DNA of 64,000 bases from Oscillatoria sp. FACHB-1406. GTDB taxonomy: Bacteria > Cyanobacteriota > Cyanobacteriia > Cyanobacteriales > Spirulinaceae. The translations under genes were made by a program, and so were the position numbers. Positions within the stretch are counted from its first letter, which is position 1, and each line of letters starts with the position of its first letter. A model generated the notes under the pieces. It ran no database searches and had not been told where the DNA came from. It saw only the letters and a list, made by a program, of their open reading frames with translations. Shown here piece after piece: positions 1 to 64,000 of this stretch. Where the stretch lies: contig NZ_JACJSM010000028.1 of assembly GCF_014698145.1 (NCBI RefSeq), positions 1-64,000 of the forward strand, given 5' to 3'.

Positions 1-84
1 TCTTACCGTTTTGTGCGGTGGCTCGACCAGAACCAAAACGTATTTGCGGCTTATAAAGCGAGCTTGGGCTATATTTGGGCTTAA
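1..84 (+). CDS. C-terminal end of a gene cut by the window edge
   Basis: The first 27 codons are open in frame 1 and end at a TAA at 82-84. The fragment is rich in aromatic residues (RFVRWLDQNQN, then LGYIWA). Its start lies outside the window. I do not recognise the family. It converges on the XRE gene that follows on the other strand. Confidence 0.35.
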   Translation, partial: SYRFVRWLDQNQNVFAAYKASLGYIWA

Positions 85-116
85 GATTCGCTAAAGTCCC
101 GATAACTATTTGACCT

Positions 117-629
117 TCAACTCTTGATTTTTTTCGGTTGCCGCTCACCTAACTCAACCAGCAATTGGGTTCGCTTCTCAATTTCATTAAAATCGACAAC
201 AAAATTTGCAGATTTTAAGTCAATGGCTAAAGCTTCAGTGACATCAATGATTTCTAGCCAACTCGCGCATTGATAGTCCGAATCCTCATATTGTTGGATT
301 CTCTGTTCGCTCAAACCCAACCTTTGCGCCAATTCTTTCTGCGTCATTTTGGCAGCAATCCTTGCCCCAATTAACACCTTGGGCAGTTCTAGAATTGAAT
401 TGATATGAATCTCTAACTTCTGGGTTCGTTCCCAACTGACCCATCTGTCATACTCATCAATTTCGGCTTGAAAAGCATCTCGATGGCTCTGGAGTGCTGA
501 GCGTCCTACTGCGTTCTCAGGAGCGTTGGTGTTGGCTTCCTGAGTTTGCCAGTCAGAGCGAGCTAACGCTTCTTCAGCATCCTTAAGTAATTCTTGGGTG
601 TATTCATATTGTATTTCGTTTTTAATCAT
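117..629 (-). CDS. XRE-family HTH protein, antitoxin/regulator-like
   Basis: 170 residues. A helix-turn-helix of the XRE type lies in the C-terminal half (ARIAAKMTQKELAQRLGLSE, then IQQYE), the usual DNA-binding fold of repressors and HigA-like antitoxins. The N-terminal 80 residues are charged and probably helical. I chose the ATG at 629 over the GTG at 638 because AGGTGG sits about 5 bases before it. No toxin-like partner is visible on either side, so it is an orphan regulator or the survivor of a toxin-antitoxin pair. The function is inferred from the HTH only. Confidence 0.72.
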   Translation of the reverse strand: MIKNEIQYEYTQELLKDAEEALARSDWQTQEANTNAPENAVGRSALQSHRDAFQAEIDEYDRWVSWERTQKLEIHINSILELPKVLIGARIAAKMTQKELAQRLGLSEQRIQQYEDSDYQCASWLEIIDVTEALAIDLKSANFVVDFNEIEKRTQLLVELGERQPKKIKS

Positions 630-877
630 GGCAACCACCTTAGTAAATCTAGCGCAATAATTCCTTTTGGGTTTCGTTTGTCCATTATCTAGGAGTCCTC
701 ACCACACATAACGCAAAGCGATCGCCCCGCCCCCCTAAAACCCCAAATTCTGCACCGCTGTGCGCTTCGTCGGATGCGTAGTTACCTCCTCAAACCTGGA
801 CAAAGACGCGAAATCGCCCCCATACCTCCGTAAAAACGTGCAAAAATTAGACGCGAGAATGCTAGATTAAACGTCTA

Positions 878-1837
878 ATGGTCCTTACCCTCGACCTTCC
901 CTCTCTTCCCCCAGAGTCCCTCAAGTTAACCTCACCCGTTCCCCTCACCCGCCATCCGGCTGCCGTCTATTTAGCTGGATTGAGCGAAGGTTCCCAGCGC
1001 ACGATTCGCTCGACCCTTAACGCGATCGCGTCTTTACTCACTGCCGGGGAGTGCGACGCTCTGACCCTCGATTGGGGGAAGCTGCGCTACCATCACGCGG
1101 CGGCGGTGCGGGTGGCCTTGATGAACTCTTCTTTGGCTCCGGTGACGGCCAATAAGATGCTCTGTGCCTTGCGGCGCGTTCTTAAGGAGGCTTACAAGTT
1201 GGATTTAATAGACGCAGATAGTTACACTAAAGCCATCGATCTGCCCAACATTGAAGGGGAATCCCAACCGCGAGGGCGGGCGCTGTCGGGGGAAGAAATT
1301 GCGGCGCTGCTGGCCGGTTGTAAGGGCAGTAGCGCGCGCGACCAGCGCGATGCGGCACTGATTGCCATTTTGCGCGCTTCTGGGCTGCGGCGAAGCGAGG
1401 TGGTGAAGTTGGCTATTCACGATTGGCATCCGGCGACCAACGCTTTGGAGGTGCGCCGGGGGAAACGGGGCAAAGGGCGGCGGGTTTATTTGAACGCGGC
1501 GGCGGTGGAGTATTTGGAGCGTTGGTTGGCGTTGCGGGGGGACGAACCGGGGCCGCTACTGTGTCGGATTTGGAAGGGGGGAGGGTTGCAACTCGAGCAT
1601 TCCCTGAACTCGGATGCGGTGTGGCGGATTTTGCGCGGGCGGGCGGCGCAGGTCGGGTTGGAATCGTTCAGTCCCCACGATTTTCGGCGGACGTTTTGCA
1701 GCGATTTATTGGATGCAGGGGTGGATATTGTTACCGTGCAGAAGTTGGCGGGTCATGCTTCTCCGGTGACGACGGCGAAGTACGACAGAAGAGGCGAGGA
1801 GGCAAAACGGAGGGCGGTAGAGGATTTGGGGTTTTGA
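878..1837 (+). CDS. Tyrosine recombinase / phage-type integrase
   Basis: 319 residues with the full tyrosine-recombinase layout. An N-terminal SAM-like core-binding domain covers about residues 20-120. In the catalytic domain the Arg is in GLRRSEV (R171), the HxxR box is HDFR (H267, R270), the second His is in LAGH (H293) and the nucleophile is Y302. A Lys-rich beta-hairpin (RRGKRGKGRR) fits the catalytic Lys position. The family performs site-specific strand exchange, for excision or integration of elements or resolution of dimers. It stands at the left edge of the CRISPR region with no excisionase beside it, so whether it moved this region is unknown. Confidence 0.92.
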   Translation: MVLTLDLPSLPPESLKLTSPVPLTRHPAAVYLAGLSEGSQRTIRSTLNAIASLLTAGECDALTLDWGKLRYHHAAAVRVALMNSSLAPVTANKMLCALRRVLKEAYKLDLIDADSYTKAIDLPNIEGESQPRGRALSGEEIAALLAGCKGSSARDQRDAALIAILRASGLRRSEVVKLAIHDWHPATNALEVRRGKRGKGRRVYLNAAAVEYLERWLALRGDEPGPLLCRIWKGGGLQLEHSLNSDAVWRILRGRAAQVGLESFSPHDFRRTFCSDLLDAGVDIVTVQKLAGHASPVTTAKYDRRGEEAKRRAVEDLGF

Positions 1838-1922
1838 TTCGCTCAGAAGAAGTAAACGGTCAAAACCTTAAAGGCACGAGCGACTAACTGGCGATCTCGT
1901 TCATAAGTGGCGACACCGGACT

Positions 1923-2147
1923 TCAAGGAATTGAGAGAACGGGTATTAGAGGTTGAAAGCGATCGCGCTGGTAAAGACGAAAATTCTCCTCTTCCTCGAA
2001 ACTCAACTTGCATAACAACCGAAACTGGAGGGGTGTAGAAAGAGGATTGACTCGCTCGACAACCGCCTTGACGCGAGCGCCACGCTGAAGCCCTTCAACA
2101 AATAATTTTCCCGTAGGAGGGCGGACGGAAAAGAAAGAGTTATCCAA
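1923..2147 (-). pseudogene. Possible gene fragment, unrecognised
   Basis: 74 codons open from a TTG at 2147, beginning DNSFFSVRPPTGKLFVEGLQ. Composition is protein-like but there is no good start codon or ribosome site, and the upstream boundary coincides with the start of the TPR-gene scar. I take it as a leftover piece of a gene; it could also be non-coding. Confidence 0.2.
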
Positions 2148-2240
2148 AGCGCTCGAATATTGCGATCGCGCTTTATCGCTCTCTACAGAATGAGGAATTA
2201 CGCGACTTGAGGAATGTCACGCACTCAAAAATTTATAGGC
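2147..2240 (+). pseudogene. Scar of the 3' end of the TPR gene
   Basis: About 90 bases closely match the last codons of the TPR gene that ends at 20360. The shared core includes the run around GCGATCGCGCTTTATCGCTC and the segment CTTGAGGAATGTCA. The copy has substitutions (one changes a Leu codon to TGA) and lacks the rest of the gene. A damaged CRISPR repeat follows within 50 bases, as array 3 follows the intact TPR gene. Confidence 0.65.
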
Positions 2241-2286
2241 TCTGAGTTCTGAGGTCTAAATTCACCGCATCTATTGCATCTGGAAC

Positions 2287-2314
2287 GTTTCTTCTCCTTC
2301 CCCGAAGGGAAAAG
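2287..2314. repeat. Solitary degenerate CRISPR repeat
   Basis: 28 bases begin GTTTC and end CCCCGAAGGGAAAAG, the two ends of the 35-nt repeat used in all three arrays, with about 7 bases lost in the middle. No spacer or second repeat is beside it. Together with the TPR scar just upstream it looks like the remains of a fourth array. Confidence 0.6.
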
Positions 2315-2346
2315 CAGAGATGGCAAGCGTTAGAACCCATCACTCC

Positions 2347-2404
2347 GACATTTTGTCCTTCGCATCAAAACCGAGCGCTTGCCGATTTGAAGTGATAGAT
2401 TTGA
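2347..2404 (+). promoter_or_regulatory. Element shared by both cas operons, copy 1
   Basis: About 57 bases starting GACATTTTGTCCTTCGCATC and containing GATTTGAAGTGATAGATT recur almost unchanged at 7694-7749. The two copies lie 98 and 111 bases before the start codons of cas10 and cmr3 respectively. Position suggests a common promoter or operator; no clear -35/-10 pair stands out, so the role is inferred. Confidence 0.5.
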
Positions 2405-2465
2405 AAAAATGAGTGATGGGTTATGGATGAATGATGAGTTTTGACTTGTTCCCTTTTCAACCGTT

Positions 2466-2501
2466 CGTAACCTATCCCTTGTAACTCGTAACTCGTAACC
2501 C
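2466..2501. repeat. STRR heptamers next to the cas10 start
   Basis: Degenerate copies of GTAACTC/GTAACCC run directly into the cas10 start codon, leaving no room for a Shine-Dalgarno sequence. Such short tandemly repeated heptamers are known from cyanobacterial genomes. Confidence 0.7.
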
Positions 2502-5500
2502 ATGCAACAGTTTTATCGCCGCAAACTCTACGCCCTGCTCGATAATGCCGACCTCTGCAAGCAGTTGAATTGTTGGGGCGATCGGCAAGAGGAGATCGCA
2601 CAATGGTGGCAGCGGAACAAGCCCCTCGTCGAAGAGATTGCCAGTTCTTCAGATCGCGCCAACCTAGAGTTCGAGCGTAGTTTGGATACTATTCCCCTCA
2701 AGCATCCCATCAGCGGGCAAGATAGAGAGATTCAACGCAGCCACCCTGTCGAAATCGACCTCTCAACCCTCCAAAACGAGACCGATCCCCAAACAGTTTT
2801 CTGGTGGTTTTGGCGATTTTATCCAGCCCTTAAAGCTATAGCCCAGCCCGATAGCCTCCTCGAACCGCAACATCAAATTTTGCCCGACTGCCCCATCCCT
2901 AGCTACCGCGCCACGGTGTCCGCTTTAGCCGGAATTCTTGAGGATTGGGAATTGGGTGAAGCGCCTGAATATCCCTATTTACTATTATTTACCTTCTCGC
3001 CCATCCAAGAATTTATTAAAGCTTCCCGCAAATTCCTAGATTTTTGGGCGGGGTCTTACTTACTCCATTACCTGAGTGCTAAACTTTGCTGGCGCATTGC
3101 TAACTGTTACGGCCCCGACGCGATTGTTACGCCGTCGTTATGGAGTCAAGAGATTATTGATGCTTTGCTGTTGAAACAATATCCAGATTTTCGGACGACT
3201 TTTGAGAGCATTAGCAGCGATCGCAAAAATCCTCAAACTCGCTTCCAGGATAAAACCAGTGTTTCTTTATCGACAGCGGGCTTCCCCAATACGATTGTTG
3301 TTTTAATTCCCGCTTCCGAGAAGGAGAAGTTAGGAAACAATCTCGAAACTTGGTTAAAGGAAGAATGGCAGGAGATCGCCGAGAAAGTACGCGAAGGCAA
3401 CCCCGATAGTCAAGTGGAACAACTGCGCCTGGGGATTCGTGAAAGGACAATTCAACACTTGCAACAACTGCAAACTCAGAATGACTCAGACCAGCACAAT
3501 AGCTTAGAACAATTCTTAACTGAATTTGGGGGCGATCGCGAAGCCAATCGTCGCGACTTGCAAAGGTGGTGTAACATGAGTTGTTGGAAGTGGCGATCGC
3601 TCTGGAACGCACAGATCGACCATACCTGGCAGCCTTACTGGGTTGCAGTCCCCCTTGGCGATCCCGGCACACCCCTTCAAATTGAGGAAGCCGAAGAAGA
3701 TTATCGCTTCGATGAGGCGTGGCTTAAGAGTCAAGAAACCGTCGCTCAAACTCGTGCCAAGTCCCCGCCGCCGACAGAAGCGGAAAAGACGATCTACCGA
3801 ACCTTAAACGTTGGAACCTGGTGGGGATCGATTCAAGCCCGTTTGGGACAAGCGGTACGGGCGGTGAAAAACACCCGCATCTGGCAAATCCCCGCAGCGC
3901 CGGGATATCGCTCTACGGTGTCGGGACAGTCGAGCGCCCTGCATCCCGGTTTCAGTTACAGCAACCAAAGGTGCGAGGGGCGCGGTATGCCTGCCGAATC
4001 GATGCGTCTCTTTTGGCGGTTGATGGCAGAAGTTTATCGCGGACTGTTCGACGGTTCAGAGCAACTCAATGCCATAGAACTGACTAAACGAATGGCTTGG
4101 GTTTATGGCGGCGTTGCCGAGTCATTGGGGATCGATTTGAGACAATTAAATGACGAGTTAGATGAGGGAGCGACAGGCGAACTCGACTATAACCAATTGA
4201 TTCGTTTTCCCAATCTCAGTTCGATCGCGGCGGCTCGATTTGCCGAACGAGATGCGTCCCAACAATCGGGCAAATTGCGAACCTATTGGAAGATTTTGAA
4301 CGACTCGATCGCCCAACAAGAAAAAGAAGAGAAGGAAAGATTAGCTCGCCAACAAAAAGAAGGGAACCAAGGGAAACCCAAGCTGCGGCGAGAGCGCTTT
4401 GCTGCCCGCACCCGCCGCCCCTTCCAAATTCCTAAAACCGATGCAGCGATTAATTCCCAAAGGCAAGCCGGACAGGACTATAACGGTGTCATGTTTTCGA
4501 GCAAGTGGCTCGCCGAAGACTTAGGATTAGATCGCCAGGAGCGCGCTCGCCTGCGCGGTTTAGTCGATGCAGCGCACCGACATCCCAGCGTGGGCTTTGG
4601 TGAAACTTCCCCGGCGGATTGGTGGGCGATTGTTTTAGGCGATGGCGATGGTATGGGAGATTATGTGTCCGGGAAAAAACTCCATCGCTACGAGCGTTAT
4701 TTGGTTGAAACCGATGCAACTCAGTTTTTAACCGAAAACCGCTATCGCCCTGCGGATTGGGCGCGCAAACGAGAAGATTTTCTCGCCCAGTTTGGCTCCG
4801 GTAACAGCAGCGATGACAGCAGCGATGAGACAACGCTGCTAAAAACTCACAAGCGTATGGGACCAGCAACCCACATCGGTTTGAACCGCGCTCTGTTAGA
4901 TTTCTCCAATCGCCTCGTTCCCTACCTGACTCAGCAGCGGTTTTGCGGGCGGGTTATCTACAGCGGTGGCGATGATGTTATGGCAGTATTGCCCGTCGAA
5001 GATTTGCCCGAATATTTGCTCTCGCTGCAAGCCGCTTGGTGCGGCGGAGAGGATATCTATCCCACGGACGGGGACGTAAAATTCGTTTCCGAAGGCGGGT
5101 ACTGGCAGCCGCAAGCCGAACCGGACAATTTGTGCGGCTTGCCCAATCGCGCTCTGTTTACGATGGGAGAAGGGGCAACGATGAGTTTCGGCATCGTTAT
5201 CGCTCATAAAAGCGTTCCTTTACCCGTCGTTCTCAATGCCTTATGGGAGGCAGAAAGCGATCGCGCTAAAAAAATGCTCGGTTCTGCTGCGGACATTCCC
5301 AGCAAAAATGGGTTGTGCTTCCGAGTCCTCTACGGTTCCGGCAATCAACTTGAAGCGCTGCTCAAAGGAGAGTTATTGGCGGATTGGTGGCAGTGGCTCG
5401 GACATCCCAGCCCCGAATATCGCCAGGAACTTAGTTCTCTGCTCTATCGCCTCGCCGAAGATTTGCCCCGCCATGCTGTTATTACTTCCGAGCATTTCCT

Positions 5501-5741
5501 CATCGCTAAAGCAGCCCGCGCGATCGCTCTACGGCGGGAAGAATATAAAAATATCGAATACACAGTTGAGCTACTTTGTCAATGGTTAGAGCGATGGGAA
5601 AATTGGGCGAACGGTGCGAGCGATCGCGCAAAAATCCGAGCAACTAAACCTCTGGGCGCAACCTTGCCCGAACTCGCTAACCTGCTGCGTTTTTCGGCTT
5701 TCTGGCTAGACAAAATAGGTGATGATTTGACATCCGGTTGA
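2502..5741 (+). CDS. cas10: Cas10/Cmr2, large subunit of the type III-B effector
   Basis: 1079 residues. Cas10 is the signalling subunit of type III CRISPR complexes: on binding target RNA it makes cyclic oligoadenylates from ATP. The Cmr2 hallmark around FSPIQEFIKASRKFLDFWAG is at about residues 167-190. The first palm domain carries LGDGDGMGDYVSGK (about 710-725) and the second has the catalytic GGDD at 822-825 after a Ser. The active motif is intact, so cyclase activity is expected. I see no His-Asp pair in the N-terminal part (the region PIPSYRATVSALAG lacks it), so the DNase HD domain is probably absent. The gene is separated from cmr3-6 by array 1. No ribosome site precedes the ATG, which abuts heptamer repeats. 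Confidence 0.95.
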   Translation: MQQFYRRKLYALLDNADLCKQLNCWGDRQEEIAQWWQRNKPLVEEIASSSDRANLEFERSLDTIPLKHPISGQDREIQRSHPVEIDLSTLQNETDPQTVFWWFWRFYPALKAIAQPDSLLEPQHQILPDCPIPSYRATVSALAGILEDWELGEAPEYPYLLLFTFSPIQEFIKASRKFLDFWAGSYLLHYLSAKLCWRIANCYGPDAIVTPSLWSQEIIDALLLKQYPDFRTTFESISSDRKNPQTRFQDKTSVSLSTAGFPNTIVVLIPASEKEKLGNNLETWLKEEWQEIAEKVREGNPDSQVEQLRLGIRERTIQHLQQLQTQNDSDQHNSLEQFLTEFGGDREANRRDLQRWCNMSCWKWRSLWNAQIDHTWQPYWVAVPLGDPGTPLQIEEAEEDYRFDEAWLKSQETVAQTRAKSPPPTEAEKTIYRTLNVGTWWGSIQARLGQAVRAVKNTRIWQIPAAPGYRSTVSGQSSALHPGFSYSNQRCEGRGMPAESMRLFWRLMAEVYRGLFDGSEQLNAIELTKRMAWVYGGVAESLGIDLRQLNDELDEGATGELDYNQLIRFPNLSSIAAARFAERDASQQSGKLRTYWKILNDSIAQQEKEEKERLARQQKEGNQGKPKLRRERFAARTRRPFQIPKTDAAINSQRQAGQDYNGVMFSSKWLAEDLGLDRQERARLRGLVDAAHRHPSVGFGETSPADWWAIVLGDGDGMGDYVSGKKLHRYERYLVETDATQFLTENRYRPADWARKREDFLAQFGSGNSSDDSSDETTLLKTHKRMGPATHIGLNRALLDFSNRLVPYLTQQRFCGRVIYSGGDDVMAVLPVEDLPEYLLSLQAAWCGGEDIYPTDGDVKFVSEGGYWQPQAEPDNLCGLPNRALFTMGEGATMSFGIVIAHKSVPLPVVLNALWEAESDRAKKMLGSAADIPSKNGLCFRVLYGSGNQLEALLKGELLADWWQWLGHPSPEYRQELSSLLYRLAEDLPRHAVITSEHFLIAKAARAIALRREEYKNIEYTVELLCQWLERWENWANGASDRAKIRATKPLGATLPELANLLRFSAFWLDKIGDDLTSG

Positions 5742-5883
5742 ATGACCATAGTCTGTTTCTCGCTCCAGTCCGCAGGGAAGTCAATTAGGGTGGTGCGGCT
5801 GTTTATCCGGATTTCCTATGATTGCTGATTACAGCTTCTCAACCCTTGCATATTTCATAACTTACTAAATCATGATTCCCTTT

Positions 5884-5908
5884 AGGCTAACCATAAGGTT
5901 AGCCTTTT
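5884..5908 (+). terminator. Hairpin terminator after cas10
   Basis: A perfect 9-bp stem (AGGCTAACC / GGTTAGCCT) with an ATAA loop is followed by TTTTC on the plus strand. It would end cas10 transcripts before they run into array 1. On the minus strand, the array direction, it is not followed by a T tract. Confidence 0.55.
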
Positions 5909-5911
5909 CAA

Positions 5912-6808
5912 TTGTCCATTCGATTCATTTTCCCCGAAGGGAAAAGCAATGCCGCCAAGCAATAGCGGATCATATAGTTATGTTTCCATTCGATTCATTT
6001 TCCCCGAAGGGAAAAGGGTATTGTTCAATCTGTAAAAGAGACATGACGGGTTTCCATTCGATTCATTTTCCCCGAAGGGAAAAGATGTTAGTAAGCCCAC
6101 ATATGTCTGCACTAAGTGCGGAACAGTTTCCATTCGATTCATTTTCCCCGAAGGGAAAAGACTTTCGATCGAGAATGCGCCAAACAAAGATTGAAAAAGT
6201 TTCCATTCGATTCATTTTCCCCGAAGGGAAAAGGTATAATCCGGCTGACAAAGCCAGATTCACGTGGCGAAGTTTCCATTCGATTCATTTTCCCCGAAGG
6301 GAAAAGCTGACCCAGTAACTGGGAAAGCAGTGATTGTTTATCGAGTTTCCATTCGATTCATTTTCCCCGAAGGGAAAAGGGTTCAGATCAAAGATTTCCG
6401 CACTGGGAAATTTGTGCATGGTTTCCATTCGATTCATTTTCCCCGAAGGGAAAAGAATGGGTTTTTACTACTCTGATGAACAAAAAACAGAGTTTCCATT
6501 CGATTCATTTTCCCCGAAGGGAAAAGCCTCAGACAACAATGCAGTTAGACGGTAATAGTAGTTTCCATTCGATTCATTTTCCCCGAAGGGAAAAGATTTG
6601 AAAGAACAAACCTCTCTCCAGAGGAAAAAAGTTTCCATTCGATTCATTTTCCCCGAAGGGAAAAGCGACTGTATCGCCTTTTCTTCTGCTACATTTTCCT
6701 CGTTTCCATTCGATTCATTTTCCCCGAAGGGAAAAGTTTCACTGACGGCGAAGTTTTCTCAAATACAGATGACGTTTCCATTCGATTCATTTTCCCCGAA
6801 GGGAAAAG
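5912..6808 (-). CRISPR. CRISPR array 1: 13 repeats, 12 spacers
   Basis: Repeats are 35 nt, beginning GTTTCCATTCGATTC and ending CCCCGAAGGGAAAAG on the plus strand; spacers are 33-41 nt. Repeat starts: 5912, 5982, 6050, 6126, 6199, 6272, 6345, 6421, 6492, 6561, 6631, 6702, 6774. All are identical except the one at 5912, whose first and third bases differ, as expected for the oldest, leader-distal repeat. The conserved leader at the right end means crRNA is made from the minus strand; read that way the repeat ends in ATGGAAAC, the usual 5' handle type of type III systems. The repeat contains the stem CCCC-GAA-GGGG-like core CTTTTCCC/GGGAAAAG. Confidence 0.98.
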
Positions 6809-7040
6809 GCTACCCTTCTAGAGGGCTTGTCCTGACTGCATTATACACCCCTCGATCTGAGGCTCGGCAAAAAAGGGGTAAATAATCGCTACAGATTCTC
6901 AATAAGCAGCGGAGTGACCCCCTCCAAACCCACACCCAGAGCGGTATCCGAGGCAAACCACGAAAGAATGCGGGTTTCAGCGATCTCGAACTTGCCTCAG
7001 CAAATTGAGGAAATGGAAGAAAGCGGGAGATAGAAAAGAT
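6809..7040 (-). promoter_or_regulatory. CRISPR leader 1 with promoter
   Basis: About 215 bases are nearly identical to those next to arrays 2 and 3. On the minus strand a perfect -10 TATAAT (plus positions 6840-6845) lies 19 bases after a -35-like TTGCCG (6865-6870), putting the start of transcription about 25 bases before the first repeat. Integration of new spacers is expected at the leader-repeat boundary at 6808/6809. Confidence 0.8.
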
Positions 7041-7119
7041 TGATAGCGAAATATTGAAGCAGAGCATAAAATATCGTCAAAATCGCGTTTCCTTCCTGCC
7101 CTTAACTCGTCCTAGGTCT

Positions 7120-7536
7120 TCAAACTTCCGCTGTTTCCAGGCTTTCTAACCACTCCCGATAAGCATTTTGATTCCCGCCGAAGGAATCGAGAGAAACTTG
7201 ACGCTCGGGCATGGGTTCGAGAGGAGCATCAATCGGGGCATATTCACAATAACAAATCGCGATCGCATCTAACTCACTCGTGGGGATTTCGGGTGTGTAG
7301 ACTTCAACGCGCACAACTTCCCAATCGCTCTGACGGTAGTGCGTTTTTCCCCCCAAAGAATCAGAATCATCGAGTTTGAGAAATTCAGGAGGGCGATAAC
7401 CCGGTTCGGGTAGTGGTTCGTCAGAAGAATCCCAATGTTCCGCAATCGTCCAAGTCAGCGAACCGCTGGGCTGCAATTTCCGCTCTCGCCACTGCGGATC
7501 CTCGCCTTGTGCTTGAAAAATAATGTATTTTCGCAT
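7120..7536 (-). CDS. Hypothetical protein inside the CRISPR locus
   Basis: 138 residues, starting MRKYIIFQAQGEDPQWRER. I chose the ATG at 7536 because GGAGG stands 8 bases upstream; an in-frame longer reading from 7608 has no such site. The protein is acidic, soluble, and has no membrane segment or motif I recognise; the middle is rich in Pro, Asp and Glu. It lies between leader 1 and the cmr3-6 operon on the opposite strand, so it has its own promoter. Function unknown; the position is the only hint of a CRISPR link. Confidence 0.65.
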   Translation of the reverse strand: MRKYIIFQAQGEDPQWRERKLQPSGSLTWTIAEHWDSSDEPLPEPGYRPPEFLKLDDSDSLGGKTHYRQSDWEVVRVEVYTPEIPTSELDAIAICYCEYAPIDAPLEPMPERQVSLDSFGGNQNAYREWLESLETAEV

Positions 7537-7693
7537 TCTATTAATCCTCCCAATCGGCAGCAGTTTCGTGGGGTGGCTTTGGAAATTCCGTTTTCCCTTT
7601 AAAAACACAGTCTACTTGAAATATTGAGTTAGGTGCGGGTGGAAGTTCCTCAACGTCAAGTAGTTTCCAAACTAATAACTCATCACCGAGCGA

Positions 7694-7749
7694 GACATTT
7701 TGTCCTTCGCATCAAAACCGGGCGCTTCCTGATTTGAAGTGATAGATTG
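7694..7749 (+). promoter_or_regulatory. Element shared by both cas operons, copy 2
   Basis: Second copy of the element at 2347-2404, here 111 bases before cmr3. Differences are a few substitutions and one short indel. Its conservation while the flanks differ argues for a shared regulatory role. Confidence 0.5.
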
Positions 7750-7790
7750 AATGAGTTATAAGTACAATCTCTGGTTTTCGACCGCCCACA

Positions 7791-9934
<2,144 letters not shown>

Positions 9935-9970
9935 TGCTTAAATCAATTCTGAAAAGGAGGAGGTAAAAAA

Positions 9971-10465
9971 ATGAGTTTAGACTTAGGCGATCCTCGCGCG
10001 ATTACTCAGCCCGTTTACGAAGCTTTAAATGGTTTGCGTTCTGCTTATAACGTCGCCAGAGATAAGGGGCAGATTAAGGCAGAAGACTATCAAAAACGGC
10101 TGCGAGAGCAAAAGAGTCAAACGCAAGAACTTTATACTTTTTTAGCTACCTGGGGTTTAATGCGCTTGCGAGCCGAGGAAATGTCGCGAAATGATTGGGA
10201 AAAGCCGCCTGCGGAAATTCCACTTTTTCAAAGAGCGAAGAAAAATCAGGAAGGCAAGCGCGAAGCAATTTCTTGCTTTTTTGAATGCTTGGAGAAAGTT
10301 GCTAAAGTGAATAATTTGGCGAGCGAGAAAGGCATTGAGACGTTGAACCAGTTAAAGTCAGAAGACTACATTGGCTTAACTGGAATTGCCCTAGCTGTTG
10401 CTAAAGAGTTTAGCTTTTGGGCGGATGCTATTTATCCCGATATCAAAGGAGGCGAGAGCGAATGA
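9971..10465 (+). CDS. cmr5: Cmr5, small subunit (Cas11 group)
   Basis: 164 residues, mostly alpha-helical. Cmr5 forms the inner filament of the complex along the target RNA. Support: size, position between cmr4 and cmr6, and a helical N-terminus with a Cmr5-like LRSAYNVARDKGQ followed by LYTFLATWGLMRLRAEE. A strong ribosome site (AAGGAGGAGG) is 6-8 bases before the ATG, unlike the other cas genes here. Its stop overlaps the cmr6 start (ATGA), implying coupled translation. Confidence 0.88.
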   Translation: MSLDLGDPRAITQPVYEALNGLRSAYNVARDKGQIKAEDYQKRLREQKSQTQELYTFLATWGLMRLRAEEMSRNDWEKPPAEIPLFQRAKKNQEGKREAISCFFECLEKVAKVNNLASEKGIETLNQLKSEDYIGLTGIALAVAKEFSFWADAIYPDIKGGESE

Positions 10466-12360
10466 ATCCTAATTATCCCGGTCATCCCTACCCCCTTTGG
10501 TTGAGGGAAGACCGCCAATTCAAACCGAATAATACGGCTAGTTTTGTTGAATATTTACGCTGGATGAGACAGCCGGAGCGAGAGATCGACAGCAGCGAGC
10601 GCGTTCAAATACAAATCTCCAAAGAGAGTCAAGCTCAGAACAACTTTACTAAAGAACAAGTCCTGCATAAGGCGGTCGAAAAAGCAAGCCACTACGCTGA
10701 ATATTTTAAGCAAAAAAATCGTCAAACCGCGTTAATTGCGGGCGAAGAAAATACTTTCAGCGCGCAAGGCGTTGGGCGATCGCGCGTTGGGGGAATCCGG
10801 GGACCGGAATCGATACTTCTCCCCGCTTTCGACGCGCGAGGAATGCCTTATATTCCTTCGAGTTCGTTGCGGGGTGTCGCTCGCAGTCAAGGGGTACGCG
10901 CGATCGCTAGAGAGAGAATTGCACGTCTTGAAGAAAGCGGTCAAGAAATAACGCCTTTGGATTGGGATGCAGCCCGAGAACAAGCCGAGCGAGAGATTGC
11001 CCGTTATTTTGGAGATTTGGACGCAACTGAGGCAGATCGTGCTGGGAAAGTTATCTTTTTGGATGCCTATCCTTGCGGCAAAACTTGGGGGAATAGCGAA
11101 AAAGGATTGGCGATCGATATGGCAAATTCGATTTGGAGTTGGGAGGGAGATAATCCGAGCTATAAACCCAATCCTAATTTATTCTTATCGTTGAGAAACG
11201 TTAAATTGATTGTTGGGTTGCGTCCGGGGAAGTTTTGCGATCGCGCGACTTTTGAGAGAGTTCGCAATTGGTTAATCGAAGGCTTGCAATTGGGAATTGG
11301 CTCTCAGGTCAATTCTGGTTGCGGCGCAATGGAAATCGCCCCAACTCAATCGCTGCAACAGCCCTTCTTTCAGGTTAACTTTAGCCTCACGGGTCAACTC
11401 ATTCACAGCTATCAAAAAACGGAATGGAATGCCCAAAAAAATAAGTTTCAAACCGTTCAATCGGAAGCAGAGGTGAGAGCGATCGCGTTTAAGTCAATGC
11501 TGCGCTACTGGTTTCGGACTTGGGCGCGCGGAGTCTTACCCGCTGAGGTAATCCGCGATCGCCTCGAACCGCAGTTATTTGGCTCGATTCAGCCTCAAAT
11601 TTGGGGTTGGTTAACTTGTCGCGTTGAGGAAACGTCACATCTTCGCCCTCGCACCCAATTGCAGGGGAAAGAAGGAAACTGCTTGCAGCAACAAGGGATT
11701 CTCAAACTGAGTTACTCCCCTCAAGCGCCCGAATTCCGGTATGACGCGATCGCGCGCCTGTTTGTCAATCTAACCTGGCTGATGTTCCATCTCGGCGGTG
11801 TCGGACAGGGAGCGAGGCGACCTCTTTATTCTCGCCAAAATCGAACCGATCCCAAACCGCCTTGGTATCGGGGTTGCGACTTGAGAGCAACCCGTATCGA
11901 ACCCTCAGAAATTGCCTGGGAACGACCAGAAACCCTCGAACGCTTCGCCGAGCAGTTTCAACAAAGAGTCCGGGAATTCTACTGTGCCTTGGGGGAATTA
12001 GCAGGCGCTTTTGAAGGGTGTTTGCCCTTACCCGTTCGTGGAGAGGCGATCGCGCAGTTTTCTCGCATTGTCGTCTGTACTGGGGATGCGATCGCCGATA
12101 AACCCTTTGCTTTAGGAATATTGCACCAACAAGCTCATTTAGGAAACGGTCGATACGATCCCGACCTCTGCGGCGATGCCAACAGTAACCCCTCTCCCAT
12201 TTGGATTGCCAATTTGGGTCAGTATCAGGTTGTTACCGTTTTCGATAGCGATCGTGAAAAACGTCAATTGTTCCTCAACAACCTACAACAAAATGCGACA
12301 AACTATCAAATCGTCTGGAACAACCCAAGCGTCGCAAACTCGCTCGAAACAATTAACTAA
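10462..12360 (+). CDS. cmr6: Cmr6-Cmr1 fusion RAMP protein
   Basis: 632 residues, twice the length of ordinary Cmr6. I chose the ATG at 10462 overlapping the cmr5 stop. Residues 1 to about 290 form a Cmr6 unit: FDARGMPYIPSSSLRGVARS near 130, and the closing Gly-rich loop GIGSQVNSGCGAM near 275. Residues from about 300 begin a second RAMP domain with Cmr1 features: SMLRYWFRTWARG at 346-357 followed by LFGS, and a Gly/Arg loop GGVGQGARRP near 445. Cmr6 and Cmr1 cap the 3' end of the crRNA in the complex. No separate cmr1 gene is in the window, so this fusion probably supplies both. Assignment of the C-terminal half rests on motif resemblance. Confidence 0.85.
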   Translation: MNPNYPGHPYPLWLREDRQFKPNNTASFVEYLRWMRQPEREIDSSERVQIQISKESQAQNNFTKEQVLHKAVEKASHYAEYFKQKNRQTALIAGEENTFSAQGVGRSRVGGIRGPESILLPAFDARGMPYIPSSSLRGVARSQGVRAIARERIARLEESGQEITPLDWDAAREQAEREIARYFGDLDATEADRAGKVIFLDAYPCGKTWGNSEKGLAIDMANSIWSWEGDNPSYKPNPNLFLSLRNVKLIVGLRPGKFCDRATFERVRNWLIEGLQLGIGSQVNSGCGAMEIAPTQSLQQPFFQVNFSLTGQLIHSYQKTEWNAQKNKFQTVQSEAEVRAIAFKSMLRYWFRTWARGVLPAEVIRDRLEPQLFGSIQPQIWGWLTCRVEETSHLRPRTQLQGKEGNCLQQQGILKLSYSPQAPEFRYDAIARLFVNLTWLMFHLGGVGQGARRPLYSRQNRTDPKPPWYRGCDLRATRIEPSEIAWERPETLERFAEQFQQRVREFYCALGELAGAFEGCLPLPVRGEAIAQFSRIVVCTGDAIADKPFALGILHQQAHLGNGRYDPDLCGDANSNPSPIWIANLGQYQVVTVFDSDREKRQLFLNNLQQNATNYQIVWNNPSVANSLETIN

Positions 12361-12408
12361 ACTCATAACTCATAACTCACAACCCATAACCCATAACCCA
12401 TAACTCAA
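12361..12408. repeat. STRR heptamers before the CARF-HEPN gene
   Basis: Seven-base units CATAACT/CATAACC fill the whole gap between the cmr6-cmr1 stop and the next ATG, again without a ribosome site. Confidence 0.75.
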
Positions 12409-14307
12409 ATGACTCTTCTCATCGCTAACATTGGTACTTCTGACCTTGCCGTTAAGATTGACAACTATTACGTTCCTATTGGCTTCGATCGCAACGAACC
12501 CAATATCGAGGAAGCTGAAGCACAACTTAATACTGAAGAGGAGACAGCCTGGAAAAACCGCTCCTTGATTTCTTCTAAACTGGCTAAATTATTAGGATTA
12601 ACCGTCGAGCGCCCTACTTTTCGCCAACTTACCCAAAGCTTGCTCTCGGCTTACCAAAAAGACCCAGAAACTTGGCACGAGCGTCTTCGTCCGGCACGGA
12701 TTTTTAGTGTGGTTCAAACAGCACATGAGCGATTTAAAGTCAATCAAATTTATATCTTTGTAACCAATCAACCGGAGATTGTTCAAAGCAAACCCAATCC
12801 GGGGTATGGTACGGACAGCATTCATCTCTACGAAATTCTCAAGCTTTGGTTCGAGCGACATTTTTCCCATCGACTCGCCTTACAATTTGTTGTAATTCCC
12901 CCAGAAATTAGCGCGATCGATATTGATGGACTGTTCAATGAATACTATAAATTTTTCTTGCAGCGAGAGCCTCAAGAACTGACTCTAATTAGCGTTAAAG
13001 GAGGAACGCCGCAGATGCAAACAGCGCTGCGAGTACAAGCCATTTCTTCCAATCTCACCCAGCAAATTTATCTCGAACCGCGCCTCTCGATTGCAGAATT
13101 ATTAGCAGGGCAGCCTTCAGCTTGTCAGACAATTTCTTATTGGCGCTATCAACGCCTTCAAAAATACCAATCTGTTAAGCAACTGTTGAAGCAATGGGAC
13201 TTTGATGGAGCGCGAACCCTGCTTCAAGAATGGCAAGTTACTTTGCAAAATATTGCCAAAGATTTGGAGTCGAGCAATGCGCCGGATTTACCCGCCAGTC
13301 AAGAAACAATTTCAGCTTGTGTTAAAGCGCTGAATATGGCAATTGGTTATTTAAACTTTGATTCTACCTTTGCAAAATCTGAATATAAGAGCGATTCCGA
13401 GCGTCTGAAAGCTTTTAAACCTATCGTTGATAATTACCCCCTAAAACCGGGAGAGAAAAATAAACATTATCCCAAATTGCTTAATCTTTATACGCAATGC
13501 TGTCTTTTTTGGCATAGCGATCGCATTGCCGACTTCCTGACGCGCATCGGCTTGTTTTATGAAGAAACGTTGCACGAGCTAATTTATGCTCTTGGGGGCG
13601 ATCTGTATTTTGACAGACCGCGCCCTCGCGGCGATTGGGTATTGAATACCAATGATTTATTAAATAAAAATTTCGCTTTGGCTCAAAAGTTTTACCAAAT
13701 TGAGAAAGTGATGGGAAAAGAAAAGGGAAAAGAGTTAGCTTTAGTGTCACAATTGAATAAAGGGAATTGCATTATAGGCGATCGATGGAAGAAACCATTG
13801 TCAAAACAGTTTAAGCTTCCCGGTCGCATTACCAAACGCAATTTTGCGATCGCGCTTCTGGAAACGTCCCCTTCATTATCAAGAAAGCAGTGCGATACAA
13901 CAGCAAAATCGCTTCTCTACGGGTTTAAATCCCTTGACTACTGGTGTCTCAAGCGGAATAAGCTCGTTCATGGCGCTAGAGGCATTTCTAAGCAACGAAT
14001 GAAAGAAGTTCTTCAAGAAGATCGTGAGTTTTATGCGAAAGAACAACCGAAAGGAACTTGGATCGATTACGATATTAAAAATTCGGTTGGCGATGCGAGC
14101 GAACACGATAAGCTGCTCGATGTCATGACGGAGATTAGTCGTTTGACCCTAGAACTTATCGGAACCCCCGAACAGCGATCGCTCCTGCGCGAAAATCCCG
14201 GCTACTTCGAGCCGCAGAACGAAGTTTACTATATCTATTCAGAGATTGGCAATTGGGTGGTGCAGAACCTGGAAATTGACATCCTCACCGCCCTAAAAGT
14301 GCGGTGA
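12409..14307 (+). CDS. CARF-HEPN ancillary ribonuclease (Csm6/Csx1-like)
   Basis: 632 residues. Proteins of this group bind cyclic oligoadenylate made by Cas10 through a CARF domain and then cut RNA with a HEPN domain. The N-terminal Rossmann-like strand LLIANIGTSDLAV and the loop SVKGGTPQMQTA (195-206) fit a CARF ligand pocket. The HEPN signature Rx4H is RNKLVH at residues 516-521, preceded by a helical region with a further basic stretch. The order CARF then HEPN and the place directly after cmr6-cmr1 support the role. The two domains are separated by a long helical middle (about 240-480). The exact subfamily is not certain. Confidence 0.75.
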   Translation: MTLLIANIGTSDLAVKIDNYYVPIGFDRNEPNIEEAEAQLNTEEETAWKNRSLISSKLAKLLGLTVERPTFRQLTQSLLSAYQKDPETWHERLRPARIFSVVQTAHERFKVNQIYIFVTNQPEIVQSKPNPGYGTDSIHLYEILKLWFERHFSHRLALQFVVIPPEISAIDIDGLFNEYYKFFLQREPQELTLISVKGGTPQMQTALRVQAISSNLTQQIYLEPRLSIAELLAGQPSACQTISYWRYQRLQKYQSVKQLLKQWDFDGARTLLQEWQVTLQNIAKDLESSNAPDLPASQETISACVKALNMAIGYLNFDSTFAKSEYKSDSERLKAFKPIVDNYPLKPGEKNKHYPKLLNLYTQCCLFWHSDRIADFLTRIGLFYEETLHELIYALGGDLYFDRPRPRGDWVLNTNDLLNKNFALAQKFYQIEKVMGKEKGKELALVSQLNKGNCIIGDRWKKPLSKQFKLPGRITKRNFAIALLETSPSLSRKQCDTTAKSLLYGFKSLDYWCLKRNKLVHGARGISKQRMKEVLQEDREFYAKEQPKGTWIDYDIKNSVGDASEHDKLLDVMTEISRLTLELIGTPEQRSLLRENPGYFEPQNEVYYIYSEIGNWVVQNLEIDILTALKVR

Positions 14308-14329
14308 TTCCTAAACCTCACGCGCCCAT

Positions 14330-15060
14330 CCATGTTTTTGAGTTCTCCTCAAAAACGAGGACGCTACGATTCAGGTTTCTGCTTCATTGCAACTGCCTCC
14401 ACCCGCAAGGAGTTTTATGGTCTTACGTTCGCTCCACAGACTATCCCCGCTAGCCCAGCGGTTCTCATGTGTCGAAATTCCGAAAAGAATTTCTAGGTTT
14501 TTGGTTGATTCGAGGGATAGCTCTACCCATTGCCCCGTCCTCTTTTCCCGGTCTACCGATTTTTCTTCCCCGTTGCGAAGTTTCGCAAGCTTTGGTGTTA
14601 GGGTTTATGTCTCCATCGTCGCGGGTGGGTCATTGACCAACACGATTCTACCAAAAATTAATGTAAAGCCGTGCTAGTGGTCACTGAGACTTCGGCGTGA
14701 GCGCTCAGTCGAACGCTTGTCGAAGTGAAGCACGGGGTTTCAAACCCATTTTTCTGATGAGAAAATTCTTTCTGCTCCCTTGGAGCCAAAACTTTCCCAG
14801 GAAATTACGCCCATTGCGAGACAGGTTCCTTCGCTCTTGGCGCGAGTCTCTGACTGTGTGGCGGATGCCTTTATCCTACCATCAAAAGCCGCCCTAGAAG
14901 GGCGTAGCTCTGTATCCCATTATTTTCGGTCACGGTGGCTGTCGTCTCCAAGCGAGTTGACTAAACACATTCGTTCTCGCTGGACTATTGCCTTATGCCG
15001 TTCGGGACTCAAGTCTTGCCTGCTTTCTAAGTTCTCTACTTTCGCGCGTCCTATCAAAGT
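14330..15060 (-). pseudogene. Decayed insertion sequence, probable TnpB-type relic
   Basis: No intact gene. On the minus strand several frames give short stretches that read like a broken transposase: one ends ENRWASGDSLWSERKTIK then LLAGGGSCNEAET and stop (near 14385), another gives GFETPCFTST with RLSAHAEVS (near 14650-14740). These resemble C-terminal tails of IS200/IS605 TnpB proteins, but frames shift and stops interrupt. A hairpin, CTCGTTTTTGAGGAGAACTC-like, lies at 14338-14363. I call it an IS relic with modest confidence. Confidence 0.4.
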
Positions 15061-15106
15061 AATATAACATAAGACACTGACTTCTGCCAGTATCTTATGT
15101 TATTTG

Positions 15107-15373
15107 TTAGTTGGCTTGCGATCGCTCCAATCGGGCGAGTTTGTCGTTCAAGCGCTGTGCTGCGCGTTCGTTGCAGGTTTCCATGACGATGGAAGCCAAT
15201 GACTGGATGGCAACGTTGAAGGCAAGGTTATCGCAGTAACCCGTTACCCCAGCCACGAGCGCAAGGACTGCCACCTTAATCGCGACGGTTCGCAGGAGTT
15301 CTTGGCGGTGCTGGCGTTTTTGGAGGAGTTGGACGTTGGGGGAAGCGGTGGAAACGGGTTGAGTCTGCGGCAT
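15107..15373 (-). CDS. Small membrane-associated hypothetical protein
   Basis: 88 residues. A polar, Gln-rich N-terminus is followed by a hydrophobic segment (VAIKVAVLALVAGVTG, about residues 30-46) that could span the membrane, and a charged helical tail ending RLNDKLARLERSQ. A partial inverted copy of the cas upstream element (core around 15488-15510) lies about 115 bases before its start. I do not recognise the family. Confidence 0.5.
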   Translation of the reverse strand: MPQTQPVSTASPNVQLLQKRQHRQELLRTVAIKVAVLALVAGVTGYCDNLAFNVAIQSLASIVMETCNERAAQRLNDKLARLERSQAN

Positions 15374-15514
15374 GGTGCTGGCTCCAAGCGTTTAGTACCA
15401 AACACATTGCTTCGTTGGAGTTCGTTTGCCTGTCTTCTCTCGACCGTTGTTACTCTTTAACGATAAACCCCTAGCCGTCTGCTGTCAATGGATGTGATGC
15501 GAAGGACGAAATCA

Positions 15515-15797
15515 TCGTTTGTAATTCGTAATTCGTAATTCGTAATTCGTAATTCGTAATTCGTAGTTCGTAGTTCGTAGTTCGTAGTTCGTAATTCGTA
15601 ATTCGTAGTTCGTAATTCGTAATTCGTAATTCGTAGTTCTTAACTCATCACTCGTAGTTCTTAGTTCGTAGTTCTTAACTCATAATTCATAATTCATAAT
15701 TTATAATTCATCACTCATCACTCATACATAACTCATAATTCATCACTCACAACTCATAATTCATAATTTATAACTCATCACTCATAATTCATAACTA
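15515..15797. repeat. Long STRR array of GTAATTC / CATAATT heptamers
   Basis: About 280 bases of degenerate seven-base units: GTAATTC and GTAGTTC on the left, grading into CATAATT, CATCACT and CATAACT on the right. It ends inside the last codons of the STAND gene. It is the largest such block in the window. Confidence 0.9.
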
Positions 15798-17258
15798 CTC
15801 TTTCCAACTTTCTACAAGCTGCTGATAGCGCTCTAATGCCAAACTGCGGACTAAGTTGTGTTGCCCCAAAACTCGTTTGCGATTGCGATCGAGCGCTTCT
15901 TCGACTAAAAAACGATAACTCAATTCCAACAGCGCGCGCTCCTGACGTTCTTCGCTGCACGTTTTCCCTTCAAGGCGTTTGACTAAATTAGCTAATTGCA
16001 GCAGCCACCCTTGGACTTGCACGGGCGTGCGATAAACTGAAGCAGCACAAAGTAACCAATACGCATCCGGGACTTGACTCGATAAGCGATCGAATGCAGC
16101 ACGCAACCGCTGCCGGTTGACTTCCAGACGCACCTTAAAGGTTAGTTTGTGTAGCTTCCAATTATCATCAATTCCTATTGCTTTTTTAATATCTGCTTCT
16201 GCCTCTGCCAGCGCCCTCTCCACGTCCTCAATTTTCGATTTTACCTCCTCCCAGTAAGCAGCAACATCACCCTCAAAGGATTCCCAAATTTCGCCAATAA
16301 CCACCCGCAATACGAGGGGATGTCCTTGATAAGCTTTTCCCAATCGCATTAAAAGCGGCTTGTCGGAAGAAGCCGCCTCAATATCGAATCCAGTTATTTC
16401 AAATAAGGCTTCTTGTTCGGCTTCGTTGAGTCCCATCAATATATGACGGTGCCAAAAATGAGCGTAGCGCTGCTGTACGATTTGGAGAGGGAGTTCTTGA
16501 GAGGTGATAATGATGCGACTGACAAAAGATTGAGCCGATAACACCCCGAGAAAAAAGCGTTCCCACCAAGGATCGAGGAAATTTCCCCAGCCTTCTTCTT
16601 CATTGCCTGATAGCAAATTTTCCAGCGAGTCAATCAGAACTAATACTTGTTGGTGTTTCAGGTAATCTAGGACTCGCTCTAACAAGGTAGCGGGTTGGCT
16701 TTCTGAAAAAGGAATCTTTATGCCCCAAGCTTGCAGCCATTGAGTTGCGGTACTCAAAAAGTCTGTGGCTTGACTGGGATTGTCAAAGCTGGCCCGGATA
16801 AAACCTTGCTGCCAATTGCCTCCGAACCAATCGGGTCGTTCGAGTGCGATGCGTTCGGCGAGAGCGGTTTTTCCGACTCCTGTCAGTCCCAGAATTAGCA
16901 ATAATCGAAAAGAATCTGTCAGTTTTTCTGTTAGTTCTGCGACCAGTTTTTCTCGTCCTACCCAGTTATCGTCGCAAGCATAAAGGGGGACAGGAGGCAA
17001 ATCGTTTTGAGTCTTAGAAATGATTTTTATGGAGTCGGAGAGCGGTTTAACCATCTCCTGTTGCTCTAAGCCTAAAACATGACAAATTTCCTCAAATTTA
17101 GAGACGTAAACGCGACGACTATTGATGAAATTATTGACTGTGGAGAGAGATATCTCGATATGAGAAGCGAATTGACCCTGAGTAAGAAAACCATTGCGTT
17201 CTAAGGCACGAAGAACTTCAGGTTTGCGCTCTGGATGAAGTCGGACGGAACGCGGCAT
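15795..17258 (-). CDS. HTH-STAND ATPase (NB-ARC-like)
   Basis: 487 residues. STAND ATPases are signal-sensing switches, many of them in defence or regulation. Residues 10-70 contain a helix-turn-helix (LTQGQFASHIEISLSTVNNF). The P-loop GLTGVGKT is at 124-131 after a VGREKLVAEL box, and a Walker B-like VLVLIDSLENLL follows near 205-220. The usual C-terminal sensor (TPR or WD repeats) is missing; the protein ends with a winged-helix-like stretch. A separate 775-residue TPR protein is encoded divergently on the far side of array 2, which suggests that the switch and sensor are split in two genes. The stop lies within heptamer repeats. Confidence 0.82.
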   Translation of the reverse strand: MPRSVRLHPERKPEVLRALERNGFLTQGQFASHIEISLSTVNNFINSRRVYVSKFEEICHVLGLEQQEMVKPLSDSIKIISKTQNDLPPVPLYACDDNWVGREKLVAELTEKLTDSFRLLLILGLTGVGKTALAERIALERPDWFGGNWQQGFIRASFDNPSQATDFLSTATQWLQAWGIKIPFSESQPATLLERVLDYLKHQQVLVLIDSLENLLSGNEEEGWGNFLDPWWERFFLGVLSAQSFVSRIIITSQELPLQIVQQRYAHFWHRHILMGLNEAEQEALFEITGFDIEAASSDKPLLMRLGKAYQGHPLVLRVVIGEIWESFEGDVAAYWEEVKSKIEDVERALAEAEADIKKAIGIDDNWKLHKLTFKVRLEVNRQRLRAAFDRLSSQVPDAYWLLCAASVYRTPVQVQGWLLQLANLVKRLEGKTCSEERQERALLELSYRFLVEEALDRNRKRVLGQHNLVRSLALERYQQLVESWKE

Positions 17259-17324
17259 AAGCAGTTTTTGAGAGCCGGGTTAGGGATAGCTGTATTTTAG
17301 CTCAGCAATTGCTCTGGTAAAAAT

Positions 17325-17356
17325 AACCCTCACTTTGGCTTCTGCTCGTGAGGGTT
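17325..17356 (-). terminator. Terminator for the array 2 transcript
   Basis: Inverted repeat AACCCTCAC / GTGAGGGTT. Read on the minus strand the stem is followed by ATTTTTACC, so it should stop the array transcript. Its right arm overlaps the first bases of the oldest repeat. Confidence 0.6.
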
Positions 17357-17602
17357 TTCATTCGATTCATTTTCCCCGAAGGGAAAAGCAGCCAAATGCA
17401 GTGTGAACAAGCAGACAAAGACCAGTTTCCATTCGATTCATTTTCCCCGAAGGGAAAAGATGAAGCAAAACAGCGATGGGAGTGCGGAAATCCGTTTCCA
17501 TTCGATTCATTTTCCCCGAAGGGAAAAGTGGCAATTTCAGTTTTAGCTGTACACCAGATGAACGCGGGTTTCCATTCGATTCATTTTCCCCGAAGGGAAA
17601 AG
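17354..17602 (-). CRISPR. CRISPR array 2: 4 repeats, 3 spacers
   Basis: Same 35-nt repeat as array 1. Starts: 17354, 17425, 17494, 17568; spacers 34-39 nt. The repeat at 17354 has one change (GTTTTC for GTTTCC) and is the leader-distal end. The leader is on the right, so transcription is on the minus strand. Confidence 0.97.
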
Positions 17603-17905
17603 GCTACCCTTCTAGAAGGCTTGCCCTGACTGCATTATACACCCCTCGATCTGAGGCTCGGCAAAAAGGGGGGAAATAATCGCCACAGATTCTCAATAAG
17701 CAGCAGAGTGACCCCCTCCAAACCCAGACCCAGAGCGGTATCCGAGGCAAACCACGAAAGAATGCGGGTTTCAGCGATCTCGAACTTGCCTCAGCAAATT
17801 GAGGAAATGAAAGAAATAAAGAGGAAAACAAGATTAACGACGATTTATAAATCTGGAGCATTAAATTTAAGCGAATTTAGGCTTTTGGCTTTTCTAACTT
17901 CGCTG
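17603..17905 (-). promoter_or_regulatory. CRISPR leader 2 with promoter
   Basis: Matches leader 1 over about 215 bases and leader 3 over about 300. Minus-strand TATAAT is at 17634-17639 and the -35-like TTGCCG at 17659-17664. The leader also fills most of the space upstream of the TPR gene on the plus strand, so the TPR promoter must lie in or just beyond it. Confidence 0.8.
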
Positions 17906-18032
17906 CTGGCGATTGGGTCTGCTACGATTTTCGCTTCGGTGAGAGATTTAGGGAGAGGGCGACAAAAGTGACTTGCTCCCTCCCACGAGTCTCTCTTACA
18001 ATTACGATGATATAAATTCTCCAAAATTTAAC

Positions 18033-20360
18033 ATGGGAGCGCGCACGAACGATGGTTCTTCAAGCCAGCGGCTGTTTGCAGAGCTAGAGATCGATCTCGA
18101 CAATGTTCCTCTCGAATATCTCTCTCATTATACGGCAGTTCAATATTATCTAGTCCTCGAAGACGAACCCCCGCGCGATGCAGAGAAGCTGGAACGGGGA
18201 CGGCGATATCTAGAGACATTTTACCATCTGTGCGAGGTAGAAGAATGGAAAAAAGTCTCCCAAGTTCTTTTGGCTCGCCTCGATACTTCAACTCAAGACG
18301 CACTTCATTATCAACTCAGTCTTTGGGGTTACTACCATCAACAAATTGAGTTATACGAAAAGCTTTTAGATAAGTTAAGTGCAGAAGCCAATGCTTTGTG
18401 CTTGAGCGGCTTAGGTTGCGCTCACTATTCTTTAGGAAATTATCAACAAGCTACGGATTATTTCGATCGCGCGGCTGAGATTGCTCGGCAAACGGGCAAT
18501 TCGATGACAGAAATTTCGGTACTGGCTGGACTGGGTTCGATTCAACACGAACTGGGGAACTATTCGCGATCGCTGCAATTGTATCAACAATGTTTGCAAG
18601 CAGCCCGGAGTCAAGGTTTTCTCTCTTTAGAAGGCTTTATCGAAAGCGAACTGGGCAACCTCTACGAAGCGTTGGGAGAGTACGATCGCGCCCTAGAATG
18701 CCACCAGCACCATTTAGAGATTGCCACAACCCTAGGAGAAATCGAATATGAAAGCAAAATTTTCGGGAATTTAGGCAGTATTTACCATTCTTTAGGAGAT
18801 TTCCAACGCGCTCTCTCCTACCACCAACAGCATCTCGCTCTCGCTCGCGAGATTGAGGACAGACGAGGAGAAGGAAAAGCCTTAGCGGGTTTGGGCAGTG
18901 CTGGGTATGCCTTGGGAAACTACCCTCAAGCCCTCGATTACTTCGAGCAGTATCGCACCATCGCCCGCGAAACGGGCGACCGACAATCAGAAGCGAATGC
19001 CTTGGGGAGTTTGGGCAATGTCTGCGCTGCGTTAGGGGACTACCCTCAAGCCCTCGATTACCACCAAAAACATTTAGACATCGCACGAACATTAGGCAAT
19101 AAGCAAGGTGAAAGCCAAGCATTCGCTAACCTGGGCAACGCCTATCTCGCTCTGGGACAATATGCCGAAGCCCTCGATTGTTACCATCGAGATGAGGAGA
19201 TTTCTCGCATTTTAGGCGATCGTCGCGGTCGAGCTAGATCGGCGAACAATCTCGGCAGTCTTTATTACGTTCGAGGCGATTACGATCGCGCTTTGGAGAA
19301 CCACCGCGCCCAATTAGAACTCTCCCGCCAAATTCAAGACCGCGCTGGGGAAGGGATGGCGCTGAACGGTTTGGGCAATGCTTGCCATTGTTTGGGTCAG
19401 TATCCTCAATCGATTGAATACCATCAGGCGCACCTGGAGCTAGCCCGGGAAATCGGCGATCTCGCCGGTCAAGGTTTGGCACTCATTGGTTTGGGTGGCA
19501 GCTATCACTGCATCGGGGCAAACGAGCGCGCGATGGCGTGCTACCAGGAAGGTTCGCGCCTCATCTCCGACAAAGGCGATCCCGCTCTCCAAGCTCGAAT
19601 CCAGGGCAATATGGGGGTGATTTACACCGTTCGAGGACAGTACGCAGAGGCAATGGAAGCTCAGCAAACTTGTTTGGCGATTGCACGCCAAATTAAGAGT
19701 CCTTCTCTAGAAAACAGAGCTTTGGGTAACATCGCTCAAATTTATCAATATCAAGGACAGTACCAGCAAGCAATCTCGTACCGGCAACAGCAATTGACCA
19801 TTGCACGCTCTCTTGGCGATCGCTTCAGCGAAGGGGCAGCGCTGGGCGGACTGGGTGACGCTTGGTATTCTTTAGAGGAGGTGGATGTAGCGATCGATTA
19901 CTACCAGCAAGAATTAGTCCTCGCCCGAGAGATCGGAGATCGTGCAGAAGAAGGAACAGCTTTGGGGAGTTTGGGTAATGCCTGCGATGTTTTAGGAGAA
20001 TACGAACAAGCGATTGTTCATTACCAACAGTGTTTGGAGATTGCCCGCGACATCGGCGACTTATTAATGGAAGCACAAACTTTAGATAACTTAGCCGATA
20101 CGTTAATTAAGCTGGGACGATATTCGGAAGCTCTGACATTTTTGCAGCGCGCGATCTCGCTTTGCCAACAAATTGGCGTTCGCTCGACTGAAGCCTTTGC
20201 GCTCAAAACTCTGGCAATTCTTTATTACGAACAAGGAGAGTTATCCGAAGCACTCGAATACTGCGATCGCGCTTTATCGCTCTCTACAGAATTAGGAATT
20301 GCGCTCCTTGAGGAATGTCAGGCGCTTAAGGATTCGTGGGTTATGAGTTTTGAGTTATAA
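18033..20360 (+). CDS. Large TPR-repeat protein
   Basis: 775 residues from the ATG at 18033; an in-frame TTG at 17973 is less likely. After an N-terminal region of about 115 residues, roughly 16 tandem repeats of about 40 residues fill the protein. The consensus is GLGxAxxxLGxYxxALxYxxxxLxIAR, the LGN/Rapsyn-like class of tetratricopeptide repeats, which form a superhelix for binding proteins. There is no enzyme domain or signal peptide. In cyanobacteria this repeat type is often the C-terminal sensor of STAND ATPases. Here it stands alone, flanked by arrays 2 and 3 and divergent from the HTH-STAND gene. Confidence 0.9.
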   Translation: MGARTNDGSSSQRLFAELEIDLDNVPLEYLSHYTAVQYYLVLEDEPPRDAEKLERGRRYLETFYHLCEVEEWKKVSQVLLARLDTSTQDALHYQLSLWGYYHQQIELYEKLLDKLSAEANALCLSGLGCAHYSLGNYQQATDYFDRAAEIARQTGNSMTEISVLAGLGSIQHELGNYSRSLQLYQQCLQAARSQGFLSLEGFIESELGNLYEALGEYDRALECHQHHLEIATTLGEIEYESKIFGNLGSIYHSLGDFQRALSYHQQHLALAREIEDRRGEGKALAGLGSAGYALGNYPQALDYFEQYRTIARETGDRQSEANALGSLGNVCAALGDYPQALDYHQKHLDIARTLGNKQGESQAFANLGNAYLALGQYAEALDCYHRDEEISRILGDRRGRARSANNLGSLYYVRGDYDRALENHRAQLELSRQIQDRAGEGMALNGLGNACHCLGQYPQSIEYHQAHLELAREIGDLAGQGLALIGLGGSYHCIGANERAMACYQEGSRLISDKGDPALQARIQGNMGVIYTVRGQYAEAMEAQQTCLAIARQIKSPSLENRALGNIAQIYQYQGQYQQAISYRQQQLTIARSLGDRFSEGAALGGLGDAWYSLEEVDVAIDYYQQELVLAREIGDRAEEGTALGSLGNACDVLGEYEQAIVHYQQCLEIARDIGDLLMEAQTLDNLADTLIKLGRYSEALTFLQRAISLCQQIGVRSTEAFALKTLAILYYEQGELSEALEYCDRALSLSTELGIALLEECQALKDSWVMSFEL

Positions 20361-20509
20361 GTTGGATGAAATTGCGATCGTTATTCGCCGTTCTATCTTT
20401 GCCGTATCTCTGTGTCTGGAGCATTCCCTCTGCACTTTCATTTTGGGGTGAAGCAAAAAAATCGATAGCGCTATCTTTTTAGGGCGCGATCGCTGTTTAG
20501 AAATTCAAC
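20361..20509. other. Spacer between TPR gene and array 3
   Basis: No gene. Contains a short GATAGCGCTATC palindrome near 20463-20475 and a HIP1-like site. Confidence 0.5.
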
Positions 20510-20532
20510 AAAAAAGAGCTTGAAGAAGCTCT
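20510..20532 (-). terminator. Terminator for the array 3 transcript
   Basis: Stem AGAGCTT / AAGCTCT with a four-base loop. On the minus strand it is followed by six T residues, a classical intrinsic terminator 11 bases past the oldest repeat. Confidence 0.75.
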
Positions 20533-20543
20533 CAAAAACCCTG

Positions 20544-21084
20544 GTTTCCATTCGATTCATTTTCCCCGAAGGGAAAAGCTATTTTCGCTCTAGTGGCTAT
20601 CGCAGTTGGTTGTTTCCATTCGATTCATTTTCCCCGAAGGGAAAAGAATTAACAGCTGAAGAGGTTGCTGCCCTCAGCAACCAGTTTCCATTCGATTCAT
20701 TTTCCCCGAAGGGAAAAGTATGCACTGTAAACCAAAGAAAAGTTGGTATAACAATGGTTAACAGTTTCCATTCGATTCATTTTCCCCGAAGGGAAAAGAG
20801 GGGTTTGAAAAGGGATTGAAGCAACAGTCGCGTTTCCATTCGATTCATTTTCCCCGAAGGGAAAAGATTGGACATGGATGCAACCATGTATGGCACAAAC
20901 CGGTTTCCATTCGATTCATTTTCCCCGAAGGGAAAAGCAATGTTTGCGGGCCATCTCAGACCATAAAGCCGTCTACGGGTTTCCATTCGATTCATTTTCC
21001 CCGAAGGGAAAAGAGTCCCCTAGTCTTAGAGGGGAGGTATACAGTAGTGGTTTCCATTCGATTCATTTTCCCCGAAGGGAAAAG
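20544..21084 (-). CRISPR. CRISPR array 3: 8 repeats, 7 spacers
   Basis: Same repeat as arrays 1 and 2. Starts: 20544, 20612, 20684, 20764, 20832, 20903, 20979, 21050. Spacers are 33-45 nt; the 45-nt one at 20719-20763 is the longest in the window. All eight repeats are perfect, including the leader-distal one, which suggests a younger array or a recent end deletion. Confidence 0.98.
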
Positions 21085-21380
21085 GCTACCCTTCTAGAGG
21101 GCTTGTCCTGACTGCATTATACACCCCTCGATCTGAGGCTCGGCAAAAAAGGGGTAAATAATCGCCACAGATTCTCAATAAGCAGCAAAGTGACCCCCTC
21201 CAAACCCAGACCCAGAGCGGTATCCGAGGCAAACCACGAAAGAATGCGGGTTTCAGCGATCTCGAACTTGCCTCAGCAAATTGAGTAAATGGAAGAAATA
21301 AAGAGTAAAACAAGATTAAAAACGATTTATAAATCTGGAGCATTAAATTTAAGCGAATTCAGGCTTTTGGCTTTTTTGAC
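21085..21380 (-). promoter_or_regulatory. CRISPR leader 3 with promoter
   Basis: Nearly identical to leader 2 to about 21375, then diverges. TATAAT is at 21116-21121 and the -35-like TTGCCG at 21141-21146 (minus strand). Confidence 0.8.
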
Positions 21381-21530
21381 GATGTAGGGAGACGCGCTGA
21401 CACGGGGATGGGATGAAGAGGAAAGTGCGAGTCTTAAAGTGCCTAACTCCTAACTCACGCCTAAAGTGAATTAGAAGCCAGAAAGATCGCTATTACTGTT
21501 CTTTCTCCCCTCGCATTTTCCCCTTTAGTA

Positions 21531-21699
21531 AGCTACGGTGTACACACAACTCATTAGTTGAGTAGTACAGCGGTGCGATCCCCCTAAATCCCCCTTAATA
21601 AGGGGGACTTTGAATCCGGTTCCCCCCTTTTTTAAGGGGGGCTAGGGGGGATCTTCAACCGTCATGCTAGATTTGATCGCTTATGTGTACACCGTAGCT
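21531..21699. mobile_element. MITE-like element with 15-bp terminal inverted repeats
   Basis: AGCTACGGTGTACAC at 21531-21545 is the exact reverse complement of 21685-21699. Both ends are flanked by the direct repeat TTAGTA, a likely 6-bp target duplication. The 169-bp element has no gene; its centre is a long inverted repeat built from CCCCCTTAATAAGGGGG and similar runs. Confidence 0.7.
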
Positions 21700-21928
21700 T
21701 TAGTAAGGGGGGTTAGGGGGGATCGGGAGAGGGGCTGCGGGTGAGGGAAATCAAGACTTTTGGATAATGCACATCAGACGTAACTCATAACCCATAACTC
21801 ATCATTCATAACCCCAAAAAATGCTGCCAACAAATCACTTGTTAGCAGCCAAAAAGCTAAACCATCCCGAACGGGCATTCAGCCGGTTAATCGGAATTCG
21901 TTGAACCCGCGAATTCTGAAATTAAGAT

Positions 21929-21963
21929 GTTTCCATTCAATTCACTTTCCGACCAGCGGAAAG
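21929..21963. repeat. Orphan CRISPR repeat of a second type
   Basis: A single 35-base unit starting GTTTCCATTCAATTCAC and ending GACCAGCGGAAAG. Length and first 9 bases equal those of the local repeat, but the stem differs (CTTTCC...GGAAAG with a different core). It lies 545 bases beyond leader 3 with no second copy. Probably the last trace of an array belonging to a related system. Confidence 0.6.
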
Positions 21964-21966
21964 AAG

Positions 21967-22185
21967 TTACAGATCCGCTTTGCCGTTGCCATCGAGAGAG
22001 AGCGAACGCGAAGCAGATGGAGGTTCAAAAACAACAGTTAACGTTGCATTAGGAATTAATCGTTGAAGAACGTCTAAATGAGCGATCGCATCATTCCGAC
22101 GGCGAAACCTTGCGACAATGATGTGCCGTAAATTGGGCAAAAAACGCACGATACACCAGGGATGCAACCGCTCGATATAGCTCAT
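21967..22185 (-). CDS. Small conserved-looking hypothetical protein
   Basis: 72 residues, starting MSYIERLHPWCIVRFLPN. A beta strand pattern (WCIVRFLP, IIVARF, ATLTVVFEP) with the phrase RRRNDAIAHLDVLQRLIPNA suggests a compact folded domain. I have no functional assignment. It shares strand with the two genes upstream but is separated by about 130 bases. Confidence 0.6.
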   Translation of the reverse strand: MSYIERLHPWCIVRFLPNLRHIIVARFRRRNDAIAHLDVLQRLIPNATLTVVFEPPSASRSLSLDGNGKADL

Positions 22186-22314
22186 TGTTCTTCTCCAATT
22201 ACTAGGTTTTCCTTGCTGCCGTAATACCGTTGTTAACTGTTACAGTAGGGCAAAGGAAGCCAGCAAAAAAGGTCAGATTGACCTTGTACGAGAACGCGGC
22301 ACTTCGGCAACTCA

Positions 22315-22641
22315 TCATTCCGAACTCAGTTCTGGCTTAGGAACGTCGAAACAGGGAATCTGCCAAAGCGATTCGGGAATTTCTTCAAAATGTTCGAGCA
22401 AAAAGTCCATTAACGCTAAATGGCGTAGGTCGTTGCTGGTGGGGCGGCGGTAGTAACGTCCTCGACGAAACCAACCGCGCGTAGTTGAAAGCGAGCGCGA
22501 GCAAATTTCTGCCATTTGTTCGTAGGTCACTCCCCATTTGCGATAAAACTTTTGAGGAGTCATACCCAACTCGCACTGACTGTAGAGGGCAATTAAACGG
22601 AGTTCGCGATCGTCCAGAGAACGAGGATTACTCATCGTCAT
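22315..22641 (-). CDS. HTH-like hypothetical protein
   Basis: About 108 residues starting MTMSNPRSLDDRELRL. The phrase FYRKWGVTYEQMAEICSRSL with the basic GWFRRGRYYRRP resembles a helix-turn-helix with a recognition arm. The start overlaps the stop of the upstream gene by about 14 bases, so the two are translated together. A longer open frame to 22755 lies inside that gene and is not used. Confidence 0.65.
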   Translation of the reverse strand: MTMSNPRSLDDRELRLIALYSQCELGMTPQKFYRKWGVTYEQMAEICSRSLSTTRGWFRRGRYYRRPTSNDLRHLALMDFLLEHFEEIPESLWQIPCFDVPKPELSSE

Positions 22642-23170
22642 AACGCTCCAAATCGTTCTCCCAAGCCGTATCGACAACGCACCACCGTGCAGACGGCGAA
22701 TCTGGGTCGAGCAGAAGCAGGTAGCACCACATCCAGCGACAACGTTCGGGGGCATAGCCGTAAAATCGTCCGATAACGATTCCCCAGTCGTTTAAGCCTG
22801 TCTCTTCATCCTCTAAAGGAATCCAACGCAGGACTTCGCCGAATCGATAACGCGAGGGTTGCGCTTCGAGAAAGAAAGCAGGGGAGTCAGCAGGCAAAGG
22901 AACGGCATTACTCATTGCGAGGATACCGGATAGTTCTTCGGCGCGACCCATTTGGACGGCATACAAATACGCAGTCAGCCAATCGCAGTTTAGATTGGCG
23001 GCAAAATGCTTAATCAGCAAAGCCGTTAAGCTGAATAGCTGTTGAAAATCGCATTCCTTTGCTGTCGTCCGAGCTAACTTTTGCATCAAGGCGATCGCGC
23101 CAAAATCTTCAAGCGCTTTGAGATATCCCGGCGGTTCGGTTTGGAGAATTTTTCGCTGGTAGTCAAACAT
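22628..23170 (-). CDS. Hypothetical protein, first of a two-gene operon
   Basis: 180 residues, starting MFDYQRKILQTEPPGYLKAL. Helical N-terminal two thirds; the C-terminal part is Trp- and Asp-rich (WGIVIGRFYGYAPERCRWMW). No motif is recognised. It is the fourth gene in the window whose ATG follows directly after TAACTC-type heptamers with no ribosome site. Function unknown. Confidence 0.6.
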   Translation of the reverse strand: MFDYQRKILQTEPPGYLKALEDFGAIALMQKLARTTAKECDFQQLFSLTALLIKHFAANLNCDWLTAYLYAVQMGRAEELSGILAMSNAVPLPADSPAFFLEAQPSRYRFGEVLRWIPLEDEETGLNDWGIVIGRFYGYAPERCRWMWCYLLLLDPDSPSARWCVVDTAWENDLERYDDE

Positions 23171-23221
23171 TTGGAGTTATGAGTTATGAATGATGAGTTA
23201 TGAGTGATGAGTTATGAGTGA
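23171..23221. repeat. STRR heptamers before the 23170 gene
   Basis: Units of AGTTATG/AGTGATG on the plus strand (CATAACT on the coding strand) directly adjoin the start codon. Confidence 0.75.
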
Positions 23222-23224
23222 ATG

Positions 23225-23405
23225 GCACTGACTTAAGAAAGAATAAATTGCGAAAAGATCGAGTTTCGTAGTAGACCGGCAAGCTTAAAACAGTGGGTAG
23301 CGAAATTCGTAGAATCTCTGCTACGTCTTGATTTCAGCAATCTCTTTGCCCCTCGAATTAAGAGTTTCGTAGGGTGGGCAACGCCCACCAGCCTTAAGTC
23401 AGTGC
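23225..23405. mobile_element. MITE-like element with 13-bp inverted ends
   Basis: GCACTGACTTAAG at 23225-23237 is the exact reverse complement of 23393-23405. The 181-bp interior carries the palindrome GTGGGCAACGCCCAC near 23375 and no gene. No clear target duplication. Confidence 0.55.
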
Positions 23406-23508
23406 TATTGAATGATGAGCGATCGAATCGAGCGAAATCTATGGTTGTCAACGCACCATTTAATGTCATTCAATGCGAACTTAGAGCGATGGTAACAATA
23501 ACCAAATA

Positions 23509-23661
23509 ATTCGTAATTCGTAATTCGTAATTCGTAATTCTAAGTTACAATTCTCTAATTATAATTAGAAAAAAGTCGATAATTCCCAGTAACAATATTC
23601 AATTCCTCAACGACCGTCATGGGGTAATAATTACGAACTACGAATTATTAATTACGAATTA
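23509..23661. repeat. Two opposed STRR blocks upstream of cas2 end
   Basis: GTAATTC units at 23509-23540 and their reverse complement GAATTAC units at 23628-23661 flank about 90 bases containing CTAATTATAATTAG. As an inverted pair they could fold and may end the cas2 transcript. Confidence 0.5.
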
Positions 23662-23747
23662 TGTTGACTTGAGAGGCGAGAACAATTTGAAACTTCGCAT
23701 TGGGGACGAAAATTTCAATTTTCTCAAGAGATAGAGTCCAAGGGAAT

Positions 23748-24029
23748 TCAGACAATGAAGGCTGCATCCGCGATCGCAAACTCCGGTAGAACGCCCAGAA
23801 TTTTGACATCGCGCCGACAGCGTTCTGAAAGCGGATAGAAGCGGAGTTGGTCTTGCTTGAGATCGAGCAATTTGGACAGTTTTTGGGCTAACTTCGAGTA
23901 TTGCTGCTCGTCTGCGATGACCTCAAACACCGATTTTTGTATCCGCAGTCCATAAGCTTCGAGTAACTTCGCCACCTTCGTGCGACGGCTGTCATTTGTA
24001 ATGTCGTAACAAATGAGATAGAGGGTCAT
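23748..24029 (-). CDS. cas2: Cas2, spacer-integration subunit
   Basis: 93 residues. Cas2 dimers join two Cas1 dimers in the complex that inserts spacers. The N-terminal ferredoxin-like strand LYLICYDITND with the conserved Asp, then RRTKVAKLLEAYGLRIQKSVFE, is diagnostic. I chose the ATG at 24029 over an upstream in-frame start at 24092 because the protein then begins at the canonical MTLYLICYD. It follows rt-cas1 by about 100 bases on the same strand, as one adaptation unit. Confidence 0.93.
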   Translation of the reverse strand: MTLYLICYDITNDSRRTKVAKLLEAYGLRIQKSVFEVIADEQQYSKLAQKLSKLLDLKQDQLRFYPLSERCRRDVKILGVLPEFAIADAAFIV

Positions 24030-24128
24030 AATGTGACGCGGGAATAAAGTGACAAACCGGAGGTCGTAGGGTGGAGGAAAGATGGAACCCAACTCGATAA
24101 ATTTCTCCTTCCTCCCCGCGTCTTTTCG

Positions 24129-26144
24129 CTACGCTTCCCAAAACATGGGTCGATAGCCGTCGGTATCCCCCATCACGCAGGAAACATACTCGCGCACCTG
24201 TAACTCCAAGCAGCGACGCAAGCTAACTTTGTAGCCGGTATAGGGATGGGTCATTTCCTCGAGTAATTTTTCTTCCCAATGCTTGAGAAATTTCTTGAGA
24301 GCATCAACGTGCAGATATACGCCACCGCGCTCGTCAGCCGGTGTAAAGTCCTCTGGCGTAAAGATTTTTCGGTTAACCAGATAAGCAACCAAAGAATCAA
24401 CCGCTCGAGCGCGAAATTCTTCCACCAAGTCCGACACTAAGGCAGGATGATTGTCTCGGGGAACGTGCAGGTTCCCAAAGTGAGTATGCAAGCCGATCGC
24501 TTCGACGAACGAATGAACATTTTGGCTTAAGAGGGTGTAGCCTAGGCTCAGTAGGCTGTTAATCGGGTCGGTGGGAGGACGCTTCGTGCGGCGCTCGAAG
24601 CTAAACGTTTCCTCAAAAAAAGATCCCAGCCCTTGGAAGTAAACGGTTGCAGCTTTCCCCTCGTAACCGCGCAACGCATCCATCGATTCAGCTAGGGGGA
24701 GGTCGTTCATTAACTGGGCAATATTCTCTATGGCTTGCTTGGCTTTTTCGCTGCGGCGGCGGCGATTCAAACGCATCAATAAGACGCGCGAGTTATGCAG
24801 CTTTGCCCGCACGATCGCTTCAGCTTGCGCTCGGCAAAACTCTGGCTCTTCAGCACGTCGGACTTGTTGAGCTAAGTAGTTAACTTTAGCTTGCCCTTCC
24901 GTTTCCAAGCGCCCGAAATAGCGTCCCCGTTGGGAGAGATACATCACGGGAATGCGGCGGGAGAGGGCGAGGCGTACCGCACCGTGGGAGACATTGCAGC
25001 AGCCAAATAGAACGACGTGACTGACGCGGTTAACGGGGATTTGACAGCGCAGTTCGCCCCCTTGAAAGACGCGAAATTGGGAGTTCTGCGCTTTGAGATA
25101 GGAACCTTGTTCGGTGATGTAAAGGGTAGTCATGGATTCGATGAAGAAATGATGGGGGTTGGATGCAACCGCAGGGGTTGTTTTGGAGACGGTTGAAAGC
25201 GTGCAGGTTTTGGGGGGTTGGGAGAGAAAGGAATGGATGCAAATCGCTCGCGGGCGGGCGGGTGTCCCCGAAGGAGTGAGGGGCAGATTTCCGGCGTTAG
25301 GAAGAACCGGCGGCGGTGCAAAAACCTGTCCTTGTTGGAATTGGTAGCCGAGAAAACTGAACTCGCGCTCCGGTGATACAATTTGCGTTTTCTGGGGTTG
25401 GAGCTTGAGATAAATATTCGCCAACCAAGTTTCGATTTGGTCGAGGGTGCGTTCGGCAGCCGCGAGACTGTTACAGGCAATGGCAAAGTCATCGCCGTAA
25501 CGAACGAGGTTGATGTCGTGCCGCAAACAGGCGCGATCGAATTCGTTTAGGTACAGATTGGCAAGCGCGCCGGAGAGAACGGCTCCTTGCAGCACGCCTT
25601 GTTTGGGATTAAGGCGACGACCTTTGACGACAATCCCCGATTCAAGTTGTTGTTTGACCAGTTGGACGACAACTGAATCGAGGTGCAGGCGTTCTACTGC
25701 GGCCAGCAGTAGCGCCCAGCAGAGATTGTCGAAGAAGTTTTCGATGTCCGATTTGATAATCCAAGTCGGTTGGTACTGGTAGTAGAAGTGCAGGTGTTTG
25801 ACAGCCGTTTGAATCCCGCGACCGGGGCGATAAGCATAGCTACAGTCAGCAAATTCTTCTTCGAGGGGCAGGTAAAGCTCTTCGAGGAGATACCGTTGGA
25901 CGACGCGATCGCGCACTGTTGGAATTCCCAACAAGCGCTTGCCACCGTTATGTTTTTGCAAGTAAAATCCCCGCGCCGGACTGGGTTTGTAGCTTTCGCG
26001 CTCTAGCTGGGACTGGAGAATTAAGAGTTGTTCTTCTTTAACTCCAGAAAACAAGTCAACTGTAATACCGTCAATTCCCGCACTGCGACTTCCCCGACGT
26101 ACCAGTTCCCAAGCGTACTTGAGGTCGGCAACAGTAAATCGCAT
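24129..26144 (-). CDS. cas1: Reverse transcriptase-Cas1 fusion
   Basis: 671 residues. RT-Cas1 fusions allow type III systems to take spacers from RNA through reverse transcription. Residues 1 to about 280 form a group II-like RT: motif A IKSDIENFFDN, RxxQG-like NPKQGVLQGAVLSG, and the active site YGDD at 216-219. A Pro- and Ser-rich linker covers about 280-337. Cas1 begins at M338 (TLYITEQGSYLK) and has the metal ligands in GYEGKAAT (Glu), FGNLHVPRD (His) and SDLVEEFRA (acidic). All key residues are present, so both activities are expected. Unlike some relatives it has no Cas6 domain at the N-terminus. Confidence 0.96.
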   Translation of the reverse strand: MRFTVADLKYAWELVRRGSRSAGIDGITVDLFSGVKEEQLLILQSQLERESYKPSPARGFYLQKHNGGKRLLGIPTVRDRVVQRYLLEELYLPLEEEFADCSYAYRPGRGIQTAVKHLHFYYQYQPTWIIKSDIENFFDNLCWALLLAAVERLHLDSVVVQLVKQQLESGIVVKGRRLNPKQGVLQGAVLSGALANLYLNEFDRACLRHDINLVRYGDDFAIACNSLAAAERTLDQIETWLANIYLKLQPQKTQIVSPEREFSFLGYQFQQGQVFAPPPVLPNAGNLPLTPSGTPARPRAICIHSFLSQPPKTCTLSTVSKTTPAVASNPHHFFIESMTTLYITEQGSYLKAQNSQFRVFQGGELRCQIPVNRVSHVVLFGCCNVSHGAVRLALSRRIPVMYLSQRGRYFGRLETEGQAKVNYLAQQVRRAEEPEFCRAQAEAIVRAKLHNSRVLLMRLNRRRRSEKAKQAIENIAQLMNDLPLAESMDALRGYEGKAATVYFQGLGSFFEETFSFERRTKRPPTDPINSLLSLGYTLLSQNVHSFVEAIGLHTHFGNLHVPRDNHPALVSDLVEEFRARAVDSLVAYLVNRKIFTPEDFTPADERGGVYLHVDALKKFLKHWEEKLLEEMTHPYTGYKVSLRRCLELQVREYVSCVMGDTDGYRPMFWEA

Positions 26145-26625
26145 CAGTTATTTAGGGTTATGGATTGTGGGTTTTAGGGTTTAAGTTTTAGCGGTTAATG
26201 CTCGCCCCATCCCGTGTCTCTTTCTACAAATTGCCTCCAAATGCTGTGTTGTGATTTCAATCTTTGCAAGGAGGTATTTGAGTCCGTACTTGAGTTGAAA
26301 AAAAGAACCTGATTTCGTAGCTGAGTTCATGCCCGAGCTTGCCCCTCCTATTTCCCGTGGCGTGAAGAGGCAATTTTGGTAAAAGATCGTTTCCGAGGCT
26401 CCATATCCTCTTTAAGCCGTTGCGATCCGCGAACCGAACGATCTCTGCACAACTTGTAAAATCCTCAATTATTTCTACGCGCGAAAACGTCAGATGGTGT
26501 AGGGGCGCGATCCTCTTCCATTGAATAACGTGGCATAATCTGTTGAATGGCGATCGGACTCTTGCTTCTATAACTCTTATTCTGTAGGATTTTGAGCTTA
26601 TTTGGAGTCTTGGAGGGTAGCACCA
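26145..26625. other. Non-coding stretch upstream of rt-cas1
   Basis: No convincing gene. It must hold the rt-cas1 promoter. GATCGC-containing sites and a short AT-rich run near 26150-26180 are visible, nothing more. Confidence 0.4.
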
Positions 26626-26736
26626 ATGTACGCCGTCAGAATTGAGGAACGCGTATTACTCTGGGTTTGTACGGGGGAAAATATCGCAACGCCGCTCTCG
26701 GCGCGCGATTTCTCGGGCGCGAATTTTGGGCATTGA
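26626..26736 (+). CDS. Possible 36-residue ORF
   Basis: ATG at 26626 preceded by GGAGG at good spacing. Reads MYAVRIEERVLLWVCTGENI and ends GANFGH. Too short to judge; it could be a truncated gene head. Confidence 0.22.
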   Translation: MYAVRIEERVLLWVCTGENIATPLSARDFSGANFGH

Positions 26737-26745
26737 TGAAGGATT

Positions 26746-27033
26746 TTAGAATGGCAGTTGAAGTTGTCCGATGGAAATATTGGATTGCCCGCGATTGTGG
26801 TAGCTCAAATGACAGCCCGTACACAAAGCGACTAGATTATCGGGGCGATTGTCTTCGGGTATGCGATTGTAATGGTGAACGTTGAGAGTGCGTTGAAACC
26901 GTTCCGATTTGGAGAGGGTGGAGGTGTCTTCCCCCGGTCGAAGACATTGCATCCCGCATTTTTGGCATTTCCAGTTGGCAAGATGTTTGAGGCTCAAAGC
27001 GATTTCTTCCCAATCGTCGGTGTAACGTGACAT
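26746..27033 (-). CDS. Small HNH endonuclease
   Basis: 95 residues. HNH proteins are metal-dependent DNA-cutting enzymes. Zinc-binding CxxC pairs are seen in WKCQKCGMQC and CTGC, and the catalytic core reads NVHHYNRIPEDNRPDNLVALC followed by HLSYHN, matching the H-N-H pattern. The short size, single-domain form and position beside the mobilisation genes suggest a mobile-element enzyme. The substrate is unknown. Confidence 0.85.
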   Translation of the reverse strand: MSRYTDDWEEIALSLKHLANWKCQKCGMQCLRPGEDTSTLSKSERFQRTLNVHHYNRIPEDNRPDNLVALCTGCHLSYHNRGQSNISIGQLQLPF

Positions 27034-27182
27034 GGCGGGACTTTAAAGAGCATCGATTCAAGTTAATGTATCGCATAATTTTGGCGATCGCACTGAGAGG
27101 ATTAGTGGTGAATTATTAGATTATGCCGTCAGTTTGGAGCTACTTATAGGGTCATCCAAAACCGTTTCAATGGGTCGCGCGG

Positions 27183-28571
27183 CTATTCCAGTTCCATCTG
27201 TTTCTTCTTTTTCCGTTTCGGCGGCTTTGGCTGTTGCGGGGGTGGAGGGGTTTTGGCAATGTATGCCTCGTATTCTGGGGTATTGGGGGGTAGTGGGTAT
27301 TTCTGGGTGTCGGAGGTACGCGTGCCGGGTGGCACGGGTGCAGCAGTAATTTCTGCTGCAATTTCGGGTTGTTCCTTTTCGGGTTGTCCGCCCGTAATCT
27401 TAGAGGTTGTAGGTCTGCGATTCTCTTCGGGCTTGGGTTTCGGCATCTTAGACTTGCTCGCCAGCGACGGGTTATCGGCTGCGCTCGGGTAAGGCTCCGA
27501 AGAGCGGTGCGCTGGTTCGTCTGTTGCCGCTGCTGCTGCTGCGGTTGTTGTTGTTGCAGGGTTTGCAGCGGTTTCGGAGGTTGTAGACTTTGTAGATTTT
27601 GCCGCTGCCGTCGGGGTTGCATCAGTTTCGGGTGTTGTCGTCGTTTCGGAGGTTGCAGCGGCTTTTTCGTATTCAGCGATTGCAGCGATACTGCGTTGAA
27701 GTGCTTCTTCGAGAACGGGGCGATCCGCGAAGCGGATCCCTTCGGGCGCGCGTAGAGGGGAAAATCTTACCCCGCGTTCGGAGAGGAGTTTGCGGAAGCT
27801 GCTGCCTTTGAGCTTGTAACCGGGAATTTTTACGCCCTCGTAGGTGTAGCTGAAACCGAGGGGCAGGGTTCGCCCTTTCACCAGTTTCGGGTAAACTTCA
27901 ACGCCTTGTTCCTGGAGTCGGTGGATGAAGTCGCTAAAGGTGGGTTTATCGGCGCTGGCGGTGGCGATCGCTTCTTGAATGTATTGGCTGGCGATAACTT
28001 TAGGGGGTTCGTCTCGCAGCCCTTCTTCGTATTCCCGCGTCTCTTTCTTATACCGCTGCACTTGTCCGTGGGTGGGACGGCGCATTGAAACTTCCCAACT
28101 CGATTGCAATTGAACGAGATTGTATTGGGCTTCTAGCTTCCGGGCGATTTCCTGAACGCGGTAGGTTTCATAGCTATCTGAGGTTCGTTGTCCGTGGAAG
28201 GTAATGCTGTTAACGACGATGTGGATGTGGTCGTGGTCGTGTACCCAATCGTGTCCGGGGTCGTCCCGGTGATGGTCGATGATGACGTACTGGTTGCTGG
28301 TGTAGCCCATTCCTTTCACGATGTCGTGAGCGATCGCTCGTTTGGTTCGATCGTCTATTTCGCCGTCCTCGGGGGCGAAGGCGACGGCTATATGTTTGAC
28401 GGGTTTCTTGACTTGGGTTCGTCTTTGGGCGAAGGCGTTGAACTTGGCACTCAGTTCTGATGCTGTTTTTTCGGTGACGTTCCCTCCGATTACGCGAGGT
28501 TGTTTGGTGGATTTGAGCAGGTAATCAAAGGTTTTTTTAAAGCTGCTGCTGCTGTTAATCTTGCAAATCAT
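27183..28571 (-). CDS. Relaxase / mobilisation nuclease (MobA/VirD2 type)
   Basis: 462 residues from the ATG at 28571, which overlaps the MobC stop by 17 bases; an upstream in-frame start lies inside mobC. Relaxases nick oriT and stay bound to the 5' end through a Tyr. The N-terminal motif is SSSSFKKTFDYLLKS (Tyr about residue 16), and the metal-binding box HDHDHIHIVVNSI is near 118-130. The domain fills about 1-250. The C-terminal 180 residues are low-complexity (Ala/Thr, then Pro/Lys) and poorly ordered. A palindromic GATCCGC-GCGGATC repeat is built into the coding sequence near 27718-27740. Confidence 0.92.
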   Translation of the reverse strand: MICKINSSSSFKKTFDYLLKSTKQPRVIGGNVTEKTASELSAKFNAFAQRRTQVKKPVKHIAVAFAPEDGEIDDRTKRAIAHDIVKGMGYTSNQYVIIDHHRDDPGHDWVHDHDHIHIVVNSITFHGQRTSDSYETYRVQEIARKLEAQYNLVQLQSSWEVSMRRPTHGQVQRYKKETREYEEGLRDEPPKVIASQYIQEAIATASADKPTFSDFIHRLQEQGVEVYPKLVKGRTLPLGFSYTYEGVKIPGYKLKGSSFRKLLSERGVRFSPLRAPEGIRFADRPVLEEALQRSIAAIAEYEKAAATSETTTTPETDATPTAAAKSTKSTTSETAANPATTTTAAAAAATDEPAHRSSEPYPSAADNPSLASKSKMPKPKPEENRRPTTSKITGGQPEKEQPEIAAEITAAPVPPGTRTSDTQKYPLPPNTPEYEAYIAKTPPPPQQPKPPKRKKKKQMELE

Positions 28572-28974
28572 CGGCTTTGGTTTTAGATTTGGGGGCGATT
28601 GCCAAGTCAACTTTTTCTTGGGTTCGATCGATGAGATGAAGCGCCTCTAAGAGTTTACGGGCCGCACTTTCCTGTTGGGCTGGGTCTGAATCTAGATCGT
28701 CGTTTGCTAGCGTTAGGAGTTCTTTCAGGTTCGCTAGGAGTTCGCAGACTGTCGCCGTTATAGGCGATATGGGTTTGGGTAGGTGTTTGCCTAAGCTTCG
28801 TTGTCTGACGTAGGCGGAGAGAGTCAGTCCTCTGACGCTGGCGGCGGCGGTAATGACTTCTATCTCGCTTTTACGGTAGCGGATGGTGAGGTATTCGGTT
28901 ATATTTTCTCTGGGTTTGGGGGTTTTGCGGGTTTTTCTTTTCGGGGTTTGGGTCGAGTTAGCGCGCGATCGCAT
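28555..28974 (-). CDS. MobC-like relaxosome accessory protein
   Basis: 139 residues. MobC proteins help the relaxase by binding and melting oriT. A basic N-terminal tail (RKTRKTPKP) leads into a ribbon-helix-helix-like segment ITEYLTIRYRKSEIEVITAA and LTLSAYVRQRSL, then a helical region. Its stop overlaps the relaxase start. The gene heads a two-gene operon, so oriT should lie just upstream, to the right of 28974. Confidence 0.82.
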   Translation of the reverse strand: MRSRANSTQTPKRKTRKTPKPRENITEYLTIRYRKSEIEVITAAASVRGLTLSAYVRQRSLGKHLPKPISPITATVCELLANLKELLTLANDDLDSDPAQQESAARKLLEALHLIDRTQEKVDLAIAPKSKTKADDLQD

Positions 28975-29173
28975 TTTTAAATTTTCCCTCTTGTTCTGTA
29001 TAAACTGCTAAGGTTGCTTTAACCGGGATGATAAGATGGTTTTCAGGCTTTTTCAACTCATAAAAATCGCAATTTTTGTGGGATTATATCACCACTGGAC
29101 TCCGGCCGTGTAACGGCGTAAATCCGGGGTTCTTCGGCTGCCATCGTTGCGGGTGCGTTGGTCAGCATTTTGT
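28975..29173. promoter_or_regulatory. Candidate oriT and mob promoter region
   Basis: About 200 bases between mobC and the direct-repeat block. AT-rich near 29040-29090 with AAAATCGCAATTTTTGTGGG, then a GC-rich part with CCGTGTAACGG. In many mobilisable plasmids oriT sits here; no nic consensus could be assigned. Confidence 0.35.
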
Positions 29174-29400
29174 TGAGTCATTGCTGAGCAATTGCTGAGT
29201 CATTGTTGAGTCATTGCTGAGTCATTGCTGAGCAATTGCTGAGTAATTGTGTGATGTTGGGGGTTGGGGGTTGTGTTTTTAGAGTGGGTCTGCCAAAATG
29301 CTGAGTAATAGCTGAGCATTAGCTGAGCATTAGCTGAGTAATAGCTGAGTAATAGCTGAGTAATAGCTGAGTAATTGCTGAGTAATTGCTGAAAAAATGC
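29174..29400. repeat. Two blocks of 11-bp direct repeats (iteron-like)
   Basis: Seven head-to-tail units of TGAGTCATTGC type at 29174-29250 and nine of TGAGTAATAGC type at 29302-29400, the last degenerate. An 11-bp period puts all units on one face of the helix, as in plasmid replication iterons or parC centromeres. The block stands just before a gene pair whose second member is ParM-like, favouring a centromere. Confidence 0.8.
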
Positions 29401-29538
29401 GAATAGGAATTGCTTGAGCGGATAGTAGTCGGTTATGAGTAGAGGTAAGGAATGTAGAGAATGAGTGGGTGAAATGTGGAGGAACAACGTTATAAGAGAT
29501 AGGGATTTAACGAACCCATTAAATGAGGATGTATTAAA

Positions 29539-30051
29539 GTGGTGGAACCGGCAGTAGGCAAGATGCGATTTGATTATCGATTTAAGAAAGGTAGCGATTT
29601 GGAGACGTTGGTGAATTACCTTAGCGCTCTGGACGATCTGTTGATTAAGGACGCGATAATGCAGTCGGCCCGTTCTTATTGGATGCCGCTGGCTCTTAAG
29701 CAGGCGGGAGTAACAGAGACGGAGTTGGTGGTTGCAGGAAACAATGCTGTAATCGATCTAATTCGGCAGGCGAAGGAGATTTGCTTGACGCTGGGAATAG
29801 ATTCAAGCCAGTTTGCTGGGTTATTGGGGGGAAGTCCCGCGCCGATGCCGACTTATTGGGGTGCAATGCCGGGGGGGGCAGTTTCTCAGGTTGTTCCGCC
29901 GTCGCCGAATGGGGAGGCATCATATAATGCTCCGCTGACGACAAACCCGCCCGATTCAGAGACTAAAAAGGATTCGGGGAGTTTAGAAAGGTGGAGTTAT
30001 AAGGGTTTGGGGCTGGAGAACTGGCCGGTAAATCCGGTGGAGGAAGAGTAG
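29539..30051 (+). CDS. Hypothetical protein upstream of a ParM-like gene
   Basis: 170 residues from a GTG at 29539; an ATG at 29563 is also possible. The N-terminal 95 residues are helical (FDYRFKKGSDLETLVNYLSA onward); the C-terminal 75 are Pro/Gly/Ser-rich and probably disordered. No family recognised. Lying between the 11-bp repeats and the ParM-like fragment, it may be the adaptor (ParR role) of a partition system, which is an inference from position. Confidence 0.55.
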   Translation: MVEPAVGKMRFDYRFKKGSDLETLVNYLSALDDLLIKDAIMQSARSYWMPLALKQAGVTETELVVAGNNAVIDLIRQAKEICLTLGIDSSQFAGLLGGSPAPMPTYWGAMPGGAVSQVVPPSPNGEASYNAPLTTNPPDSETKKDSGSLERWSYKGLGLENWPVNPVEEE

Positions 30052-30081
30052 GGTAAACGTTGTTGAAAAATTGGAGAAGGA

Positions 30082-30417
30082 TTGATGCCCAAGAAGAAGA
30101 AGCCGGATTTAGCGATCGCGGTCGATTTTGGCGGTTCGGGAACGAAGGTGTTTTACGCACTGCCGAGTAGCGGTAAGGTAGGTTCGTTCTTGATGCAGCC
30201 GGAGGTACCGGAGGTTCCTAAAAGCGCGATCTCGAATTTTGAGACGCGCAAGGTATTCAGTCCGATCGCGCCCGGAAAAAAGAAAATCACCGATGTCGTC
30301 GCTCGTCTGTCATTGCGCGATCGCCTTGATTTGGTGCATGGAAGCTCGCGTTGTGTACCGATACTGTCAAGCCATTCAACAACGAGATCGCCCGCGATCT
30401 CGTTGCCGGTCTTTTGA
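30082..30417 (+). pseudogene. Truncated ParM/actin-like ATPase joined to foreign sequence
   Basis: The first 54 codons after the ATG read as an actin-like ATPase start: basic KKKK tail, then IAVDFGGSGTKVFYAL, the phosphate-1 loop of ParM/StbA proteins, which push plasmids apart during segregation. From about 30238 the sequence switches to a fragment of the Rpn-type nuclease gene found at 30955, then to unrelated DNA, and stops at 30417. A working ParM needs about 300 more residues, so this copy is dead. Confidence 0.65.
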
Positions 30418-30622
30418 TACTTTTCCCAACGGCGCTCGTTCTCTTCAACAATCCAACCGCAATATTCTCTCTCTTCAAAAAGCAGCACCCTCCGCTGACA
30501 ACAACTCTTCAACCGGCTTCCCGCGCTGTAACTCCTGCCATTGCGCCTCAATCGGCTGATATTGGCAATAGGCTACCACAATGCGTAAATCAGTATCGAA
30601 ACTGGAAAAACGTTTTCAGTGT

Positions 30623-30679
30623 TGGGATCGTTGCGTTTAGATACCACAGTCTTTGTTATCGATTCTTACCTCATTATTT
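30623..30679 (-). pseudogene. Fragment of the ribbon-helix-helix gene pair
   Basis: About 57 bases match 32732-32788, the junction between the two small genes there (GGATCG, then GCGTTTAG, TACCAC, TCATTATTT in common). The rest of that pair is absent here. Confidence 0.5.
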
Positions 30680-30808
30680 CATACACTTCGATGGTCTTCG
30701 CGCTTCGCCACCCGATGCAGTAGAGTAATGGGACGAGCCGAGTTGAGTTGCGATGTATCGTTCAAACCGTTCGGATTCGAGTTTTGAAGCATCATCGGAG
30801 TGTTGAGC

Positions 30809-31273
30809 GTGACCGATCCCATCGACCATGACGCGATTTTTAAGGAGCTACTCTCAACCTTTTTCCTGGATTTTCTCGAACTGTTTGTGCCAAGCGTGCT
30901 GGAATATGCCGAACCGAGGGAGTTGAGCTTCGAGCCAACCGAGACGGTGCGAGAGGTCTTCAGTCCGATCGCGCCCGGAAAAAAGAAAATCGCCGATGTC
31001 GTCGCTCGTCTGTCGTTCCGCGATCGCCAAGCCTGTTTTTTAGTCCACCTCGAATCCTAATCGAGCGCCTACAGCGAAGAAGACTTTCGCTGGCGGATGT
31101 TTCACTATTTTGCGCGGCTGCACGAAAAATACCGCCTGCCCGTCTATCCCATTGCCCTGTTTACCTTTGACGAACCTTTTCAAGAACAAGAGAATCGGTA
31201 TGTCATGAGTTTTCCAGATCGCGAAGTCTTAGCCTTTAACTTTGTGGGCATTCAACTTGTTTTAACGAGGTAA
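30809..31273 (+). pseudogene. Broken Rpn-family (PD-(D/E)XK) nuclease gene
   Basis: 155 codons starting TDPIDHDAIFKELLSTFF, a typical head of cyanobacterial Rpn/YhgA-type recombination-promoting nucleases. An in-frame TAA at 31058-31060 replaces what is probably CAA after HLES. Beyond it the reading continues with strong family likeness: YSEEDFRWRMFHYFARLHEK, then LPVYPIALFTFDEP. The frame ends at 31273, well short of the usual length of about 300. It is inactive unless the stop is read through. Confidence 0.75.
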
Positions 31274-31347
31274 GCAAAAAGCAGCCCTTAAATTGGTAGA
31301 TGCCCCGGCTCGGCGGGGCTAACGATCTGACAGGAGAAGGCAGGTTG

Positions 31348-32004
31348 CTATGGTTTTTCGACCGGAGCAGACGCAGCCGAGGGACTGATTTGAGCGGGTA
31401 ACAGCGGCGCAGAACTGTTAGGCTGTCGCGCGACAAAGACGGCGAACAAACCGCTGCTACCCAGAACCGCCACGGCAATTGGCACGACGACAAACTGCAC
31501 CCACCATTTCACGTCTGGGGAATGGACAGAATGGTTAAAAGTCGCACCACGATTTTTCAGGTCGAGTTTGGCCTCGTCGCTGAGTCCGCTGCTGCCGTTG
31601 AAGTTTGCGCCTTGGACGTTGGCGTTGCTGAAGTTGGCATCGCGGAGTTCGGCACGGTTGAAGTCGGCACGACGCAAATCTGCACCTGTGAGGTCTGCAC
31701 CTGTGAGGTTGGCTCGACCGAGATCGGCTCCATTTAACTTGGCACCAGGCAGTTGAGCGCCGCACAACTTAGCCTCGGTTAAGTTTGCCCCGCAGAGTTG
31801 AACGTCTTGCAAGTTTGCACCTTTAAGTTGGGCGTGGTTCAAGTCGCTCCCGTTGAACAACATTCCTGCGAGGTCACGGTGGTTAAAGTCGCGGTTGCTT
31901 AAGTCTTGACCGCTGAAGTTTTGAGGAGGTTTTCCTGCTTCAGATAAGAGGGTAAACGACTCTGGATCGCCACTAGGGGCGACCGAATTGGGCTGAGAAA
32001 TCAT
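31348..32004 (-). CDS. Pentapeptide-repeat protein with C-terminal membrane anchor
   Basis: 218 residues. From about 28 to 140 the sequence repeats A(D/N)Lxx units (GADLGRANLTGADLTGADLR), which fold as a right-handed square beta-helix. A hydrophobic segment VQFVVVPIAVAVLGSSGLFA at about 168-188 would anchor it in the membrane, followed by a Pro/Ser/Ala-rich tail. Pentapeptide proteins include DNA mimics and scaffolds; the role here is unknown. Monocistronic. Confidence 0.85.
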   Translation of the reverse strand: MISQPNSVAPSGDPESFTLLSEAGKPPQNFSGQDLSNRDFNHRDLAGMLFNGSDLNHAQLKGANLQDVQLCGANLTEAKLCGAQLPGAKLNGADLGRANLTGADLTGADLRRADFNRAELRDANFSNANVQGANFNGSSGLSDEAKLDLKNRGATFNHSVHSPDVKWWVQFVVVPIAVAVLGSSGLFAVFVARQPNSSAPLLPAQISPSAASAPVEKP

Positions 32005-32076
32005 GGGTTTTGACTCCTATTACTCGTTTTTGATGACTTGGAACGAAGGAATACGAGTAGCAGTTACCTAGGAGTT

Positions 32077-32374
32077 CTGCGACAAACTAACTAGGATTCC
32101 GCCGTATCTCGTTAAAGCCTTTTGGTTCCAGGTCTAGGAAATTATAATCCATACCCAATATTATTGGTTCATTATTTTGACGAGGCATTTGAAATAACGT
32201 TATTTTTTTTGAACTTTAATGTTAAGAAAAATAAAGTAATGGCTTTTCTAGTGTTCAAGCACATAGTAAGAAGCTGTCCACAATCACAGTATGGACAGCT
32301 TCTTTATGTCTGGAGCGCCTCACAGAGCCTTTTTCTGTAAGTTGTGAGGCGGAATCCTAGTTAGTTTGTCGCAG
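32077..32374. mobile_element. MITE-like element with perfect 27-bp inverted repeats
   Basis: 32077-32103 (starting CTGCGACAAACTAAC) is the exact reverse complement of 32348-32374. The 298-bp element is AT-rich and has no gene. Inside is a 13-bp perfect hairpin at 32268-32304 (AAGAAGCTGTCCA and its complement). Perfect ends suggest recent movement or a parental IS elsewhere in the genome. Confidence 0.75.
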
Positions 32375-32473
32375 TTATCAATTTACACATTTAGCCAGAC
32401 AAATTCCGTAAAGTTTTGTAAATTTTCTCTCATAAAAATGTCACCTCTCTCTCGTCTAACTTGTAATCGCACG

Positions 32474-32530
32474 TGCGATCGCACATTTCCAACAACTCAT
32501 TTTCCGACAGAGCGAGAGAACGCGGTCAGG
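32474..32530 (-). pseudogene. Detached copy of the LEMCDRLF module
   Basis: Minus-strand reading LALSENELLEMCDR matches the C-terminal tails encoded at 33050 and 40360, but the upstream gene is missing and the ending is altered. It is a relic of a gene of that type. Confidence 0.5.
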
Positions 32531-32558
32531 CTTGCTCGTTGCCGTCATCTTCCTATGG

Positions 32559-32756
32559 TTAGCTGCTGCTAGTAGAAGGGGTTTTGCTGTCCCGCTCTTG
32601 GTCGATCTTCTCCAGCCACAAGGCAATGGCTCGTTCTAAGGCTTGACTTCGATCAGTTTCCTGCATTGTGCAACTCGCCTTGAATTTGAGTGCCAACTTC
32701 TTTGGCACATATCCACTAACTTGGGCGTACTGGGGATCGTCGCGTTTAGCTACCAC
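32559..32756 (-). CDS. Small ribbon-helix-helix-like protein
   Basis: 65 residues, MVAKRDDPQYAQVSGYVPKK then LALKFKASC and RSQALERAIALWLEKI. A short strand followed by two helices fits a CopG/Arc-type DNA-binding fold, used by antitoxins and plasmid copy or partition regulators. Its start overlaps the end of the upstream gene by 11 bases, so the two form one unit. Confidence 0.6.
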   Translation of the reverse strand: MVAKRDDPQYAQVSGYVPKKLALKFKASCTMQETDRSQALERAIALWLEKIDQERDSKTPSTSSS

Positions 32757-32940
32757 GGTCTTCTTTAGAGATTGTTACTTCATTATTTGTAGATGGCTGC
32801 TCCCGCTCCGTAATCGCTTTTTTAATCAACCGCGCCACGATATAGGAAACAGAGCGATCTTCTCCTTTGGCCCATTCCTCAAGCTTTTGTTTAACCTCAG
32901 ATTCGATGTAAGTGGTGACAACTTCTAATTTGGTCGGCAT
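32746..32940 (-). CDS. CopG-like ribbon-helix-helix protein
   Basis: About 64 residues from the ATG at 32940 (MPTKLEVVTTYIESEVKQKL), chosen because the strand-helix-helix begins there; an ATG at 32967 adds nine residues. The pattern VTTYIESEVKQKLEEWAK and SVSYIVARLIKKAI is a good CopG/Arc match. First gene of the overlapping pair. No toxin partner is seen. Confidence 0.7.
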   Translation of the reverse strand: MPTKLEVVTTYIESEVKQKLEEWAKGEDRSVSYIVARLIKKAITEREQPSTNNEVTISKEDRGS

Positions 32941-33030
32941 TTCCTGCCCTTGAACATCAGCGTTCATACCCAGTTTATCTCCATAACTGTTCGGGAGTTC
33001 GCGCTAAACTCTCCGCTTGATCGCATTGAG

Positions 33031-33342
33031 TTACGTTTTCTCGGAGAACAGGCGATCGCACATTTCCAACAACTCTTTTTCCGACAGGTCAAGAGAACGA
33101 GCAAGGGCGGCCATGTCTTTAATGGAGGGTATCTTTCCTCGAACTAACGCCTTAAGGAATTCAGCCGCAGTTGAATTGTCGTTTTGAGTTTTAGGAATTT
33201 CCCCAGCCGCTTTCGCTGTTTCGATGGCTTTTTCAATAACGTGATTGGCTAGGTTAGCCACTGGTCTTCCCTGGCTGTCTGCCCAGGCTTCTAAGTCCTT
33301 ATAGACTGAATCGGCCAAAGTCAGGTTTACTCTCTTGCTCAC
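33031..33342 (-). CDS. Ribbon-helix-helix protein with LEMCDRLF tail module
   Basis: About 103 residues from the GTG at 33342 (MSKRVNLTLADSVYKDLEAW); a GTG at 33357 is also possible. Residues 1-45 are an RHH DNA-binding domain. The last 40 residues (KALVRGKIPSIKDMAALARS, then LDLSEKELLEMCDRLFSEKT) recur almost unchanged at the end of the HTH-pentapeptide protein encoded at 40351. The same tail on two different DNA-binding proteins suggests a shared partner-binding or degradation module. Confidence 0.72.
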   Translation of the reverse strand: MSKRVNLTLADSVYKDLEAWADSQGRPVANLANHVIEKAIETAKAAGEIPKTQNDNSTAAEFLKALVRGKIPSIKDMAALARSLDLSEKELLEMCDRLFSEKT

Positions 33343-33632
33343 ATTACCTGCGTACACGGGGTATCAACTCAATCCTACAGGTTTATAGCGGTCAAGGGTG
33401 TAAAAGTAACTCCGAGTAACTTAATTGCTCTGCCCGTGCTATATTAGTTACTGCAAGTAACTTTTCTGGATGCAACCATCGGCAAAAGAAGCCCGAACCA
33501 TCCGAAACTGCTGCGTTACAGCCCGAAACAATCCCCCCGAAAGGCGGGATTTTTCTAAACCCCCAACCGTTCGGGAGTACGCGCCCACCGCGCCATCCCT
33601 CCAACGTTCGACTCTTCAACCCCTGAAGACCG

Positions 33633-33956
33633 ATGGACATCCTCATCGACAGCCAACACGGGCAGCTATTCCCCCGGCACGTCGCCCAAAAAATCCTGAA
33701 AGTGCATCATCGCGGCACTTGGCGCACTCACCTGCGCGCCATCGGCCTCAACCCCGACAGCAACCCGCAACTGTCCTGGGGCGACATCAAAAACCTGCTC
33801 GCCCTGCAACTGTTTCTGCGAGCCAGATACGGCGTGCATTCCATCCATCAGTTCTCCTGCATCTTCCGCGAAGGACTGATGGAAGCCGCCCTAACCCGAT
33901 TCAAAATCGACCTAGACACCGAATTTCGGAGACTCCAACATGACTACTACCAATAG
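33633..33956 (+). CDS. Hypothetical protein, plasmid-type
   Basis: 107 residues, MDILIDSQHGQLFPRHVAQK onward. Helical and basic, with SWGDIKNLLALQLFLRARYG in the middle, reminiscent of a small DNA-binding fold, but no family recognised. Overlaps the next gene by 17 bases, so they are co-translated. The strong C-rich codon bias matches the downstream operon. Confidence 0.6.
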   Translation: MDILIDSQHGQLFPRHVAQKILKVHHRGTWRTHLRAIGLNPDSNPQLSWGDIKNLLALQLFLRARYGVHSIHQFSCIFREGLMEAALTRFKIDLDTEFRRLQHDYYQ

Positions 33957-34380
33957 CGACAGACTCAACGAAATCCTCAACGAACCCCCCGCCCCCAACG
34001 GCAGCAAACCCAAAAAGAAGACGAGCGACCCCGCGCCATCGCACGGCGCAAGGGAACGCGCGAGCAACAAATCCACCAAAGCTCGCGGACAAAGCGCCGG
34101 AGAAGCCCAAATCGGACAACTCGCCCAACGCAACCGCCAAGTCGCCGACAAAATCACCCAACTCAACGCCAAACAAACCGCCGCCTTCATCGTTCAAGAC
34201 TACGTTGACGGCACATTCATGCAAAAAACCCTCGACGAACTCGACCTCATGCTCGAAGGCTTCCAGAGCGCCTTTGAAGACGGACTGCTGACCTTGGAGG
34301 CCGGTGAAGAACCCGACCCTTTGGAATTGCCTTCTGCCTGTTCCTCTTTGCCGGAAAGCGAGACAGCAGCCCTTTACTGA
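33940..34380 (+). CDS. Hypothetical protein
   Basis: 146 residues. The N-terminal 55 are low-complexity and basic (PNGSKPKKKTSDPAPSHGAR); the rest is helical (IGQLAQRNRQVADKITQLNA, then DGTFMQKTLDELDLMLEGFQ), acidic at the end. No motif recognised. Second gene of the overlapping pair. A large antisense frame covers it but is its shadow. Confidence 0.55.
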   Translation: MTTTNSDRLNEILNEPPAPNGSKPKKKTSDPAPSHGARERASNKSTKARGQSAGEAQIGQLAQRNRQVADKITQLNAKQTAAFIVQDYVDGTFMQKTLDELDLMLEGFQSAFEDGLLTLEAGEEPDPLELPSACSSLPESETAALY

Positions 34381-34391
34381 AGAGATTCTTG

Positions 34392-34514
34392 ATGATGCAC
34401 CTGCTCCGACAACTCGCGAGAGCCGCCTTGAATGCCTTCCGAAACAGTGCCGCACCGAGCCTCGAATCTGAATTCGACCCCGAAGTGGTAACGCTGTTGG
34501 TGCGAGTCGCCTAA
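34392..34514 (+). CDS. Possible 40-residue protein
   Basis: Starts at tandem ATGs just after the preceding stop: MMHLLRQLARAALNAFRNSA, ending EVVTLLVRVA. Composition and frame are protein-like and a GAAGAG stands upstream. It may close the small operon. Confidence 0.3.
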   Translation: MMHLLRQLARAALNAFRNSAAPSLESEFDPEVVTLLVRVA

Positions 34515-34596
34515 CAAAAAAAGCAGACTAAGTTTGCCGCTTAGCACTGCTCCAACTTAAAAAAACTTCTTCGCTAACTATGCCACAAAACGAGCG

Positions 34597-34840
34597 GCGA
34601 GGGGGTGAGAGGGCGAGGGGGCGAGGGGGCGAGGGGGTGAGAGGGTGAGAGGGTGAGGGGGCGAGAGGGTGAGGGGGCGAGAGGGTGAGAGGGTGAGGGG
34701 GCGATTTTTTCTCAGTCTCCCCGTCTCCCAGTCTCCCCGTCTCCCAGTCTCCCCGTCTCCCACTCTCCCAGTCCCCAAGTCTCCCCCTCTCCCCGTCTCC
34801 CAAGTCTCCCCCTCCCCAAGTCTCCCAAGTCTCCCAAAAA
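34597..34840. repeat. G-rich and C-rich heptamer repeat block
   Basis: About 100 bases of GAGGGGGCGAGAGGGTGAG-type units, then about 120 bases of GTCTCCCAGTCTCCCC-type units. The halves are roughly complementary, so the block can fold as a long imperfect hairpin. Confidence 0.8.
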
Positions 34841-35224
34841 TCAAAGCAGCCATTGCTCGGGTTGGTTAATCATTTTGACCAAGCTTCCCAGGATGTGATT
34901 GTAGGTTCCATAAAGCTCCCTGCCGGTATTGAGTTCTAAATACCCGCATTTAACCGCAAACTTCAGCCACACCTGAACCTCTGCGGCTTCAGCCTCAGAA
35001 TCGCTCAATTTAGCGACGAATGCTGCTTTATATCGGCGCTTTCGCCAAGCTTCGGCGAGATTGGCGCAGACAGAACGGGAACAACGGCGAATTTGGTCTG
35101 TTAAGGAATATCGCTCTTCGAGGGGAAACCGCTTTGACAACTCAAAAATTGCCATAGCCGCCTCGAAAGCTCTCTGATAAACCTCCAAATCTTCGTGAGT
35201 TCTGACCCTCTTCTTCTCCACCAT
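34841..35224 (-). CDS. Four-helix-bundle protein (S23/IVP family)
   Basis: 127 residues. The family motif is clear: THEDLEVYQRAFEAAMAIFE, then FPLEERYSLTDQIRRCSRSV, ANLAEAW and a long helix to YGTYNHILGSLVKMINQ. These proteins form homopentameric four-helix bundles; they occur in 23S intervening sequences and as free genes in many bacteria, with no settled function. The stop lies at the edge of the heptamer block. Confidence 0.88.
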   Translation of the reverse strand: MVEKKRVRTHEDLEVYQRAFEAAMAIFELSKRFPLEERYSLTDQIRRCSRSVCANLAEAWRKRRYKAAFVAKLSDSEAEAAEVQVWLKFAVKCGYLELNTGRELYGTYNHILGSLVKMINQPEQWLL

Positions 35225-35315
35225 CCCTCAACGACTCAACTTAGCTCTCTTCCCTCAAGAGTAAGCCATCCCCCCCTCTCCCCCTCTCCCCCTCTCCCCA
35301 TCTCCCCCTCTCCCT

Positions 35316-36188
35316 ATGACTCCTGTATCAGAATCCGCTAAGGCGCGACGTTCTTGGCAATTACAAGCCTGGGACTATTGCTGCACTCATCCCTGGACGT
35401 GGAAACTCGCTGCCAGCATTAGTTTGGGTGCAGTAACCCTCGGCGGAACTATTGTTGCCACGCTAATTGTCACCCGCGCTCCGACAACCGATCGCGTTAC
35501 GGTTCCCATCTCCCGCCCGAAAACCCCAGAACGCGACCTCACCTGGCTCGCCGACCTCAATTACTGCGCCCCGGAAAGCGGCCGCACGATGCAAGATTGC
35601 CTGACTCAAATTCGCCTCTGGCTCGACTACGCCCGAGAAATTGTCGCTGGCGAAGAAGCCTTGCGATATCGCGCCAAAGCGTCCCAATTCATGAGCCTCG
35701 GAACGGCTCGAGCCTGCTTCCAAAAGCCGCAACTGGTGTGCCTGGGGAGTTTTGCTCGAAATATTAACCGCGACTTGGAAAAGGCTTATACCTTGCCCGA
35801 GAGCGATCGCAACGCCGCCATCATCGGCGCGATTAGCCAGTACCAAGCCCTAGTTGACGCGCGCCTCGGTTCCCCGAAAACCGCCCCCGCACCCAGCCGA
35901 GGCATTATCCTGCGAATTTTTGAGAAAGCCGAAAGCGACATCGCACTCTACTTAGGGACTGACCCCACCAGTAACACTGCCCTAGACAACCTGGGCGAAT
36001 TCTACGAATACAACAGCGACCTGCCTACACCGAAACCCTCACCCCCTACCCCCCCGGTCACTGAGCGCAGTCGAAGCGCCATCTCCCCCTCACCCCCTCT
36101 TCCAGTCCCCCCGTCCCCTCCTCGCCCCCTCTCCCAGTCACCCTCTCCCACTCCCCAACCCATCCCCCCACCTCCAGGACGAAGATGA
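35316..36188 (+). CDS. Membrane-anchored hypothetical protein, first of a four-gene operon
   Basis: 290 residues. A hydrophobic stretch at about 33-54 (AASISLGAVTLGGTIVATLI) gives one membrane span with a short cytoplasmic N-terminus. The middle part has five Cys residues (YCAPESGRTMQDCL, ARACFQKPQLVC) and is helical. The last 55 residues are a Pro/Ser tail produced by C-rich heptamers. The stop overlaps the next start (ATGA). Could be part of an envelope or transfer apparatus; no family recognised. Confidence 0.6.
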   Translation: MTPVSESAKARRSWQLQAWDYCCTHPWTWKLAASISLGAVTLGGTIVATLIVTRAPTTDRVTVPISRPKTPERDLTWLADLNYCAPESGRTMQDCLTQIRLWLDYAREIVAGEEALRYRAKASQFMSLGTARACFQKPQLVCLGSFARNINRDLEKAYTLPESDRNAAIIGAISQYQALVDARLGSPKTAPAPSRGIILRIFEKAESDIALYLGTDPTSNTALDNLGEFYEYNSDLPTPKPSPPTPPVTERSRSAISPSPPLPVPPSPPRPLSQSPSPTPQPIPPPPGRR

Positions 36189-37708
36189 ACACCACACTCC
36201 TCAAAAAACTCAGCATCGGCGGCGGCTACGGACTGGCGCTCCTCTGCTGCCTCCTGGCTTTTCCCAGCTATAAAGCGCAGACCGAAGAAACCATTTCTCA
36301 AACCCTAGATTCTGTAGACCGCGCTCTCAATGACCCGAACGCGCCCGCCGAAATCGCGATCGCTGCCTCCCCCGCCCGATATCCCCTAGCTGGATTTCTG
36401 GTGCGAGCTTCCGTAGGGTTTGCCCTGCTTGGGACGGGCGGCACAGTCTGGACTCTTTTTGGCAAAGCGGAACAGCACCAACCCACACCGCCCTTCCTCC
36501 TCCCTCCCGCTGCTAGCAATTCCGCACCCTCGCTCCCCTATCCCCTCTCCTCGTCTCCCACTCCCCCCGTCTCCCCCTCACCCCATCACCCCATCACCCC
36601 CACTCCCACTAAATACGGGGACTTCGAGCAGCGCCGAGCGCACCTGTTTCAATCCCTCGCCAATTCCCCGCAGGCTTGGATTCTGCAATTGTTGGAAGCC
36701 ACACCCGTTCTGATTTGGGGCGAACAGCAGTCGGGCAAAACCGAACTGGCGCAAATTATTGCCCTGCTGAGAATGGTTTTCCTCTTCCATGCGGTCGAAG
36801 TGGCCGACCCCCACGGGCATATCAATGAATGGTTGCCTTGCTTTCCGGTGTTTGGGAGCGAATTTGACTACGACGCGATCGACGCTCGCCTGGTCGCCTA
36901 CCGGGAGCGCCTCAAATCCAGTCCCCACGCCAAACAGCCCATCACCACGATTTGGGACGAGTTCACCCAATACGCCGAAAACTGTACCTGTCAAAAGACC
37001 AAAGAATTCGACTTTATCAAGTCCATCATTGCCGAAAGCCAGAAAAAGGACGAATTCCCCATCGCTATCTCCCACGGACGCACTCAGACAGCTAAAGGCG
37101 GCACGACGGGAACCGACGAGATGTTCGAGAACGGATTTATTCAAATTCACCTGCTGGCCCAGCGGAACGCCACCGGACGGGCGATGCCTTCGGGTCGCGG
37201 GTTCCTGAAAGGACTGACTAAGGATGCCAACGGCAAACCCGAGCAAATCGCGATCGCGCTTCCTTCCTGGCTGAGGGCTGCCGCTTTGTACCAATACTTC
37301 CCTGAAATCAATAATCCCGCCCTCTCAACGCTTCCAGAACGCGCCCCGCAAAGCGGCTCCCTTCGGGATCGCCCCTTCCCCTCCCCAAGCGCCGCTTCCT
37401 CTGCTACCCCCAGCTATGCCAATCTCGCCCAACACCTCGACAACCTAATGGATTCCGAAACCATTGCCCCGCATCTGGCAGCCATTCTCAAATTCGCTCT
37501 GGTGCAAGGCGAACCCGTCAAAGCGCGGGACATTCAACGCGCTTCGGCGACAGCCCACCCGGATTTAGATGCCGAAACCATCCGCCTCCTGCGGTCTTTA
37601 AAAGCCGATGTCATCCAAAGTGCTTTTCAAGAACTGGCGGCTTTGGGCAAAGGGCATTGCCAGGAAGAAGGAAGCAGTTTGTTGTTTGTCCCGGGGCGAG
37701 AAGAATGA
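36185..37708 (+). CDS. Membrane-anchored P-loop ATPase
   Basis: 507 residues. Two hydrophobic segments (about 11-28 and 70-92) are followed by a Pro-rich linker from C-rich heptamers, then a cytoplasmic ATPase. Walker A GEQQSGKT is at 179-186; the acidic ITTIWDEFTQYAENC probably holds Walker B. Further on, ISHGRTQTAKGG and the basic GRAMPSGRGFLKGL look like sensor or arginine elements. Two N-terminal spans plus a RecA-like domain is the layout of TraD/VirD4 coupling proteins, which would fit the nearby relaxase, but the match is by layout only. Confidence 0.65.
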   Translation: MNTTLLKKLSIGGGYGLALLCCLLAFPSYKAQTEETISQTLDSVDRALNDPNAPAEIAIAASPARYPLAGFLVRASVGFALLGTGGTVWTLFGKAEQHQPTPPFLLPPAASNSAPSLPYPLSSSPTPPVSPSPHHPITPTPTKYGDFEQRRAHLFQSLANSPQAWILQLLEATPVLIWGEQQSGKTELAQIIALLRMVFLFHAVEVADPHGHINEWLPCFPVFGSEFDYDAIDARLVAYRERLKSSPHAKQPITTIWDEFTQYAENCTCQKTKEFDFIKSIIAESQKKDEFPIAISHGRTQTAKGGTTGTDEMFENGFIQIHLLAQRNATGRAMPSGRGFLKGLTKDANGKPEQIAIALPSWLRAAALYQYFPEINNPALSTLPERAPQSGSLRDRPFPSPSAASSATPSYANLAQHLDNLMDSETIAPHLAAILKFALVQGEPVKARDIQRASATAHPDLDAETIRLLRSLKADVIQSAFQELAALGKGHCQEEGSSLLFVPGREE

Positions 37709-38031
37709 AGATTTTTGCGGTTTTGGACGGCTCAAACCCTTGTCCGCTCGTTTTGGACTTCAACGTTCGGACGCACCTGGGACAGCGAAGGCGGATTCGT
37801 CTCGGACAGCCCGATCCGTTCTCGCGCTCAATCCCTGGTTTTGCCATCGTCCGCACCATTCATCCGGCATCGTACCCGTTCCAAGCGGTATGCGATCGGG
37901 GCAGCACCGATCCGATGTCCTGGGGGCAACCCCAAAACAGAGCGCCGCTAACACCCTCCGTTGCGGCGGCAATCCGTCCCCTTACCGATGCCAAACGTAA
38001 CTTCAATCAGGAGCAACTGACTTATGGCTAA
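37705..38031 (+). CDS. Small hypothetical protein in the ATPase operon
   Basis: 108 residues from the ATG overlapping the upstream stop (ATGA); a longer in-frame reading begins inside that gene. Starts MKIFAVLDGSNPCPLVLDFN. Beta-rich beginning, then Pro/Arg-rich. Overlaps the next gene by 8 bases. No family recognised; coupling implies it works with its neighbours. Confidence 0.6.
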   Translation: MKIFAVLDGSNPCPLVLDFNVRTHLGQRRRIRLGQPDPFSRSIPGFAIVRTIHPASYPFQAVCDRGSTDPMSWGQPQNRAPLTPSVAAAIRPLTDAKRNFNQEQLTYG

Positions 38032-38611
38032 CCGATATGCCTCGCCCCAAGAACAGCCCCCCCGCGATCCTGGGGCGCAACCCTATAATCCCAATGCCCT
38101 GGTCAATTGGGAGATGATGCACCGCTTTCATCGCGAAGCCGTCCATCAGGCGACCGAAATCCTTTCCGGCTCTCCCGAAGGCGTAATCGACGGGCTGACC
38201 ATCACCCGCAAGTCCTGGTCGCGTAATAAAGGCAAAGGAACGATTTTTCTAGTGGGCTTAATCGCAACCCCCATCCTCGCCCTAGGCTTCCTCTTTTCGG
38301 CGTTGAGCGCCCATTTCTTCCCCGTGCGGATTGCAGCGGACGAACCCTGGCAAAACCGTGCGGGGAATGCAGTAGGGCGGCTAACCCATACCACTTGGGA
38401 AACCGCAAAACCCGCCCTTGCCAGTGCTTACGTCCAGTCCCGCGTCGCGCGACCCCCAGCACAACCCCCGACTGTTAGCGTCGGCAACGAGCGTTTGGTG
38501 ATGACCGCTGCTGGTTCGACTTCGACGAACACCAGCACGGCGAAGGGAGCTTCGGGATTGCAAGGACTTGACCCCGAAACGCGCAAAGCTGTTGAGGAGT
38601 TTCTCAAGTAG
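38024..38611 (+). CDS. Single-span membrane protein, last gene of the operon
   Basis: 195 residues. One hydrophobic segment, IFLVGLIATPILALGFLFSA at about 72-92, divides a polar N-terminal half from a C-terminal part rich in Ala, Ser and Thr. Overlaps the upstream stop. With the two upstream membrane proteins it may form an envelope-spanning complex. No named family recognised. Confidence 0.6.
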   Translation: MANRYASPQEQPPRDPGAQPYNPNALVNWEMMHRFHREAVHQATEILSGSPEGVIDGLTITRKSWSRNKGKGTIFLVGLIATPILALGFLFSALSAHFFPVRIAADEPWQNRAGNAVGRLTHTTWETAKPALASAYVQSRVARPPAQPPTVSVGNERLVMTAAGSTSTNTSTAKGASGLQGLDPETRKAVEEFLK

Positions 38612-39146
38612 CTTCCCTTTGAGGGAGAGGAAGTGAGGGGAGGACTTGGGGGAGTGGGAGAGGGGGAGACGAGGGGAAGGGGAGAAGCCTTGACCTAAAT
38701 TATGGCACTACGCATCAAAGTTAGGATGCTGCCCAAAGCTAAAAGCTAGAAAGAGCAAGCATTTTGCTGATTACTGACTTCTTACTCCCATCAGAAATCG
38801 CCCTCCCCCTCCCCCCCTCACCCACTCACCCCCTCTCCCACTCCCCGTCAACAGACAATCCGTCGCCCGCTGGATCAGGAGCAGCTAAGGGTAAACCCTA
38901 TCGAAGTCTACGGACTCGACCCTGGGAACCGTGAAGCCTAAGAGGTCTAGCAATCTGGCGCGTAGCGGCGAGAGAGACATTTTTTTACGATTTGCTGCGA
39001 TCGCGCCCTGGCCATTGAGCCGCGACGCGATCGCGCAACTTTTCTAACTTTGAGCGTACAACTCGCAACGCGATCGCTCTAATAACCTTCTGGGGGCAGA
39101 AGAATCGTCAAACCTCCATCTCCCCGCTGCGCTATAGTACGGCGCA
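38612..39146. other. Non-coding stretch with C/G-rich heptamers
   Basis: No gene. GAGGGGGAGACGAGGGGAAG-type units at 38615-38685 and CCCTCCCCCTCCCCCC-type units at 38798-38850 again form an inverted pair. The DUF1016 gene promoter should lie near 39050-39140. Confidence 0.5.
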
Positions 39147-40262
39147 ATGAAGTACCAACATTTGGAGCAGCGCGTGACTCAAGAGTCCCCAGAGAACCTT
39201 CCCGAAAGAACCGAACCTGAAGAAGCCTACCGAGCCATGCTTGACCAAGTTACGGAGTTAATGGAAGCATCGCGTCGCAAGGCAGCCCGCGACCTCAACT
39301 CCATCATGACAATCACCTATTGGGAAATCGGGAGGCGCATTGTCGAATCCGAGCAGAAAGGGGAAAATCGGGCTGAATACGGCAAAAAGCTAATCGAGCG
39401 ACTGGCTAATGACCTCACAGCGCGGTTCGGGCGAGGTTTCTCTCAGCGCAATCTCGAACAGATGAGGCGTTTTTACCAACTTTGGTCAATTCCGCAAACA
39501 CTGTCTGCGGAATCTGGACGAACTGACATCGAGCCAAAATTCCCTTTGCCTTGGTCGCACTACGTCCAGTTACTATCGGTCAAATCCAACGAAGCTCGCT
39601 CCTTCTACGCCACCGAAGCCTTGCAAGGGGGATGGTCGGTTCGACAACTGCGGCGGCAAATCTCGACTCAATTCTACGAACGAACTTTGCTGTCTCGCAA
39701 TAAGGCGGCGATGTTGCAGCAAGGAAGTCAGTCTCTTCCTACGGAAGTCGTTTCCCCCGAAGAAGAAATCAAAGAGCCGTTCGTTTTAGAATTTCTCGAT
39801 CTTAAAGACGAGTATTCGGAAAACGACCTGGAAGAGGCACTGATTCGGCACATCGAGAGCTTTCTTCTGGAATTGGGACGAGACTTTGCCTTTCTCGGTC
39901 GTCAGCGTCGCTTGCGGATTGGCGACCAATGGTTTCGCGTCGATTTGTTGTTTTTTCACCGCCGCCTGCGCTGTCTAGTTATTATCGACTTGAAGCTGGG
40001 AGAGTTTACCCATGCCGATGTCGGTCAAATGCACCTGTATCTGAACTACGCGCGAGAACACTGGACGTATCCCGACGAAAATCCCCCCGTCGGGCTGATT
40101 CTGTGCAACAGAAAAGACGAGGCTGTAGCCCACTACGCTCTCGAAGGCTTGCCCAATAAGGTGATGGCTGCCGAATACCAGATGGCGTTGCCCGATGAAA
40201 AGTTGTTGGCAGATGAATTAGAGCGGACGCGCCAAAGAATTGAAAATCGCCTCAAAGAATGA
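39147..40262 (+). CDS. PDDEXK nuclease, DUF1016 / YhcG family
   Basis: 371 residues. N-terminal DUF1016 DNA-binding part (DLNSIMTITYWEIGRRIVES, then GRGFSQRNLEQMRRFYQLW). C-terminal nuclease core VDLLFFHRRLRCLVIIDLKLG supplies the Asp and D-x-K of the PD-(D/E)XK fold, with GQMHLYLNY after it. Members are encoded in mobile and defence regions; their exact targets are mostly unknown. Full length, complete motifs, monocistronic. Confidence 0.9.
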   Translation: MKYQHLEQRVTQESPENLPERTEPEEAYRAMLDQVTELMEASRRKAARDLNSIMTITYWEIGRRIVESEQKGENRAEYGKKLIERLANDLTARFGRGFSQRNLEQMRRFYQLWSIPQTLSAESGRTDIEPKFPLPWSHYVQLLSVKSNEARSFYATEALQGGWSVRQLRRQISTQFYERTLLSRNKAAMLQQGSQSLPTEVVSPEEEIKEPFVLEFLDLKDEYSENDLEEALIRHIESFLLELGRDFAFLGRQRRLRIGDQWFRVDLLFFHRRLRCLVIIDLKLGEFTHADVGQMHLYLNYAREHWTYPDENPPVGLILCNRKDEAVAHYALEGLPNKVMAAEYQMALPDEKLLADELERTRQRIENRLKE

Positions 40263-40350
40263 GTGTAACCTACTGGTCTATCAAGCTAAATTTTGGTCTG
40301 TTCGGGAGATATTATTATTAATACAAAAAGAGCGAGAGGGATGCACTTTT

Positions 40351-41544
40351 CTACGACGTTTTTTCGGAAAATAGGCGATCGCACATTTCCAGCAACTCTT
40401 CTTCCGATAGCTCGAGAGAACGAGCGAGTTCGGCAATCTCTTCTGAAGAGGGTTGTTTTCCTCGAACTAACGCCTTAATAACTTCGGCAGCTACATCAAC
40501 TACATCAACTTCAATATGTTGCTTCAAGAGTTGATACAGCAGCGGTTCGTGATTGATTGCATGAAGGATGGATGCGAGCTTGAGATTATCCACGCAGATG
40601 GTATTCTGAGAGCGAACCCGATCTCCTTCATCGGAAGTGTTCAACCGCTCCTGCTTGGCACCATCGAGTTTGACTTCCCAAACAGAAGCCCCATAAACAG
40701 AGCATCGTTTGAGAATCGCGCCTTCTAGGTTGGTATTATCGAGTATTGCCCATCTGAGATCTGCCCCGTTCAGGTTGGCTTGGCTCGAGTTGGTTTTTTT
40801 GAGATTGGCCCTCTGAAGGCTAGTCCACTCGAGGTTGGCCCCCTGAAGGTTGGCTCCCTGAAGGTCGGCAGACACTAAGTAGGCGTTACTCAGGTTGGCA
40901 TTCTTGAGTTTGGCACTCCTCAAATCGGCACGGCTGAGGTTCGCACTTTCAAGCTGGGCATTCTCCAGATTGCATCCGATCAGGTCAGCACCTATCAAAT
41001 TCGCACATTCAAGTTTCGCCTCTCTGAGATCGGCACTACTGAGGTCTACTCCTTCAAGGTCTATATTGCCAAGACTGCTAATGTCTACGCCATATAGTTC
41101 CGGGCGAACATCGGGGTTATTCTCCCGCCACCGATTCCAAGCCTTCGTTCCTTTCTTTAGTAAAGCTAGGTGTTTGGAGTTGATTGCCGACTTGTCTTCA
41201 TCAACCTTCATCAATCGCTCGTTGATGAAGCGAGCCACTTCCTTGAATTGCCAGAGGGGCAAGCTATGAATTTTCTCGATGAGCTTCTCGGTTGGTGAAG
41301 ATTTGTGCCGCACTCCAGTTCCAATGTATATATAAAACTCTTCCACATCCATCTGAAGTAGCGCAGCTAGCTGTTGCCAATACTTGCGATCGGGTTCATT
41401 CTCTCCCCGCTCCCACTGTCCGACTGATTGAGCGCGAATCGGTGGCTCCAGCAACTCACCGAGTTCCTTTTGGGTTATCCCTATCTCGTCTCGGATCTCT
41501 TTAATGAGTTTTGGAAATAAGTTCTCTTTCGCTGAAGATTCCAT
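40351..41544 (-). CDS. HTH-pentapeptide-repeat regulator with LEMCDRLF module
   Basis: 397 residues in three parts. Residues 8-70: XRE helix-turn-helix (ITQKELGELLEPPIRAQSVG, QWERGENEP). Residues about 155-285: pentapeptide repeats (ADLRSAKLKNANLSNAYLVS). The last 45: the module shared with the RHH protein at 33031. The helix-turn-helix says it binds DNA; the beta-helix can mimic DNA or mediate protein contacts. It diverges from the replication gene and could control it through the region at 41545-42219. Confidence 0.82.
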   Translation of the reverse strand: MESSAKENLFPKLIKEIRDEIGITQKELGELLEPPIRAQSVGQWERGENEPDRKYWQQLAALLQMDVEEFYIYIGTGVRHKSSPTEKLIEKIHSLPLWQFKEVARFINERLMKVDEDKSAINSKHLALLKKGTKAWNRWRENNPDVRPELYGVDISSLGNIDLEGVDLSSADLREAKLECANLIGADLIGCNLENAQLESANLSRADLRSAKLKNANLSNAYLVSADLQGANLQGANLEWTSLQRANLKKTNSSQANLNGADLRWAILDNTNLEGAILKRCSVYGASVWEVKLDGAKQERLNTSDEGDRVRSQNTICVDNLKLASILHAINHEPLLYQLLKQHIEVDVVDVAAEVIKALVRGKQPSSEEIAELARSLELSEEELLEMCDRLFSEKTS

Positions 41545-42219
41545 CTCGCCACCTTCTAAATATCTCGCTCATTCTTTAATTTTTTTGTACTAGCTTCAGG
41601 GAGTAGACGTTTCGGTCGCGGCTACTTGTGCTAGAACGTGAAAGCTGCCAATAAGTCCGCAACGCTTACACCAGATAGATAATAAATGAGTTAGACAGCA
41701 TTTGGAACAGCTTTTCGCTGTCTGTTAAAAAGAAGAGCCTTGTATCCCTCATAGGTGTACAATTGCATATATCGCTCGCGAGGTTTGTCCAATGCCCAAC
41801 AGGAGGTGCAACCAAAAAACAGCTTAGAACTGAGAACTTCTAAGCTGCCTTCTGGCGATTTTTAACATCGCTAGTTTTTACAACTAAATAAAAGGAACGG
41901 GTAGGATTACCACCCCTCATGACGTACCGAGCCTAGGAAACTTGTTGTTACGCCATGAGACCAAAACATCGGACTATGGATGTCCAAATTATCTCAACAG
42001 CCTTGAAAGACACATCGATAGGCTCATTGAGAGAGACATCGAGAGACATCAAGAGACTTGTCAAGAGACATCAAGAGACTCATTGAGAGACACCTCGATA
42101 GACCCTCGGGGTTGAGACAAGTTTTACTATTCTATCTCGAACATCCACATTTTCACAAGATCTGGTGTCTCTCTCGTTCCGCTGCTTATTCCCTACAACC
42201 AGCACGAGAGGTATCATCC
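41545..42219. promoter_or_regulatory. Replication control region with AGAC direct repeats
   Basis: No gene. Contains hairpins near 41825-41875 (TTAGAACTGAGAACTTCTAA, then GGCGATTTTTAACATCGC) and near 41910-41955 (CATGACGTACC ... GTTACGCCATGAG). At 42007-42103 there are about eight 10-12 bp direct repeats of AGACATCAAG/AGACATCGAG type, likely iterons for the replication protein that follows. Confidence 0.6.
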
Positions 42220-44007
42220 ATGTCGTCCAAACCGAAAAAATCCCCCCTTCTCCCCGCAGACCCCATCGGCGCGAAATTCTGCCAATACTTCCCGCACCCC
42301 TGGAACTTCATCTACGCCCCCGTTCCCCAGCACGGTAAACCCTGCTGGCTCACCGAAACCCGCTACCCCCTCCAACCGCGCAACCTCTGGCAGCAATACA
42401 ACGACCCCGAACGCCTCGTCGGACTGCGCTTCGGCCCCACCACCCGCTACGGCCTCCTCGACATCGACCAAGGCAGCCCCAACCATCCCAAACGCTGTCC
42501 CGGAAACTACCAAAAAATCCTGCACATCCTCGAAGACATCGGCATCGTCCGCACCCTCACCGTCCAATCCAGCCCCTCCGGAGGCCTGCACGTCTACTTC
42601 TTCCTCCCCGAAGCAGTCCCCAGCTTCGCCCTCGCCTGCGCCCTCCAGCAAAGACTTTCCGACGAAGGCTACTGGGTCGAAGACGGCCGCTTAGAAATCT
42701 TTCCCAACGTCAAAAGCTACACCCCAGGTCAGCCCAGCAACTACAAAGCCCACCGGCTGCCCCTGCAAAGCGGCTCGGTTCTCCTCGACGACGACTTAGG
42801 CCCCCTCCCAGGCGACATCAAAACCCTGCTCCATCTCGCCGACACCCAAAGCACCTGCCAAGACATCGAGCGCCTCCAGCAGGTCATGACCGCCGCCCTC
42901 GAAGCACACAAAAAAAGTAAATACCACCCAGAGCAATCCAACCGCGCCCAACAATGGTGCAAAGACCTGGAAGAACAAATGAACCAAGGCTGGACCGATA
43001 GCGGCCAGACCAACCAACTGCTCAAAACCATCGGCATCTTCGGGCGCGTCTTCCAAGGCATAACCCGCCTCCAAGACCTCGGCCAATACATTCAAAAACA
43101 AGCCCAAAAACTCCCCGGCTTCAAACAACACTGTCACCATATTAAAGACCTGCCCAACCGGGCCCGCGACTGGGCCAACAGCATCTTCGGCTATTACAGC
43201 CCCTACTGCTCCCATCCCGCGCGAGGCGGCACATACAAACAAACCCTGGACAACCCCCAGCCCAACAGCAACCAGCGCCGCCAGCAGGAAGCACGCGATC
43301 GCATCATGGAAGCCCTGCGCCAACTCGAAAAGCAAAACGCCCTCCCCCAGACCGCAAGCGAACGCGCCTTAGCCCTCCAGCAAACCGCAAAAACCCAGTT
43401 CGAGATCGGCATCAGCAAACAAACCCTCTACAAAAAAGAAAACCTCCCCCTGTGGCATCCAGACCACCAGCCCCCCCAGCCGAGCAAGCCCGAACAACCC
43501 CAGAACTGCGCCACTTCCACCCAATCGCCTCCCAGCCCCGAAACCCCAGCCGAAACGCCAGAAGCCGCACCAGAACCAGAAAGTTCAGACCCAACTCCCT
43601 ATGAAGGTTTTATGTTTCCATCAGGCGCTCCCGCCCCTCAAAAGGCGGGGGGCGCGATGAGTTTTAATCCGGAAAAAGAAGCTCCCTCGCCAGCAACGTC
43701 CCGGGGGCGGTTCTCCAAAACTTCTGAAACTCCCGATTCCTCCGGCTGCTTCGACATCAATTGCGAAGAATGGCGGCTGCTCAAACTCACACTCAAACTC
43801 GCCAACCAGGTGCAGCGCCAAATTGCTTGTGGCGGCGACTTTTATCCCGGCAAGAACGCTACGTCCCAAGAGCGCCAGCACCAGCAGAAGCTTGCCAAAA
43901 TGTTCCTTTACTGGGAATCCGGCGAATCGGCCCTGGTTGCCCAAGTCCGGCAGTGGCTGCAAACCTCCCCCGATCTCACCCCGCAAGAGTGGGATTTGTT
44001 CTTCTGA
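42220..44007 (+). CDS. Plasmid replication protein with primase-polymerase-like domain
   Basis: 595 residues from the ATG at 42220; a longer frame from 42058 runs through the repeats and is unlikely. The N-terminal domain has the features of archaeo-eukaryotic primases: metal-binding LLDIDQGS (D81, D83) and SSPSGGLHVYF with His 124. It would prime or start DNA synthesis. A long helical middle follows, then a Pro-rich linker (480-540) and a small C-terminal domain. The iteron-like block upstream and ParA nearby support a replication role. Confidence 0.7.
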   Translation: MSSKPKKSPLLPADPIGAKFCQYFPHPWNFIYAPVPQHGKPCWLTETRYPLQPRNLWQQYNDPERLVGLRFGPTTRYGLLDIDQGSPNHPKRCPGNYQKILHILEDIGIVRTLTVQSSPSGGLHVYFFLPEAVPSFALACALQQRLSDEGYWVEDGRLEIFPNVKSYTPGQPSNYKAHRLPLQSGSVLLDDDLGPLPGDIKTLLHLADTQSTCQDIERLQQVMTAALEAHKKSKYHPEQSNRAQQWCKDLEEQMNQGWTDSGQTNQLLKTIGIFGRVFQGITRLQDLGQYIQKQAQKLPGFKQHCHHIKDLPNRARDWANSIFGYYSPYCSHPARGGTYKQTLDNPQPNSNQRRQQEARDRIMEALRQLEKQNALPQTASERALALQQTAKTQFEIGISKQTLYKKENLPLWHPDHQPPQPSKPEQPQNCATSTQSPPSPETPAETPEAAPEPESSDPTPYEGFMFPSGAPAPQKAGGAMSFNPEKEAPSPATSRGRFSKTSETPDSSGCFDINCEEWRLLKLTLKLANQVQRQIACGGDFYPGKNATSQERQHQQKLAKMFLYWESGESALVAQVRQWLQTSPDLTPQEWDLFF

Positions 44008-44317
44008 GGCCAGCAAGTCTGCATGAATATAGGGTTCGTGTCACCAGACGCAACTTAGCTGTTCATGACAAATCTTTTCTCAAGAGAAAGTTGCTGCTTG
44101 GCTCTCTTCGTCAGGTGTTACATTTATACGTCCTGTCGCCCACTTTCTTTAGCGTCTTAATGTCTTGACTCAATTACGTCTTGACTCAAAGACATATGAA
44201 CCCTTAAAAAAGTCAAGGTGTAGAGGCGGCAGGTGTAGAGGAAAACCGTCATAGGCGCGAGTGGGAAAATCGTTATACAGTCTACAAATGGCAAGCGAAC
44301 TCAAAACATAATCGGGA
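44008..44317. repeat. Direct repeat copy 1 and par-like motifs
   Basis: No gene. 44026-44055 (AATATAGGGTTCGTGTCACC onward) recurs at 47931-47960 with one change. The 8-mer GTCTTGAC occurs at 44162 and 44178, 16 bases apart, as it does (inverted) before parA. Confidence 0.65.
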
Positions 44318-44971
44318 ATGATGCCTTTATTAACCGTCGATCTTCTCTGTCAAGAAGCTCAACTTTTCGCTCGAGTCGAGTCCAGCCATCGCGAACCGTT
44401 CCTTTATGGCATTACTGACGGGAAAGCCGTGGGAACCTACGTCGAGCATAAGTTTCAAGCGTATTTGCGAACCCGCTACACTTTTGAGAGCGGGAATTCT
44501 GCGAAGGGCATTGATTTTCCAGGGTTGAATGTCGATTTGAAAGTGACAAGCAACCGGCAGCCTCAATCGTCTTCTCCCTTTAAATCGGCACGACAGAAAG
44601 TTTACGGTCTGGGATACTCCTTATTAATCTTTGTCTACGACAAAACCGACGATTCCCTAACGAATACGAGCAAACTCGACATTCTGCGCGTCATCTTCGT
44701 AACCGCAGAACGAACGGCAGACTATCAGACAACGCAAGGAATCCGGCGACTCTTGGAGAACGATGCTAACATAGATGACCTGCTGGCATTTTTTGAAGAG
44801 CGGATGCTTTTTCTTGATGATATTCAAGCCGAACAACTTGCCGAAGAAATTTTGGTCAATCCACCAGAGAGCGGCTATTTAACAATTTCCAATGCCTTGC
44901 AGTGGAGACTTCAGTATCGCCGCATCATTGCTGAAGCGGGTAACGTATCGGGAATCATTCGGGTGCTTTAA
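44318..44971 (+). CDS. Type II restriction endonuclease, putative
   Basis: 217 residues. The catalytic PD-(D/E)XK core is visible as GIDFPGLNVDLKVTS near 63-77 (Asp, then D-x-K). The following helical half and the gene pairing with a DNA methyltransferase two bases downstream identify a restriction-modification system. The recognition site cannot be told from the sequence. Intact in length and motif. Confidence 0.82.
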   Translation: MMPLLTVDLLCQEAQLFARVESSHREPFLYGITDGKAVGTYVEHKFQAYLRTRYTFESGNSAKGIDFPGLNVDLKVTSNRQPQSSSPFKSARQKVYGLGYSLLIFVYDKTDDSLTNTSKLDILRVIFVTAERTADYQTTQGIRRLLENDANIDDLLAFFEERMLFLDDIQAEQLAEEILVNPPESGYLTISNALQWRLQYRRIIAEAGNVSGIIRVL

Positions 44972-44972
44972 A

Positions 44973-46529
44973 ATGCGTCAGGAGCGGAAAAAGAAAATTG
45001 AATATGGCGATTTCCAAACACCGACCGACCTGACTGATAAAATCTGTAGGCTTCTTCGTCAGAGCGGAATTGAGCCTCGCTCTATCATCGAGCCAACCTG
45101 CGGGGAAGGCAATTTCCTACTTTCGGCGATGGAGTGTTTTCCCCATGTTGAAAGGGGGATTGGTTTGGAACTCAATGCTGAATACATCGAGCGAACGAAC
45201 GACAAACTCTACGGCAAACCCTATGCAGACCGCATCAACGTCATTCATGGGGATTTTTTTAAGCTCGATTGGAAGAGCATTACTTGCGAGCTACCTGAAC
45301 CAATACTCGTTATCGGCAATCCGCCTTGGGTCACAAATTCAACCCTTGGCATTTTGGGCAGTCAGAATCTTCCCCAAAAGACCAATTTTCAGAAGCTTAA
45401 CGGTCTTGATGCGCTGACGGGAAAAAGCAACTTCGATATTTCGGAATGGATGGCGCTCCGAATCCTAGATTGGTTTGCGATCGCGTCGGGTTGTGTTGCT
45501 CTGTTGTGCAAAACGGCGGTAGCGCGCAAGGTTCTTCAGTATGCTTGCCAAAAGAGTTTGCCCGTCGTGCGATCGCGTCTATACCCGATTGATGCTCGGG
45601 AGTATTTTGAGGCTTCGGTGGATGCGGGGCTGTTGGTGTGCGAGTTGGGGGAAGGTCAAAGGAACTACGATTGCTCGGTCTACGAAGGGCTTGATAACTC
45701 GGTCTGTCTCTCGACCTTCGGCACTCGAGAAGGGCAATCGATCGCGAATCTAGACCTTTTCAAGCGGTGGCAGCATCTCGAAGGAGGAAAGCATTATCAA
45801 TGGCGATCGGGTATCAAACACGATTGTTCCAAGGTGATGGAACTGCACGGTCAATTTCCACATCTCACCAATGGCTTGGGAGAAACCGTTGAAATTGAAA
45901 GTCTTCACGTTTTCCCCCTCCTCAAAAGTTCCGATCTAGCGAACGCCCGTCGCCAATTTCGCCCTCGTTCTGTCATTGTGACCCAAAGCCGAGTTGGGAA
46001 GGACACGCAACCGATTCGGGAGGAAGCTCCGAAAACCTGGGCTTACCTGATGCAACACCAGACGCTGTTTGAGAAGCGGAAAAGCTCGATTTACAAGGGA
46101 AAGCCTTGCTTTTCAATCTTTGGTGTAGGAGATTATGCTTTTGCTCCTTGGAAAGTTGCCATTTCGGGTCTCTACAAACAATTGTTGTTCCGCGCGATCG
46201 CGCCTAGAGAGGGAAAGCCCGTGATGCTGGACGATACGTGCTATTTTATTCCCTGTAACAGCGAAGGGGAAGCCCGTTTTCTCAGCTTTTTGCTCAATTC
46301 ACAGACTGCCCAGCAGTTTTTCGGAGCTTTCATTTTTTGGGATGCCAAGCGACCGATTACTGCATCCCTTCTCAATCGTCTCGATTTGTTCAAACTTGCC
46401 TCGGAGTTGGGGAGAGGCGAAGCGTTTGGATATTATGAAGCGTTTGGATATTATCGGGACAGCGAGACTGATTTTTCTTTTGCGAGCTACAACGAGAATC
46501 GGGTTTCTAACTTTTCCTTCATTGTCTGA
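44973..46529 (+). CDS. N6-adenine DNA methyltransferase
   Basis: 518 residues from the ATG at 44973, one base after the endonuclease stop. The AdoMet pocket is IIEPTCGEGNFLLSAM, and the catalytic motif IV is NPPW in VIGNPPWVTNS. The gamma-like order and a C-terminal target-recognition region (about 270-480) fit a stand-alone type II enzyme protecting against the adjacent endonuclease. The final codons overlap the end of the convergent parB-like gene by 43 bases; a duplicated 18-base phrase encodes FGYYEAFGYYR near the end. Confidence 0.9.
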   Translation: MRQERKKKIEYGDFQTPTDLTDKICRLLRQSGIEPRSIIEPTCGEGNFLLSAMECFPHVERGIGLELNAEYIERTNDKLYGKPYADRINVIHGDFFKLDWKSITCELPEPILVIGNPPWVTNSTLGILGSQNLPQKTNFQKLNGLDALTGKSNFDISEWMALRILDWFAIASGCVALLCKTAVARKVLQYACQKSLPVVRSRLYPIDAREYFEASVDAGLLVCELGEGQRNYDCSVYEGLDNSVCLSTFGTREGQSIANLDLFKRWQHLEGGKHYQWRSGIKHDCSKVMELHGQFPHLTNGLGETVEIESLHVFPLLKSSDLANARRQFRPRSVIVTQSRVGKDTQPIREEAPKTWAYLMQHQTLFEKRKSSIYKGKPCFSIFGVGDYAFAPWKVAISGLYKQLLFRAIAPREGKPVMLDDTCYFIPCNSEGEARFLSFLLNSQTAQQFFGAFIFWDAKRPITASLLNRLDLFKLASELGRGEAFGYYEAFGYYRDSETDFSFASYNENRVSNFSFIV

Positions 46530-46954
46530 GCGCGGCGCAGATCGGCGGCTTCTTTGCGCTGCTTTAACCGCTCTCGCGCGATCGCGTTGACTTCTCCCAT
46601 CGCTTCTGGATGTTCGACCAGATAAAGGTAGGCGGCTTCAAACCACACCTCTTTAGTCAGCTTTTCGTCGGCGCAGAGGTGGCGCATCGCGGTATCGATA
46701 GATTCCTCAATGCGAGTAGTTGAGCGGACGACTTTGGGTATTTCTATATTTATATCTTGCAGTCTGTTTGTATTTACGTCTTGGGGTCTATCTACGTTTA
46801 TGTCTTGTTGCCTATTTGTCTTGATGTCTTGACTCAAAGATGTCTTTACGTCTTGACTTACTGACTCATTGACAATATCGGCTCGTGGGGGAACCGCAGG
46901 GCGCGATCGCTTGTTCATGATTCGGTCGAGGGCGTTAGGTTTGTCAGTCATCAT
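46487..46954 (-). CDS. ParA partner, putative ParB-type centromere binder
   Basis: About 155 residues from the ATG at 46954; a TTG at 47050 overlapping the parA stop would add 32. Begins MMTDKPNALDRIMNKRSRP. Residues about 30-70 repeat an eight-residue unit (DVKTSLSQ, DIKTNRQQ, DINVDRPQ, DVNTNRLQ). The C-terminus is helical and basic (IEESIDTAMRHL ... RERLKQRKEAADLRR). Position after parA gives the role; no known ParB domain is visible. The 24-nt DNA repeats behind the protein repeat contain the GTCTTGAC motif. Confidence 0.65.
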   Translation of the reverse strand: MMTDKPNALDRIMNKRSRPAVPPRADIVNESVSQDVKTSLSQDIKTNRQQDINVDRPQDVNTNRLQDINIEIPKVVRSTTRIEESIDTAMRHLCADEKLTKEVWFEAAYLYLVEHPEAMGEVNAIARERLKQRKEAADLRRAQTMKEKLETRFSL

Positions 46955-47046
46955 CGGGTATGTTAAGTGAATGCACCATCCAGAAAGGACGGTGAGAATG
47001 CCAAGTCGCTTTGCTTCAATTCGGAGTTGATAACTCGGTAAGGATG

Positions 47047-47805
47047 TCAAAGTCGCTCGATTACCCGTTTAAAGGGAAGTTCTAAATTGGGATAACCAAA
47101 ATCGCTCAACAAAATTCCTTCATCGAGAGCTTGCTTGTATCGCTCGCTCTCCAAAATTGAGGGAAACACCTCCGTCTGGCTTTCAGCAGCGATTTCCTTA
47201 ATAGCCTTGATAGCAGCAGCACTCTTAGTCGATTGAGAGTTACCGAACCAGCGATCTCGAAACGGAACGATCCCAAGCACTCGACCCGCAAAGGCTCCAA
47301 GAGCGTCTAAATGACTCGCCAGTTCCAAGGTTCGCACCAGAGAATTGACTCCTTTGGTCAAAGCCTCAGCGGGAATGAGGAGCCAATCTGCTGCACCGAC
47401 AGCGGACATCACAATTTGAGAGCGCGTCGGCGGCGCGTCGATAATGCAGTAGTCAAAGTGCTGTGCCACCTGCTGGAGTCGATTGCGGAGAACGACAGCC
47501 CCCATTCCGCTGGCGGCTAAGTAATCCTGAGCTTTCGTCAGACCGTCATCAGCAGGAACCAAGAAGAGATTCGAGACAGAGAGCTTGTAAATACTATCGA
47601 GAGGTTCGACCGTTCCGGTAATCATCTCCAGAAGCGTGGGAGCGTTCGCTTCTACCTCGTGACCTAAGAAGAAAGTGAGGTTAGCTTGAGGGTCGGCATC
47701 GACAACTAGCACTTTACTCGAAGCGGAGAGTAGACGGCTCAAAAAAAATGCAGTGGTGGTTTTTCCCTGACCGCCGGACAGGGAAGCAATAGTCATGGTT
47801 CGCAT
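47047..47805 (-). CDS. parA: ParA-family partition ATPase
   Basis: 252 residues from the ATG at 47805 (MRTMTIASLSGGQGKTT); a start at 47847 would add 14 residues without domain content. Deviant Walker A SGGQGKTT, Walker A' VVDADPQANLT, and Walker B CIIDAPPTRSQ are all intact. ParA uses ATP-driven binding to the nucleoid to move plasmid copies apart. It is followed directly by its putative partner. GTCAAGAC direct repeats lie in front of it. Confidence 0.93.
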   Translation of the reverse strand: MRTMTIASLSGGQGKTTTAFFLSRLLSASSKVLVVDADPQANLTFFLGHEVEANAPTLLEMITGTVEPLDSIYKLSVSNLFLVPADDGLTKAQDYLAASGMGAVVLRNRLQQVAQHFDYCIIDAPPTRSQIVMSAVGAADWLLIPAEALTKGVNSLVRTLELASHLDALGAFAGRVLGIVPFRDRWFGNSQSTKSAAAIKAIKEIAAESQTEVFPSILESERYKQALDEGILLSDFGYPNLELPFKRVIERL

Positions 47806-47840
47806 AGCACTTGTTGGCAACAAGACTTTTATATATCTTT

Positions 47841-47960
47841 GCGTCAAGACATCTTTATGTCAAGACATAAAGATGAGTCGAACTCGGTGTAAGAAGTGCA
47901 ATATAGCTCCAAAAGAGGGTAAAGGGACTAAATATAGGGTTCGTGTCACCAGAGGCAACT
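47841..47960. promoter_or_regulatory. par-like direct repeats and direct repeat copy 2
   Basis: GTCAAGAC at 47843 and 47859 (16-base spacing) with ATCTTTAT/ATAAAGAT between form a candidate parS/operator before parA. The 30-base repeat at 47931-47960 matches 44026-44055. Confidence 0.55.
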
Positions 47961-48273
47961 GAGTAAATTCTGCGGCTTGAGGGCTTCCTAGCCCTTAGAT
48001 TTCCTGAAAGTGCTTATACGCCTAGGTTTTATGCAGATTCGGACGAAATTGTTGCATTGCTCGTCACATCCTAGGGAAAGCAATATTTATACATTTGTGC
48101 GTTATGGGAACAACAGGGGGAACACTAAGTTGGCGATACCGAGCTAGCAAGGCTATTGACTCAAACCACTAAATAGCTCTGTGCTAGTTATCCCTAACAA
48201 ATTAATGGAAGCAGAGCGTCAATGATTCTGCTGTAAACCTCAGAGAGTACAGAACTAAACAGGAAAAATCTCA
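47961..48273. other. Non-coding stretch upstream of the defence-like island
   Basis: No gene. AT-rich towards 48200; an AACAGGAAAA 10 bases before the 48274 ATG may serve as ribosome site. The promoter of the three-gene operon should be here. Confidence 0.4.
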
Positions 48274-49962
48274 ATGGTGAGTTACACGGATTGGAACCAG
48301 GCATTAGCAGATTACTTTGTCAGGGGCGTGGCGCGTGGGACTTATGTCTATCTAAGCGTTGACGAGGATGTCCTAGAGCGTATTGGGAACAATTTTGATA
48401 ATTCTCCAATAGACGGAAAATGGAGCCATGATTTTCGCCGTGCCGTTAGGGATAAAGTAATTTTTGAAGGTCAAGTTAACTTAAAAAGCGTACAAGGGCA
48501 TACACCTCAAGGTTTGCCTCAAGGAATTGCTTTTTTAGGTGCTACAGTTCTCGCAGCTTATCGAATGGCGGAAGAGGAAAAAATCGACCAAAACAATTAT
48601 TTCCGTAGATTGCAAGAAGTCTTATTTATCTCGCCGGTACAGTCATGCCGCCCGCGAGGAATGAAACCTGGAGACGAAGAACCTCTGTGGCAGGAATGGA
48701 AGCGTTGGTTGATGGAGCAAGGTTTCCTAACCTCAGCCCAACAGGGTGAAGGCCCAACAAAATATATTAGTTACCCAATTTCTCAGTCGCTTTTGCGTCG
48801 CAGCGATAAGGAACGACTGTGCCAACTTTTTAAAGAAAAGCAGTGGCATATTCCTCTGGATGCTCAAATCCTTATAACTCGTATTCGTCAGGAAGCGTCT
48901 CGATTAACCAGGCACTTAAAAGACTTACTAGCGGGCGCGCGCTCCGCACAACGTTACGAAGCGATCGCGGAATCCATTCACGAACTGTACGAACAGTGGC
49001 GAGATAATGGATTCGCTGAAGGAAAGAAAGCTTCATCTATTTCAACTCGCAACCTCTTTGCCGGTTTATATCGTGCCGAAGAGCCATTTTTAGGAGAGGT
49101 GGAATATTACCTTTACCCAAAACAGCCGCGAGGATTGCGATTAGAACAAGTGGAAGTTTGGGCAAAAGATAATCTTTTAACCTTGCGAGAAGAACGACCA
49201 GGATGGTATCTACCTGAAATAGCAGTGGGTGAAGCTGAATTAGAAAGTGGTGTTACATATCCCATTCCCTCCCCCGATCTTTTTAGCTTCCTAATCCTAC
49301 CCCAGCGAGACTTTTGGGTTTTAACTCCCGACCCCGAAAACCCCGATTCGGGAATTTATGCTTCTTGGGGAAGACCCACTTTAGGCGATCGCTTTATTCT
49401 CTTGTGCAAAGCCGAACTTTTGCCCCAACTCGAACTATTGCGAACGGAAGGATTGCTTCAGTGGAATGGCGAGCCGGACAATCCATTCGGCAATTCAGAT
49501 TGGATTGAAATTAATCAGTGCATGGTTATTTCAAAAGCTTGGTCGGGAGTTTTTATTCAGAATCAGGAACTTTATGAAGCTCTGAAACCGGCTGCATCCT
49601 TATCGATTAGTCTTTCAGGAGGTTTACGCGAACCCAATCGAGGAGCATGGTTGGCGGAATACGGGCCAAAAGTAACGGTTTTTGGATTCTATCCCAATGC
49701 GAAATTAAAAGTGACTCGATTATCTGACGGACATCCTTTAGTCAGCAAATCTATAAACACTAATGTTTCTCTTACGATTGAATTTATCGAAACGGGAGAT
49801 TACTTAATTGAAGCATCTTGCTCTGGCGAATCCACAGAACTACTAGCTAAAATAATTAATTGTAATCAACTTTCTTTAAACCCTCCTCAAGAGCGAGAAT
49901 ATTCAGTGTTCGATTCGTTTCGCATTTGCGGCAGTATAATTAAAATTTCTGCACCTCATTGA
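48274..49962 (+). CDS. Unrecognised protein, first gene of helicase operon
   Basis: 562 residues. Starts MVSYTDWNQALADYFVRGVA. N-terminal third helical with winged-helix-like patterns; residues about 190-260 are charged helices; the last 130 residues are strand-rich (SISLSGGLREPNRG, TVFGFYPNAKLKV), suggesting a beta-sandwich. No Walker or nuclease motif is visible. Ends 17 bases before the next ATG. Linkage to a DUF1998 helicase points to a role in anti-phage defence, which is inferred from context. Confidence 0.6.
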   Translation: MVSYTDWNQALADYFVRGVARGTYVYLSVDEDVLERIGNNFDNSPIDGKWSHDFRRAVRDKVIFEGQVNLKSVQGHTPQGLPQGIAFLGATVLAAYRMAEEEKIDQNNYFRRLQEVLFISPVQSCRPRGMKPGDEEPLWQEWKRWLMEQGFLTSAQQGEGPTKYISYPISQSLLRRSDKERLCQLFKEKQWHIPLDAQILITRIRQEASRLTRHLKDLLAGARSAQRYEAIAESIHELYEQWRDNGFAEGKKASSISTRNLFAGLYRAEEPFLGEVEYYLYPKQPRGLRLEQVEVWAKDNLLTLREERPGWYLPEIAVGEAELESGVTYPIPSPDLFSFLILPQRDFWVLTPDPENPDSGIYASWGRPTLGDRFILLCKAELLPQLELLRTEGLLQWNGEPDNPFGNSDWIEINQCMVISKAWSGVFIQNQELYEALKPAASLSISLSGGLREPNRGAWLAEYGPKVTVFGFYPNAKLKVTRLSDGHPLVSKSINTNVSLTIEFIETGDYLIEASCSGESTELLAKIINCNQLSLNPPQEREYSVFDSFRICGSIIKISAPH

Positions 49963-49979
49963 TTCAGGGAGCAATTATT

Positions 49980-51362
49980 ATGTCATCCTGGTATAAGGGT
50001 TTCCGATGCAAAGGCAATCCGCAGAAAATTGTCAAATTCATTGCAGACAAAGTTCATCAGCACGACCTCACCGAATTTGTGCCAGTCATACGAGCGGAAA
50101 AGTTGCAGAGAAAAAAGACAAGTAGGGGGACAAAAGAATTTTACCTTTTCATTGCTATAGAAAGTGACGATATGGGTCAAATTCCGCTCTCCGTTCAATC
50201 GAATTTATTAGAGCCATTTAAAAAACATACAAGTTTTGTTGATAAAGAGGAACGAAGAGCTTTTAAATACGAACAAATAAAATCAATGGCAAAACTTGGT
50301 GTTGATATTTATGATTTCACTTATAAAATCCCATATCATCCCGAAGAAATACTATCCAACGATAACCCCTTTGACTGTACGGCGGCGCTTCTTACTGAGA
50401 AATATAATTCAGAGCTAGCTGCTCTTTCCGAGAACTACGATCGCCTTTTATACTGGTTATCAGCTTCTGGAAGCGGAACTTTGGAGTCCTTTAAGAAAGC
50501 TTGTCAGACCCTAGAACTGAGCGAGCCAAGGCGCATTCTTCGTCGGCTAAAGTTATTGGGGCATATCGAATCATCTAGCAATGGTTCGCGCTGGTCGAGT
50601 ACGCCAGCAGCTTTAGTTCGAGTGAATTCAGCGCCAGATACTCTTGATTTTTTGCTTTGCGGTCAACGCAGTCAGGAATTGTTGCACAAATTAGAACACG
50701 AAAGCAAAGTTGTTTACCTTAACCAAGCTCAAGGAGATGCCCCGCTTTGCGTTCGCCTTCAGCTAGATAGCTTAGAAGAATTTCCTCCTCTAATTACTTC
50801 GATTAAGAATCAATTAAATATCCCTATCATTGATGCGGGCGAGTCTTCCTTAAAACTCGCTGAAATCTTGCCCGATCTCATCGCTTGGAAACAAGGACTC
50901 AGATGCTTACCTGGAATTGTACCGAGTCTTTACGAATGGAAGCGCTTTGAGGGTCGCGAGTTTGTTGAATCTAGTTTCCCTCAGCAAACAGGGATGTATG
51001 AGATGTGGGACTTTAAAAAAGACGCACGCCCCGTCCAAATACTTTTCTACGATTCAGAAACCGATACTTGGCGACAAGGAGATTGGTACGGTCTCCGATT
51101 TCTGGCGTTACATTACAATAATTGCCCCTGCATTGCCCGTTATGATGCTACTAACGCGCGTTTGGCAGTTCCCTACTCTCAACGATGGCCAGAACTCTAC
51201 GAGCGAGCATTGGTGCTGGCATCCGGACTCCTTCCCAGCTATCAAAAAACAGAGCAAAATTTGTGGCTGATTTATGAGAATGTCGGGCAAAATTTAGCCC
51301 ATCAACTGACCCAAAAACTTTATGTAACCTGCGAAGGGGGAACGACAGAATGCACGATCTAA
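49980..51362 (+). CDS. Unrecognised protein, second gene of helicase operon
   Basis: 460 residues from the ATG at 49980, preceded by GGGAG at good distance; a TTG at 49959 overlapping the upstream stop is less likely. Starts MSSWYKGFRCKGNPQKIVKF. A winged-helix-like stretch (YWLSASGSGTLESFKKACQT, then LRRLKLLGHIESS) is at about 160-205. The rest is mixed alpha/beta without enzyme motifs. Overlaps the helicase gene by 13 bases, so the two are translationally coupled. Probably a subunit that works with the helicase. Confidence 0.6.
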   Translation: MSSWYKGFRCKGNPQKIVKFIADKVHQHDLTEFVPVIRAEKLQRKKTSRGTKEFYLFIAIESDDMGQIPLSVQSNLLEPFKKHTSFVDKEERRAFKYEQIKSMAKLGVDIYDFTYKIPYHPEEILSNDNPFDCTAALLTEKYNSELAALSENYDRLLYWLSASGSGTLESFKKACQTLELSEPRRILRRLKLLGHIESSSNGSRWSSTPAALVRVNSAPDTLDFLLCGQRSQELLHKLEHESKVVYLNQAQGDAPLCVRLQLDSLEEFPPLITSIKNQLNIPIIDAGESSLKLAEILPDLIAWKQGLRCLPGIVPSLYEWKRFEGREFVESSFPQQTGMYEMWDFKKDARPVQILFYDSETDTWRQGDWYGLRFLALHYNNCPCIARYDATNARLAVPYSQRWPELYERALVLASGLLPSYQKTEQNLWLIYENVGQNLAHQLTQKLYVTCEGGTTECTI

Positions 51363-54300
51363 TGGGGGCTTATCAACGACTCGATCGCCTTTATCGGTTG
51401 TATATCAAGAGTGCGTTTCCTTTGCGATCGCGCGTCCTCAGTCAAGAGCGCGATAACATTCTGAATCGTCGGGGCGTACTGAGCCAGCCCCCGTTGGTTG
51501 AAACCGTTCCGATTTACCCTTCCTCGGGGCTGAATCTCGCTGCTGCCGCACGGCGCTTGTCTTCAGAAGTTGCTGAATATGGAGACTTAGCAGAGTTAGC
51601 GAGAAATCTTTTTCCTCCGAACATCGAACTTTATCAGCATCAGTGGCAGAGCCTCGAGCGAGCTATCCTCGAGCATCAAGATATTGTTGTGACAACGGGG
51701 ACGGGTTCTGGAAAAACGGAATGCTTTCTGCTGCCGCTTTTGGCGCAACTGGTGAGAGAATCGGCAACCTGGGAGGCAGTCGGAAGCTCGGACTCAACGG
51801 GGAATTGGTGGGATTGCGAGCAACCCGATCGCCGCATTCCCCAATGCTCGCATACGCGCCGCCCTCACGCCCTTAGAGCCGTTATTCTTTATCCACTCAA
51901 CGCCCTTGTTGAAGATCAACTGCGAAGACTGAGAACCGTCCTTGACGACGATTCAGTTCATCAATGGCTGGATCGAAACCGAGGCGGAAACCGGATTACC
52001 TTTGGACGCTATACGGGGCTGACTCCGGTTTCGGGAATTGAAACCGATTCGAGTCGGGAACGGTTGCGTAAAATTCTGCAACAGATGCAGGAACAGCGCC
52101 AAGATGTGCTGAGCATACTGCAAAACGATCCAGAGCGCGATCGCGAACTGCAATACTACTTCCCCAGGCTAGATGGCGGCGAAATGCGATCGCGCTGGGA
52201 TATGCAAGAAACGCCCCCGGATATCCTGATTACCAACTACTCCATGCTAAACATCATGATGATGCGGAGCATTGAAGACAATATTTTTGAACAAACCAAA
52301 GCGTGGTTGGCAGAACCGGGACATCCAGAACGAGAATTTTTCCTGATTATTGACGAACTTCATGCCTATCGCGGTACGCCGGGAACTGAAGTCGCTTATA
52401 TTCTGCGCTTGCTCCTCCATCGCCTCGGTTTAACCCCCGACTCGCCCAAGCTACAAATCCTGACGACGACAGCCAGTTTAGAAGATAACCCAGAAGGGAG
52501 AAGATTCCTGCGAGAGTTTTTTGGCAGAGATCGATTTGAATTTATTAGCGGGCAACAAATAGAGCCTGTAGCCGGTGCGCGGACATTTCTTTTACCCTAT
52601 CGCCGCGCCTTTGAAGAATTTGCCCAAAGCGTCCAACCCGAGCCGCTAGCGGGTTCGCCCGATATAGAGAATTGTGACGCTCAGATGAGCCAGCTAGCAA
52701 CTCAGTTAGGGCAACCTCAGCAGGGAGGAATGAGTCCCAAGCAACGATTGGGAGAAGCCCTAGCCAGCATTCAAGCACCGGATGCGTTACGCGATGCTTG
52801 TAGAGCAGTCAATGAGACAGTTCGACCGACCCAAATTCAGCAATTAGACGGGCAGTTATTTCCGGGGGCTGGCTCCCTGGAACAGGCGATCGCTTCCAAC
52901 GCGATGAGAGGCTTGCTGCTAGCTTTGGGAATGTCTCAACGGACAACGGGGCGTTCTCCTCAACCCGTGCGAGGACACTTATTCTTCCACAACTTACAAA
53001 ATCTTTGGGCCTGCTGCAATCCCGAATGCACCCATTTAACCGATGAGGCGCTTCAAGCTCGTCGCGATGCGCCGCTCGCCCAAAAACCCACCGTTGGAGC
53101 CATCCACGATACCCATCGAATCTCCTGTAGCTGCGGTTCTCGCGTTCTCGATTTAATTGTCTGTGAAGTCTGCGGCGATGCCTTCTTAGGAGGTTACAAG
53201 CGGCAAGTTGAAACGCCGAAGGGGGAAACATTGTTAATTCTCACAGCAGACCAACCCGATCTCGAAAGTATGCCAGATCGCGCCAACCTCGGACAGCGAT
53301 ACGAAGAATACGCCCTATTCTGGCCCCTGCCTCACGATGAAACTTTAGCCCCCCAAGACCTAGAGTGGACGGCAGACAAAATAAAACGCAAATGGGTTAA
53401 AGCCAAACTCGATCGCGCTACGGGTTTGCTGAAGTTCGATAAAACCCCTCGAAAAGCCAATGAAATCCCCGGTTGGCTTTACCAAGTTTTGGGGGCAAAA
53501 GCAGCGTACCAATCCCCCATGCCGAGCAAATGTCCTCGCTGCGATGCCGACTACGGCCGCCGCAAAACCTTCAAAACGCCCCTAAGAAGCCATCGGACGG
53601 GATTCCAAAAAGCCTGCCAGGTTTTAGCCAGTGCGACGTTGCGAGAAATGGGTGGCAGCGGTGCGGGGGCTTCATCTCGAAAACTGGTCATTTTCGCCGA
53701 CAGTCGCCAGGATGCAGCGAAACTCGCCGCTGGAATGGAGCGAGATCATTACCGCGATATGACTCGTCTGGCGATGATTCAAGCTTTTCGGCAGTATTGG
53801 AGCGATCTAGAGGGATATCTACGGCAAATGTTTCTCTTCAATCCCTCTAGCCCTAACTTGTCAACATTACAACGGCTGAATCAGCGCTTATATACTGAAG
53901 TTACAAAACCTCTTCAGCCAGAGGATGTGTTGGCTCGAATGAGATTTGCAGCAACTAATGCTCAACTTAATAGTGAAGCAATGGCATGGTGCATGGGAAT
54001 GCCACACAATGATCGACAGGCGCGACGAGCTTGGGAAGAGTTGTTGGCTATGTATCCAGAACGGGTTCCTTTAGCCAATTTGCAAGGCACCATTAGGGAT
54101 AAGCTCTTGGAAACGGGAATTGCTCCAGGTGGTTCTGAGTTCACGGCTAAGAGATATAGATCCTCTGAAGGGGATTGGGATTTTTGGTTTAACTGCTATG
54201 ACTGGGAGAATCCTGTACCAGTCCCACTAATTAACGCTAGCCAAGACCAACTGAACCACATCACCCGCATGAACAACCTTCTTGTAGAAGAGTCGATCTA

Positions 54301-57139
54301 TGCACTGTTTCCCCATATGGCTAGGACTTTTGAAGCTCTTGGACAAGGTTGGGCGAGCTATCGACCTTATAACAATCCTTCACCTATTCTGATCGGCATT
54401 ACTGAAGCTGTGATTCGCCAACTCGGTGTTAGAGGTTTGCATAACCGCCACGTACCTCGTAAAAGTAAGCAGACTTCCCGTAAACAACCTCCACGTAGAA
54501 AGTTTACCGCAGGAGACGATGATAGCTTGCGTCGTTACATCCTCAACTATATTAAAAGCGTCAGGAACCTTGGAGTAACAGACCTTGATGTACAACGACA
54601 ACTCTTGCAATCAGGTGCAGGAATAGCATCTGCCAATGGAATCGTTTTAGCTCCTGACCAGTTAACTCTTGTACCTCCACCTCAAATTAATGAGGGTGAG
54701 GGATTAAGAGGCTACCGTTGTCCGCAGTGCAATGCTTTCTTTCTGCACGATGTTCGCAACTGTCCGGAGTGTAACAGCAAGTACAAGGAAGGCGAGCGGG
54801 CTATTACTGTCGTTCCAGATCGAATTACGACCGATTTTGACTACTATACGGAACTAACAGACCGCGCTGATGCCGCCTGTTTCCGGATGAACTGTGAAGA
54901 ATTAACAGGTCAAACGAATAGCGAAGAGCGTCCGAAGCGGCAGCGTTGGTTCCAAGAAGTGTTTATTTCCGACGAATTACCCAAGCGAAAAGTCTACGGT
55001 GTTGACCTCTTGAGCGTTACCACTACAATGGAGGCGGGGGTTGATATTGGCGCGCTCAATGCCGTGATGATGGCGAATATGCCGCCGCGACGGTTTAACT
55101 ATCAGCAGCGAGTCGGACGAGCGGGGAGACGAGCGAGTGGGGTTTCCCTCGCGATTACCTTCTGTCGGGGCAGGAGTCACGACGATTTTTATTACCAGCG
55201 CCCGGAAAGCATGACGGGAGATTCGCCGCCACCGCCTTACGTGGATTTGCGCCGAGAAGCCATTTTTAAGCGGGTTTTGATTAAGGAAGTGCTGCGCCAA
55301 GCTTTTGCCGGGGCGACGAGTTTGGCCGAAGAAAGCAAGGGCGATAATGTCCACGGGGAATTTGGCACGATTGACCAGTGGCAGGATTACGAAGCCGATC
55401 TTGCCGAATGGTTGAATAATCCGACCAACGAACCCGAGATTCGCTCGATTATGCAAGCTCTGAGTTTGGAAACTCCTTGGGCGGGGAATGAAGCGTTTGA
55501 GGATGAAATGCTGGGGTATTTGCGCGATCGCCTGATTCCGGAAATTCGGCAAATTATCGATGACGAATCCTATATCCAGACTGCCTCGAGCGAGCGCTTG
55601 GCGAACGCAGGCTTATTGCCCATGTTTGGCTTCCCCACTCGCGTCCGAGCCTTGTATACTCGCTTTCCCTCACGTTCGTCTCCGTGGCCGCCTGCCGACG
55701 GAGTTATCGATCGCAACTTAGACATCGCCCTGAGTCAGTTTGCCCCCGGCTCTCAAACCGTCAAGGATAAAGCCGTTCACACCGCCGTGGGAGTTGTTTC
55801 GCTCAAACCCGGGGCGCGCTCCGAACCCGGACTCTATCCACCCCTCTGTGGGGGCAATCCCAACCCGATTGGATTGTGCGAACACTGTCAAGCCGTCGTC
55901 CCGCTGCCCTCTCTATCGGAGCCGTTACCGGGCGGCAGAGAGCCAGAGAAGCAAACTTGTCCGGTTTGCCGTTATTCTGAACCTTCCCTCAAATGCTTGG
56001 ATGTACGCGAACCGAAGGGATTTTTTACCGATTTGGAACCCGAGGATTTTGATGGGCGATTTGAATGGCAACCGCGATCGACTCGTCCCTCTTTGAGCAT
56101 TTCAACTGAAGAGGCGGATGCGTTGCAGGTGGGGAATTGTACGGTTGTGAATTTGAGCGATCGCATCCTCTCAGTCAACGATGATGGGGGTAAAGGTGGA
56201 TTTGACTTTTACGCCGAAGTCAAAGTTTATGGCCAGCCGAAAGCCGGAGCCTACGCAGTAGCGCCTGAAGAAACGGGTGGAGCCGTCACGACATCGGGAA
56301 ACTCTCATCGCATTGCCCTCGTTTCGCGGCGGAAGACCGATATTTTGCTCGTCAACATCGATCGCTGGCCTGCCGGAGTTTTTGCCGATCCCACCACAGT
56401 TGAAGGGCGAGCGGCTTGGTACTCCTTTGCCTTTTGGTTGCAGATTGCGGCGGGTTATCGTTTAGATGTCGATGCGTTGGAACTCCAGGCGGGGTTTCGT
56501 TCCCTTGGGGGCGAGGATAATCGGGTACTGGGTCAAGCTTTTTTGTGCGATCGCCTAGAAAATGGAGCCGGATACTGTCGATTGCTCGCCCAGCCCCAAG
56601 AATTTGCTGAATTAATGAGCTTGGCAGAACCCACCAATCAAAATAGCATCGCCTGGGAATGGATGCACTCCAAGCTCGATCCCCAAGATTCGCAACCTCA
56701 CGGCAGCAAATGCGATACTTCCTGTAACTTGTGCCTGCGGGACTTCAGTAACTTGCCCTATCACGGTTTGCTCGATTGGCGCTTGGCGTTAGATATGGCG
56801 AGAATAGCGCTCTCGTCGGCAGCTACGGTAGATTTGCATTCGTCTTGGAATGGCACGAATAATCCTTGGGCTAATCTTTTAGAAGGCGATGAAACTGCCG
56901 TACATACTATCTTGACAAATTTGGGGTATCGTGCCTCCGAGCAATTTGGCAGTTTGCGGGGGTATATTCGCCGCAGTCGAAATCTGCAACGGGTTTTAAT
57001 CGTGCGGCATCCGTTGTGGACTGACGAGCATCCCGAGTGGGAAGCGGCAGTAGCAGCGGCGGAAGGGAATTATGCGGGTTATGAGATGAAGTCTGCGAAT
57101 CCGTTTAAAATTTTGCGACGACCCGCCGATTATGCGTAG
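51350..57139 (+). CDS. Giant DEAD-box helicase with C-terminal DUF1998
   Basis: 1929 residues. Walker A GTGSGKT at 117-123 after a Q-motif-like YQHQWQSLERAI; motif II is DELH at 335-338; motifs V and VI are TTMEAGVDIGAL and QQRVGRAGRR. Cys clusters that likely bind zinc occur in CCNPECTH, CSCGSRVLDLIVCEVCG, CPRCDADYG and CPQCNAFFLHDVRNCPEC. The C-terminal DUF1998 ends with CDTSCNLCLRDF. Superfamily 2 helicases of this YprA/MrfA class are the motor in DISARM (DrmA/DrmB), Druantia (DruE, of similar size) and Dpd systems. AAGGGGG about 9 bases upstream supports the start at 51350. Confidence 0.9.
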   Translation: MHDLMGAYQRLDRLYRLYIKSAFPLRSRVLSQERDNILNRRGVLSQPPLVETVPIYPSSGLNLAAAARRLSSEVAEYGDLAELARNLFPPNIELYQHQWQSLERAILEHQDIVVTTGTGSGKTECFLLPLLAQLVRESATWEAVGSSDSTGNWWDCEQPDRRIPQCSHTRRPHALRAVILYPLNALVEDQLRRLRTVLDDDSVHQWLDRNRGGNRITFGRYTGLTPVSGIETDSSRERLRKILQQMQEQRQDVLSILQNDPERDRELQYYFPRLDGGEMRSRWDMQETPPDILITNYSMLNIMMMRSIEDNIFEQTKAWLAEPGHPEREFFLIIDELHAYRGTPGTEVAYILRLLLHRLGLTPDSPKLQILTTTASLEDNPEGRRFLREFFGRDRFEFISGQQIEPVAGARTFLLPYRRAFEEFAQSVQPEPLAGSPDIENCDAQMSQLATQLGQPQQGGMSPKQRLGEALASIQAPDALRDACRAVNETVRPTQIQQLDGQLFPGAGSLEQAIASNAMRGLLLALGMSQRTTGRSPQPVRGHLFFHNLQNLWACCNPECTHLTDEALQARRDAPLAQKPTVGAIHDTHRISCSCGSRVLDLIVCEVCGDAFLGGYKRQVETPKGETLLILTADQPDLESMPDRANLGQRYEEYALFWPLPHDETLAPQDLEWTADKIKRKWVKAKLDRATGLLKFDKTPRKANEIPGWLYQVLGAKAAYQSPMPSKCPRCDADYGRRKTFKTPLRSHRTGFQKACQVLASATLREMGGSGAGASSRKLVIFADSRQDAAKLAAGMERDHYRDMTRLAMIQAFRQYWSDLEGYLRQMFLFNPSSPNLSTLQRLNQRLYTEVTKPLQPEDVLARMRFAATNAQLNSEAMAWCMGMPHNDRQARRAWEELLAMYPERVPLANLQGTIRDKLLETGIAPGGSEFTAKRYRSSEGDWDFWFNCYDWENPVPVPLINASQDQLNHITRMNNLLVEESIYALFPHMARTFEALGQGWASYRPYNNPSPILIGITEAVIRQLGVRGLHNRHVPRKSKQTSRKQPPRRKFTAGDDDSLRRYILNYIKSVRNLGVTDLDVQRQLLQSGAGIASANGIVLAPDQLTLVPPPQINEGEGLRGYRCPQCNAFFLHDVRNCPECNSKYKEGERAITVVPDRITTDFDYYTELTDRADAACFRMNCEELTGQTNSEERPKRQRWFQEVFISDELPKRKVYGVDLLSVTTTMEAGVDIGALNAVMMANMPPRRFNYQQRVGRAGRRASGVSLAITFCRGRSHDDFYYQRPESMTGDSPPPPYVDLRREAIFKRVLIKEVLRQAFAGATSLAEESKGDNVHGEFGTIDQWQDYEADLAEWLNNPTNEPEIRSIMQALSLETPWAGNEAFEDEMLGYLRDRLIPEIRQIIDDESYIQTASSERLANAGLLPMFGFPTRVRALYTRFPSRSSPWPPADGVIDRNLDIALSQFAPGSQTVKDKAVHTAVGVVSLKPGARSEPGLYPPLCGGNPNPIGLCEHCQAVVPLPSLSEPLPGGREPEKQTCPVCRYSEPSLKCLDVREPKGFFTDLEPEDFDGRFEWQPRSTRPSLSISTEEADALQVGNCTVVNLSDRILSVNDDGGKGGFDFYAEVKVYGQPKAGAYAVAPEETGGAVTTSGNSHRIALVSRRKTDILLVNIDRWPAGVFADPTTVEGRAAWYSFAFWLQIAAGYRLDVDALELQAGFRSLGGEDNRVLGQAFLCDRLENGAGYCRLLAQPQEFAELMSLAEPTNQNSIAWEWMHSKLDPQDSQPHGSKCDTSCNLCLRDFSNLPYHGLLDWRLALDMARIALSSAATVDLHSSWNGTNNPWANLLEGDETAVHTILTNLGYRASEQFGSLRGYIRRSRNLQRVLIVRHPLWTDEHPEWEAAVAAAEGNYAGYEMKSANPFKILRRPADYA

Positions 57140-57191
57140 CTCCGAACCTTCGGCGATTAGAACTTCTATCGATACTCACTCTGTCAAGGAA

Positions 57192-57671
57192 TTACCATAG
57201 TGTAAGTTGCTGATAATTCGGATCTGGTATTTTTCTAAAAGAATCTGCTGGGAATTCAGCATAGGAATTTACCAGACTCATTAACCAAGGGAATACATTA
57301 GGTAAAACAGCCTCTAACATTCGATTTAAAATGCCTCTGTCAATCAGTTTCACAGTCATTCCAACCTCCTCCGCCCGATTAACTGCTTGATAAGCTTGAT
57401 AGCTAAAACGATCGGCAGTAGACACTACAATTCCGTGACAAGCTCCTTCAAGTAGCATTGTGCCGAGAAGATTGCGAATAGTTTCTACTGGCTCTGTACT
57501 GTTAGCTTTTTCTCTCCTTTTGACTTGAATGAGCCACTGTTTTTGGTCAGCATCAACAAAGAAAACATCAACTCCACCATCATGAGGCTTCCCTACATGA
57601 ATTACTTCTGCATGACTATGGTTAGCTTTAAAAATATCTGCTACGAGCGTCTCAAGTCTGTAAGGGTTCAT
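57192..57671 (-). CDS. Mrr-like restriction endonuclease, probably 5'-truncated
   Basis: 159 residues from the ATG. The fold is clear: NPYRLETLVADIFKANH, then GGVDVFFVDADQKQWLIQVK with catalytic Asp and QxK, and GIVVSTADRFSYQA. Mrr-type enzymes cut modified DNA. The frame stays open upstream of the ATG and still reads like the protein (ERQLGEYEARQKPIRWHT), then enters a repeat-like sequence (GGTGCGTTACGC type, near 57770-57795) with no start codon. The natural N-terminus therefore seems lost. Confidence 0.75.
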   Translation of the reverse strand: MNPYRLETLVADIFKANHSHAEVIHVGKPHDGGVDVFFVDADQKQWLIQVKRREKANSTEPVETIRNLLGTMLLEGACHGIVVSTADRFSYQAYQAVNRAEEVGMTVKLIDRGILNRMLEAVLPNVFPWLMSLVNSYAEFPADSFRKIPDPNYQQLTLW

Positions 57672-57873
57672 AGTATGCCATCGAATAGGCTTTTGCCTGG
57701 CTTCATATTCGCCCAGTTGCCGCTCATACGCCTCTCGACGCGATCGCCGTGTAGCGCCTAGAAAAGTAGGGTGTGGAGCGCGAAGCGTAACGCACCATTA
57801 TCCTGGGAATTCAGGAGAAGTGGTAAATTTGATAGAATGAATAAAGGCAAAAAAGAACGGGATTCATCGCGCT

Positions 57874-58113
57874 ATGATTGCTCAAACAATGGTACAACCT
57901 TCCTCCTGGGTTGAGAGCGGTATTCAACTGCAAAAAGTACGGGATCTTCATCTCTTCAAATTTACTGACGAACTTCAAACTCATTTAGAGATTTTACTGG
58001 AGCGCCAAAAAGCCGATCTCTTGACTCCAATGGAAACAGCAGAGCTGGCTGGAATTGCCGAACTCGATCGCATTTTTACCTTAATCAATGCTCGTATCAT
58101 TGCCGAATCGTGA
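57874..58113 (+). CDS. Small protein of the HNH operon
   Basis: 79 residues, MIAQTMVQPSSWVESGIQLQ, then a helical LLERQKADLLTPMETAELAG. Its stop overlaps the GTG of the HNH gene (GTGA). Helical and acidic; I have no functional assignment. The tight coupling suggests a partner or control role for the nuclease. Confidence 0.7.
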   Translation: MIAQTMVQPSSWVESGIQLQKVRDLHLFKFTDELQTHLEILLERQKADLLTPMETAELAGIAELDRIFTLINARIIAES

Positions 58114-58562
58114 CAGTTAGCAGTGCCAGCAGACAACGAATTCGCCAGCGCGCTGCCTTTCTGTGCGAATACTGCCATTCTTCTGAAGAAGCGAGCGCAT
58201 CACTTTTTACAATAGACCACTTAATTCCTCAGTCTTTAGGCGGCGCTGACACTGAAGATAATCTTGCCCTTGCTTGCCATCGCTGCAACAGTCGTCGCTA
58301 TAACTTTATCGATGGCTTCGATTCAGAAACACAAACAATTTGTTCCCTCTTCAATCCCAGAGTTCAGAACTGGCGGGAGCATTTCATCTGGTCTGCCGAC
58401 CGACAAAGAATTATCGGCATAACTCCTATTGGACGGGCTACAGTCGAACGTTTAGACCTCAACGACGAGCGCCACGATGAAGGTTCAATTCAACGGGCGC
58501 GCCGTCTTTGGATTCGAGGTGGTTGGCACCCACCTGCCGAAGACCCAATTTCAGATTCTTAA
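58110..58562 (+). CDS. HNH endonuclease
   Basis: 150 residues, GTG start overlapping the upstream stop. Zinc ligands and active site are intact: CEYCHSSEEASA, then FTIDHLIPQSLGG with the catalytic His, NLALACHRCNSRR with Asn and the second CxxC. A C-terminal part (WREHFIWSADRQRIIGITPI) is typical of this two-gene cyanobacterial arrangement. Its target is unknown; it may be unrelated to the flanking system. Confidence 0.9.
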   Translation: MTVSSASRQRIRQRAAFLCEYCHSSEEASASLFTIDHLIPQSLGGADTEDNLALACHRCNSRRYNFIDGFDSETQTICSLFNPRVQNWREHFIWSADRQRIIGITPIGRATVERLDLNDERHDEGSIQRARRLWIRGGWHPPAEDPISDS

Positions 58563-58630
58563 GGTGCTTCTTATCCCAGATTTAGGGTAAGGGATTTAGG
58601 GTGAGGGTAGCAAGAGTGACCTGCTCCCGG

Positions 58631-61600
58631 TCAATCTCGACGCTTAACCATAATATTTAAATGACCTTTACGATATAGGTCTTTGACCTTTTCCCAAATT
58701 TCATCGCTTCCCGACACTAGCTGACGAAGTTGGCTTATCGAAACACTACGCTCGGTAGAGACAAGCTTAGCCAATATCTCTTGCTCTTCGTCCGTAAGAT
58801 TTTCATCTTTTCTCTCCTCAAGTTTGACAAACTCAGCTTGTAACTTTTGACTCTCCTCGGTAATCGCGCTTATTTGCTCGATCCGATCTTCTAAAGCTAA
58901 CATATCCTCAATTAATAAGGGTAGCTCTTCTCTTGACTCCCTTAACTTAGTTCTAGCTTGACTGACTTTTGCTAATAGTTTTGTGACATCTCGATCGCGT
59001 TCTTGAGCTAGGAAAATTAAGTCTCGTTCTAACTTATCCCATTGAGATAAGAAGCGATCGCATCTCTGCTGCACTTTGTCTGAGAATACCTGTTTCAGCG
59101 TTTCATAAGACCCTTGGCGATTGTCATCATCAAATCGACAGAAAATAGAGAGAGAAGACCGATCGCTAGAAATCCGTTCTAGTATTGCCTCATATTGGTT
59201 GAGAAGGCAATTAAAAGCATCTCGACGCGATCGCCGTTCGCTCTTAATCTGTTCTTCAAGTTCGACTAAAGGGCGCTGCAACCGTTCGTACTCTCTAAAA
59301 CCTTCTATTTTATGAGTAGCGAAATGAGTGACAACGCGATCCACAAAATCATCTTCATAGCGCGCCAGTCGTTCTAAATCCTGACTGAGAGATTGCCGCA
59401 AAGCAGCCGCACGCGGTAAAATGATTCGCCATTCCTCTAAACCTGCGACTAACTCCTTAAGTCTCTCATTCTCCTGTTCGTATTCTTGCAAAGATTGGGA
59501 ACTCTTCTCAAACTGTTGCTGCAACTCGAAGAGGTCAAGTTCGTTCGTATTAATTATATCTACCCATTGGTTACAGGCTTTTTCTAACTGTTTAACTTTT
59601 CTTTCTAAAGTCAGACGATGCTCGTTAAGGCAGGGTTCTAGTTCGCTCTCGTCTTGCGGAAATTCTCTTTCTACTCGGGCAACAAGCAACTCTCTTGTTA
59701 ACCGCTCTACTTGAAGTTTAAATTCAGCTAACTTTCGCCCTAAAGTCGAGCGTTTTTCACGGCAAAATTTCTCAATTCGTTCGCTAGCGCGTTGAATGAT
59801 GCTCTGGGCTTCTTCAAGCAAAACATTAGAGCGATACTGTTGCTCGGATCGCAAAGCGGATCCCTGCGGGATCGCGTCTAAAACCGAATCGCCATTCTCC
59901 TCCAGTAGATTCAATTGTGCCGATTCAGAAGCAAACATTTGTTTGTCTTCAGTTCGACTAAGCTCACTGTCCTCTAAACTAGCAAGCGATTCTCTGACTT
60001 GCTGTAACTCTCGCTCAATTTCCCGTAACAACGGTTCGTTAAATGCTTCTAATAACTCCGAAATTTGACTGTGAAGCTGGTTTAATTTCTCTTTTAATTG
60101 TTCGGGTTCCAATTCTCCAATCGTTTGGCGAATTATTCCCTTAACTTGTTCGCAGTAACGGCGCTGCTTTAACCATTCAAGCGCTTCTTCAAACTCTTCA
60201 TAGAGATAACCGATCTCTAAAACCGCTTCTCTTAATTCTTTAAGCGCTAAAGCCTTAACTTCCTGACTACCTACGGATGTCTCTACGGCTTGCAATTTTC
60301 CTTTTGTTTCGAGTTGCTCTTGAATAAACGCTTCGAGGGGATGTTGCGCGAAATCGATCGAGGAAAAGTCTTCTTTTTGACTTCCAATTTTATAACTTTT
60401 CACCAATTGATGCTGTTTTAAAGTCGATAAAAAGCTCGGCAAACTGGAAGCTCCGGCTTCAAAAATTTGCTCGAATTCTGGTTTAAGAACCTGGTAGGAC
60501 TGATAGCCACGACGGGCAACTAGAGGAACTTTCTTAAGGACAATTTTATATTTAATTAAGGAGGGATGAAGATTGCTATAGAAAGATTGGTAGTTTGGAA
60601 AAAGTCGCTTATTGATTGTCGTGAAGATAGATTCTATTAGTTGAGCCTCCCCACCTTTAACATCTGTTATTCCTCGAACGCTCCAGTTTTCAGGCTGGAT
60701 GGTTGGTAAAAGCAAGCGTAAGGCATATTGGTGGCATTGCTGGCGGTGATATTCCAATCTTGCTTTTTCGGCTCGATTGGTTTCTGAGTTATCGAGCAAC
60801 CAATTTTGAATGTAGTCGGATAAGTTGAGGAGGGTACAAGCCGAACATTTTTCAGGAGGAATAGCTTTGCCCAGCAAGCCGAAGGTTAGGGGATATCGTC
60901 GCTCGAAACTGCGGCTGAGATGAAGCGAAAAGTCAACTTGATTGGTTCCAGCGATCGCGGTTAACTCCTGTTGCGGGACTTGCTCTTCTCCCGGAGCGTA
61001 ATGTAAATGAAAACGCCAGTCTAAGTGAGTTTTTTCCGGTGGCACAAATCCCATTAATTTGGCGCGCTCGGTTCCGACGCAGAGCATTAAAGAACGGTTG
61101 GGATATTCTGCTTTATACCGTTCGGGAGCGCCGGTTAAAATGTTGTAAAATCCAGAGCGATCTTGTTTCCATTCCGAACGATAGCGCCAAGTCCAATTAG
61201 CTCTTTGCCCAGTTTTAGAACTTGAAAACAGGAGGGGAAGAATTTCAGTTCTGAAAACTTTGACAGCAACGCTCTCTTTCCGCTCGCTGCTCCACTCCTG
61301 GAACCATTGTTGGCGAAACCGATTGACAATTTGTTCGACAATCGAGGGCGTTGTCGGTTTGGCGATTGAGGCGAGGGCAAAGCTCCGCTCTGTCGGGCGA
61401 ACAATATGAGAACCGTATAAATCTTCGTCTGCGGCTAATTGCTCGATACTTTCTAAGAGATTAAATTGGGCGGCGATGGTGTCTGAAACGCCGTTCGGAA
61501 AAATCGCTAAAAGTGCGATCGCGTCTTTCCCGTGAGGATGCTTCCAGAAGGCAGGAATCTGTTCTGAAGCCTCAATCGCTTTATTAATCCGCTGCTGCTG

Positions 61601-62674
61601 AGCGCCGTAAAATTGGACTCGCTCTGCTAGATAATCTTCAATTAAATCTAAGGGAGTATAAGAACGTCCTTGCTCGCTGGCAAAACGAACCGCGCGCTTG
61701 AAAATTTCGATAACCGTGCGAGGGCCATTGCTCAGATCTTTGCGATCGCATAACTGCCCCAAACTCTCCATTGTCGCCGGATGAAGCACCTTCTCGCCTT
61801 CTGATTCGGAGTCCAAAAACTGCGCGCGCAGGTACTCCCATAAATCGCTCGGAAACTCGCGCCAATCTGCATCCGCGAGTCGCAAGCAGACTTTCTGTTC
61901 CTTCATGCGATGAATGATGTCGCTCGCCTGCTCTGCAATTGCAGACTCGGTGGGAGAAGTCGGCATCCCGAAAATTAAGGCAACGGGGAGATTTCCCAAC
62001 GCTCGCATCCCTTTGACTAAATCGCTCAAGAGTTGAATGCGGACGCTAGCCCCCTCTTCAGTTCGCAAAAACTCTTGACTTTCGTCAGCAAGTATGCACA
62101 AACCCTTAAAACCGGCTTCTCGAAGAATCGGTACGCTATCCCGCCAAAAATTTAAAACGCGATCGGTGTTAGCGACATCGCTCTTTAACTCGCGAACGAT
62201 TTTGAGCGCTTTGGTTTCTGGAAGCTTGTATTTGCGGGCAAGTTCGGCGGCTTGCACTTGCCGAGACTGCAAGGCATAATCCCCATACAAGGCCTCGAGA
62301 CGGGGCTGGAATTCGGGTTTAAGGCAAGCTTTCATCCAACCGTAGGTGGCTTCGATTAAGTCCCCCAATTCCCTGAACTTAAAGGGCGGTACGGCGAGCG
62401 TTCCCGCTTGCTGTAACGAGTGCCATAAATAAACGAGGGTGGCGGTTTTACCGTAGCCGTAGTCAGCACTCAGGTAGCCGTTGACGGGATGAAGAGCCTC
62501 GAGTTCGGCAAGCAAATGCTCTCGCAGAACTTCAACCCGTTCGAGAGGTCTGTAGGCGCGAACATAGGTCTGATAACGATCGCGCACGCCTTGAGGATCG
62601 CTCTCGATACGGGCGGGACTGACCGTATCGACGATGGCTTCAATCGCATCCAGTTGTTCTAATAGCCGTTTCAT
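58631..62674 (-). CDS. Giant P-loop ATPase with coiled coil (BrxC/PglY/DpdH-like)
   Basis: 1347 residues. Residues 40-400 form an ATPase: Walker A-like LSADYGYGKTAT at 69-79, Walker B-like GLCILADESQEFL at 191-203. A Cys pair (KCSACTLLNLSDY) lies near 615-625. About 830-1290 are long charged heptads (RTEDKQMFASESAQLNLLEE onward), giving an extended coiled coil, and the end looks winged-helix-like (SVSISQLRQLVSGSDEIWEK). Large ATPases with this start occur in BREX (BrxC/PglY) and Dpd systems. Convergent to the helicase operon. A palindromic repeat is inserted in frame near 59847-59877. Confidence 0.72.
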   Translation of the reverse strand: MKRLLEQLDAIEAIVDTVSPARIESDPQGVRDRYQTYVRAYRPLERVEVLREHLLAELEALHPVNGYLSADYGYGKTATLVYLWHSLQQAGTLAVPPFKFRELGDLIEATYGWMKACLKPEFQPRLEALYGDYALQSRQVQAAELARKYKLPETKALKIVRELKSDVANTDRVLNFWRDSVPILREAGFKGLCILADESQEFLRTEEGASVRIQLLSDLVKGMRALGNLPVALIFGMPTSPTESAIAEQASDIIHRMKEQKVCLRLADADWREFPSDLWEYLRAQFLDSESEGEKVLHPATMESLGQLCDRKDLSNGPRTVIEIFKRAVRFASEQGRSYTPLDLIEDYLAERVQFYGAQQQRINKAIEASEQIPAFWKHPHGKDAIALLAIFPNGVSDTIAAQFNLLESIEQLAADEDLYGSHIVRPTERSFALASIAKPTTPSIVEQIVNRFRQQWFQEWSSERKESVAVKVFRTEILPLLFSSSKTGQRANWTWRYRSEWKQDRSGFYNILTGAPERYKAEYPNRSLMLCVGTERAKLMGFVPPEKTHLDWRFHLHYAPGEEQVPQQELTAIAGTNQVDFSLHLSRSFERRYPLTFGLLGKAIPPEKCSACTLLNLSDYIQNWLLDNSETNRAEKARLEYHRQQCHQYALRLLLPTIQPENWSVRGITDVKGGEAQLIESIFTTINKRLFPNYQSFYSNLHPSLIKYKIVLKKVPLVARRGYQSYQVLKPEFEQIFEAGASSLPSFLSTLKQHQLVKSYKIGSQKEDFSSIDFAQHPLEAFIQEQLETKGKLQAVETSVGSQEVKALALKELREAVLEIGYLYEEFEEALEWLKQRRYCEQVKGIIRQTIGELEPEQLKEKLNQLHSQISELLEAFNEPLLREIERELQQVRESLASLEDSELSRTEDKQMFASESAQLNLLEENGDSVLDAIPQGSALRSEQQYRSNVLLEEAQSIIQRASERIEKFCREKRSTLGRKLAEFKLQVERLTRELLVARVEREFPQDESELEPCLNEHRLTLERKVKQLEKACNQWVDIINTNELDLFELQQQFEKSSQSLQEYEQENERLKELVAGLEEWRIILPRAAALRQSLSQDLERLARYEDDFVDRVVTHFATHKIEGFREYERLQRPLVELEEQIKSERRSRRDAFNCLLNQYEAILERISSDRSSLSIFCRFDDDNRQGSYETLKQVFSDKVQQRCDRFLSQWDKLERDLIFLAQERDRDVTKLLAKVSQARTKLRESREELPLLIEDMLALEDRIEQISAITEESQKLQAEFVKLEERKDENLTDEEQEILAKLVSTERSVSISQLRQLVSGSDEIWEKVKDLYRKGHLNIMVKRRD

Positions 62675-62819
62675 CTTAAACCTTTAAGTAAGCGCGAGTA
62701 TTGACGGTCGAGCGAGCCGCGACCCCTGTTGCTCCGCCTGCGCGACCCTTGGGATGTGCCGAGCAATTGCATTGACAGTCGAGCAAGTCTAGCAAGTCTA
62801 GCAATGGCGGTTACTCTTC
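62675..62819. other. Spacer between the two minus-strand genes
   Basis: 145 bases without a gene. Short repeats of AGTCTAGCA (AAGTCTAGCAAGTCTAGCAA) near 62785-62803. Too short to judge whether it holds a promoter. Confidence 0.4.
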
Positions 62820-63653
62820 TTAGAGCAATTGCGTCCACTCGGGCGATTCGGTTAGCATAACCCATTGGCCGTAACCCCCTTCGTAACCCCAGTCAAACAA
62901 ACCGCCGCGATCGTAATCATAGGTCTGCTTGGCATTCTCTAGGGTATTCTCTAATCCACTCGGGTCTAAAAGCAACATTTGACACAAACGCTCTTGAATA
63001 TCTTCCCGCAAGAAGATTCTGACTCCATAGCTTCGTTGCTGGTATCGGTAAAGACTGTCTGCGGCTTTAATTACAATTGGAGCGGCGCAGAAATATCGCC
63101 GATTGAAGCGTTCTAGCTTTCCTTCGGATTCTAGAACATTGGGGGAGAGCGATCGCAACCAGTTGAGTCCGCCAGCTACGCTACTTTCGCTGAAAGCAAT
63201 ATCGCTGGCAGAGATTTCAAATTTATGGGAAGCGGTGTCTATTGTTTGCCCGACTAAAAACTTTTTTTCCGCAGATGAGAGAATAACTTCTTTCCGCAAC
63301 CAGAGTTGCCGGACGAGGGTGGCGTAAGCCCAAGAAAATCGCTTATTGGGTTCCTCGAAGTGCAAAGAATAAAGGAGTAAATGGAGAAAATCTCCCAGCA
63401 GGGAGGGTTCTTGAAGCTGGATAGTTGCTGCAACTTTACCTAATGGCGTTAATTGAGGAGGAGTTTTTTTAGAAAGAATTAAAATACTCCGCAAAAATGG
63501 AAAAATAAGTTTTTGTAAAACGGGAACTCCCACTTGACAGATGCCCGCAAGTCTGTCAATGTCTGTTTCTCCCTCATTTAAAAAAGTTAGAATTGAAATA
63601 AACCTGTCTAAAGTTGTGTTTTGCTGGATATGTAAAGTTAATCTTTTTTCCAT
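62820..63653 (-). CDS. Winged-helix-like protein upstream of the giant ATPase
   Basis: 277 residues. The N-terminus (TTLDRFISILTFLNEGETDI, then CQVGVPVLQKLIFPFLRSIL) looks like a winged helix, and LTPLGKVAATIQ follows as the wing. A helical middle region leads to RSYGVRIFLREDIQERLCQM and an aromatic tail (GYEGGYGQWVMLTE). I do not recognise the family. Same strand and 145 bases ahead of the ATPase, so probably one operon; it could link the ATPase to DNA. Confidence 0.6.
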   Translation of the reverse strand: MEKRLTLHIQQNTTLDRFISILTFLNEGETDIDRLAGICQVGVPVLQKLIFPFLRSILILSKKTPPQLTPLGKVAATIQLQEPSLLGDFLHLLLYSLHFEEPNKRFSWAYATLVRQLWLRKEVILSSAEKKFLVGQTIDTASHKFEISASDIAFSESSVAGGLNWLRSLSPNVLESEGKLERFNRRYFCAAPIVIKAADSLYRYQQRSYGVRIFLREDIQERLCQMLLLDPSGLENTLENAKQTYDYDRGGLFDWGYEGGYGQWVMLTESPEWTQLL

Positions 63654-63942
63654 TGTTTCACGATTCTCTCTTTTTCTTCTTAGAGAGCTAGTCTACTAGC
63701 CGTTATTGATAAAATGATCTGAGTAGGGATTGCTTATTTTTAGACCTTTCTCTAGCCTAGAGCAAAGAACGGCAATGCCCACTTACTCCTGAAATTTTTC
63801 TGGAATACAAACACACAATTAGAGAGTTATGTCAAGTCCTTTCAATGAGAATGGCTTTCTAGAATTAGTTTGCTTAAGGACTACAAGCTCTTTAATTTTA
63901 CTATAAAATATTAAAGCGAGCGCCCTTCAGACAGGAGCCGTC
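63654..63942. other. AT-rich promoter region of the minus-strand operon
   Basis: No gene. AT-rich from 63655 to 63740 (minus-strand TATCAATAAC and similar), where the promoter of the 277-residue protein is expected. Confidence 0.4.
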
Positions 63943-64000
63943 TTAATTCTCTAAGGTGTCAAGCCAAGCCACGAGGTTATGAGCAATTCTATAGTTTCTA
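63943..64000 (-). CDS. C-terminal end of a gene entering from the right edge
   Basis: 18 codons are open on the minus strand (NYRIAHNLVAWLDTLEN) before a TAA at 63943-63945. The composition is protein-like, but the piece is too short to name. Confidence 0.3.
   Translation of the reverse strand, partial: RNYRIAHNLVAWLDTLEN

What the first reader, a model, noticed from the sequence alone, without database searches (positions are those of the whole stretch)
24129..26144. Intact RT-Cas1 in a type III-B locus: probable RNA spacer acquisition
Both the YGDD of the reverse transcriptase (216-219) and the Cas1 metal ligands are present, with cas2 next to it. RT-Cas1 with type III systems is known to acquire spacers from RNA in some bacteria. 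The RT and Cas1 are joined by a low-complexity linker (about 280-337) and there is no Cas6 domain.
Basis: partly seen in the sequence, partly recalled or inferred. Interest (0 to 1): 0.65.

Follow-up and report, generated by a model that had tools for sequence, protein, structure and literature searches.

The report
Cyanobacterial RT-Cas1 with conserved promoter switch
A cyanobacterial plasmid carries an apparently intact enzyme of the known kind that writes pieces of RNA into a bacterium's CRISPR memory, and its promoter bears a conserved four-box DNA signal that across cyanobacteria goes with one family of sensor-like regulator genes, which suggests that this memory-writing is switched by a dedicated sensor.

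Summary
Observation confirmed: 24129-26144 (-) is an intact fusion of a group-II-like reverse transcriptase and Cas1, with cas2 beside it and no Cas6 domain. The four residues shown by mutation to matter in the Thiomicrospira enzyme are present. It fits the cyanobacteria-only RT-Cas1 clade already described (RT-CRISPR-3), so the enzyme is a new member of a known kind. RNA uptake is plausible but not shown: no spacer source was found, and spacer strand bias does not separate RNA from DNA capture. The effector is a complete Cas6-less type III-B of the Synechocystis kind (III-Bv).

New as far as I could read: in this clade RT-Cas1 is flanked, usually divergently, by a gene whose helix-turn-helix is fused to a STAND NTPase, DUF4384 or TPR-CHAT (29 of 35 loci within 7 kb, 0.3 expected; 0 of 12 in the other cyanobacterial RT clade; 0 of 32 solo cas1). 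A four-box direct-repeat element lies upstream of RT-Cas1, occurs once in this genome (26274-26326), and its box type tracks the HTH type. Likeliest reading: a sensor-type regulator controls RT-Cas1. Binding, direction of control and signal are untested.

The parts
24129..26144 (-). RT-Cas1 fusion, 671 aa: RT about residues 1-275 (26144-25320), linker 276-337 (25319-25134), Cas1 338-671 (25133-24132)
23748..24029 (-). cas2 (93 aa from the likely ATG; the open frame extends to 24092)
26274..26326 (-). four-box direct-repeat element upstream of RT-Cas1 (ACTCAGCTACG AAATCAGGTTC ... ACTCAAGTACG GACTCAAATAC; spacing 12-19-12), operator candidate; only copy in the genome
15795..17258 (-). HTH ('FLTQG' type) - NB-ARC (STAND) protein, 487 aa; member of the gene family that flanks RT-Cas1 in this clade; candidate regulator
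17973..20360 (+). TPR protein, 795 aa (TTG start); counterpart of the TPR gene that follows HTH-NB-ARC in related loci
22628..23170 (-). P180: conserved small protein of unknown function next to cas2
22315..22635 (-). P108: small protein overlapping P180, conserved near the cas1/cas2 genes of RT-Cas1 loci
20544..21084 (-). CRISPR array C: 8 repeats, 7 spacers; crRNA strand is -
21085..21375 (-). leader of array C, closely similar to the other two leaders
17354..17602 (-). CRISPR array B: 4 repeats, 3 spacers
17603..17893 (-). leader of array B
5912..6808 (-). CRISPR array A: 13 repeats, 12 spacers, between cmr2 and cmr3
6809..7022 (-). leader of array A
2502..5741 (+). cas10/cmr2 with a GGDD motif (type III-B)
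7860..9050 (+). cmr3
9032..9934 (+). cmr4
9971..10465 (+). cmr5
10462..12360 (+). Cmr6-like protein with a Cmr1-like second half (fusion as on Synechocystis pSYSA); open frame starts at 10417
12409..14307 (+). CARF-HEPN Csx1/Csm6-type ancillary nuclease

Best explanation
This is a complete, probably active spacer-acquisition module of the cyanobacterial RT-Cas1 clade (RT-Cas1 plus Cas2) on a mobilizable-plasmid-like contig. It feeds three CRISPR arrays used by a Cas6-less type III-B (III-Bv-like) effector. RT-Cas1 with Cas2 takes up RNA, and probably also DNA, makes cDNA with the RT domain and joins it to the leader-proximal repeat with the Cas1 domain. The transcribed spacers guide Cmr to matching RNA, and Cas10 signalling activates the CARF-HEPN nuclease. 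Expression of RT-Cas1 is controlled by a sensor-type regulator: a helix-turn-helix domain fused to a STAND NTPase (here HTH-NB-ARC, with a TPR partner) binds four in-phase direct repeats upstream of RT-Cas1 and changes its transcription on sensing a signal, perhaps infection. Shown by sequence: the genes, the residues, the arrays, the gene association and the conserved element. Inferred: RNA uptake, DNA binding by the HTH protein, activation versus repression, the inducing signal, and Cas6-independent crRNA maturation by RNase E.
For: Enzyme: domains and closest solved structure. Residues whose mutation abolished or impaired activity in Thiomicrospira (RT D540, RT-helix K574, Cas1 R835, H873; PMC8102632) map to D218, K252, R522 and H560, all invariant in 27 homologues. 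Effector: cmr2-cmr3-cmr4-cmr5-cmr6/1 and CARF-HEPN; same gene order and fused RAMP protein as the pSYSA III-Bv locus (38% identity). Repeat has a 5' hairpin and a 16-nt tail, like pSYSA and unlike the Cas6-type repeats of other loci; the only Cas6 is on another contig. Regulator: the HTH gene lies within 7 kb of clade-3 RT-Cas1 in 29 of 35 loci (26 divergent and within 2.5 kb upstream) against 0.32 expected, 0 of 12 clade-5 RT-Cas1, 0 of 32 solo cas1. Element: best scores mostly 14-20 against shuffle maxima of 9.5-15 in the loci, present also where the HTH gene is not adjacent, including this window and both Gloeothece plasmids; single copy in this genome. Box type follows HTH type in 12 of 12 (ACTCAG with FLTQG) and 21 of 28 scored loci (ACTCATA with the other type); both labels change 4 times on the RT-Cas1 tree, concordantly.
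Against: No spacer matches phages, plasmids or other parts of the genome, and three exact patterns found nothing in viral contigs, so RNA origin is untested. Spacer T-over-A bias on the crRNA strand is significant when pooled (p 5e-6), but the RT-less pSYSA array shows a bias of similar size, so it speaks for RNA targeting rather than RNA uptake. The independent-pairs test has only 3-4 pairs (p 0.25), labels were set by eye, and where HTH gene and element are adjacent they could be swapped together as one cassette. No sigma-70-like promoter was found near the element. In this window the HTH gene is 7 kb from RT-Cas1.
Confidence: 0.6

Rival explanations
1. An ordinary RT-Cas1 module of the known cyanobacterial clade. 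The HTH-STAND/CHAT neighbour is an independent defence or signalling gene that travels in the same island, and the four-box element regulates only that gene.
For: STAND and TPR-CHAT genes are common in cyanobacterial defence regions (general knowledge); the neighbours' domains vary; in most loci the element is also the divergent gene's upstream region.
Against: The element stays upstream of RT-Cas1 where the HTH gene is elsewhere or not found (window, L047, L048, L010, L013). The association is absent for solo cas1 and clade-5 RT-Cas1. The element is not found upstream of the HTH-NB-ARC gene in this window.
Confidence: 0.3
2. RT-Cas1 here acquires spacers mainly from DNA; the RT helps complete or repair captured ends and RNA is not a main source.
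For: Marinomonas RT-Cas1 acquires from both RNA and DNA (PMC5576922, PMC11014452; abstracts); no RNA source was found for a cyanobacterial RT-Cas1 system in Arthrospira (PMC5513706); no source found here.
Against: All RT residues known to matter for cDNA synthesis are conserved across the clade, so RT activity is under selection.
Confidence: 0.3
3. The module is decaying: arrays are short, RT-Cas1 is far from the effector, and acquisition no longer happens.
For: Three short arrays (13, 4 and 8 repeats); decay of cas10 and cmr6 genes is reported for the Arthrospira III-B-RT locus (PMC5513706); an RT-Cas1 with a stop codon exists in a relative (L018).
Against: RT-Cas1, cas2 and all cmr genes are open and keep key residues; leaders and repeats are nearly identical between arrays.
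Confidence: 0.12

Closest known systems
RT-CRISPR-3 clade of Toro et al. 2017 (PMC5541045); probably the cyanobacterial branch 5 of Silas et al. 2017 (PMC5513706; Arthrospira platensis)
   Same: Cyanobacteria-only RT-Cas1 fusion without Cas6, with type III effectors; many relatives carry a second cas1 nearby as Toro describes
   Different: In this window and its nearest kin RT-Cas1 is followed directly by cas2 and there is no second cas1 at the locus; no mention of a linked regulator or promoter element found in the parts of these papers that I read or searched
Marinomonas mediterranea and Thiomicrospira Cas6-RT-Cas1 (PMC11014452, PMC8102632; structure 7KFT)
   Same: RT and Cas1 domains with the same tested residues; type III-B in Marinomonas
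   Different: No Cas6 domain here; III-Bv-like effector; Marinomonas CRISPR expression is under a histidine kinase/response regulator (PMC8523701), not a STAND gene
Synechocystis PCC 6803 pSYSA type III-Bv locus; RNase E matures its crRNA (Behler 2018, known here only as a reference in PMC9978351)
   Same: Gene order cmr2-3-4-5-fused RAMP, no Cas6, repeat with 5' hairpin and long tail, plasmid location
   Different: Synechocystis uses plain Cas1-Cas2 with Csx18; here the adaptation enzyme is RT-Cas1
CRISPR adaptation linked to HTH, NACHT, CHAT and RVT genes in Altae-Tran et al. 2023 (PMC10910872, Fig. 6B legend)
   Same: The legend lists these domain names among novel associations of adaptation modules
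   Different: Figure content is not held, so whether it is this association is unknown; its text on adaptation-linked genes mentions neither it nor an operator
Csa3a, regulator of adaptation genes in Sulfolobus (PMC4333418)
   Same: A dedicated transcription factor next to spacer-acquisition genes
   Different: Unrelated MarR-like protein in a type I-A archaeal system
MalT-type STAND transcription activators (general knowledge)
   Same: STAND NTPase coupled to a DNA-binding domain and tandem direct-repeat sites
   Different: HTH is N-terminal and of XRE/Cro type here; no binding shown

Membership tests
RT-Cas1 fusion (CRISPR-associated RT) | Single polypeptide with RT and Cas1 domains | tested here: met
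RT-Cas1 fusion (CRISPR-associated RT) | Intact RT catalytic triad and Cas1 active site | tested here: met
   D133, D218, D219, K252; E495, H560, D572, E575, R522
RT-Cas1 fusion (CRISPR-associated RT) | cas2, CRISPR array and type III effector in the same locus | tested here: met
RT-Cas1 that acquires RNA spacers | RT-dependent uptake of RNA-derived spacers | not testable with these tools
   needs a spacer-acquisition assay
RT-CRISPR-3 (Toro) | Groups with the cyanobacterial RT-Cas1 set apart from the other cyanobacterial clade | tested here: met
Type III-Bv | cmr2-cmr3-cmr4-cmr5-fused cmr6/1, no Cas6 at the locus | tested here: met
Type III-Bv | crRNA maturation by RNase E | not testable with these tools
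   only the repeat architecture agrees
STAND-type transcription regulator of RT-Cas1 | HTH fused to STAND NTPase | tested here: met
   window 15795-17258: AAA_22 and NB-ARC above cut-off, HTH_31 weak
STAND-type transcription regulator of RT-Cas1 | Conserved site at the target promoter, type-matched to the HTH | tested here: met
STAND-type transcription regulator of RT-Cas1 | Binds the site and changes transcription | not testable with these tools
   needs footprint and reporter assays
Craspase-like TPR-CHAT (type III-E) | TPR-CHAT protease paired with a gRAMP effector | tested here: not met
   TPR-CHAT occurs beside RT-Cas1 in relatives, but this window has a TPR protein without CHAT and a multi-subunit Cmr effector

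The most novel reading that the evidence does not exclude
Cyanobacterial RT-Cas1 is an inducible memory writer. A STAND or TPR-CHAT sensor senses infection and, through its HTH and a four-box operator, switches on RT-Cas1, so that spacers are taken from RNA mainly while a threat is being transcribed.
Probability: 0.3. Interest if true: 0.8.

Novelty: new variant of a known kind. Interest (0 to 1): 0.6.

Why it matters
How RT-Cas1 systems avoid writing the cell's own abundant RNAs into memory, and why no RNA source has been found for their spacers in cyanobacteria, are open questions. A dedicated sensor that gates the enzyme would offer one answer, and the element at 26274-26326 makes it directly testable. 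Coupling RT-Cas1 to a Cas6-less III-Bv effector also shows how freely this adaptation module pairs with effectors.

Tried and rejected
AlphaFold model of RT-Cas1 from 19 sequences was poor (mean pLDDT 53, pTM 0.28), so no fold search was run. Spacer searches in phages, plasmids, own genome and three exact patterns in viral contigs found nothing. Spacer strand bias as a mark of RNA capture was rejected because the RT-less pSYSA array shows it too. Open-frame counts of spacers were uninformative. The HTH partner as a general CRISPR neighbour was rejected: none near 32 solo cas1. Sigma-70 scan upstream of RT-Cas1 found nothing. Circularity of contig C28 was not established: no terminal overlap. 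The four-box scan gives high scores also in the 11-bp iteron region 29147-29421, with spacing 11-22-11 rather than 12-19-12, so these were not counted. The independent-pairs test is too small to be decisive.

Full report
What is there. The window lies on a 73.7-kb contig (C28) of a 5.47-Mb genome whose best matches are cyanobacterial. The contig has a MobA-type relaxase, a NikA-like mobilization protein and a phage-type integrase, so a mobilizable plasmid is likely, though circularity was not shown. The reported gene, 24129-26144 (-), encodes 671 residues with an RT domain and a Cas1 domain and is related to the Cas6-RT-Cas1 of 7KFT over 560 residues. cas2 follows directly.

Is the enzyme intact? 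YGDD is at 216-219. Using the printed alignment (chain index is the paper's number plus 3), the residues tested in Thiomicrospira (RT D540, RT-helix K574, Cas1 R835 and H873; PMC8102632) correspond to D218, K252, R522 and H560. All are invariant among 27 homologues, as are D133, E495 and E575. The linker is variable in length but holds a conserved S-x-PPK-x-C stretch, so 'low complexity' is only partly right.

Which family? The protein is 72% identical to RT-Cas1 proteins on two Gloeothece verrucosa plasmids, 55-67% to most relatives in other cyanobacteria, and about 35% to a second cyanobacterial set in which RT and cas1 can be separate genes. The tree separates the two sets and places the window with Gloeothece (98/95) and with genome G003 (100/100). 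This fits the RT-CRISPR-3 clade of Toro et al.. Arthrospira sequences could not be included, so the link to Silas branch 5 is by description only. The enzyme is therefore a new member of a known kind.

The rest of the system. cmr2, cmr3, cmr4, cmr5, a Cmr6/Cmr1-like fusion and a CARF-HEPN nuclease lie at 2502-14307. The same order and the fused RAMP protein (38% identity) are found on Synechocystis pSYSA, the III-Bv system. Three arrays with one repeat (13, 4 and 8 copies) are all in this window, each with a closely similar leader at its high-coordinate end, so the crRNA strand is taken as minus. The repeat folds into a 5' hairpin with a 16-nt tail, like pSYSA and unlike the Cas6-type repeats, in which the hairpin abuts the last eight nucleotides. 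The only Cas6 in the genome is at another locus. Cas6-independent maturation is therefore likely, but inferred.

Do the spacers show RNA origin? No. The 22 spacers match nothing in phages, plasmids or elsewhere in the genome, and three exact patterns found nothing in viral contigs. Over 628 spacers from 19 RT-Cas1 loci the crRNA strand has more T than A (238 spacers with A over T, 349 with T over A, p 5e-6), as expected if crRNAs are antisense to messages. The RT-less pSYSA array shows a bias of similar size (-0.058 per nt), so this says nothing about RNA capture.

A partner gene. In loci retrieved only by RT-Cas1, the gene upstream and divergent usually begins with a conserved ~75-residue XRE/Cro-like HTH fused to a STAND NTPase (about 490 or 1200 aa), to DUF4384 (often followed by a TPR-CHAT protein), or to TPR-CHAT itself. 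In 390 cyanobacterial genomes, 29 of 35 clade-3 RT-Cas1 places have this HTH within 7 kb, 26 of them divergent and within 2.5 kb upstream, against 0.32 expected. None of 12 clade-5 places has it, and in the closest relatives none of 32 solo cas1 genes has it. Caveats: the HTH list was cut at about E 1e-20, so weaker hits are missing on both sides, and the model was built from RT-Cas1 neighbours. Here the member is HTH-NB-ARC at 15795-17258, with a TPR gene at 17973-20360, 7 kb from RT-Cas1.

A promoter element. The RT-Cas1 upstream regions hold four boxes (consensus ACTCA or AGTCA) with spacing 12-(19 to 21)-12. Most scored loci reach 14-20, against shuffle maxima of 9.5-15; 42 of 61 loci, some of them duplicates, reach 14. 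The element is present where no HTH gene is adjacent, including this window (26274-26326, score 18) and both Gloeothece plasmids, and was not found for a clade-5 RT or Tistrella. The pattern occurs once in the 5.47-Mb genome. Loci with the 'FLTQG' HTH have ACTCAG boxes (12 of 12 scored) and the others mostly ACTCATA (21 of 28; 4 differ, 3 tie). Genomes G003 and G004 add two FLTQG loci with ACTCAG-type boxes, those of G003 in reverse orientation. Both labels change four times on the tree and agree in all 3-4 independent pairs, too few for significance (p 0.25). Labels were assigned by eye, and adjacent gene and element may be exchanged together.

Interpretation. The simplest reading is that the HTH protein controls RT-Cas1 through the four boxes, with the STAND or TPR part as sensor. 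Whether it activates or represses, and what it senses, is open. STAND regulators such as MalT are the nearest working model (general knowledge). Known regulators of CRISPR adaptation or of RT-Cas1 hosts are unrelated (PMC4333418; PMC8523701). The legend of Fig. 6B in PMC10910872 names HTH, CHAT, NACHT and RVT among adaptation-linked genes, so the gene association may be partly known. In the papers I searched I found no report of the promoter element.

Noticed in passing
window 29147-29421: Two blocks of about 11-bp direct repeats (CTGAGTAAT/CTGAGCAAT type) next to the mobC-like gene at 28555-28974: iteron-like, possibly a plasmid replication or transfer origin.
   Followed up: partly
window 22315-23170 (P108/P180): Two overlapping small genes conserved beside the cas1/cas2 genes of many RT-Cas1 loci; P108 occurs in 6 of 19 relatives, in 4 of the 5 with full-length clade-3 RT-Cas1. 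No family match; possible adaptation partners.
   Followed up: partly
L045 9676-18779 (genome contig C3): A second type III-B locus with plain cas1-cas2 in the same genome; its repeat shares the 3' end GAATGGAAAC and the 5' hairpin layout with the window's repeat.
   Followed up: partly
window 21926-21971: A single degenerate repeat-like sequence (about 61% to the array repeat) between array C and P108, perhaps a relic of another array.
   Followed up: no
L015 6468-9884: In Dulcicalothrix desertica the RT-Cas1-linked HTH is fused directly to TPR-CHAT, a caspase-like protease architecture.
   Followed up: partly
L018 10001-11971: RT-Cas1 with an in-frame stop codon in a Leptolyngbya MAG, so some copies of the clade are broken.
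   Followed up: no
window 15476-15815 and 34580-34833: Short tandem direct repeats of 7-8 bp (TTCGTAA and CTCTCCCC types) between genes.
   Followed up: no
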